Below, piece after piece: positions 1 through 29,203 of a stretch of 29,203 nucleotides of DNA. Location: the IMG/VR virus record IMGVR_UViG_3300009161_000169, positions 1 to 29,203 of that record, one strand, 5' to 3'. How positions within the stretch are numbered: position 1 is the stretch's first letter; every line of letters starts with the position of its first letter. The DNA comes from a virus. Under the pieces are notes generated by a model that saw nothing but the letters and a program-made list of their open reading frames with translations, made no database searches and was not told where the DNA came from. The position numbers and the translations under genes were made by a program.

Positions 1-1
1 C

Positions 2-313
2 GCCGCCAAACATGTTGATAAAGCCGTCGCCACGACCATCGCCGCCACCGCCGAAGCCGCAGCAGCCTTCAAGAAAGCCGCCGCAGCGTATGCCACATGG
101 AAAGCCGCACACAATGCCGCACTCGCTGCAATTATCGCAGATAATGTCGCTACAGCCGTCTACACCAAAGCCGCCGTTGTAAATAATGTCGCCTACGCTA
201 TCGTCTCCCCTGACGCAATCGTAGTATCCGCCGCAAAAAACGCTGCACTCGCCGCCAAACTCAAATCCGATGCCGAAGGCGTAGAAGCCATGTTCGCTGA
301 GATTACCCCTTGA
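2..313 (+). CDS. Alanine-rich protein, 5' end outside window
   Basis: The reading frame is open from base 2 and ends at the TGA at 311-313, giving 103 residues of the C-terminal part. The product is extremely alanine-rich with scattered lysine, valine and aromatic residues, and should be mostly helical. It resembles in composition the complete alanine-rich protein encoded at 382-693, so the two may be paralogues. The stop codon lies inside the -35 box of the next promoter. I recognise no family; a DNA- or host-protein-binding early protein is only a guess. Confidence 0.6.
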   Translation, partial: AAKHVDKAVATTIAATAEAAAAFKKAAAAYATWKAAHNAALAAIIADNVATAVYTKAAVVNNVAYAIVSPDAIVVSAAKNAALAAKLKSDAEGVEAMFAEITP

Positions 314-338
314 CATGGGGGTAAAGATACTCTATCTT
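303..338 (+). promoter_or_regulatory. Early-type promoter inside inverted repeat (cassette 1)
   Basis: A perfect -35 TTGACA (310-315), a 17-base spacer and TATCTT (333-338) form a sigma70-like promoter. TTACCCC (303-309) and GGGGTAA (318-324) are inverted arms flanking the -35, which suggests an operator or hairpin. Related cassettes occur at 715-760 and 1103-1148. It precedes the gene at 382. Confidence 0.6.
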
Positions 339-381
339 TTAGGTGTTGGAGACGACCACCCCTAACAAGAAAGACACCACC

Positions 382-693
382 ATGACCACCGCCGCTGCCG
401 CCAAAATGAAAGCCGAAGTCGCCTACGAAGCCGCTGCTCAACGAGTCGCTGCGCTTGAAGTCGATGCCGCCGCCTTGTTTGCAAAGTACGCCGCCACCGA
501 ATCTGCCGACAATTATAAAGCCTCTGTCGATGCTTTGTTGGCTGCTGCCCGTGAAGCCGCCGCAACCGCCAAAAGCCTTGCCGCCTTTCACGCCGCCGAT
601 GCAGCACTTGAAGCCGAATTGTACGAAGCCGCCTACGAAGCCAAGCGTTTCGCCGCCGAGGGGTGCAACATCGACAACGCCTACCGAGCATGA
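382..693 (+). CDS. Alanine-rich small protein
   Basis: The product has 103 residues. About a third or more are alanine, and the rest is largely Glu, Lys, Tyr and Leu, consistent with long helices. The ATG at 382 is chosen over an upstream in-frame ATG at 343 because the context (a CACC before ATGACCACC) matches the starts at 816 and 1201, and because 343 would lie right at the expected transcription start. It is transcribed alone from the cassette promoter at 310-338. Small, separately promoted genes of this type in T4-like phages are usually early host-takeover genes. The function is unknown. Confidence 0.65.
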   Translation: MTTAAAAKMKAEVAYEAAAQRVAALEVDAAALFAKYAATESADNYKASVDALLAAAREAAATAKSLAAFHAADAALEAELYEAAYEAKRFAAEGCNIDNAYRA

Positions 694-820
694 AAACTCT
701 TGATAAATCTCCACGGAATATGGTTTACCCCTTGGCTTGGGGGTAAAGATATTCCATATTTTAAGTGTTGAAGAAGACTCCTCCCACCACCACCACGAAC
801 GAGAGAGAAGCCACCATGAC
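690..820 (+). repeat. Direct repeat copy 1 (promoter-leader cassette)
   Basis: About 130 bases are nearly identical to 1076-1205. The unit covers a shared ATGAAAACTCTT start, an inverted repeat, the promoter, the leader and the start codon of the following gene. The differences are small substitutions and indels. The unit can be read as a short peptide, but the frame differs between the two copies, so it is not conserved as coding sequence. Confidence 0.85.
715..760 (+). promoter_or_regulatory. Promoter with palindromic operator-like arms (cassette 2)
   Basis: Arms GGAATAT (715-721) plus TTTACCCC (724-731) pair with GGGGTAAA (740-747) plus ATATTCC (749-755), giving 15 base pairs with a small bulge. 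The loop is exactly the -35-like TTGGCT (732-737). With a 17-base spacer the -10-like CATATT is at 755-760. The stem could act as an operator on DNA. Without a U-run after it, it is less likely to be a terminator. Confidence 0.55.
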
Positions 821-1064
821 AACCGACGACCTAGTCAACGAACTCGAAAACCGCCCACTTGAAGTGACGGTGTCGGGTTTGAACTGCACCATGCTCGCAA
901 CAGGACAAGCCTGGTACTACAACGACGATGACAAATGGTGTCGCCTCTCACTCAAGGAGTTGGCGGTTCTCGTCGCCTCGGGCGATTACACTACTCTCGG
1001 GTTTGAAGCAGGAACTCAAGAAACTCGCCGTGCCATCATCGAAGCACTCGGGGGAAACCGCTGA
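816..1064 (+). CDS. Small early protein, unknown function
   Basis: The product has 82 residues starting MTTDDLVNEL, is acidic and tryptophan-containing, with no recognised domain. It starts at the ATG following GAGAGAGAAGCCACC, a weak purine-rich ribosome site shared with the gene at 1201. It lies between two copies of the promoter cassette and so is probably its own transcription unit. The central stretch with several Asp and Trp and a later VLVASGDYTTL segment suggests a small alpha/beta fold, but I cannot name it. Confidence 0.7.
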   Translation: MTTDDLVNELENRPLEVTVSGLNCTMLATGQAWYYNDDDKWCRLSLKELAVLVASGDYTTLGFEAGTQETRRAIIEALGGNR

Positions 1065-1075
1065 GAAAGCCACCC

Positions 1076-1205
1076 ATGAAAACTCTTCATAAAAATCTCC
1101 ACGGAATATGGTTTACCCCTTGGCTTGGGGGTAAAGATATTCCATATTTCAAGTGTTGAAGAAGACTCCTCCCACCACCACGAACGAGAGAGAAGCCACC
1201 ATGAC
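1076..1205 (+). repeat. Direct repeat copy 2 (promoter-leader cassette)
   Basis: This is the second copy of the 690-820 unit, including the inverted repeat, promoter, leader and the CCACCATGAC start-codon context. The near identity while the downstream genes differ suggests recent duplication, or exchange of the upstream cassette between unrelated early genes. Confidence 0.85.
1103..1148 (+). promoter_or_regulatory. Promoter with palindromic operator-like arms (cassette 3)
   Basis: GGAATAT (1103-1109) pairs with ATATTCC (1137-1143), with TTTACCCC and GGGGTAAA inside. The -35-like TTGGCT is at 1120-1125 in the loop, and CATATT is at 1143-1148. The architecture is the same as at 715-760. It drives the gene at 1201. 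Confidence 0.55.
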
Positions 1206-1473
1206 CACCTACCTGACTTACAAGCGAGCAGCATGGTATCTCGAAGGTTTCCACATGATCATCACGGCCTTCGATGCAGACGGGGCGCAAGTCGGCGACA
1301 TCTGTGCGCTCTATCAATACAAGACCAATCGCTTGTCGGATCTCACCGTCACCCTCCTTGCTACGGGTGATACGGGTGAAGTTAAAGTATCCCACGGGGA
1401 GGGTCGCAAGGCAGTTCAGGTCGCCAAGACCATGCTTGAGAACATGCTCAAGAAATCGGCATCGGTGGCTTGA
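1201..1473 (+). CDS. Small early protein, unknown function
   Basis: The product has 90 residues beginning MTTYLTYKRA. It is rich in beta-prone segments followed by a C-terminal helix with VAKTMLENMLKK. No family is recognised. The start is supported by the repeated leader, identical to that of the gene at 816. It is the last gene of the early cluster. Downstream (1474-1540) there is no gene, only a weak GC hairpin (ACCCC/GGGGT) around 1509-1528 and a late promoter for the next unit. Confidence 0.7.
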   Translation: MTTYLTYKRAAWYLEGFHMIITAFDADGAQVGDICALYQYKTNRLSDLTVTLLATGDTGEVKVSHGEGRKAVQVAKTMLENMLKKSASVA

Positions 1474-1529
1474 TACCACAACAAAGATTATGTTCAGGTG
1501 TAAGATTACCCCCCGCAGGTGACGGGGTC

Positions 1530-1535
1530 TAAATA
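1530..1535 (+). promoter_or_regulatory. T4-type late promoter TAAATA
   Basis: TAAATA matches the core of the T4 late promoter TATAAATA. Its last base is 6 bases before the A of the ATG at 1541. If spacing follows T4, transcription starts at the start codon itself. There is no Shine-Dalgarno sequence. Confidence 0.6.
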
Positions 1536-1540
1536 GCGGC

Positions 1541-2617
1541 ATGGCAATCCTCCGCTACTACAACCCCGTCGTCCACGACATCTACCACTACCCGACCCTC
1601 GCCACACAGACGAGCGGAGGGATCACGCCCGATGGCTACAGCGCAGAGTGTCAGACCTACGGGCTGATTGATTGGTCGGGCACCCGCTGCCTCGACAGGT
1701 ACTTCTGTCGGATGCTGTCGCCCACGCCGTTCCTCACGATCCCGCACGATCCGACGAGCGTGAACTTTTGGAACCAATGCACCTACGGGGCTGTCCTCAT
1801 CTCGCCCCGTCATGTGTTGGTCTGTCAGCACTTCAGGGGTGCGCACAGCGACCCGAACATCAATACGGCGAACATCAAGTTCTTCGGCAAGGGCGGTGCC
1901 ATGTACGGGAACACCGTGACCCGTGTGTATCTTGATGTCGGTCCCGACCTCACCCTGCTTGAGTTCCTTCAGCCGTTCCCTGATGCGGATGTCAAGATTT
2001 ACAACCGCATAGCCGACCCCCTCTACATCCCCGAAGGTACGAACCTGTGGACGAAGGACTCGAACGGCAAGGTCTACAAGACGCTGTACGACAAGGCGAA
2101 CTACAACGCCACCACGGGCGACACCTCGGGCTACTCGTTCCGACCGAGCCTCGACGGGGTCAACGGTGGTGCCTATCAGAACGGCGTGATCGCCATCTTC
2201 ACGGGAGACTCGGGTTCCCCCGTCATGGTCAGGGATGCGTATGGCGACACCGTGTTCGTCGGTTTGCAATACGGTGGACAAAGCGTGAACCATGCAACCT
2301 TCGACCGACTGAAGTCGATCCTCACACCGTTCAACTACCCCCTTGAGCATGTCAAGTTGTCCGCAAAGAAGGAAGACATCAATCAGGACGGCAAGGTCGA
2401 TTCAGCCGACCTCGCCCAAATCCTGTCGAGGTGGGGCAACACCAAGCCCATGTTCGAGGACATGGATGGTAACGGCAAGGTGGATGGCGTTGACATATCC
2501 ATCCTTATGAATGCATGGGGTGGCTACACGATCCCGACGAACCCCACGGTACTGACCTCGTCCGTGGTGCAGTCCCCGCCACCGACCACGGACGGTAACA
2601 CAAAGCCTCGGGCTTGA
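1541..2617 (+). CDS. Trypsin-like serine protease with C-terminal dockerin repeats
   Basis: The product has 358 residues. It shows the chymotrypsin-fold signature: LISPRHVLVCQH with His97 in the position of trypsin His57, DLTLLEF with Asp136 like Asp102, and GDSGSP with Ser224 like Ser195. After residue 278 come two dockerin type I calcium repeats. The first has Asp279, Asn281, Asp283 and Asp290; the second spans about 307-328. Each is followed by a short helix ending in WG. The tail is Pro/Thr-rich. There is no signal peptide. The TAAATA promoter implies late expression, so a virion or assembly role is likely; the target is unknown. The repeat style resembles C-terminal dockerins of Planctomycetes, which may reflect the host or the gene's origin. 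Confidence 0.8.
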   Translation: MAILRYYNPVVHDIYHYPTLATQTSGGITPDGYSAECQTYGLIDWSGTRCLDRYFCRMLSPTPFLTIPHDPTSVNFWNQCTYGAVLISPRHVLVCQHFRGAHSDPNINTANIKFFGKGGAMYGNTVTRVYLDVGPDLTLLEFLQPFPDADVKIYNRIADPLYIPEGTNLWTKDSNGKVYKTLYDKANYNATTGDTSGYSFRPSLDGVNGGAYQNGVIAIFTGDSGSPVMVRDAYGDTVFVGLQYGGQSVNHATFDRLKSILTPFNYPLEHVKLSAKKEDINQDGKVDSADLAQILSRWGNTKPMFEDMDGNGKVDGVDISILMNAWGGYTIPTNPTVLTSSVVQSPPPTTDGNTKPRA

Positions 2618-2629
2618 GTCAAAAGAAAA

Positions 2630-2675
2630 GATACGATGGCAAACCCCTTGACTGATGGGTTTGCTGTCGTATCCT
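2630..2675 (+). promoter_or_regulatory. Promoter embedded in 17-bp inverted repeat
   Basis: Arms 2630-2646 and 2657-2673 are complementary over 17 positions, with two positions that become G-U pairs in RNA. TTGACT (2648-2653) sits in the loop, and TATCCT (2670-2675) follows with a 16-base spacer. The next start codon is only 6 bases after the -10, so the transcript would be leaderless. The layout repeats the palindrome-promoter design of the early cassettes. Confidence 0.55.
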
Positions 2676-2681
2676 TCGTGA

Positions 2682-2885
2682 ATGCTATCGAAAGTCCTCA
2701 AGACGATCCTGCTGATCTGCTTCCTCGGAAGCGGCATCTACTTCTTGGGGACGGGAGCGATGTGGTCCCTCGGCGGCTTCATCGGATGGATCGCCGTGTC
2801 CGTCATGGCGGCGATCATCGTGGTGGTAGCAATGTCGCCCATTCTCCTCGTGGTGTGGGTCGTCGGCAGGATCTTTAGAATCTGA
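2682..2885 (+). CDS. Small membrane protein
   Basis: The product has 67 residues, nearly all hydrophobic. Predicted membrane segments are about residues 6-26 and 32-62, the second possibly two passes, with a short basic C-terminus (GRIFRI). There is no Shine-Dalgarno; the start is 6 bases downstream of a -10-like TATCCT. Phage-encoded membrane peptides of this size can be holins, superinfection-exclusion or membrane-stress proteins. The sequence does not decide between them, and no endolysin is adjacent. Confidence 0.6.
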   Translation: MLSKVLKTILLICFLGSGIYFLGTGAMWSLGGFIGWIAVSVMAAIIVVVAMSPILLVVWVVGRIFRI

Positions 2886-2898
2886 CTGAATTTTCAGA

Positions 2899-2935
2899 CT
2901 TATCGGCTATAAAAGTGGTTGGTGCCGCCGATAAG
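2899..2935 (+). repeat. Inverted repeat upstream of gene 2973
   Basis: CTTATCGGC (2899-2907) and GCCGATAAG (2927-2935) are perfect 9-base inverted arms around a 19-base centre that begins with TATAAAA. A second small palindrome (TCTGA/TCAGA, 2881-2896) precedes it. This is plausibly an operator or RNA hairpin for the next gene. I could not place a convincing -35 box. Confidence 0.5.
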
Positions 2936-2972
2936 AATACAACGATCAACTACGCTCACAAGGTAGATCGCT

Positions 2973-3242
2973 ATGCCCCGTCCTCGGAAAAACATCGACA
3001 TGAACTTCACCGAGATCACCGAGTCCCTGATGAAGGGAGAGACGGTGAGGCTCAAGGTTCTTGCAGCCCAACACGGAACATGCTCCCCCGTCATCAAGCG
3101 AAGGCTTGATGAACACTACGGCGACAAGATAGCCTTCGTGTACGGAAGGGGAGGAGGAGTGAGGCTATCCGTCATCGCACCCGAGTGGTGGCGGAAGAAG
3201 ATTTCATCATCGGGCAACTACACGGTATCTCCCCCGACCTGA
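2973..3242 (+). CDS. Small basic protein, unknown
   Basis: The product has 89 residues beginning MPRPRKNIDM. It is basic, with a likely helix-turn-helix-like central part (VRLKVLAAQHGTCSPVIKRRL), then a beta segment and WW. The pattern of a short linker helix, turn and recognition-like helix is compatible with a small DNA-binding protein, but it matches no family I can name. The upstream inverted repeat 2899-2935 could be its own operator, which is an inference. Confidence 0.6.
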   Translation: MPRPRKNIDMNFTEITESLMKGETVRLKVLAAQHGTCSPVIKRRLDEHYGDKIAFVYGRGGGVRLSVIAPEWWRKKISSSGNYTVSPPT

Positions 3243-3266
3243 CGGGGATCGCATGAAGTATTGTCA

Positions 3267-3653
3267 ATGCTACGACTCCGTCAGTTCAACTTCCTCGCCG
3301 CCTTCGAGGTGGAACATGGGCAACCTGACTACGCATCCCGACAGACCCTCGTGGAGTTCGTCGAGAAGCGCAAGGGAGAGAAGGGTTCACTCGGATATGT
3401 CATCCGATGGCCTGCATGGTTGACCTACAATCAGACCGCCGACCGTCCCTACAAGTCCCTCCGAAGGGGACAGTTCAGGATGACGGCGGCATGGGACGAG
3501 TACAACGCATGGAAGAGCCAGAGCCAATCTGCGACTCCCCTTGCGGAACACTCCCCCTCGGTCGGCGAGGAAGCAATTAACCACAACCCCGAGGAATCGG
3601 GTATTCATGCAACGGTTCAGCCTGTGGAAGCGACCGATAACAGGAAAGGGTAA
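3267..3653 (+). CDS. Hypothetical protein
   Basis: The product has 128 residues from the ATG at 3267; a TTG at 3261 would add two. The ATG is preferred because GAAG lies at a suitable distance. The N-terminal 90 residues look folded (RQFNFLAAFEVEHG, VIRWPAWLTYN) with several aromatics. The last 40 are polar and acidic, probably disordered. Four bases separate it from the next start, implying co-transcription and coupled translation. No family is recognised. Confidence 0.6.
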   Translation: MLRLRQFNFLAAFEVEHGQPDYASRQTLVEFVEKRKGEKGSLGYVIRWPAWLTYNQTADRPYKSLRRGQFRMTAAWDEYNAWKSQSQSATPLAEHSPSVGEEAINHNPEESGIHATVQPVEATDNRKG

Positions 3654-3656
3654 GTC

Positions 3657-4013
3657 ATGCCAACAATGACGACCAACGGCAGGAATGTCAGGATCAGGAA
3701 CCGCAGCCGCATCGCTGCACAGAACCTCATGGAGGGCGACGAGTTCCTCATGCGGGGCGCACCGAACATTCATGTGATGCGCATCTCCCGCTCGGAGTTG
3801 TGCAGCGTGATGGTGACCTTCGACAACGGCACCAAGCGAAGGTTCGAGTGGGATGACCGTGTGAGCATTACGGAGACTCCCGACCGCCACCGCTACCGCC
3901 GCAACTCGCTCCGCCGCAACGGCTACAAGAACTACCTCGCCGTCCGTGCCAAGACGGAGTCCCCCATCCCGACTCCGAAGCGCAAGCCGAAGAGGAAGCG
4001 TCCCACCCGCTGA
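3657..4013 (+). CDS. Basic protein with lysine/arginine tail
   Basis: The product has 118 residues. The first 70 form a probable small beta-rich domain (MEGDEFLMRG, LCSVMVTFDNGTKRRFEW). The rest is very basic, ending in a Pro/Lys/Arg tail (KRKPKRKRPTR). Such tails commonly bind nucleic acid. An in-frame ATG at 3666 is an alternative start. It is followed by a strong hairpin, so it probably ends the operon beginning at 2973. The function is unknown. Confidence 0.65.
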   Translation: MPTMTTNGRNVRIRNRSRIAAQNLMEGDEFLMRGAPNIHVMRISRSELCSVMVTFDNGTKRRFEWDDRVSITETPDRHRYRRNSLRRNGYKNYLAVRAKTESPIPTPKRKPKRKRPTR

Positions 4014-4032
4014 CCCTACGCCTCCCCAACGC

Positions 4033-4060
4033 AACAGGCTCTCCGCAAGGAGAGCCTGTT
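4033..4060 (+). terminator. Perfect 12-bp hairpin with GCAA tetraloop
   Basis: AACAGGCTCTCC (4033-4044) and GGAGAGCCTGTT (4049-4060) pair perfectly around a GNRA loop. Only two U residues end the stem and no long U-run follows, so it may be a terminator, an RNA-stabilising 3' hairpin, or both. It lies 20 bases after the stop at 4013. Confidence 0.65.
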
Positions 4061-4117
4061 CGCTTGCTACAGACCTCACACGCCGAACTGCCATGTTCCC
4101 AAAATCAACCGCTGTGG

Positions 4118-4145
4118 TTGACAAGCGTAGTTTTGGAAGTATGTT
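4118..4145 (+). promoter_or_regulatory. Sigma70-like promoter for a noncoding transcript
   Basis: A perfect TTGACA (4118-4123), a 16-base spacer and TATGTT (4140-4145) lie in a gap of more than 340 bases that holds no convincing protein gene. The next strong terminator is at 4272-4305. Confidence 0.5.
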
Positions 4146-4151
4146 GTGTTT

Positions 4152-4305
4152 GTCCATTTCGTGCTCCTCGGTGACTATCAGCAACCACACCGAGCCAGCG
4201 GCGTTTGGATGGCAGAGAACTTCGGGACGATCTGATGTGGCTTCGTATCCCGCATCGGTCGAGGTTCTCGGACAACCCCCTTATCACGAGGGGGTTGTTC
4301 TTTTT
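4152..4305 (+). ncRNA. Candidate structured small RNA
   Basis: The stretch between the promoter at 4118-4145 and the terminator at 4272-4305 has no good reading frame but has internal pairing. CTCGGTG pairs with CACCGAG (near 4167-4195). GAGAACTTCG (4215-4224) pairs with CGAGGTTCTC (4260-4269) over 10 positions with one G-U. The expected RNA is about 150 bases. It is not a tRNA, since there is no T-arm signature. It matches no family I know. The call rests only on promoter, structure and terminator. Confidence 0.4.
4272..4305 (+). terminator. Intrinsic terminator
   Basis: ACAACCCCC (4272-4280) pairs perfectly with GGGGGTTGT (4290-4298) and is followed by TCTTTTT. This is a classic rho-independent terminator, ending the candidate small RNA. 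Confidence 0.85.
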
Positions 4306-4307
4306 AC

Positions 4308-4336
4308 TTGACTTCTCGGTTCTATATGTCACCTTA
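4308..4336 (+). promoter_or_regulatory. Weak promoter candidate for gene 4358
   Basis: TTGACT (4308-4313) lies just behind the terminator. The -10 is poor: ACCTTA at a spacing of 17, or CACCTT at 16. A promoter is expected here because the terminator isolates the next gene, but the exact boxes are uncertain. Confidence 0.35.
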
Positions 4337-4357
4337 TTAGTGAAGGGAAAACCGAAC

Positions 4358-5170
4358 ATGACTACACTCTCCAACCAAACCCAAACCTTCCTCCCGACCC
4401 CGCCCGTTCAGGGAGAGAACTCCCACCATCCGATTGAGATCCAAGGTCTGGCCTTCACGGTCGAGGTCATCGGCAAGCAACTCATCGACGGGGTGGTTTC
4501 CGCCCTGACAGGGGACAAGGATCTCAAGATCCTGTGGGTCGGAATGCCGAAGGTCGAGACCGTCTGGCATCGACCCATGTCGAGCGACTACTCGGAAAGC
4601 GCACACCCGACGATCTCGTTCGCCTACCACGCATACCGCAAGAATGTGGGTGTGGTGGGTGCGAAGATCATCCTCGCACAGATGAGCCTCGGCGGAGGAA
4701 CCTCGGCATCCCCCGACCGACAGACGGTGCGCCTCGCCGAGGAGGCTCTGAAGGGGCTTCTCGGTCGCAAGGACAGCCTCACCATGTGGTGGGAGGGGAC
4801 GGTCATGTTGATCCCCACGGTCGATGCCTCCACCGCCGAGGAGATCCGAACCGAGGCGGTCATCAACCTCGTCGCTGATGTCCGCAAGAAACTGACCGAG
4901 GATCGGATGAAGAACCTTGCCAAGGGAACCGAGGTCAAGGTCGTGAAGGGACGCAAGGTTCCCATCGGTACGGTCGGCACGGTGATTTGGATGGGTGTTG
5001 GCAAGTTCGGTCCCCGAGTCGGGATCAAGGACGCTGCGGGTATGACCCATTGGATGCAACGGGTGAATGTCGAGCCGACAGGAACCGTGGACGAAGCCCT
5101 CGTGATCGAAGAGGCGAAGAAGCGGTATGTCGAGCGGTACCAAGTGATCTTCGGCGCTCCCCGAGCGTGA
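4358..5170 (+). CDS. Hypothetical protein with KOW-like C-terminal part
   Basis: The product has 270 residues from the ATG at 4358, preceded by GAAGGG. Residues about 28-190 look like one alpha/beta domain with a repeated helical part. Around residues 190-245 a segment with KGTEVKVVKGRK, PIGTVGTVIWMG and RVGIKDAAG resembles a KOW/SH3-like barrel, a fold that often binds RNA or ribosome-associated proteins. That resemblance is by eye only. It forms a unit with the gene at 5181, which begins ten bases after its stop, and the unit ends in the terminator at 5482. I cannot name the protein. Confidence 0.65.
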   Translation: MTTLSNQTQTFLPTPPVQGENSHHPIEIQGLAFTVEVIGKQLIDGVVSALTGDKDLKILWVGMPKVETVWHRPMSSDYSESAHPTISFAYHAYRKNVGVVGAKIILAQMSLGGGTSASPDRQTVRLAEEALKGLLGRKDSLTMWWEGTVMLIPTVDASTAEEIRTEAVINLVADVRKKLTEDRMKNLAKGTEVKVVKGRKVPIGTVGTVIWMGVGKFGPRVGIKDAAGMTHWMQRVNVEPTGTVDEALVIEEAKKRYVERYQVIFGAPRA

Positions 5171-5180
5171 GGTGAACCCG

Positions 5181-5456
5181 ATGAACGGACTACAACACCT
5201 CCGCAGGGTCAGGGACATCCTCTCCACGGTGGATCCGTGGACGGAATCCGTCCTTTCCGCTAGACTCGCCGACTATGCGGCAACGGAAGCGGATGGCAAC
5301 CTTCGGGCTGTCGCCGATCCGCTCCGCATCGCCCTGTCGGGGATGGGCATCAGGCTTCCCATCGTCGAACTTGTCGTTCTCGTCGGCAAGAGGGAGACCC
5401 TCAACCGAATAGACAAAACCGTGGGACTGACCGACAGGCTGCTTCGGGCGGCGTAG
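5181..5456 (+). CDS. Small helical protein, unknown
   Basis: The product has 91 residues, MNGLQHLRRVRD onward, mainly helical and rich in Arg and Leu. A GTG at 5172 is an alternative start. The ATG at 5181 is preferred since GAGGTG lies six bases before it. It follows the gene at 4358 closely and precedes a terminator, so it is the second gene of a two-gene unit. No family is recognised. Confidence 0.6.
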   Translation: MNGLQHLRRVRDILSTVDPWTESVLSARLADYAATEADGNLRAVADPLRIALSGMGIRLPIVELVVLVGKRETLNRIDKTVGLTDRLLRAA

Positions 5457-5481
5457 CGAACAACCGAGATTCATCTTACGA

Positions 5482-5516
5482 CCCCCTGCGGGCTTTGCCT
5501 GTGGGGGATTTCTTTT
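5482..5516 (+). terminator. Intrinsic terminator
   Basis: CCCCC (5482-5486) and GGGGG (5503-5507) enclose an internal mismatch and a GGC-TTT-GCC top, followed by ATTTCTTTT. It separates the preceding unit from the late promoter at 5519. Confidence 0.65.
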
Positions 5517-5518
5517 CC

Positions 5519-5524
5519 TAAATA
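5519..5524 (+). promoter_or_regulatory. T4-type late promoter TAAATA
   Basis: TAAATA ends 9 bases before the ATG at 5533. By T4 spacing the mRNA would have at most about 3 untranslated bases. No ribosome-binding site is visible. Confidence 0.6.
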
Positions 5525-5532
5525 CAGCCGCT

Positions 5533-6321
5533 ATGTACCACTACCAACGAGTCAGGATTGAGGAGGCGAGGCGGATCAGCAGGGAGCATTTCCCAATGAA
5601 CGAGGAATTCCCCACACATGTCATTCAGAAGTCGGAGTTCCCAAATCCACTCCCCGCCGCCGCTGCGGAGAAGTTCATGGTCAAGGGATTGAAGGATGGC
5701 AGTGTACAGGACGACAAGTTCGCCATCGAGATGCAGGCATCGTTTCCCGCAAGTTCGATGAAGCCCTCGCAGTCCGCCATCTATCTCGGCAAGAGCCTTG
5801 GGATGGCGATCATTGGTGTGCATGGCGGAAATCTCGGCAGCATCGTCAGTTCGGACAACTACATCCTCGACGGTCACCACCGTTGGGCTGCGACGATGTT
5901 CAACGATCCTTCTGCGACCGTGGTGGCTATCCGTGTCAACCTGAAGATCGGTGACCTCATTCCCGTTCTCCGTGCTGCGGGCGATGCGATGAACGACGGG
6001 AAACGGGGGGGCGATTTCGGCGGCACCGACACCGACATCTTCACGGCGACCATCGAGGATGCCCTCGACTGCGTCCTTCTCGGCAAGTCGATGGATCAGA
6101 GGTTTTGGACGGTAGAGAAGGGTCGTGCATGGCTTGCCTCCATCGGCGGCGAGGCTGTGCTGAAGCAGAGGCTGTCCAAGTTGAGTGCAACGAAACCCCC
6201 TAGCGGGGTTCCGAGGAATCAGATGCCCGTCATCGACGCTACCAAGGGTCAGCACATCAAGGTGGCGGGCGACCTTCAGGCGGGTCGGTTGGATGTCAGG
6301 AAGCCGTATGCAAAACTCTAG
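5533..6321 (+). CDS. ParB-like domain protein with capsid-targeting-like N-terminus
   Basis: The product has 262 residues. The N-terminus MYHYQRVRIEEA resembles T4 internal-head-protein leaders, with a possible prohead-protease cut after I-E-E (residues 9-11). Residues about 105-120 contain ILDGHHRWAA, the phosphate-binding motif of ParB/sulfiredoxin-like folds. Phage members with this motif are often annotated as ParB-like nucleases. The rest is unassigned, with a positively charged C-terminus. It is expressed late from TAAATA at 5519. If packaged, it would be an injected DNA- or nucleotide-acting enzyme; that is inference. The enzymatic activity cannot be deduced from sequence alone. Confidence 0.7.
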   Translation: MYHYQRVRIEEARRISREHFPMNEEFPTHVIQKSEFPNPLPAAAAEKFMVKGLKDGSVQDDKFAIEMQASFPASSMKPSQSAIYLGKSLGMAIIGVHGGNLGSIVSSDNYILDGHHRWAATMFNDPSATVVAIRVNLKIGDLIPVLRAAGDAMNDGKRGGDFGGTDTDIFTATIEDALDCVLLGKSMDQRFWTVEKGRAWLASIGGEAVLKQRLSKLSATKPPSGVPRNQMPVIDATKGQHIKVAGDLQAGRLDVRKPYAKL

Positions 6322-6330
6322 GAGGTAGTC

Positions 6331-6363
6331 ATGGCAAGGGTGGATTCAAGGTTCGCAGCATGA
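6331..6363 (+). CDS. Possible 10-residue leader peptide
   Basis: A very good ribosome site (AGGAGG at 6319-6324 region) precedes ATG 6331, which opens a frame of only ten codons, MARVDSRFAA, ending ATGA with the next small frame. The good ribosome site and coupled overlap suggest it is translated. It may serve only to deliver ribosomes to the following frames. Confidence 0.3.
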   Translation: MARVDSRFAA

Positions 6364-6455
6364 GGCAGCACAAGCAAGAACTTCACATCAAGGATATGAA
6401 CCGCAAGTCCAACCTAAGGGACTGCGCCGAAAGGAAGAGGAAAGAGAATGTCTGA
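6360..6455 (+). CDS. Possible 31-residue basic peptide
   Basis: The frame starts at the ATGA overlap with 6331-6363 and ends at 6455, overlapping the next ATG at 6448. The product MRQHKQELHIKDMNRKSNLR and following is highly basic. The chain of overlaps (6363/6360, 6455/6448) is typical of coupled phage genes. It is too short to judge by composition, and no family is recognised. Confidence 0.35.
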   Translation: MRQHKQELHIKDMNRKSNLRDCAERKRKENV

Positions 6456-6786
6456 CATCATCTCACAGGCGATGGGCATCATCGGCGGAGGCAAGAAGGA
6501 CAAGGTTGTCCCGCAGGAAAAGCCGCAGCAGAGGGTGGTCATGGAGCAGTCTCCCGTGCGCCCGAGCGCACCCGCACCCACCCATGCCCCCGAGCGGACA
6601 TCCGCACAGGTGCGTGACAGGATGTTCTCCGCCGAGCGCAGGATCGTCACGGAACTAGCCCGATATGCGTCCCTCCATGCTGCGATCATCGAAATCCGTC
6701 AGGAGATGGAGCGTGGTCGGAACCACTTGGTCGTGGAGAGCAAGTTGGATCAGGCTCTAGGTAATGCAAAGGTCGTGATCCGATGA
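6448..6786 (+). CDS. Hypothetical protein, disordered linker plus helical C-terminus
   Basis: The product has 112 residues. Residues 10-50 are Pro/Gln/Ala-rich and probably disordered; residues 55-110 form helices (RIVTELARYASLHAAIIEIR). The gene is preceded by AGGAAGAGGAAAG, a good ribosome site. Its stop overlaps the start of the next gene (ATGA at 6783). It belongs to the late unit that begins at 5519. The function is unknown. Confidence 0.6.
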   Translation: MSDIISQAMGIIGGGKKDKVVPQEKPQQRVVMEQSPVRPSAPAPTHAPERTSAQVRDRMFSAERRIVTELARYASLHAAIIEIRQEMERGRNHLVVESKLDQALGNAKVVIR

Positions 6787-7091
6787 AGTCGTACCGAGAG
6801 TTCATGGCGGATGCGGGGAGGTCGAGCGGCGGATCCATCGACGAGATGTTCGGCATCCCCAACAAGGTGGCGGGGATGTGGATGGTCGCCATGTTGGTGG
6901 GGGGAGTCCTGCAAGTCTACTTCAGCAAGGACAAGAAGAACCTCGTTGGTGCTGAACATCGGGTGTTCATGCAGGGTCCGCCTAGCGGTTGGACCATGAA
7001 GCATCTCAGAAAGGATGCGAAGCCCGAGGAAGTGATCCACGACCTCAGGGTGGCGTACCGACCGTCGAAGATCGAAATCGAAGTGATCTAG
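6783..7091 (+). CDS. Hypothetical protein with capsid-targeting-like start
   Basis: The product has 102 residues. It begins MKSYREFMADAG, close to the T4 internal-protein leader MKTYQEFIAEA, although the expected Glu of the protease site is Asp here. A hydrophobic helix covers about residues 29-47 (VAGMWMVAMLVGGVLQVYF), which could be a membrane segment. The C-terminal part is charged. It is translationally coupled to the gene at 6448 and is the last gene of this late unit. The role is unknown; a packaged protein is an inference from the leader. Confidence 0.6.
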   Translation: MKSYREFMADAGRSSGGSIDEMFGIPNKVAGMWMVAMLVGGVLQVYFSKDKKNLVGAEHRVFMQGPPSGWTMKHLRKDAKPEEVIHDLRVAYRPSKIEIEVI

Positions 7092-7101
7092 GATAAAGTT
7101 T

Positions 7102-7254
7102 CCCCACCCACGGGGCGATAGATACAGCAAACCACCGTGACGCTGCGCTAGCGGGCTATGTTCACGGGCAAGGCATCTCGTAAGGATGTCGTGGGTGGTT
7201 GGTAGCGGTTTCCCACCCTTTCCTTGAAGCCTCACGAGAGATAGCATCTCTCGT
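7102..7254 (+). ncRNA. Structured untranslated region, possible regulatory RNA
   Basis: There is no gene between 7092 and 7319. AACCACC (7130-7136) pairs with GGTGGTT (7194-7200), enclosing two hairpins: GTGA/TCAC with CGCT/AGCG inside (7137-7165), and GGCATC/GATGTC with a 7-base loop (7172-7190). CCACCCAC (7104-7111) can instead pair with GTGGGTGG (7191-7198), so two mutually exclusive folds exist. A third hairpin with 9-bp arms is at 7234-7254. It could be a 3' UTR structure of the preceding unit or a separate RNA. No known class is recognised. Confidence 0.4.
7234..7254 (+). repeat. Perfect 9-bp inverted repeat, 3-base loop
   Basis: ACGAGAGAT (7234-7242), AGC, ATCTCTCGT (7246-7254). It lies immediately before the terminator hairpin at 7259. 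Confidence 0.7.
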
Positions 7255-7258
7255 CCGA

Positions 7259-7286
7259 CCCCCCTCGCAACCGAGGGGGGTTTCTT
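7259..7286 (+). terminator. Intrinsic terminator
   Basis: CCCCCCTCG (7259-7267) pairs perfectly with CGAGGGGGG (7272-7280) and is followed by TTTCTT. It ends the late unit begun at 5519 and the structured region before it. Confidence 0.85.
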
Positions 7287-7292
7287 CATGGC

Positions 7293-7298
7293 TAAATA
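7293..7298 (+). promoter_or_regulatory. T4-type late promoter TAAATA
   Basis: It lies 22 bases upstream of the ATG at 7320. The expected leader of about 16 bases contains AGGGAG, so this mRNA has a normal ribosome site. Confidence 0.6.
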
Positions 7299-7319
7299 CC
7301 CGATTAGGGAGTTAACCGA

Positions 7320-9674
7320 ATGCTCAACCACTATCAGCGCAAGATCCTCGCAGAAGCCGCCAAGTATGGCGGTGCCAATATCTCCGTCCCCGAACAGATG
7401 GCGGAGGCGGCGAACGGACATCAGTTCCGTGGCGGGGATGCGGTGAAGACGACCATGAACGGCAAGACCGTCTCCGAGGAGGTCGAGGTCACCGAGGCAC
7501 CCGCCCTCATGGGAGGTGAGGCGGCTCCGACCATCTTCGGTTGGGGCAAGCATCAGTTCGAGTCGAAGTTCCGTGAACTCCTCGGCAAGATGGGCTTCGA
7601 GCGTGGGATCGTCCACATGAAGACCGAGGGCAAGGTTATGAAGATCTACTTCGCCAACGCTGCGAAGGCTAGGGACTTCGTGATCGCCTTCAACGGGATC
7701 GCCCGCCGAAGGAGCATGGACTCCGTGGCGAGCGTTGCCACTCAGTTCGACAAGATCAAGGTTCCCACGGGAACAGCCGCCATCGTAACCCTCGACCTCA
7801 CGATGGTCCGTGGTGAGTCGCTCGACCTCGACGGCACCGACCTCTACGAGTGGTTCTCCGAGGAGACCGAAACGATCACCGAGGCTATGGAGATGAGGCA
7901 ACTGTTGAAAGTAATTGCCAATCTCTTCAACAAGCAATTCAAACAGTTTCCCGTCCCCCTGAAGAAGTTGATCGACACATTACGGGAGATTGATGCTCTG
8001 ATTTGGACTAAGCCTTATGGAGGATATCGCTCGGGGGGTGTCGCAGGTTCGGATTTCGATATGGCGGCGTACATGAAGAAGCATGGCATCACCGAGGAGA
8101 CCGAAACGATCACCGAGGGCTTCGTGGATGTGAGCGAGGAAGATCATGGTCTCCACACGGATCTCACCAATCCGAAGGGCAAGGCTGTGGTCGATGGCAA
8201 GGGCAAGGTGATCGCCGTGTACCGCACCGAAAGGGCGGCACGGAAGCATGCCGAGACAGGCAAGCCCGTCAAGGAAGAGGTCGAGGGACTGACGGAAGCC
8301 CCATACAAAACTTCAACAGGAACCCCAAAATTCGTTGGCAAGTACCAATTCACTCCATTCGTGGAGGGGAGCATTTCGGGATGGTTCATCAGGGTGCAGG
8401 GGTTTGCAAAGGAAGTCGGCTTCATTGAAAAGCCCTACAGGAAAAACACCAAGACGAGCGTTGTTCCGCACAGCGTATACTTTCATACGGAGGTTTCTGG
8501 GCATCCTGAACTCAAGGCTCACGCTTGGCCTAGCAATGAAACGAGAGTCATTCAATCAAGTAGAATTAGGTTCGCCGCTGGAAAACTGCTGAAGGCTGTT
8601 GCAATGTGGATGGATGCCTATGGCTACAGGATGGTGGGTGAGGGATTGGAGTCCGTCGATTTCCATGAGGGTCGTGAGTGGAACATCAAGTACGGCACTT
8701 CGATTAAGGATGTCGTGGACGAGATGGGCAGGAGGGGATGGAAGCCCGTGGACAAGATGCCGAGCGGCAACTTCAGCGGCAACATCTCGTTCAAGGATGT
8801 CGAGCAGTCCAAGGCGCAATTGGTAGTCAAAGGCGGTATCCCCGTGAAGTGGGTCTTCGAGTCCGTCGAGGTTGATGGAGACACCATCACAGAAGGCAGC
8901 GACTACTATGCGGTTGAAGGAACTGTGGACAATCAGCCAGGAGGAGCGCAAACGGCTCCAACAATGCAAGAAGCAGAGCATTACGCCAAAGCAATGTTTG
9001 CCTATCTGAAAAAGGGAAACCCAAAAGCCAAGAAAATAACAGTAGAGATTTACAAAGTTGTAAATTATGAGCGTAAAAATACGCCTATGAAAGTTCTCAC
9101 AGTTGCTGAAGGTATCGGCGACGATATCAACGAATCGGTGAAGCCGAAGTTGATCACCCCGAAGGAGATGGCTGACTACAAGGTGAAGAAGGTTCTCGCC
9201 GTGGGAACCAAGCCGAACAACGAGTCCATCGTTGCCACCAGCGAGTGGGGCGAGAAGAAGTTCGTACAACTTGAGAAGATGGGTAAGACATCAAATATCA
9301 ATCAGATCGTGCAAGCCACCTTCTTCGACACGGAGAAGGAAGCGATGGACGAGATGCGGGACAGAGGATTCAAGATCCTGAAGCACCACGGCATCGCCAT
9401 CCCGCACTTGGAATCGGTCGATCAGGATGAGGAGATGGTCAACGAGTACCACCGCCGTGGGAGGGTTCGCTCGTCTTCGCACTCAGGCAGTCCCCGATGG
9501 ATCACGGCGAAGTACGCAGGGGTCGATGCCTACGGCAAGCCGTTCAAGAAGGGCGAGGAAGTCCTGTACTTCCCGATTGGTCCGAATTTCTACACGGGAG
9601 CCGAGGCTGAAAGGGCATGGCGTGAGTTCCTCTCCGCCAAGGGCGACGAAGAGGGAATGCCCTACGCAAGTTGA
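7320..9674 (+). CDS. Modular late protein with repeated prohead-protease-like sites
   Basis: The product has 784 residues, the longest complete gene here. The N-terminus MLNHYQRKILAEA looks like a capsid-targeting leader with a cut after L-A-E (residues 10-12). Similar [ILV]xE sites recur in acidic linkers: VTE/A 57-60, ITE/A 186-189, ITE/G 264-267, LTE/A 324-327, ITE/G 523-526, VAE/G 595-598, INE/S 603-606. T4 gp21 cuts after [LI]xE, so maturation could release about seven small domains. Parts of the gene (about 7905-8040, 8310-8620, 8900-9110) are visibly AT-richer, as if modules were inserted. I recognise no domain. It is transcribed late, alone, between terminators. Confidence 0.75.
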   Translation: MLNHYQRKILAEAAKYGGANISVPEQMAEAANGHQFRGGDAVKTTMNGKTVSEEVEVTEAPALMGGEAAPTIFGWGKHQFESKFRELLGKMGFERGIVHMKTEGKVMKIYFANAAKARDFVIAFNGIARRRSMDSVASVATQFDKIKVPTGTAAIVTLDLTMVRGESLDLDGTDLYEWFSEETETITEAMEMRQLLKVIANLFNKQFKQFPVPLKKLIDTLREIDALIWTKPYGGYRSGGVAGSDFDMAAYMKKHGITEETETITEGFVDVSEEDHGLHTDLTNPKGKAVVDGKGKVIAVYRTERAARKHAETGKPVKEEVEGLTEAPYKTSTGTPKFVGKYQFTPFVEGSISGWFIRVQGFAKEVGFIEKPYRKNTKTSVVPHSVYFHTEVSGHPELKAHAWPSNETRVIQSSRIRFAAGKLLKAVAMWMDAYGYRMVGEGLESVDFHEGREWNIKYGTSIKDVVDEMGRRGWKPVDKMPSGNFSGNISFKDVEQSKAQLVVKGGIPVKWVFESVEVDGDTITEGSDYYAVEGTVDNQPGGAQTAPTMQEAEHYAKAMFAYLKKGNPKAKKITVEIYKVVNYERKNTPMKVLTVAEGIGDDINESVKPKLITPKEMADYKVKKVLAVGTKPNNESIVATSEWGEKKFVQLEKMGKTSNINQIVQATFFDTEKEAMDEMRDRGFKILKHHGIAIPHLESVDQDEEMVNEYHRRGRVRSSSHSGSPRWITAKYAGVDAYGKPFKKGEEVLYFPIGPNFYTGAEAERAWREFLSAKGDEEGMPYAS

Positions 9675-9697
9675 ACGAACCAACTGAATAAGATAGG

Positions 9698-9728
9698 AAA
9701 CCCCCTGCCACACAACGGAGGGGGTTTT
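9698..9728 (+). terminator. Intrinsic terminator
   Basis: AAACCCCCT (9698-9706) pairs with AGGGGGTTT (9719-9727), followed by T and CATTT. It closes the polyprotein unit. Confidence 0.75.
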
Positions 9729-9800
9729 CATTTCCAACCTTTTGGCTTGACCCACAGAACCGACCCGACCGAGGCGATATCCTCCATAAGTAGACGCACC

Positions 9801-9817
9801 CCCCTCAATCGGAGGGG
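9801..9817 (+). promoter_or_regulatory. 5' leader hairpin before outer-membrane protein gene
   Basis: CCCCTC (9801-9806) and GAGGGG (9812-9817) form a short GC-rich stem ten bases before the AGGAG ribosome site (9826-9830). TTGACC lies at 9747 but without a -10 at normal spacing. The gap 9675-9839 holds only the terminator, this hairpin and an unidentified promoter. Confidence 0.4.
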
Positions 9818-9839
9818 ACAACATTAGGAGCAAAGACAG

Positions 9840-10586
9840 ATGATTCGACAGACAATCACAGGACTCGCACTCGCCACCACCATCGCCGCCGCAGCACATG
9901 CAGAGGGAACCGATGTCCCCCAAGCAGAGGCGGCAATCTCGTCACAGACCAAGTGGTCGGTGACGGAGGACTTCACCTACTTCAACTACGAGAGCGACGA
10001 CACCCTGCTCTCGTTCAACACCACCTTCGCCCTCGCCCTCGACAACGGCGGCACCCTCTCGCTGTCGCTCCCCGTCTACAACGGTGACGGCGACACGAAT
10101 GTCGGCGACCTCAAGGTCGGCGGCGACTTCAACGCCTTCAAGGGCGATGGTTGGAACCTCGGACTCGGTGGCGGCGTGTACCTCCCCGTGGGTGACGAGG
10201 AGTTCGACTCGACCAACATCAATCCGTTCTTCACGGGCAAGTTCTCGGCAAAGTTGGGTGACTTCGACTTCATGCAGACCGCCGAGTACCGCTTCGTCGG
10301 CAGCGAGGCGTACACCCCGTGGCTCGGCACTAGCACCGATTCGGACATCCTCGCCCTCGGTACGCTTCTGTCGCACTCGTGGGGCAACCTGACGGTGGGA
10401 GCCGACCTGACCCAACTCTACTACATTCAGTCCGAGGAAAACCAAATCTTCGTCGGACCCGCTGCCGCCCTGAAGATCAACGATTCGATCACTCTCGACG
10501 GTGGGGTTCAGTTCCCGCTCTCGCAGGATGTCTCGACCACCGAGGTTGACATCGTGGTCAGTATCGGACTCAGCATCAAGTTCTGA
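9840..10586 (+). CDS. Predicted outer-membrane beta-barrel protein
   Basis: The product has 248 residues. Residues 1-22 are a signal peptide (basic start, hydrophobic core, AHA-like cleavage site before Glu). The rest alternates hydrophobic and polar residues in many short strands with Gly/Asp turns (LSLSLPVYNGDGD, LGLGGGVYLPVG). It ends VSIGLSIKF, with the terminal Phe typical of substrates of the outer-membrane assembly machine. The product should therefore insert in the host outer membrane after infection. Known phage and prophage barrel proteins replace or mask receptors, or alter permeability; which applies here is unknown. It has its own ribosome site AGGAG and follows a terminator. Confidence 0.8.
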   Translation: MIRQTITGLALATTIAAAAHAEGTDVPQAEAAISSQTKWSVTEDFTYFNYESDDTLLSFNTTFALALDNGGTLSLSLPVYNGDGDTNVGDLKVGGDFNAFKGDGWNLGLGGGVYLPVGDEEFDSTNINPFFTGKFSAKLGDFDFMQTAEYRFVGSEAYTPWLGTSTDSDILALGTLLSHSWGNLTVGADLTQLYYIQSEENQIFVGPAAALKINDSITLDGGVQFPLSQDVSTTEVDIVVSIGLSIKF

Positions 10587-10626
10587 TATGTACTTTCCCG
10601 TACACGACAGAAAGGAGGGAAGAGAG

Positions 10627-10785
10627 ATGAACAGCAAGAGCAACTGCCCCATTATGGGCTGCGGTTTCTGTTGGAAGAACCCCGTCCATGCGGTTCTGTT
10701 CCTCGCCGTGCTTCCGTTCGCCCTGAACGGACTCACCACGGCGTGGAACGCCCTTCACACCACATTCTGCACCATGACCAAGTGA
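10627..10785 (+). CDS. Small cysteine-containing membrane protein
   Basis: The product has 52 residues with a very strong ribosome site (AGGAGG about nine bases ahead). Cysteines at the start form C-x3-C-x2-C (CPIMGCGFC), followed by one membrane segment (about residues 20-42) and a short C-terminal part with another Cys. It lies 40 bases after the outer-membrane barrel gene and before a terminator, so the two are probably co-transcribed and both act at the envelope. The function is unknown. Confidence 0.6.
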   Translation: MNSKSNCPIMGCGFCWKNPVHAVLFLAVLPFALNGLTTAWNALHTTFCTMTK

Positions 10786-10803
10786 CCTTCACCTTGGCAG
10801 CAC

Positions 10804-10840
10804 ACAGGGAGGGAGCCTTGGGTTCCCTCCCTGTCCTTTT
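10804..10840 (+). terminator. Intrinsic terminator
   Basis: ACAGGGAGGGA (10804-10814) pairs with TCCCTCCCTGT (10824-10834), followed by CCTTTT. It ends the barrel operon. Confidence 0.85.
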
Positions 10841-10843
10841 GCC

Positions 10844-10849
10844 TAAATA
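10844..10849 (+). promoter_or_regulatory. T4-type late promoter TAAATA
   Basis: It ends 7 bases before the ATG at 10856, so the predicted transcript starts one base before the start codon. No ribosome site is present. Confidence 0.65.
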
Positions 10850-10855
10850 TCCTTT

Positions 10856-11803
10856 ATGAAGACTTTCGATCAGTTCATTGTCGAGGCGAAGAACAAGGGT
10901 GACGGGGACTGTATGGTCGCCGCCGCCAACCTGCTCATGCTCCTAGCGCAGTTGGGACAGAGCGGCGGAACTCCGATGAAGAAAGCCGATGCCAAGTCGG
11001 GGAAGATCGTGATGGTCCATGCCCTCGTCCATGGTCAGGGTGCCGCAAAGGAACGAAGGTTCTCCCACGCATGGGTCGAGGACGGGGAGACCGTGTACGA
11101 CCACTCGAACGGGAAAAGGATCAGCATGGACAAGGTCATCTACTACGCAATAGGCAACATCAAGCCGAACGAGAAGGGAGCGTACTTCCGCTACACCTTC
11201 GATCAGATGCGTAAGAGGATGCTCTCCACGAAACACTACGGACCTTGGGAGATAGACGAGAATCTTGAGGAGAACATGATCTCCGACCCGAGGAGGATGG
11301 GAAGGAAGAGGATCAAGGTTCCCCTCGACATAGTCTCCGTGCTGAAGGGGCAAGTCAGGGAGGCGTTCTCCTACAGGCATCCACGCACGGGCACGGGGGT
11401 ACGCACGGGCGCACCTGCGCCCACGGGCGAGCATCAATCCGTGGAGTGGAACGACCTCAAGAAGTTGGAGTCGATGCTGGATGCCATGTTCGCACAGGTG
11501 GGTCTCGACATCACCTTCACCAAGCACATGTGGGAGCGCATCAACGGAAGCCGTGGATACGGCGGCATGGTGAGCATCCCCGAGTTGCAGGATGCCTTCC
11601 GCAAGACATTCGTCAAGTACGGACAGAAGATCAGGGATCACCCGACGAATTGGAGGGCGATCATCCTCGACATCAGCAAGCAGCATCTCAACATCCCCTT
11701 CGTTCTTGATTGGAACCCGAGCAGCAGGGAGATGTCTCTCGTCGTCACCACGGCGATGAAGAAGCAGAACTTCATGGCATCCGAACCCAAACTCCCCGTC
11801 TGA
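10856..11803 (+). CDS. Cysteine-peptidase-like protein with capsid-targeting leader
   Basis: The product has 315 residues. MKTFDQFIVEA is almost the T4 internal-protein leader MKTYQEFIAEA, with a predicted cut after I-V-E (residues 8-10). Residues 17-82 show a papain-like arrangement: GDC (Cys19), HAWVE (His71) and VYDHSNG (Asp82). After an Ala/Gly/Thr-rich linker (about 175-195) a second domain, residues about 205-305, begins LDITFTKHMWERING and resembles small toxin-like RNase domains (BECR/RelE-like) found in T4-like phages; that match is by eye. It is late and without a ribosome site. It may be a protease or amidase injected with the DNA. Confidence 0.65.
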   Translation: MKTFDQFIVEAKNKGDGDCMVAAANLLMLLAQLGQSGGTPMKKADAKSGKIVMVHALVHGQGAAKERRFSHAWVEDGETVYDHSNGKRISMDKVIYYAIGNIKPNEKGAYFRYTFDQMRKRMLSTKHYGPWEIDENLEENMISDPRRMGRKRIKVPLDIVSVLKGQVREAFSYRHPRTGTGVRTGAPAPTGEHQSVEWNDLKKLESMLDAMFAQVGLDITFTKHMWERINGSRGYGGMVSIPELQDAFRKTFVKYGQKIRDHPTNWRAIILDISKQHLNIPFVLDWNPSSREMSLVVTTAMKKQNFMASEPKLPV

Positions 11804-11804
11804 C

Positions 11805-11987
11805 ATGGAAGATCGAATCATCAACCGTGGCAAGGATTGGTTCGCCTTCAAGAAGGGAATGGACGATTTCATCGTTAGATATGACATGAAGAAGAGGCAA
11901 GGCAAGCCGAAGACAAAGGCTCTAGCCAACAACACCGTCATGGCACCGCACTCACCACAGAAGAACACCATAAGCACACGGATATGA
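11805..11987 (+). CDS. Small basic protein, unknown
   Basis: The product has 60 residues starting one base after the previous stop. It has a charged N-terminal half (MEDRIINRGKDWFAFKKGMD) and a basic Pro/Asn/Thr-rich tail. The stop overlaps the next start (ATGA at 11984). It is coupled to its neighbours in the late unit from 10844. The function is unknown. Confidence 0.55.
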   Translation: MEDRIINRGKDWFAFKKGMDDFIVRYDMKKRQGKPKTKALANNTVMAPHSPQKNTISTRI

Positions 11988-13318
11988 GAATGAAGAACTA
12001 CTTCGACTTCAGGCAGGAACAGGACATTGTCGAGCAGTCCATGCTCGCCGAGGAGATCGAACGCTACCTTGAGGAGAAACTCCTCGTCCTCGGGAAGGGA
12101 TCGAACTACGGTCAGGCGGTCATCGTCGCTGGAGGAATGGCATCGGGCAAGTCGTTCGCCATCGCCAACTTCATGCAGGGTGAGAAGTTCAAGGTGTTCA
12201 GTGTCGATGCCTTGAAGGACACCCTCATCTCCATCAGGGAGAGGCTCAAGAAGAATCCCGATGCCAAGGTGGAGTCCTCTTCGGTAAAGGACATCATCCG
12301 TGCGATACAGGACCTGAACAGCAGGAAGCCGTCCGACGCAAGGCGGATGCACCTCGCTATGCAGAAACTCGGTTTGTCGGCGGGACCGAATCCTACGAAC
12401 ATCACCGATCCGAAGTTGTGGAAGGACATCGACTTCAAGGATCCCGAGGGAGTGTCCACGATGAAGGATCTCCTCAAGGGTTTCAATGTCGATCAGAAGC
12501 AGCAGATCATGTTCTTCGCCGATCCGAACAGGTCGGAACTGCCGAATGTCATGTTCGACCTGACCCTGAGGGACATGGGTCAGGTCGTGGGCAATGTCGG
12601 CGGTGATGCGGGGATCGGTCAACTGCTCAACTTGGCGGGATACAAGCCGCAGAACATCCATGTCGTGTGGATCCTGACGAACTACAAGATCGCCATGAGG
12701 CAAAACCTCACCCGTGGTCGTGTCGTTGACAGCGACATCCTCTTCTCGTCCCATAAGGGCGCAAGCGGGACGATGCAGGACATCATCTTCAAGCAGTACA
12801 GTAAGTTCGGCATCAACGGCGACATCGCAGTCATCCTCGGTGGCGGCGAGGGTCAGGTGCAGTACGAGGTGGGTTCGTACCGAATGATGGATGGCAGGGA
12901 GTTCACGATCAACCAACCCCTCAAGTATCCCGTGTTCAGAGACTTCAAGTACTTCCGAGTGAAGAAAGCGGGGGAAGGGTCGATAAACCGTGAAGCCCTC
13001 ATGGCAATACGGTCGTACATCGAAACCATGACACCTCCGCCTAACACCACCCCCGACAAGGCGCAGAGCGAGGTCATCAAGAAGATCATGTCGGACTTCG
13101 CCCGTGCGGAGAAGTTCATCTCGGCGAGCCTTGAGAAGGGACTCCCCGTCGAGACGATCAAGCGTGAGTACCGTAATAAGTTCCCCCCATTGGTTCCGAT
13201 CCACAAGGACACGGCGGAGGCACTCGGTCTCTCACTAGATCAGTACATCCCCACCCTCTCACAGGCAGTCGCAAATATTCTAGGACTGAAACTGGATCAG
13301 TACATCTTGCGGAATTGA
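11984..13318 (+). CDS. Zeta-toxin-like P-loop kinase, possibly packaged
   Basis: The product has 444 residues; an alternative start is the ATG at 11990. The N-terminal 25 residues contain I-V-E and L-A-E sites as in packaged T4 proteins. Residues 44-60 hold the Walker A motif GGMASGKS, followed by a strand and a conserved Asp (FSVDAL), as in Zeta-toxin and related kinases. A later segment VVWILTNYKIAMRQNLTRGR has the arginine-rich lid typical of such kinases. The C-terminus has two similar LGLxLDQYI motifs. Zeta toxins phosphorylate UDP-amino sugars, but similar folds phosphorylate nucleotides or proteins, so the substrate is open. There is no antitoxin-like neighbour. Confidence 0.65.
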   Translation: MRMKNYFDFRQEQDIVEQSMLAEEIERYLEEKLLVLGKGSNYGQAVIVAGGMASGKSFAIANFMQGEKFKVFSVDALKDTLISIRERLKKNPDAKVESSSVKDIIRAIQDLNSRKPSDARRMHLAMQKLGLSAGPNPTNITDPKLWKDIDFKDPEGVSTMKDLLKGFNVDQKQQIMFFADPNRSELPNVMFDLTLRDMGQVVGNVGGDAGIGQLLNLAGYKPQNIHVVWILTNYKIAMRQNLTRGRVVDSDILFSSHKGASGTMQDIIFKQYSKFGINGDIAVILGGGEGQVQYEVGSYRMMDGREFTINQPLKYPVFRDFKYFRVKKAGEGSINREALMAIRSYIETMTPPPNTTPDKAQSEVIKKIMSDFARAEKFISASLEKGLPVETIKREYRNKFPPLVPIHKDTAEALGLSLDQYIPTLSQAVANILGLKLDQYILRN

Positions 13319-13386
13319 TCACCGCATGGGCAAAATCTGCTAAAGTTCACCCCTCCCACCTCTCCCACAGGTCGATAAGAGAACAC

Positions 13387-13935
13387 ATGGACAAGTCCCT
13401 CACGAGTTCCCTGCTCCTGCAAAACATCGCTCTCCTGCGTGAGAATCAGCACCTGATGGACTGCCTCCTCGGGTTGGAGTCTTCTCTCGCCGAGATGGAG
13501 AGGAGTGGCAAGGAGTCGGGGATAGTCCGTCTCGACAGGATCGCCGTCATCCGATGGCAGATCACCGAAGTGATGAAGGCGGAGCATGAGCGGCGTGAGC
13601 GTGAAGTCGGTCGGAAGGACAAGCCTTCGCAGAAGGAGATAGGAAAGATCGCCAAAATCGACAGCGACATCCCCGCCCACTACTTCATCATCGACAACGA
13701 CCTCGCAAAGGAAATCCTCGACAAGATGATCTCCGACATGTTCTCCATGCCGAAAGACACAGATCAGGACGATCCGAAGGGATACATCGGGTGGGTGGAC
13801 TACAAGAAGAAGAATCCCAAGACGGGGGGCAAGGAGTGGTACAAGAACTTCGGTGCCGACTTGAAGGGGGAATGGCAGGACACGGACAGGGACGATAACG
13901 ACGATCCTCCGCAGAATCCGCTTGACACCGTGTGA
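13387..13935 (+). CDS. Hypothetical protein, coiled-coil N-terminal half
   Basis: The product has 182 residues from ATG 13387 (preceded by AAGAG). A TTG at 13315 would extend it by 24 residues but gives an atypical sequence, so the ATG is preferred. Residues about 5-95 are predicted helical or coiled coil (LLLQNIALLRENQHLMDCLL). The second half contains a conserved-looking domain with HYFIIDNDLAKEIL and GYIGWVDYKKKNP, then an acidic Asp-rich tail. No family is recognised. The end of the gene carries the promoter of the next gene. Confidence 0.6.
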   Translation: MDKSLTSSLLLQNIALLRENQHLMDCLLGLESSLAEMERSGKESGIVRLDRIAVIRWQITEVMKAEHERREREVGRKDKPSQKEIGKIAKIDSDIPAHYFIIDNDLAKEILDKMISDMFSMPKDTDQDDPKGYIGWVDYKKKNPKTGGKEWYKNFGADLKGEWQDTDRDDNDDPPQNPLDTV

Positions 13936-13961
13936 ATCGTAAGGTATCGTTTCTTTACGAT
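13922..13961 (+). promoter_or_regulatory. Sigma70-like promoter in inverted repeat, next to start codon
   Basis: TTGACA (13922-13927), a 17-base spacer and TATCGT (13945-13950). ATCGTAA (13936-13942) and TTACGAT (13955-13961) are inverted arms around the -10, and the right arm includes the first two bases of the ATG at 13960. The expected start is about 3 bases before the start codon. This is a nearly leaderless transcript with a possible autoregulatory operator. Confidence 0.6.
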
Positions 13962-14247
13962 GCCTATTCTGACTGAACAGCAAATGACTCTCCGAACCGA
14001 GATGGTCGATGCTCTGAAGAAGGGCATCGTCACGGTCGTGTTCGTGAAGGGTGATGGAACGGAGCGCACCATGCGCTGCACCCTGTCCGAGAACCACCTT
14101 CCTCCGAGACCCGAGGTTCCCGAGGGTTCCGTTCCCCCACCAAAGAAGAAGAGACCCGAGTCGATGGTCGCCGTGTGGGATGTCGAGAAGGACGATTGGC
14201 GATCCTTCACCATCCCATCGGTCATCTCATGGAAGCCCGACAACTAA
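13960..14247 (+). CDS. SH3-barrel protein of the DUF2693 type
   Basis: The product has 95 residues. The pattern KKGIVTVVFVKGDGTERTMRC, then TLSENHLP, a Pro-rich insert, and VAVWDVEKDDWRSFTIPSV matches the small phage and bacterial proteins annotated as SH3 beta-barrel fold (DUF2693). In these the last strands read VWD...WRSF. The family is widespread in phages; its role is unknown, with nucleic-acid or protein interaction suspected. It has its own early-type promoter with a nearly leaderless start, unlike the neighbouring late genes. Confidence 0.75.
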   Translation: MPILTEQQMTLRTEMVDALKKGIVTVVFVKGDGTERTMRCTLSENHLPPRPEVPEGSVPPPKKKRPESMVAVWDVEKDDWRSFTIPSVISWKPDN

Positions 14248-14253
14248 ATTTCA

Positions 14254-14327
14254 GCCCTTGTAGCGTAGATGGATAGCGCAGGTCTTTCCTAAAGATCAGG
14301 TCACAGGTTCGAGTCCTGTCGGGGGCG
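14254..14327 (+). tRNA. tRNA-Arg, anticodon CCT
   Basis: A full cloverleaf can be drawn. The acceptor GCCCTTG pairs with CGGGGGC (two G-U). There is a D-arm GCG/CGC, an anticodon stem GGTCT/AGATC with loop TTCCTAA (anticodon CCT at 14288-14290), and a T-arm ACAGG/CCTGT with loop TTCGAGT. The discriminator is G; CCA is not encoded. It reads AGG codons, which are frequent in the phage genes of this window, so it probably supplements the host tRNA pool. It lies just downstream of the gene ending at 14247. Confidence 0.92.
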
Positions 14328-14344
14328 TTCGCATCGGAGGAACA

Positions 14345-15376
14345 ATGGACGAGTTCAACCACCTCAAGAACGGCATCTACTCCTTCAACTCCATCGGGGA
14401 TTCCGCAGCCAAGTTGAGCGAACTGCTCGGCGATGGTTGGGAGGACGAGGTGGTCCCTCGCCGAATCTCACCCCCAGGAAACTACAACAGCCCGAAGCAT
14501 TGGTGGGCGATCAGCACGATGAAGGCTTTGTCTCAGAAGATGTTCGGAGACAAGAAGGACGATCCGAGGTTCTCGGTGTTCACCACCGAGGAGGTGCAGC
14601 GTGAGGTGCATATGTTCAGCGTCACCCACAAGACGCTGCTCGACCATGAAGCACCCACCTACTTCGTCACGAAGGAACTGATCGAAGCCCTCGACCGAAC
14701 CGATGTCGAGGACACCATCCCGATGGAGGAACTGAATTGGCCTCACGAGGCGATGCTCTTCGTCCTGCCGAGGGACATCAGGTACGCCGAGGCGTGTGGG
14801 GTATTCAACAAGACCTCCTTCGTCACCATGCTGACCGTGACCCGTGCTAACCATGTGAAGTACGGCAAGTCGTACATCGTCACGAGCGTCTACGATGATG
14901 GCACGACTTCCTATGCCCACTACCCGTGCGGTGGCACCTACGGCGATCAGATTCGTGAGCATGGAGACAAGTTCATTATGGAGAATCCCACGGAGTTCTA
15001 CCGTGAGGAATACGAACTCTCAATCGACAGGTCGAGGCTCGACGAGGACAAAAGGCAGATCAACTCCACCGTCCGTCTCGTATGGAAAATCCTTTGCGCC
15101 ATGAACGCACCGAACGAGACGGTCGTTGTCGGCGGCTCCCTCCTCCGTCCCTTCCATGAAGGCAAGGGCAGGAGGAAGCAACAGAAGGAACTGTGGTCCC
15201 CGAGGATGCTTGACCTGTCGGAGAGGACATCCGTTTCGGATGATTCCGATGGGGAGGGCGGTAGGGGTGTCAGGCTTCATTGGCGGCGGGGTCACTTCCG
15301 CCGACAGGCTCACGGCACGGGTCGGATGCAGCGCAAGATGGTCTGGATTAAGCCCCACAAGGTGGGCAGTCTCTAA
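14345..15376 (+). CDS. AcrVA2-like protein (C-terminal RRGH motif)
   Basis: The product has 343 residues; GGAGG lies 5 bases before the ATG. The C-terminal 33 residues read HWRRGHFRRQAHGTG followed by WIKPHKVGS. This closely resembles the end of AcrVA2 and its many plasmid and phage relatives, which have RRGHW, a G-x-G turn, then a W-x-P-x-x-V strand. The middle segment with MLFVLPRDIRYAE may correspond to that family's conserved beta region. AcrVA2 lowers Cas12a by acting on its mRNA, but most relatives have no known target, so anti-CRISPR activity here is only a possibility. It lies directly behind the tRNA. Confidence 0.55.
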   Translation: MDEFNHLKNGIYSFNSIGDSAAKLSELLGDGWEDEVVPRRISPPGNYNSPKHWWAISTMKALSQKMFGDKKDDPRFSVFTTEEVQREVHMFSVTHKTLLDHEAPTYFVTKELIEALDRTDVEDTIPMEELNWPHEAMLFVLPRDIRYAEACGVFNKTSFVTMLTVTRANHVKYGKSYIVTSVYDDGTTSYAHYPCGGTYGDQIREHGDKFIMENPTEFYREEYELSIDRSRLDEDKRQINSTVRLVWKILCAMNAPNETVVVGGSLLRPFHEGKGRRKQQKELWSPRMLDLSERTSVSDDSDGEGGRGVRLHWRRGHFRRQAHGTGRMQRKMVWIKPHKVGSL

Positions 15377-15379
15377 ATA
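15374..15379 (+). promoter_or_regulatory. T4-type late promoter TAAATA
   Basis: It overlaps the stop codon of the preceding gene. Its last base is 6 before the A of the ATG at 15385, so the predicted transcript starts exactly at the start codon. Confidence 0.65.
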
Positions 15380-15384
15380 ACTCC

Positions 15385-15939
15385 ATGAACGGATTCAACG
15401 AACATCTGTTATCGGAGAGCCGCAGGGGTCAGATCTACTGCGACATGGACGGTGTCCTCGTTGACATCGTGGGTGGAATATGCACCGCTGACGGGAAGCC
15501 TCGCTGCGATGCGGCGGACTTCGAGGACTACTTGGAGGCGAACAAGGCAAAGTTCGACAAGGAGCATCCGAGGATCTTCGCCAAACTCCCGTGGATGGAT
15601 GACGGCAAGCAACTGTGGAGGTACATCTCGGGGTTCGGGGCGCACATCCTTTCCGCCCATACGAACTCGTGGCAACCGACGAGCAAGGAAGACAAGATGA
15701 TATGGATCAAGCGGGAGATGCGACCCATGCCCGAGAAGATCCATATCCCCCATCGCAGCAGGAAGAAGGACTACGCCGTGCAGGAGGACGGGACTCCGAA
15801 CATCCTCATCGACGATTTGAAGCAGAACATCGACGAGTGGAAGGCGGCGGGAGGGATCCCCATCCATCATAAGAATGCCGCCACCACGATTGCCACGCTC
15901 AAGAAGTTGGGATTCATGGAAAAGAAGGTGACCACATGA
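15385..15939 (+). CDS. HAD-superfamily phosphatase with capsid-targeting leader
   Basis: The product has 184 residues. After a leader MNGFNEHLLSES with a possible cut after L-S-E (residues 9-11) comes the HAD motif I CDMDGVLVD (nucleophile Asp20, Asp22). Motif II is ILSAH (Ser90), the motif III lysine is in RKKDY (Lys128), and motif IV is ILIDD (Asp143, Asp144). This is complete and consistent with a 5'(3')-deoxyribonucleotidase-like or polynucleotide-phosphatase-like activity; the cap region is short. It is late and leaderless. If packaged, it could act on nucleotides or nucleic-acid ends right after injection. Confidence 0.75.
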   Translation: MNGFNEHLLSESRRGQIYCDMDGVLVDIVGGICTADGKPRCDAADFEDYLEANKAKFDKEHPRIFAKLPWMDDGKQLWRYISGFGAHILSAHTNSWQPTSKEDKMIWIKREMRPMPEKIHIPHRSRKKDYAVQEDGTPNILIDDLKQNIDEWKAAGGIPIHHKNAATTIATLKKLGFMEKKVTT

Positions 15940-16157
15940 ACAACGGAAACTACACCAAGGGACAGGGCTACAAGGACGGGTGGAACGACCGCACCGAGGG
16001 CAAGCCGAGCCGACAGCCATCGGCATGGGGTTCCGCCACAAGCGACAGCAAGGTCTATTGGGAGGAGTACTCCCAAGGCTATGCCGATGCCTGTCAGAAG
16101 GTGATCTCCGATGCCCGCAAGGACCTTGAGGACATGAAGCGGTTCCTCGTGGACTAA
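15936..16157 (+). CDS. Small protein with repeated GY-x-DG pattern
   Basis: The product has 73 residues; its ATGA start overlaps the HAD gene. Two similar motifs occur: GQGYKDGWNDR near the start and EYSQGYADACQ in the middle, with an acidic helix at the end. The motif pair slightly recalls ribosome modulation factor-like proteins, but the match is too weak to name it. It is translated with the phosphatase. The next late promoter overlaps its stop. Confidence 0.55.
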   Translation: MNNGNYTKGQGYKDGWNDRTEGKPSRQPSAWGSATSDSKVYWEEYSQGYADACQKVISDARKDLEDMKRFLVD

Positions 16158-16160
16158 ATA
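16155..16160 (+). promoter_or_regulatory. T4-type late promoter TAAATA
   Basis: It overlaps the stop at 16155-16157 and lies 19 bases before the ATG at 16180. The expected leader is about 14 bases. Confidence 0.55.
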
Positions 16161-16179
16161 CCGCCGTGACGCTCATTAG

Positions 16180-17211
16180 ATGCAGCCCAATTATTCCTTC
16201 ACCGTAAAGAGTCGATACCACAGTCCCCGCAGTGTCATCCTCCTAGACAGGAGGCGTGGCATCTTCAAGGTGTCGGGGAAATCCGACTTCGTTCGTAGTG
16301 GGGAGGGAATGTTCGACTTCGAGGGGGGACCGTTCTACTTCATCGGAGGTTGGTTCTATGACATGGGAGAGATCACTTCCGTGACTCCCGTCAACGGAGA
16401 AGACGGAAACGCCACCGTGTTGGTCACGGTGAGACTGACCAAGAGCGCACGGGCGAAGATCGGGCGCACCATCAAGAAGACGAAGGAGACCGCCGATGTA
16501 TGCGATCAGACTAACCAACGGCAAGGAGGACAGGGGTCTTCTTGTGGTTCGGCACGGTGTTGCGGCGGTGTATGCCAACGAGAAGGCGGCACAGGCGGAT
16601 GCCAAGTGGCTCAACGAGATATCGAAGAGGATCGGGTCGGGGACGGTGTACGCCCCGATTCCGTTCAAGAAGAAGGACGGTTGGCTGACGGAGATGCAGA
16701 AGGTCGAGTCCACGCACAGGTCGAGCGTCTCCACGAGGACATCGCCCGAGGCAAGGAAAAACGCAGGGAAGCCATCGAAGCGAAGTTCCCCACAGTCTTC
16801 GGCGGCGGCGGCGGCACCCGCACCGTCAATCCCGACCGATCTATCGGAACTGTTTGTTGGGAATTTGGCTACGGGTGGGACAACCTGATAGAGATGCTTG
16901 CCGCCGCCCTGAATGCAGAGATCGACAGGGATCCCTCCCTGTTGAACGAAGACACCCCGTTCCGCATCGTGCAGATGAAGGAGAAGTTCGCATCCCTCCG
17001 CATCTATTCCGAGAACGGCAACCATCGAACCGAGGGGGTTATCAGGATGGTCGAGAAGATGTCCTCGGGCGTGTGCGAGGTGTGCGGAGAGGTGGGCTTC
17101 CTGTCAAGGAGTGCCGTGGGCAAGGGAGGATGGCTCAAGACCCTCTGCGGCGAATGCTGCGTCCCCCTTCAGTACCGCAGGGTTGAGGAAGAGGAAGCCG
17201 ACATCCCATAA
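16180..17211 (+). CDS. Composite reading frame: unknown N-terminal part, zinc-ribbon C-terminal part
   Basis: The frame is open for 343 codons but looks like two genes in one frame. Residues 1-105 look like a genuine beta-rich protein (VILLDRRRGIFKVSG, GPFYFIGGWFYDMG). Residues about 106-175 are Gly/Arg/Gln-rich gibberish, because the opposite-phase gene at 16496 is the real coding phase there. From about residue 178 good coding character returns. Either the first gene lost its stop and reads through, or the region contains frameshifts. Late expression comes from 16155. Confidence 0.5.
   Translation: MQPNYSFTVKSRYHSPRSVILLDRRRGIFKVSGKSDFVRSGEGMFDFEGGPFYFIGGWFYDMGEITSVTPVNGEDGNATVLVTVRLTKSARAKIGRTIKKTKETADVCDQTNQRQGGQGSSCGSARCCGGVCQREGGTGGCQVAQRDIEEDRVGDGVRPDSVQEEGRLADGDAEGRVHAQVERLHEDIARGKEKRREAIEAKFPTVFGGGGGTRTVNPDRSIGTVCWEFGYGWDNLIEMLAAALNAEIDRDPSLLNEDTPFRIVQMKEKFASLRIYSENGNHRTEGVIRMVEKMSSGVCEVCGEVGFLSRSAVGKGGWLKTLCGECCVPLQYRRVEEEEADIP
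16496..16888 (+). CDS. Hypothetical protein overlapping in the +1 frame
   Basis: AAGGAG lies 8 bases before ATG 16496. The first 65 residues (MYAIRLTNGKEDRGLLVVRH, then AAVYANEKAAQADAKWLNE) have good coding character. After about base 16700 the frame turns into Ser/Pro/Ala low-complexity sequence to the stop at 16888, while the other frame takes over with a recognisable zinc-ribbon protein. The real product may therefore be a -1 frameshift fusion of this N-terminus with the downstream domain, or a short gene whose tail overlaps the next one. Confidence 0.55.
   Translation: MYAIRLTNGKEDRGLLVVRHGVAAVYANEKAAQADAKWLNEISKRIGSGTVYAPIPFKKKDGWLTEMQKVESTHRSSVSTRTSPEARKNAGKPSKRSSPQSSAAAAAPAPSIPTDLSELFVGNLATGGTT
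16681..17211 (+). CDS. Zinc-ribbon phage protein (alternative start for the 3' part)
   Basis: From about 16700 the frame encodes a charged helix (VERLHEDIARGKEKRREAIE), then FGYGWDNLIEMLAAAL, then QMKEKFASLRIYSEN, then CEVCG and LCGEC. Small phage proteins with GDGW, VKEKFGGLRFY and two CxxC knuckles are common; the Cys pairs should bind one zinc. The role is unknown. A TTG at 16681 with AGAAGGA just before it is a possible independent start; otherwise this part is reached by frameshift from 16496 or by read-through from 16180. Confidence 0.5.
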   Translation: MADGDAEGRVHAQVERLHEDIARGKEKRREAIEAKFPTVFGGGGGTRTVNPDRSIGTVCWEFGYGWDNLIEMLAAALNAEIDRDPSLLNEDTPFRIVQMKEKFASLRIYSENGNHRTEGVIRMVEKMSSGVCEVCGEVGFLSRSAVGKGGWLKTLCGECCVPLQYRRVEEEEADIP

Positions 17212-17214
17212 ATA
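17209..17214 (+). promoter_or_regulatory. T4-type late promoter (CA)TAAATA
   Basis: With the preceding bases it reads CATAAATA, 7 of 8 matching T4 TATAAATA. The last base is 6 before the A of the ATG at 17220, so the transcript should start exactly on the start codon. Confidence 0.7.
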
Positions 17215-17219
17215 CGGAC

Positions 17220-17612
17220 ATGACCCTCGAAAGCAGCGCAAGGAAGATGGTGTTTGAAAACAAGACAGTCAGCAGGATCACCACGATCCCCGCAGTAGCG
17301 GGATCGAAGGCGCTCAACTACATCGACATATCAGACCCGAACGACCCTCAGGTGGTTATCAAGGGTTGGGGAACCCTGTCGATGAGGGTCGGGTATGCGG
17401 AGATCGGCAGGAGGCTCAAAGAAATGGCAGCGAAGGTGGAGTCGGGGAGGATGCCCATGATCGACTTGGCTCGGTCGATGCGGCTGATCGAAGTCGGGGG
17501 TTCTCCTGATCAGACCACTCACCTGATACAGGCGCTCGCCGAGGCGGAGATCCTCCTACAGACCCCCGCAGCCAAGGCTGCTCTTACCAAGGCGAAGAGG
17601 TCAAGGATCTGA
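17220..17612 (+). CDS. Hypothetical late protein
   Basis: The product has 130 residues with no ribosome site and a leaderless start. The N-terminal 45 residues are beta-prone (SRITTIPAVAGSKALNYIDI). The remainder is helical (RVGYAEIGRRLKEMAAKV, LIQALAEAEILLQTPAAKAAL) with a basic end. No capsid-targeting leader is visible. The family is unknown. It is followed one base later by the GTG-started gene at 17614. Confidence 0.6.
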   Translation: MTLESSARKMVFENKTVSRITTIPAVAGSKALNYIDISDPNDPQVVIKGWGTLSMRVGYAEIGRRLKEMAAKVESGRMPMIDLARSMRLIEVGGSPDQTTHLIQALAEAEILLQTPAAKAALTKAKRSRI

Positions 17613-17613
17613 A

Positions 17614-18024
17614 GTGGCGAAGAAGAGCCTGACCAACAAGGCTAGGGCTTTCCGTTGCCGCACCAAGAGATGCGCTCCCACGGGAGAAATGAAGGCTCTG
17701 TTGTCCTCCAAGTTGGGTTCTGCTGGAAAGTCCGATAGTAAGGGATTTGTGGAACTGTTTCAAATCATCGACTTGATGAAAGAGTCGAATGTTTGGGGTG
17801 GCTCGATAAAAGGATACCTGTTCAGGGGCGATATCACTTCAGGGATGAAGGGAAAGATAATCTCGTTCGCCGTGTCAAACGGATGGCAGATCACCCTCGG
17901 TAGGAGGATCGTCAAGTACGGGATCATCGTCAAAGGCGGCAAGTTGAGCCGCCGACATCTCCTCATCTTCGGCTACTACAGGGAGAAGCCGTCAACCGCC
18001 TACTGCTCCCTCACCGTCATCTGA
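17614..18024 (+). CDS. Hypothetical basic protein, GTG start
   Basis: The product has 136 residues. The GTG at 17614 is chosen since AAGGA lies seven bases before it and the frame abuts the previous stop. The N-terminus is very basic (MAKKSLTNKARAFRCRTKRC). The middle and end look like a compact beta domain (IKGYLFRGDITSGMKGKIIS, HLLIFGYYREK). No known family. It is co-transcribed with 17220. Confidence 0.6.
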   Translation: MAKKSLTNKARAFRCRTKRCAPTGEMKALLSSKLGSAGKSDSKGFVELFQIIDLMKESNVWGGSIKGYLFRGDITSGMKGKIISFAVSNGWQITLGRRIVKYGIIVKGGKLSRRHLLIFGYYREKPSTAYCSLTVI

Positions 18025-18034
18025 AAGGTATCCT

Positions 18035-18469
18035 ATGTCCTACATCCTCGTCAGCGAAAGCCACCCGTGGAGGCGCACCGCCTCGTTCGTCGCCGCCACC
18101 CTGTCCATCATCGGCATCCTCGGGGCTTCGGGCGGCGTGTGGATGATCCTGAACGACAAGACGGCAAACGGCATCGTCGCCTCATCCATCGGACTTGTCT
18201 TCCTCGCCTGTGCCTTCGTGATCACCAACATCGTCAGGATGTCTGCGGATCACGATGCCGCAGCCGACCGTCAGAACGAACTTGACACGATCAACAGGAA
18301 GTTCGATGATGACTACAAGTACAGGATCGACTGTGAGGAACGCATCTACCGCCACATCGACGAGATGAAGTCGGAGATGGAGTCCGACTTCACCACACAG
18401 CGTGATGAGTGGTATCGTGAGATCGAACGACTGAGGGATCAGATCGACTCAATGAAGACCAAGCGTTGA
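18035..18469 (+). CDS. Two-pass membrane protein with cytoplasmic coiled coil
   Basis: The product has 144 residues. Membrane segments are at about residues 16-39 and 46-68, followed by a long charged helix or coiled coil from about 76 to the end (EERIYRHIDEMKSEMESD). AAAGG precedes the ATG. The topology places the coiled coil on the same side as the short basic N-terminus, presumably the cytoplasm. It could be a membrane organiser or lysis-timing factor, but no family match is seen. A terminator follows. Confidence 0.65.
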   Translation: MSYILVSESHPWRRTASFVAATLSIIGILGASGGVWMILNDKTANGIVASSIGLVFLACAFVITNIVRMSADHDAAADRQNELDTINRKFDDDYKYRIDCEERIYRHIDEMKSEMESDFTTQRDEWYREIERLRDQIDSMKTKR

Positions 18470-18490
18470 CCTAGTTCTTTCTCACCACGG

Positions 18491-18529
18491 GGGAGGGAGG
18501 AGCGCAAGTTCCTCCCTCCCTTTCCTTTT
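18491..18529 (+). terminator. Intrinsic terminator
   Basis: GGGAGGGAGGA (18491-18501) pairs perfectly with TCCTCCCTCCC (18510-18520), followed by TTTCCTTTT. It separates the late region from the replication module. The next ribosome site GGAGG follows at once. Confidence 0.85.
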
Positions 18530-18538
18530 GGAGGAAAC

Positions 18539-18781
18539 ATGACCCTACCTCACGAGCAGGTCTATAGCCTCATCAATACTAGGAACTTCCTCCTAGACCT
18601 CATGTCCCCCGCAAAGACCCCCCGTGTACCCGCACCCGTGCGCAAGCGGGCGAGGGACTGCCTCAGGCACTATCCGTGGGAGTCCGAGATGAACACTATT
18701 TTGGAGAAGGTTGCACCGAAGCCCTCAAAGAGGGTGCCTTCGGGTCGATCTATAGTCAAGACCAAAAGGACAAAACCATGA
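18539..18781 (+). CDS. BPSL0761-family protein
   Basis: The product has 80 residues. The order MTLPHEQ, TRNFLLDL, PAKTPRVP, VRKRARDCLRHYPW matches the small BPSL0761 family of phage and bacterial proteins, in which TR-x-FL, TPRVP and LRHYP are the conserved blocks. The biochemical role of the family is unknown. GGAGG lies before the ATG. Its stop overlaps the start of the sliding-clamp gene (ATGA), so clamp translation is coupled to it. Confidence 0.8.
   Translation: MTLPHEQVYSLINTRNFLLDLMSPAKTPRVPAPVRKRARDCLRHYPWESEMNTILEKVAPKPSKRVPSGRSIVKTKRTKP
18716..18743 (+). promoter_or_regulatory. Hairpin before the clamp gene, with TATAGT downstream
   Basis: CCGAAG (18716-18721) pairs with CTTCGG (18738-18743), and CCCTC (18722-18726) with GAGGG (18730-18734), around an AAA loop and a TGC bulge. 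It lies within the end of the upstream gene. TATAGT at 18751-18756 could be a -10 for a clamp transcript, but no -35 fits. Confidence 0.3.
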
Positions 18782-19458
18782 CCACCGCAACGAAGACCAA
18801 GATCAGCCCCGAAACCCTCGCCATCCTCAAGAACTTCGCTTCTATCAACAGCAATCTTCATGTCAAGGCGGGAAACACGCTCTTCACGGTGTCCCCGTCG
18901 ATGACCGTCCTCGCCGAGGCGGAGATCACCGAAAACTTCGACAGGGAGTTCGGCATTTGGGACATGAGCAAGTTCCTGTCCGTGATCAGCATCTTCAAAG
19001 AACCCGAGTTCGAGTTCGACGAGAACCATGTCGTGATCAGCGACAAGAGCAAGGCATCGGTGAAGTACTTCTTCAGCGACCCGCAACTCCTCATCAAGGC
19101 TGACAAGAAGATCAACATGCCGAAGACGGTGGTGTCGTTCAGCCTCCGCAAGGACGACTTCGCCGCCATCCTCAAGGCAGCGTCCGTGCTTCAGGCTCCC
19201 GACATGTGCGTGGAGGCTTGCGGCGAGGGTATCTGCATCCGTATCTGCGACAAGAAAGACCCGACCGCCCACAGTTGGACGCTCATGGTGGACTGCAACG
19301 AGCATCCCGAGTCGTTCCGTGCATGGTTCAAGGTCGAGAACCTCAAGATGATCCCGAGCGACTACATGGTGGACATCGCCGAGAAGCGTGTCGCCAAGTT
19401 CAGCGGTGCCGTGTTGTATTGGGTCGCCATGGAAGCCGAAGGCAACGGAAAGGCTTGA
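18778..19458 (+). CDS. 45: DNA polymerase sliding clamp (T4 gp45-like)
   Basis: The product has 226 residues; T4 gp45 has 228. Features shared with gp45 are the N-terminal helix SPETLAILKNFASINSNLHV, then strands with DREFGIWDMSKFLSVIS and the late LKMIPSDYMVDI segment. The protein forms a trimeric ring that tethers the polymerase to DNA, and in T4-like phages it also activates late promoters, fitting the TAAATA sites seen in this window. AAAAGGA precedes the ATG. Its position ahead of gp44 and gp62 is the T4 order, here interrupted by a methyltransferase gene. Confidence 0.9.
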   Translation: MTTATKTKISPETLAILKNFASINSNLHVKAGNTLFTVSPSMTVLAEAEITENFDREFGIWDMSKFLSVISIFKEPEFEFDENHVVISDKSKASVKYFFSDPQLLIKADKKINMPKTVVSFSLRKDDFAAILKAASVLQAPDMCVEACGEGICIRICDKKDPTAHSWTLMVDCNEHPESFRAWFKVENLKMIPSDYMVDIAEKRVAKFSGAVLYWVAMEAEGNGKA

Positions 19459-19460
19459 GC

Positions 19461-20447
19461 ATGGAAGACCACCGCTACAGGATCATCGAAGGGGACTGTA
19501 TCGAAGGCATGAAGACCTTGGCTGACGGCTGCGTCCACACCTGCGTCACTTCGCCTCCTTATTGGGGACTGCGTGATTACGGTCACGACGATCAGTTGGG
19601 TGCCGAGAAGACACCCGACGAGTTCGTCGGCAATATGGTCAAGGTGTTCCGTGAGGTGCGTCGAGTCCTGCGTGACGATGGAACGGTGTGGCTGAACCTT
19701 GGGGATTCCTATTGGAGCAACACCCTTTCCCGCAAAGACCCTGTCGAGTCGATGTGGGGAAACCGTCCCGCTAGTGATCTTTCCGATGGTAGGGACAACA
19801 TACCGAAAGTCAATAAGCGAGGTGGCTTGGGTGCAGCCCCCGAAGGAGTCAAGCCCAAAGACCTCGTCGGCATCCCTTGGCGTGTAGCCTTTGCGCTACA
19901 GGCTGACGGTTGGTATTTGCGGCAGGACATCATATGGCACAAGCCGAATCCGATGCCCGAGGCTGTGACCGACCGCTGCACCAAGGCTCACGAGTATATC
20001 TTTATGCTTTCAAAGAAGGCTCAATACTACTACAACCACGATGCCATCAAAGAAGATGCTGTTGGTGTGCCGCATTCGCCAGGAAATAAGAAGGTCACGC
20101 AACCAAAGGAAAAGGGAGCAAGAGATCCTGCTCTTGATCCTGATCGTGTATGGGCTTCGGATGGAAAGAGAAACAAGCGAACTGTATGGACTGTGACCAC
20201 GAAGCCATTCCGTGGCGCACACTTTGCCACCTTCCCAAAGGACTTGATCGAACCCTGCGTCCTAGCAGGATGCCCTGAAGGCGGAACCGTCCTAGACCCC
20301 TTCACGGGATCGGGAACGACTTGTGTTGTGTCCCTCAATCACGGCAGGAACTTCATCGGGACTGAACTGAACCCCGACTACATCAAGATCGCAACCGAAC
20401 GAATCTCCGACGAGGCACCGATGAGCCTCATGGATGTGATGCAATGA
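19461..20447 (+). CDS. SPPY-type DNA methyltransferase, paralogue 1
   Basis: The product has 328 residues. Motif IV TSPPYWGLRDYG (residues 30-41) and motif I DPFTGSGTT near the C-terminus are in the order of beta-class N4-cytosine or N6-adenine methyltransferases; SPPY favours N4-cytosine. Flanks are almost identical to the genes at 24769 and 25737, but two patches differ, one after GDSY (about 98-135) and one after IKE (about 208-245), probably target-recognition loops. It sits between clamp and clamp-loader genes, with an ATGA overlap to gp44. It probably protects phage DNA from restriction. Confidence 0.88.
   Translation: MEDHRYRIIEGDCIEGMKTLADGCVHTCVTSPPYWGLRDYGHDDQLGAEKTPDEFVGNMVKVFREVRRVLRDDGTVWLNLGDSYWSNTLSRKDPVESMWGNRPASDLSDGRDNIPKVNKRGGLGAAPEGVKPKDLVGIPWRVAFALQADGWYLRQDIIWHKPNPMPEAVTDRCTKAHEYIFMLSKKAQYYYNHDAIKEDAVGVPHSPGNKKVTQPKEKGARDPALDPDRVWASDGKRNKRTVWTVTTKPFRGAHFATFPKDLIEPCVLAGCPEGGTVLDPFTGSGTTCVVSLNHGRNFIGTELNPDYIKIATERISDEAPMSLMDVMQ
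20379..20430 (+). repeat. 52-base identical block shared by three methyltransferase genes
   Basis: The block is identical to 25672-25723 and 26616-26667 by eye. It encodes the C-terminal YIKIATERISDEAPMSL. Identity at DNA level, including synonymous sites, shows recent duplication or gene conversion. Confidence 0.85.
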
Positions 20448-21376
20448 ACGACCTCCTCGTTGAGAAGTACCGCCCACAGAAGGTGTCCGACTGCGTACTC
20501 CCCGAGTCGCTGACCGACACCTTCACCGACATCGTCAGGTCGGGCGAGATTCCGAACATGATCCTCTGCGGGGGCGCAGGGTGCGGGAAGACCACGGTCG
20601 CCCGAGCGGTGTGCGACGAACTCGGGCGTGATGTCCTGTTCATCAACGCATCCGAGGACGGCGGCATCGACACCCTACGCACCCGCATCAGGCAGTTCGC
20701 CTCGACCGTCTCAATGAACGGCGGTCTGAAGGTGGTCATCCTCGACGAGGCGGACTACCTGAACCCCCAATCGACGCAGCCCGCCCTCCGTGGGTTCATG
20801 GAGGAGTTCAGTCGCAACTGCCGCTTCATACTGACCTGCAACTTCAAGAACAGGATCATCGACCCGCTGCACTCCCGCTGCACCGCCATCGACTTCAGGA
20901 TTCCCCCGAAAGAGAAGGCGAGGATGGCGAAGCAGTTCCTCACGAGGCTCAGGGGCATCCTCGACACCGAGAAGGTCGCCTACGAGGAGCGTGTCCTCGT
21001 CGAGGTCATCATCAAGCACTTCCCCGACTTCCGCCGTGTCCTCAACGAGGTGCAGCGGTACTCGTCCTCGGGGGCGATTGATGCGGGCATCCTCGTGTCA
21101 GCCGACATCTCCATGGATGCCCTCATCAAGGCTCTGAAGTCCAAGTCCTTCTCGGACATCCGCAGGTGGGTGGTGGACAACGCCGACAAGGACACCGCCC
21201 ATGTGTTCCGCAGGATGTACGAGACTCTGATTGAGTCGCTCCAACCCTCCTCCGTCCCACAGGTTGTCCTGACACTCGCCGACTACCAGCACAAGGCGGC
21301 GTTCGCAGCGGATCGGGAACTCAACCTTGCCGCCTGTTGCGTGATGCTTGCCTCGGAATGCACCTTCAAGACCTAA
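20444..21376 (+). CDS. 44: Clamp-loader large subunit (T4 gp44-like AAA+ ATPase)
   Basis: The product has 310 residues; T4 gp44 has 319. WxEKYRP-like LVEKYRPQKVSDCVLP at the start, Walker A GGAGCGKTT (43-51), Walker B VVILDEAD (97-104), and the SRC arginine-finger motif (144-146) are all present. A C-terminal helical domain follows for oligomer contact. With gp62 it opens and loads the gp45 ring at primer ends using ATP. It overlaps the preceding methyltransferase by ATGA. Unusually, a gene behind a late promoter separates it from gp62. Confidence 0.93.
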   Translation: MNDLLVEKYRPQKVSDCVLPESLTDTFTDIVRSGEIPNMILCGGAGCGKTTVARAVCDELGRDVLFINASEDGGIDTLRTRIRQFASTVSMNGGLKVVILDEADYLNPQSTQPALRGFMEEFSRNCRFILTCNFKNRIIDPLHSRCTAIDFRIPPKEKARMAKQFLTRLRGILDTEKVAYEERVLVEVIIKHFPDFRRVLNEVQRYSSSGAIDAGILVSADISMDALIKALKSKSFSDIRRWVVDNADKDTAHVFRRMYETLIESLQPSSVPQVVLTLADYQHKAAFAADRELNLAACCVMLASECTFKT

Positions 21377-21379
21377 ATA
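21374..21379 (+). promoter_or_regulatory. T4-type late promoter TAAATA
   Basis: It overlaps the stop of gp44 and lies 25 bases before the ATG at 21404. It could give late expression of that gene inside the otherwise early replisome operon. Confidence 0.5.
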
Positions 21380-21403
21380 CGGTCGTTGAAGGGGGGACAT
21401 CCG

Positions 21404-22135
21404 ATGCTTGTGAAGAGCCTCAACGATCTTTCGATCTCCATCCATGAGATAGGGAAGAGGTATTCCATACAGTCCTACATCGATGAGTTCAGAGAATCGC
21501 TCACCAACGAGGTGAATCCCAACTTCTGGAAGAACATCGATGAGAACATCAGGGTCACATCGGTGGGGGAAGTCGTCAATCCCCTTGAGAAGATAATGAT
21601 GTTGAGTGGGATCATCTCGGACGACGAGTTGGAGAAGGTCTCCAAGATCAACCAAAGACTCAACAAGAAGTACGGTTACATCGACTTCATCAGGGAATGC
21701 AGCAACGCCCGACAGGAGTTCCTCCGTGAGAGGCGTTCCTACTTCTCCATGAAGGTCGCCAACATGCACAGCGAGGACTCGGGCAACGGTGGACTCGGGA
21801 CATACTTCGAGGTGACGGGCATGACGGATGTGATGCTCGCCGAGTGGCTGGATGCGGCTTTGGAAAAGGTCTATCCCAACCACATCGACATCGAATACGA
21901 GGATATTGGCGGCAAGAAGGCGAAGACCAAGATCGCCCATAGGATCTGCGTGGTGAGCAAGGATTATGTCGAGGCTCCGCTGATCGACCGCTACCACGGA
22001 TCGAACGCCTACGACCAATTCCTCCTGCACTCGGCATACGACATCAAGAAGAGGAAGTGGATCTACATCCCGATGCGGCTCATCGTGAGCATGCGCTCGG
22101 ACGACATCAATCTCGACGGAGTGAACCTTCTATGA
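21404..22135 (+). CDS. Unknown protein between clamp-loader subunits, late promoter
   Basis: The product has 243 residues from ATG 21404 with a strong AAGGGGGG ribosome site; a TTG at 21386 is less likely. The N-terminus MLVKSLNDLSISIHEIGKRY is not a recognised leader. Sequence such as ITGMTDVMLAEW-like and DIEYEDIGGKKAKTKIAHRI suggests a folded alpha/beta protein. No family is recognised. Its stop overlaps the gp62 start (ATGA at 22132), so gp62 translation is coupled to it, yet it has its own late promoter. It could be a structural protein inserted into the replication operon. Confidence 0.6.
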   Translation: MLVKSLNDLSISIHEIGKRYSIQSYIDEFRESLTNEVNPNFWKNIDENIRVTSVGEVVNPLEKIMMLSGIISDDELEKVSKINQRLNKKYGYIDFIRECSNARQEFLRERRSYFSMKVANMHSEDSGNGGLGTYFEVTGMTDVMLAEWLDAALEKVYPNHIDIEYEDIGGKKAKTKIAHRICVVSKDYVEAPLIDRYHGSNAYDQFLLHSAYDIKKRKWIYIPMRLIVSMRSDDINLDGVNLL

Positions 22136-22533
22136 CGGCGAGACTCTCCCCCTTCGACTTCATCAAGAGCATCAACGAGAAGACGGGGAACCTGATGGAG
22201 GCAAGTCCCGACTGCGAAAGGGATTACACCCCCTTCGTAGTCAACCGTGGTCTTTCGTTCAGTCCCGACACGGTGTTGTATGCGAACGAGATGAACTGTC
22301 TTCCCTTCACTGATAGGAGGATGCAGTACGACTATCTCTATGCCACGGTCAGGAGGAGGAAGAGGTACGACAAGTGGATTAAGCCCGAGGAAGGGGACAA
22401 CGAACTTACCGATGCGGTGATGTTCCGCTACAAGGTCAGTCACCGAAGGGCTTTGGAGTACATCGGGATGATGGATGAGGAGATGAAGCGGTCGATGGTG
22501 ACCGCCAAGGGTGGTTCCAAGGACGCTAAATAA
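22132..22533 (+). CDS. 62: Clamp-loader small subunit (gp62-like, short form)
   Basis: The product has 133 residues, shorter than T4 gp62 (187) but like the short form of marine T4-like phages. The diagnostic segment YTPFVVNRGLSFSPDTVLYA, then ANEMN, then the RRRKRYDKW block, is present. It partners gp44 in loading gp45. It is coupled to the upstream gene by ATGA. The TAAATA at its 3' end lies in front of regA. Confidence 0.85.
   Translation: MTARLSPFDFIKSINEKTGNLMEASPDCERDYTPFVVNRGLSFSPDTVLYANEMNCLPFTDRRMQYDYLYATVRRRKRYDKWIKPEEGDNELTDAVMFRYKVSHRRALEYIGMMDEEMKRSMVTAKGGSKDAK
22527..22532 (+). promoter_or_regulatory. TAAATA upstream of regA
   Basis: This is a late-promoter-like hexamer overlapping the gp62 stop, 33 bases before the regA start. 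It may give late synthesis of RegA; chance occurrence is possible because it is formed by AAA-TAA at the gene end. Confidence 0.35.
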
Positions 22534-22564
22534 CTCCTGTTTCATTATCAGAGAGTTATGCACC

Positions 22565-22975
22565 GTGGAAGACATCGTAGACAGCCTCGTGGAGGTGAAC
22601 CTTCCCTCCCCTGAGAACTTCTTGAAGGTAAAGGAGACCCTGACGAGAATCGGGATCTCCTCCAAGACCGAGAAGAAGTTGTGGCAGTCCTGCCACATCC
22701 TGCACAAGCGGGGGAAGTACTACATCGTCCACTTCAAGGAACTTTTCCTACTAGACGGTCTTGAGACGGATTTCTCCGACTCGGACAAGGGCAGGAGGAA
22801 CACCATCACCAACCTGCTTGAGCAATGGGGTCTCGTCAAGGTGGTCGATCCCGAGAGGACGAAGGATCCCTCATGCTCGATCAGCCACTTCAAGATCCTC
22901 TCCTTCGGTGAGAAGGGCGAGTGGGAACTGATTCCGAAGTATCGCATAGGTGTCCGCAAGAAAACACCCGAGTGA
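22565..22975 (+). CDS. regA: RegA-like translational repressor
   Basis: The product has 136 residues from GTG 22565, preceded by GAGAG. A GTG at 22589 would match the T4 start more closely but has no ribosome site. Matches to T4 RegA by eye are FLKVKETLTRIGI, SCHILHKRGKYYIVHFKE, the LLEQWGLVKVV region, and a C-terminal WELIPKYRIG. RegA binds the start regions of early mRNAs and blocks their translation, in T4 including its own and those of genes 44 and 45. Its place between gp62 and the polymerase region is the T4 order. Confidence 0.9.
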   Translation: MEDIVDSLVEVNLPSPENFLKVKETLTRIGISSKTEKKLWQSCHILHKRGKYYIVHFKELFLLDGLETDFSDSDKGRRNTITNLLEQWGLVKVVDPERTKDPSCSISHFKILSFGEKGEWELIPKYRIGVRKKTPE

Positions 22976-22994
22976 TGTCGAAGAACACTACAGA

Positions 22995-23531
22995 ATGAGA
23001 CATGCGACCCTCGGCTACAAAGCCCTCCATCTCGAAGCCTTCGTTCCCACCTACGCCACCTCGGGCAGCGCATGCTTCGACATCCGTGTCTGTCTCCCAT
23101 CGGGACACAGGACAGTCGATGTATGGACGGCGGCGAATATCCCTTCCCGTGCGATGGCTTTCCTCGATCCCATGACGGGATCGACTGATGCGGTGCTTCG
23201 CCTTGAGTCGGGCGACCGTGCCCTGCTCCCGACCCAACTGATCCTCAACATCCCCGAAGGATTCTCCGTGCGGCTGCACATGCGCTCGGGACTCGCCATC
23301 AAGGGCGGTCTCATGCTGTCCAACTGCGAGGGGGTCATCGACTCCGACTACACACAGCAACTCATGGTTCCCGTGACCAACACGGCGAGATCGGCGATCA
23401 GGATCAACCATGCGGACAGGATTTGCCAAGGGGAGATCGTCGAGAACATCCACGCCGAATTCGTGCCTATGGGGGAAATCCCCACGAAGGGCGACCGCAC
23501 GGGCGGCTTCGGCTCCACAGGAAAGGCTTGA
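22995..23531 (+). CDS. dut: dUTP pyrophosphatase
   Basis: The product has 178 residues. All five trimeric-dUTPase motifs are visible: SGSACFDI (23-30), RSGLAIKGG (97-105), GVIDSDYTQQL (113-123), ADRICQGEI (140-148) and GGFGSTG (170-176). The enzyme converts dUTP to dUMP and pyrophosphate, which keeps uracil out of phage DNA and feeds dTMP synthesis. In motif III the usual RGE is TQQ, a mild variation. It is three bases upstream of the next gene and part of the replication operon. Confidence 0.93.
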   Translation: MRHATLGYKALHLEAFVPTYATSGSACFDIRVCLPSGHRTVDVWTAANIPSRAMAFLDPMTGSTDAVLRLESGDRALLPTQLILNIPEGFSVRLHMRSGLAIKGGLMLSNCEGVIDSDYTQQLMVPVTNTARSAIRINHADRICQGEIVENIHAEFVPMGEIPTKGDRTGGFGSTGKA

Positions 23532-23533
23532 AC

Positions 23534-23980
23534 ATGAACCGTGAACAACTACTGAAGAACCACGAGAGGCTCTGCACGACCGCACTCAACCTGATGAGGA
23601 GGAAGAACCACGACTATGCGGGTCGTGGGGGCGAGTCCCCGTTCGCCAACTTCACCCGCTGCGAGGGCATGGGCATCTGCTCCACCGAGCAGGGCTTCCT
23701 CGTGAGGATGACCGACAAGATGAGCCGACTGTCCTCGTTCATCGAAGCGGGTACGCTTCAGGTGAAGGACGAGTCGGTCGAGGACACCATCCTCGACATC
23801 ATCAACTACGCCGTCCTGTTCCAATCGTTTCTTCAGGAGAAGAAGGAGAGCCATGATCCCGTCGAGCATGATCGCAACGCTGTACCTTTGCACAATCATC
23901 TTCCCGCCACCGTCACTACGGATGTTCGACTCGGTTCGTTCCGCAACGGTCTGCTCGTCAGCCGTGCAGAGGGGGCGTGA
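23534..23980 (+). CDS. DUF1599-like nucleotide-modification-associated protein
   Basis: The product has 148 residues. RRKNHDYAGRGGESPFANF, RMTDKMSRLSSFI, VEDTILDIINYAVL match DUF1599, also called nucleotide modification associated domain 1, an all-alpha fold related to MazG-type pyrophosphohydrolases. The catalytic-type acidic residues E and D of the last helix are present. Members may hydrolyse or sort nucleotides in phages with altered DNA. The last 35 residues (after about 113) look unstructured, and a small frame in another phase overlaps them. It lies between dut and methyltransferases. Confidence 0.75.
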   Translation: MNREQLLKNHERLCTTALNLMRRKNHDYAGRGGESPFANFTRCEGMGICSTEQGFLVRMTDKMSRLSSFIEAGTLQVKDESVEDTILDIINYAVLFQSFLQEKKESHDPVEHDRNAVPLHNHLPATVTTDVRLGSFRNGLLVSRAEGA

Positions 23981-24029
23981 ATGTCGCAGGAACGAGTCGT
24001 CATCGAACTTGGGGGAACTGTTCGAGTGA
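23853..24029 (+). CDS. Candidate 58-residue overlapping protein
   Basis: AGAAGGAG lies four bases before ATG 23853, a better ribosome site than that of the methyltransferase at 23981. The product begins MIPSSMIATLYLCTIIFPPP, a hydrophobic start like a membrane anchor or signal, then is basic and cysteine-containing. It overlaps the end of the DUF1599-like gene and the start of the methyltransferase in the third phase. Coding is unproven; the alternative is a chance frame in GC-rich DNA. Confidence 0.3.
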   Translation: MIPSSMIATLYLCTIIFPPPSLRMFDSVRSATVCSSAVQRGRECRRNESSSNLGELFE

Positions 24030-24772
24030 ACTACGAGGTCTTCAACTCCGATGCCATCGACTTCATGGTCGGTGAGCCTTCCGACAAGTACGACTTCATC
24101 TACCTCGACCCGCCGTACTACTGCGACAGGGACTTCGGGGAGTTCAGCGACAAGTGGAACAGCATCGAACACTACATGGGGATGCTGATCTCGACCTTCG
24201 TACAGGCACGGCGCATCCTCAAGCCCCACGGCAACCTGTGCGTCCATGTCGATTGGCATGCCTCCCACCGTGTGAGAGTGTCCCTTGAGAACATCTTCCT
24301 CCCGAGGAACTTCCGCAACGAGATCATTTGGTGCTACGCCTCGGGCGGGGCATCGAAGCGTCATTTCTCACGGAAGCACGACAACCTGTTCGTCTATGCC
24401 AAGGATGCCGACCTCTGCCGCTTCAACCTGATCCGTGAGCCGTACCCGAGGGACTACAGCGGCAGAGAGGGGTTCCATCCCGATGGTCGCATTATGAACG
24501 ATTGGTGGCAGATCGGCATCCTCTCCACCACGGCGAAGGAGCGGAACGGCTACCCCACACAGAAACCTTTGGGACTGTTGGAGAGGTTGGTAAAAGCCTA
24601 CACGGATGAGGGCGATCTAGTGCTAGACCCCATGTGCGGCTCGGGCACGACCGTGGAGGCGGCTTTGCGCCTCGGCAGGAATGTGGTCGGCGTGGACAGC
24701 AATCCAAACGCCGTCCTCATCACCAAGGATCGTGCGGAGAGGTGCATGGGTCTGTTTGGACTCATGCAATGA
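23981..24772 (+). CDS. DPPY-type DNA methyltransferase
   Basis: The product has 263 residues. LDPPYYCDRDFG (motif IV, residues 42-53) followed by RNEIIWCYASGG, RKHDNLFVYAKD, a PTQKPLGLLERLV helix and motif I DPMCGSGTTVEAA define a beta-class N6-adenine methyltransferase. It is not a close paralogue of the SPPY genes here. It starts directly after the DUF1599-like stop (TGA-ATG) and ends with an ATGA overlap into the next methyltransferase. No restriction endonuclease is nearby, so it is an orphan enzyme, probably for self-protection or regulation. Confidence 0.88.
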   Translation: MSQERVVIELGGTVRVNYEVFNSDAIDFMVGEPSDKYDFIYLDPPYYCDRDFGEFSDKWNSIEHYMGMLISTFVQARRILKPHGNLCVHVDWHASHRVRVSLENIFLPRNFRNEIIWCYASGGASKRHFSRKHDNLFVYAKDADLCRFNLIREPYPRDYSGREGFHPDGRIMNDWWQIGILSTTAKERNGYPTQKPLGLLERLVKAYTDEGDLVLDPMCGSGTTVEAALRLGRNVVGVDSNPNAVLITKDRAERCMGLFGLMQ

Positions 24773-25740
24773 CCAAAGACCACCGCTACATTATCATCGA
24801 AGGCGACTGCATCAAGGGAATGGCTACGCTTCCTGACGGCTGCGTCCACACCTGCGTCACTTCGCCTCCTTATTGGGGCTTGCGTGATTACGGTCACGAC
24901 GATCAGATCGGGGCGGAGAAGACCCCCGAAGCGTATGTTGAGAACATTATCAATGTGTTCCGTGAGGTCAAGCGTGTCCTCCGTGACGATGGCACGGTGT
25001 GGCTCAACTTGGGGGATAGTTATGCTAGGAATGGTGGTGGTGTTGAATCTCGTATGAACAGTATTGATAAAATGGGTGTGGGGCAAAAAGCAACTTATTT
25101 GGCGGGTGCAATGCAAACCATCAACAAAGTACCATTTGGTCTTAAATCAAAAGACCTCATAGGCATCCCGTGGCGTGTTGCCTTCGCCCTCCAAGCAGAC
25201 GGGTGGTACTTGCGTCAGGACATCATATGGCATAAGCCCAATCCCATGCCTGAAAGCGTGACCGACCGCTGCACCAAGGCACACGAATACATCTTCCTGC
25301 TTGCCAAGTCGCAGAGGTACTACTACGACAACGATGTGATCAAGGAAGCGGCCACGACTGCTCCTGCCAAGCGGGACAAGGCGGGTGAGGGCTACCAAGC
25401 CGATTACCCCCACGGGGATCGTTTCTCCGAAGGTGAGCGAGTGTGGGGTGCTGACAACAAGAAGAACAAGCGTTCTGTGTGGACTGTGACCACGAAGCCG
25501 TTCCGTGGCGCACACTTTGCCACCTTCCCGCCCGATCTCATCGAACCGTGTGTCCTTGCGGGATGCCCTGAAGGCGGGACGGTCTTTGATCCATTCACGG
25601 GCAGCGGAACCACCTGTGTCGTTGCTCTGAACAACAACCGACGATTCGTTGGAACCGAACTGAACCCCGAGTACATCAAGATCGCAACCGAACGAATCTC
25701 CGACGAGGCACCGATGAGCCTCATGGATGTGATGGAATGA
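24769..25740 (+). CDS. SPPY-type DNA methyltransferase, paralogue 2
   Basis: The product has 323 residues. The same frame as the gene at 19461: TSPPYWGLRDYG, LRDDGTVWLNLGDSY, the IPWRVAFALQADGWYLRQDI block and DPFTGSGTT. The patch after GDSY (starting ARNGGG) and the patch after IKE differ from the other two copies, and the first patch is AT-richer than its flanks. It overlaps neighbours on both sides by ATGA, in tandem with paralogue 3. Expected to methylate a different site from its paralogues. Confidence 0.88.
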   Translation: MTKDHRYIIIEGDCIKGMATLPDGCVHTCVTSPPYWGLRDYGHDDQIGAEKTPEAYVENIINVFREVKRVLRDDGTVWLNLGDSYARNGGGVESRMNSIDKMGVGQKATYLAGAMQTINKVPFGLKSKDLIGIPWRVAFALQADGWYLRQDIIWHKPNPMPESVTDRCTKAHEYIFLLAKSQRYYYDNDVIKEAATTAPAKRDKAGEGYQADYPHGDRFSEGERVWGADNKKNKRSVWTVTTKPFRGAHFATFPPDLIEPCVLAGCPEGGTVFDPFTGSGTTCVVALNNNRRFVGTELNPEYIKIATERISDEAPMSLMDVME

Positions 25741-26684
25741 CTGAAGACCCCCGCTACAGGATCATTGAAGGCGACTGCATCAAGGGGATGAAGACCCTTC
25801 CTGAAGCCTCCGTTCAGACTTGCATCACCTCTCCTCCCTACTTTGGTCTGCGTGACTACGGGAACGGTGATCAGATCGGTCTTGAGGAGACTCCCGATCA
25901 GTATGTCGCCAAGATGGTCGAGGTGTTCCGTGAGGTTCGCCGTGTCCTGCGTGACGATGGCACCGTGTGGCTGAACTTGGGTGACTCATACTCCGCAGGA
26001 GGCAGGGGCGGGGGACAGGATGGAAGCATCCAACAGGGAAACAAGGGTTCCGTGACGGGAGCCGTATTCGGCACATGGAAGGTCGAAGGCTTCAAGAACA
26101 AGAATCTCTTGGGCATCCCGTGGCGTGTAGCCTTTGCGCTACAGGCTGACGGTTGGTACTTGAGGCAGGACATCATTTGGTCGAAGCCAAACCCGATGCC
26201 CGAGTCCGTCACCGACCGCTGCACCAAGGCGCATGAGTACATCTTCCTGCTCTCCAAGTCGCAGAAGTACTACTACGACCACGATGTCATCAAGGAACCC
26301 GCCGTTATGGCTTCGGGCAAGAGTGGCTTTGGTGGTCCCAAACTGAACAGTAATGAAAAGGCGCATACCAACGAACTCGGCAAGGCTTGGGAAAAGACAA
26401 CCACTCGCAACAAGCGTTCCGTGTGGACTGTGACCACGAAGCCGTTCCGTGGAGCGCACTTCGCCACCTTCCCAAAGGACTTGATCGAACCCTGTGTCCT
26501 AGCAGGATGCCCTGAAGGTGGGACCGTTCTTGATCCGTTCACGGGATCGGGAACGACCTGCGTCGTGTCCCTCAAGCACGGCAGGAATTTCATCGGAACC
26601 GAACTGAACCCCGAGTACATCAAGATCGCAACCGAACGAATCTCCGACGAGGCACCGATGAGCCTCACGGATGTGATGGAATGA
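25737..26684 (+). CDS. SPPY-type DNA methyltransferase, paralogue 3
   Basis: The product has 315 residues. Motif IV is TSPPYFGLRDYG (Phe instead of Trp). The two variable patches read SAGGRGGGQDGSIQQG and, later, MASGKSGFGGPKLNS, unlike copies 1 and 2. A stretch around 26126-26160 is almost identical in DNA to paralogue 1 near 19885, but differs from its direct neighbour, paralogue 2. That suggests gene conversion between distant copies. Likely specificity: cytosine-N4 at an unknown site. Confidence 0.88.
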   Translation: MTEDPRYRIIEGDCIKGMKTLPEASVQTCITSPPYFGLRDYGNGDQIGLEETPDQYVAKMVEVFREVRRVLRDDGTVWLNLGDSYSAGGRGGGQDGSIQQGNKGSVTGAVFGTWKVEGFKNKNLLGIPWRVAFALQADGWYLRQDIIWSKPNPMPESVTDRCTKAHEYIFLLSKSQKYYYDHDVIKEPAVMASGKSGFGGPKLNSNEKAHTNELGKAWEKTTTRNKRSVWTVTTKPFRGAHFATFPKDLIEPCVLAGCPEGGTVLDPFTGSGTTCVVSLKHGRNFIGTELNPEYIKIATERISDEAPMSLTDVME

Positions 26685-27310
26685 GCGATGAGCATCTCCT
26701 GATAAAGGTTCCCAACACCACCATCAAATCAAATGATGGGTTGTATGTTCTTGGGTCTACCAACGGTGATATAGTTCGCCCATCAACTCTCGAAGACATC
26801 CCATACATCCTAGATCTCACCAAAAAGGAAGCACACTCTCTTGGTTTCATTCCGAAGCCAGCATATGCTGCTGCCATTACGGGTATCAAAACAGGAAAGC
26901 GGTGGTCTAATGTGTGCAATGATAGAATGTGGGTATGCTCAAACAACGATGATCTTGTTGGGTTTGTGCTTGCATCTTTCGGTAATCCAAGAGGAGAGTC
27001 ACGCCGAGGAAAGATAGCGCAGATATGCATTCAATCCGATGCAAGAAAGTTCGAGCGAGGCAGGAACCTATTGGCTCATGTGATTGCGTATGGTGCGGGC
27101 AAAGGATGCAATGACTTTGGGTGTGGCTGTGCTGCCGATCTTGAATCGAATATCTTCTGGGCGGCAATGGGTTGGAACCCTGTGGGGGATCGAATGGGGA
27201 TATCGCATACCAACACATGGAAGCAGACGAGCAAGCGAGTGGTGAACCTATATGAATATGATGATCCGACTATCATTCGACCTGCAAATCTGAAAGACTT
27301 TTTACTATGA
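26681..27310 (+). CDS. GNAT-family acetyltransferase
   Basis: The product has 209 residues. The segment VRPSTLEDIPYILDLTKKEA is a typical GNAT start, and residues about 92-150 (LVGFVLASFG, AQICIQSDARKFERGRNLL, VIAYGAGKGC) form the acetyl-CoA site region, with the RxxGxG loop degenerate (RKFERGRNL). Phage relatives of this type are common, with targets unknown. Base composition is clearly AT-richer than the flanking methyltransferase and polymerase genes, suggesting recent acquisition. ATGA overlaps on both sides integrate it in the operon. Confidence 0.72.
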   Translation: MSDEHLLIKVPNTTIKSNDGLYVLGSTNGDIVRPSTLEDIPYILDLTKKEAHSLGFIPKPAYAAAITGIKTGKRWSNVCNDRMWVCSNNDDLVGFVLASFGNPRGESRRGKIAQICIQSDARKFERGRNLLAHVIAYGAGKGCNDFGCGCAADLESNIFWAAMGWNPVGDRMGISHTNTWKQTSKRVVNLYEYDDPTIIRPANLKDFLL

Positions 27311-29203
27311 GCAAGTTCTATACGAATGTAGCCATTCGAGGCAATCGCATCCTCCACCGTGGCTACGGCAAGGACGGCAAGCGTCTGCACGAGTCGCTCA
27401 CCTACCGACCGACTCTGTTCGTCACTACGAGCAAGCCCAAGGCGACCTCGTGGCGAACCATCGACGGCAGGATGGTCGATCCCATCGACTTCGACACCAT
27501 GTACGAGGCGAGGCAGTTCGTCAGTCAGTACGATGGGGTCAACGGCTTCGGGGTGTACGGGGACATCGACCCTGAGTATCAGTTCATCGGCGACACATAT
27601 GGCAGCGGCGGGGAGATCGACTACAATCCTTCCCTGATCCGCATCCTCTCCATCGACATAGAGGTCGAGAGCGAGAGCGGCTTTCCCACGGTGGAGGATC
27701 CCCGTGAGCGTGTCAATGCGATAACCATCATGCAGGGAGAGGTCGTACATGCACTCGGGCTAGGCGAGTTCTCGGTTGATGGGGTGAACTGCCATTCCTT
27801 CTCGGATGAGACGAGTCTCCTCCGAAGGTTCCTCGACCTGTGGGAGGAACTCGACCCCGACATTATCACGGGATGGAATGTCCAACTGTACGACATGCCG
27901 TACCTGTACCGAAGGATCGAACTCCTGCTCGGTGCGAAGGTGGTCAAGAGGCTGTCGCCGTGGGGCGAGATCAGGAGCCGCAAGAAGGTGTTCATGGACA
28001 GGGAGAACCTGACCTACGACTTCTACGGGATATCCATCCTCGACTACTACGACCTCTACAACAAGTTCACCTTCGTCAAGCGTGAGTCGTACAAGTTGCA
28101 GCACATCGCCATGATCGAACTCGGCGAGGGCAAGATCAACTACGACGATGTCGGGACGCTCGCCGACCTGTACCGCAAGGATTTCCAGCGGTTCATGGAG
28201 TACAACATCAAGGACAGCCGACTCATCCTCCAACTTGAGGACAAGTTGCGGCTGATCGAACTCGCACAGGCGCTCGCCTACAGCGCACGGACGAACCTCG
28301 ACGATGTGTTCTCGCAGGTGCGGATGTGGGACAGCATCATCTACCACCACCTGCGGGAGAGGAAGATCGCCATCCCACCGAAGCCCTCGGTCGAGAAGAA
28401 CGAGCAGTTCGCAGGGGCGTATGTCAAGGAGCCGAAGCCGAATCCATACGACTGGGTGGTGTCGTTCGACCTCGACTCCCTCTATCCCCACCTCATCATG
28501 CAGTACAACCTCTCGCCCGAGACCATCGTCGAGGAGAGGATACCCGACCTGACTGCGGACACCCTGCTTGCGGATCCCGAGAGGTTCGCCCCCGCACTCG
28601 CCTCCGCACGGGAGCGTGACCTGTCCGTGGCGGGGAACGGCACCGTGTATCGCAGGGACATTCAGGGGTTCCTTCCTGAACTCATGGACACGATGTACAA
28701 GCAGCGCAAGGAGTACAAGACGCTTTCGGTGGAGGCGAAGGGCTGGCTGAAGAAGAACTCAGACAACGCCTCACTCGAAGAGATCCGTGCGAAGAAGAAG
28801 GAGGTGTCGAAGTACCACAATTTCCAACTCGTCCGCAAGGTGCAGTTGAACTCCGCCTTCGGTGCCATGGGGAACCAGTACTTCCGCTACTACGACCTCC
28901 GCATCGCAGAGGCGATCACATGGTCGGGTAAGTTGTCGATCAAGTGGATCGAACGGAAGATCAACGCATTCCTCAACAGGACATGCGGCACGGAGGGGAA
29001 GGACTATGTCATCGCCTCCGACACCGACTCCGTGTACCTCGACCTCGACCCGCTCGTGGCTGCGGTCATCGGGAAGAAGCCGACCGAGGAGACTGTCGCC
29101 TTCATCGACAAGTCCTGCAATGAGATCATCCTGCCGAGGATCGCAAGGTGGTACGACGAACTCGCCAAGGGGATGAACGCCTACACCAACAGGATGTCGA
29201 TGA
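27307..29203 (+). CDS. 43: Family B DNA polymerase (T4 gp43-like), 3' end outside window
   Basis: 632 codons are present; T4 gp43 has 898 residues. The 3'-5' exonuclease motifs are ILSIDIEVE (Asp117, Glu119), GWNVQLYDMPYL (about 189-200) and YNIKDSR (Tyr299, Asp303). Polymerase motif A is DLDSLYPH (388-395), motif B is KVQLNSAFGAMGN, and motif C is ASDTDSVY, all intact. It starts at the ATGA overlap with the GNAT gene. It is the replicative polymerase, acting with gp45, gp44 and gp62 encoded upstream. The reading frame is open to the window end. Confidence 0.95.
   Translation, partial: MSKFYTNVAIRGNRILHRGYGKDGKRLHESLTYRPTLFVTTSKPKATSWRTIDGRMVDPIDFDTMYEARQFVSQYDGVNGFGVYGDIDPEYQFIGDTYGSGGEIDYNPSLIRILSIDIEVESESGFPTVEDPRERVNAITIMQGEVVHALGLGEFSVDGVNCHSFSDETSLLRRFLDLWEELDPDIITGWNVQLYDMPYLYRRIELLLGAKVVKRLSPWGEIRSRKKVFMDRENLTYDFYGISILDYYDLYNKFTFVKRESYKLQHIAMIELGEGKINYDDVGTLADLYRKDFQRFMEYNIKDSRLILQLEDKLRLIELAQALAYSARTNLDDVFSQVRMWDSIIYHHLRERKIAIPPKPSVEKNEQFAGAYVKEPKPNPYDWVVSFDLDSLYPHLIMQYNLSPETIVEERIPDLTADTLLADPERFAPALASARERDLSVAGNGTVYRRDIQGFLPELMDTMYKQRKEYKTLSVEAKGWLKKNSDNASLEEIRAKKKEVSKYHNFQLVRKVQLNSAFGAMGNQYFRYYDLRIAEAITWSGKLSIKWIERKINAFLNRTCGTEGKDYVIASDTDSVYLDLDPLVAAVIGKKPTEETVAFIDKSCNEIILPRIARWYDELAKGMNAYTNRMSM

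Follow-up and report, generated by a model that had tools for sequence, protein, structure and literature searches.

The question raised by this locus is whether a 784-residue phage protein is made and kept as one chain, or is a polyprotein that a prohead protease cuts into a set of small proteins. The window, i.e., the whole stretch of DNA that was analysed, is a 29,203-nt IMG/VR fragment (IMGVR_UViG_3300009161_000169). Among its products is a DNA polymerase related to those of T4-like phages; on a contig nearly identical to the window (G001) this polymerase shares 48% identity with that of Synechococcus phage S-RIM8. The 29-kb fragment yielded no head genes, and no late-promoter consensus string was found upstream of position 7320, where the gene starts. 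Searches with the 784-residue protein returned no homologue in Pfam, PHROGs, the PDB or the 50,697 phage records of the isolate collection, and no relatives (0) in the genome_contigs search. AlphaFold models (whole protein, pLDDT 33; N-module, pLDDT 59) were of too poor quality to show domains or to be used, and a PDB fold search gave no match with E below 0.1.

The initial annotation had proposed a self-contained polyprotein in which [ILV]xE followed by A, G or S recurs at residues 12, 59, 188, 266, 326, 525, 597 and 605. All eight sites are indeed present, and two further ones, at residues 441 and 514, had been omitted. The ten sites compare with 3.0 expected in shuffled sequence (P = 0.0004). 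Counting acidic sites only, i.e., [ILV]xE sites with at least four D/E in P12-P1, a definition set only after the window had been inspected, there are 9 vs 1.9 expected in shuffled sequence (P = 0.0003). The parts of the gene are as follows, with an arrow at each predicted cut.

7320-9674, plus strand: putative modular polyprotein gene, an ORF of 784 aa, with homologues in L002, L003, L017, L048, L049, L052 and L058
7320-7355, plus strand: residues 1-12, capsid-targeting-like N-terminus MLNHYQRKILAE↓A, ending in ILAE↓A and resembling the T4 CTS (PMC9026906)
7416-7496, plus strand: residues 33-59, 27-aa insertion ending EEVEVTE↓A, absent from L002, L003 and L017
7497-7883, plus strand: residues 60-188, conserved N-module ending TITE↓A, 66-82% identical in L002, L003 and L017
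7855-7884, plus strand: direct repeat copy 1, encoding linker EETETITE, 29/30 identical to copy 2
7884-8117, plus strand: residues 189-266, cassette with GC 0.49 and the 30-nt direct repeat on both flanks
8089-8118, plus strand: direct repeat copy 2, encoding linker EETETITE
8118-8297, plus strand: residues 267-326, cassette ending EEVEGLTE↓A, with homologues in L096, L101, L116 and L117
8298-8675, plus strand: residues 327-452, GKYRFT-type cassette, also in L003, L017, L058 and L061/L062
8676-8894, plus strand: residues 453-525, cassette ending DGDTITE↓G
8895-9110, plus strand: residues 526-597, cassette ending LTVAE↓G, GC 0.43, GC3 0.38
9111-9134, plus strand: residues 598-605, short acidic stretch separating two sites, VAE↓GIGDDINE↓S
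9135-9446, plus strand: residues 606-709, cassette ending EEMVNE↓Y
9447-9671, plus strand: residues 710-784, C-terminal module, shared with L002 and L003 at 75% identity and missing from L017

The N-terminal ILAE↓A is kept in six homologues (L002, L003, L048, L049, L052 and L058), and residues 1-12, being similar to the T4 CTS, may act in capsid targeting. The insertion at 33-59 matches residues 255-270 of the L058 protein (75% over 16 aa) and looks like a cassette start that has been truncated, the full-length cassette occurring there. The cassette at 267-326 is found at 48-71% identity in L096, L101, L116 and L117, in polyproteins otherwise unlike that of the window, and the GKYRFT cassette sits directly behind a CTS-like peptide in L061/L062. 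For the cassettes at 189-266, 453-525, 526-597 and 606-709 no homologues were found in the viral contigs searched. The segments differ in composition and some are AT-richer, as had been noticed before: across segments GC spans 0.43-0.65 and GC3 0.38-0.85, with the highest values (GC 0.60-0.65, GC3 0.80-0.85) in residues 13-188. The reported near-repeat EETETITE is present in two copies (residues 181-188 and 259-266), and these are encoded by the 30-nt direct repeat. Since the match extends to the DNA with a single mismatch, it suggests a recent copy or conversion beyond mere similarity of the proteins.

Among viral contigs, L002, L003 and L017 were found to encode full homologues (794-1184 aa), and searches with single modules yielded many more members, which brings the family to several dozen contigs at the least, with proteins of 457-1184 residues. 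The window protein and the three full homologues have the N-terminal peptide and the N-module in common and differ further on in their sets of cassettes; the C-terminal module is shared by three of the four (window, L002 and L003). Cassette order is not fixed either, because a GGVK cassette common to both proteins has residues 779-896 of L002 on one side and their counterpart in L003 (160-277) on the other. Across the family, cassettes are present, absent, reordered or duplicated, with the changes falling at acidic [ILV]xE junctions. The comparison of homologues that the initial annotation had called for thus bears out its idea of a cassette system, in which whole site-bounded segments come, go, move and duplicate. 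The opposite outcome, in which segments are conserved but the sites are not, was not observed: in four module families an [ILV]xE lies just upstream of 43 of 48 module starts, vs 19-38% of random positions. The five exceptional starts comprise four with Met at P3 and the window cassette at 327-452, which has LTE↓A slightly further upstream. In 13 family proteins, 47% of homology edges lie at most 10 aa from a site vs 21% for random positions, although these edges are not independent of each other.

Two cases place the exchange at the linkers themselves. One cassette, KEEVEVxE↓QFKAG...QKEE, was found in six contexts, with a nucleotide identity of 0.7-1.0 over most of the unit that drops to approximately 0.2-0.5 within a few codons outside the linkers. 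The contigs L050 and L051, with 95-99% identity over 6.8 kb, differ by one in-frame cassette insertion of 369 nt, which terminates in acidic, site-bearing linker sequence. From these comparisons of sequences it seems almost certain that cassettes are shuffled in this polyprotein family. Together with the direct repeat, the L050/L051 insertion and the identity drop also support the linkers doubling as recombination sites for the exchange, gain and loss of cassettes.

The same modules also occur alone. A CTS-like peptide followed by just the N-module forms a complete protein in L149 (138 aa) and L151-L153 (156 aa), and a CTS-like peptide followed by a KOW-like module does so in L127 (85 aa) and L140 (86 aa), with a further copy in L132 truncated by the contig end. 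The N-module also occurs internally in the L054 protein, and its predicted mature start is alike everywhere: NLTE↓APML in L151, EVTE↓APAL in the window and ELDE↓APMV inside L054. The MERLTY/MHRLTF polyproteins (L050, L051, L054, L056 and L101) are without an obvious N-terminal CTS. Two neighbours mark the locus in the window:

9840-10586, plus strand: beta-barrel-like protein with an apparent signal peptide, conserved, marking the syntenic locus
10856-11803, plus strand: protein with the CTS-like N-terminus MKTFDQFIVE↓A, whose targeting is predicted from that motif

The N-module gene has the beta-barrel-like gene behind it in the window and in L002, L003, L048, L049, L052, L058, L149 and L151-L153, and a homologue of the 10856 gene comes next at these loci, the L149 piece ending earlier. 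Elsewhere the same locus carries polyproteins of 457-1184 aa. Since the same neighbours follow both forms, one locus, judged by this synteny, holds either a putative one-module cargo gene or an array. The beta-barrel-like protein itself is possibly an outer-membrane protein produced by the phage.

No protease domain was found in the 784-residue protein, and the term self-contained should be dropped. The gp21 prohead protease of T4 cleaves after L/I-X-E (PMC9026906). No gp21 was found in the records of the window, L001, L002 and L003, and no gp23 in the window, L002 and L003 contigs, all of these being fragments; gp21 was also not found in the 148-kb G006. A T4 gp21-type protease gene is present in G005, G011, G012, G014 and G015, large relatives that carry these modules. 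The 168-kb G005 encodes the polyprotein together with gp21, gp22 and gp23, and its gp23 has YLRE↓SAPT where gp23 propeptides predict the cut (FLSE↓AAPT in the counterpart of the isolate Melnitz). When all ORFs of a genome were ranked by acidic sites, gp22 headed the list with the polyprotein next in G005 (15 and 10) and G014 (13 and 7), and the two were tied in G012 (12 and 12). The isolates Melnitz, phiM12 and S-RIM8 possess gp21 and a multi-site gp22, which ranks first in Melnitz (10) and joint first in phiM12 (6); Melnitz also has a CTS-like protein with five sites. The isolates, these three included, yielded no homologue of the window gene. Because gp22 is a known multi-cut substrate of gp21, its rank serves as a positive control for the site definition. 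G015 has a stand-alone module and gp21, yet no polyprotein at the top of its ranking, so not every such phage uses an array. Of the rest of the original claim, release by a prohead protease stands as a well-supported prediction to which the targeting-peptide motif, the stand-alone modules, gp21 in relatives and the gp22 control all point.

We consider it probable, on the strength of these sequence patterns, that the product of the gene is a head-cargo polyprotein, made by a T4-like phage and cut by gp21 at its junctions into small internal proteins, and we infer with the same good confidence that gp21 cleavage takes place at the junctions. The first 12 residues would carry the precursor into the prohead core as a CTS. 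During maturation a gp21-type protease would cut after Glu at the [ILV]xE junctions and set free independently folded modules of roughly 60-130 residues. By analogy with the T4 internal proteins (PMC3012670), the modules would remain in the head until they pass, together with the DNA, into the next host. The acidic linkers (KEEVEVxE, ESVEE, EETETITE) would serve twice, as protease sites and as stretches of similarity for recombination. Some V-x-E junctions may be poorly cut, because Val at P3 lies outside L/I-X-E. That effectors are injected from these cassettes is plausible, with the chances about even. Most cassettes have no match in Pfam, PHROGs or the PDB. One array module in L129 belongs to the HicA-toxin family (E = 2e-11), and L054, L058 and L101 share a module matching a PHROG family of 93 residues, which in other phages is a gene of its own; both would fit host-directed small proteins. 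In Limnohabitans phage DC31 the latter cassette makes up a small gene by itself (L156, 3956-4261), and it also matches a hypothetical protein of Sinorhizobium phages, e.g., phiM12 (NC_027204.1, 128348-128617). The L129 array (1107-5402, plus strand; 1431 aa) carries, besides its HicA-family module, an intein-like insertion amid another module, which is uninterrupted in L107.

Cassette exchange alone would also be expected of a protein that is never cut, i.e., an internal or virion protein of modular build that is kept whole, with small domains that recombine through flexible acidic linkers and with [ILV]xE as a by-product of their composition. Low-complexity acidic linkers are commonplace between domains. 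Of 108 acidic stretches, 43 have a terminal Glu but no I, L or V at P3, and at the 100 acidic-linker junctions of the 13 family proteins P3 is often Val (48, with Leu or Ile at 52), while the T4 gp21 motif is described as L/I-X-E. A by-product of composition does not, however, account for the enrichment of small residues at P1' of these 100 sites (Ala 34, Gly 16, Ser 8), for lone modules that follow a targeting peptide with the same motif and begin with the same residues, or for a site count that also singles out gp22, and we regard a protein kept in one piece as unlikely. If cutting does occur, the product need not be cargo: T4 gp22, gp67 and gp68 are diced by gp21 to peptides that then exit the head, core proteins of this kind are known to be cut at multiple sites (PMC9026906), and the window protein resembles them in its numerous gp21-type sites. 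The relatives, however, have a separate gp22 adjoining gp21 and gp23, on which ground a scaffold function was rejected; in G005 it lies at 15179-16273 between those two genes, and the polyprotein, beside neither of them, is far off at 148490-151732. Expendable peptides would moreover not need modules of 60-130 aa that are conserved and exchanged as units and also stand alone, and a core or scaffold-like role is very improbable.

As to the enzyme, the cuts could be made by a different protease, e.g., that of the host or one encoded in the window itself:

1541-2617, plus strand: dockerin type I protein (Pfam, E = 1e-8) with the trypsin-like motif GDSGSP recognised by eye

This gene is conserved in G002, G003, G005, G011 and L017, and by eye its product shows LISPRHVL/DLTLLE/GDSGSP-like motifs, but Pfam detects only the dockerin in it. 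G012 matches the dockerin part only and G014 not at all, yet both encode a polyprotein and gp21, and the trypsin-like neighbour was rejected as general processing enzyme on this distribution. Processing by another protease is the least credible of these alternatives, with hardly any probability left to it, and the head-cargo polyprotein cut by gp21 is the reading that we retain.

Other genes of the window and its relatives also merit mention. A further CTS-like N-terminus was found in the window:

15385-15939, plus strand: deoxyribonucleotidase-like protein with the CTS-like N-terminus MNGFNEHLLSE↓S

A second large protein with a CTS-like start is encoded in L007 (8985-12584, minus strand; G002), G003 (8400-11996), G005 (108639-112241) and G012 (150646-153915); it joins cytidylyltransferase, RimK-type ATP-grasp, Zn_protease/retropepsin-like and small DUF3140/DUF6321-like parts, has several acidic [ILV]xE sites, and is possibly another processed array. 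Repeats of 89 nt at 283-371, 705-793 and 1093-1181 of the window each stand directly before a small ORF; two copies are 99% identical, the third 64%, and they probably represent leader or promoter units in several copies. A group of three DNA-methyltransferase-like genes, closely similar and with a TSPPYWGLRDYG motif, lies within 7.5 kb (19206-20447, 24634-25740 and 25737-26684).

We lean slightly towards the wider reading that each joint is both a protease and a recombination site, through which T4-like phages exchange, gain or lose head-packaged host-takeover proteins. If so, cargo could be changed without a new gene, promoter or targeting signal, by an integron-like loader working at the level of protein, and two separate ideas, internal head proteins and polyprotein processing, would meet in one gene. 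The arrays would also be a source of small phage proteins, of mostly obscure function and probably delivered early, with predicted mature ends. As the family occurs in so many viral contigs, the diversity of T4-like head cargo may far exceed the counts obtained by annotating one protein per gene.

In the literature, of which few subscription journals were covered, we found no description of gp21-processed cargo arrays or of phage polyproteins cut by a prohead protease; several known systems are related in part. The polyvalent proteins (Iyer et al., 2017; PMC5512222), e.g., DarB/DdrB of P1, also combine many domains in one polypeptide of variable architecture, as the window protein does with its several distinct domains. 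They were described as delivered as one polypeptide and likened to polyproteins of RNA viruses, with release proposed through embedded peptidase domains in some (PMC5512222), whereas release here would be by the head protease; no recognised polyvalent domain or embedded peptidase was found in the window protein (Pfam, PHROG) or in nine relatives. In gp53/gp54 of SPN3US and in phiKZ a prohead protease cuts one protein several times after x-x-E (PMC10052503), as is predicted here, but those cuts remove propeptides from head proteins and release no set of cargo modules. The T4 core proteins gp22, gp67 and gp68 likewise carry many gp21-type sites in a single protein, but they are parts of the scaffold that are cut and mostly lost, whereas here the pieces between sites are conserved and exchanged. 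Closest are the T4 internal proteins IPI, IPII, IPIII and Alt, which have an N-terminal targeting peptide ending in a gp21-type site and a small, fast-changing cargo (PMC9026906; PMC3012670); the window protein has such an N-terminal peptide ending in [LI]xE, by its sequence, and its modules are comparable in size to mature T4 IPI of 76 residues (PMC3012670), which supports reading them as cargo. In T4, however, there is one cargo per gene and a short propeptide is removed, Alt being cut at its C-terminus as well, whereas the family described here combines up to approximately ten modules per gene, with a site at every junction.
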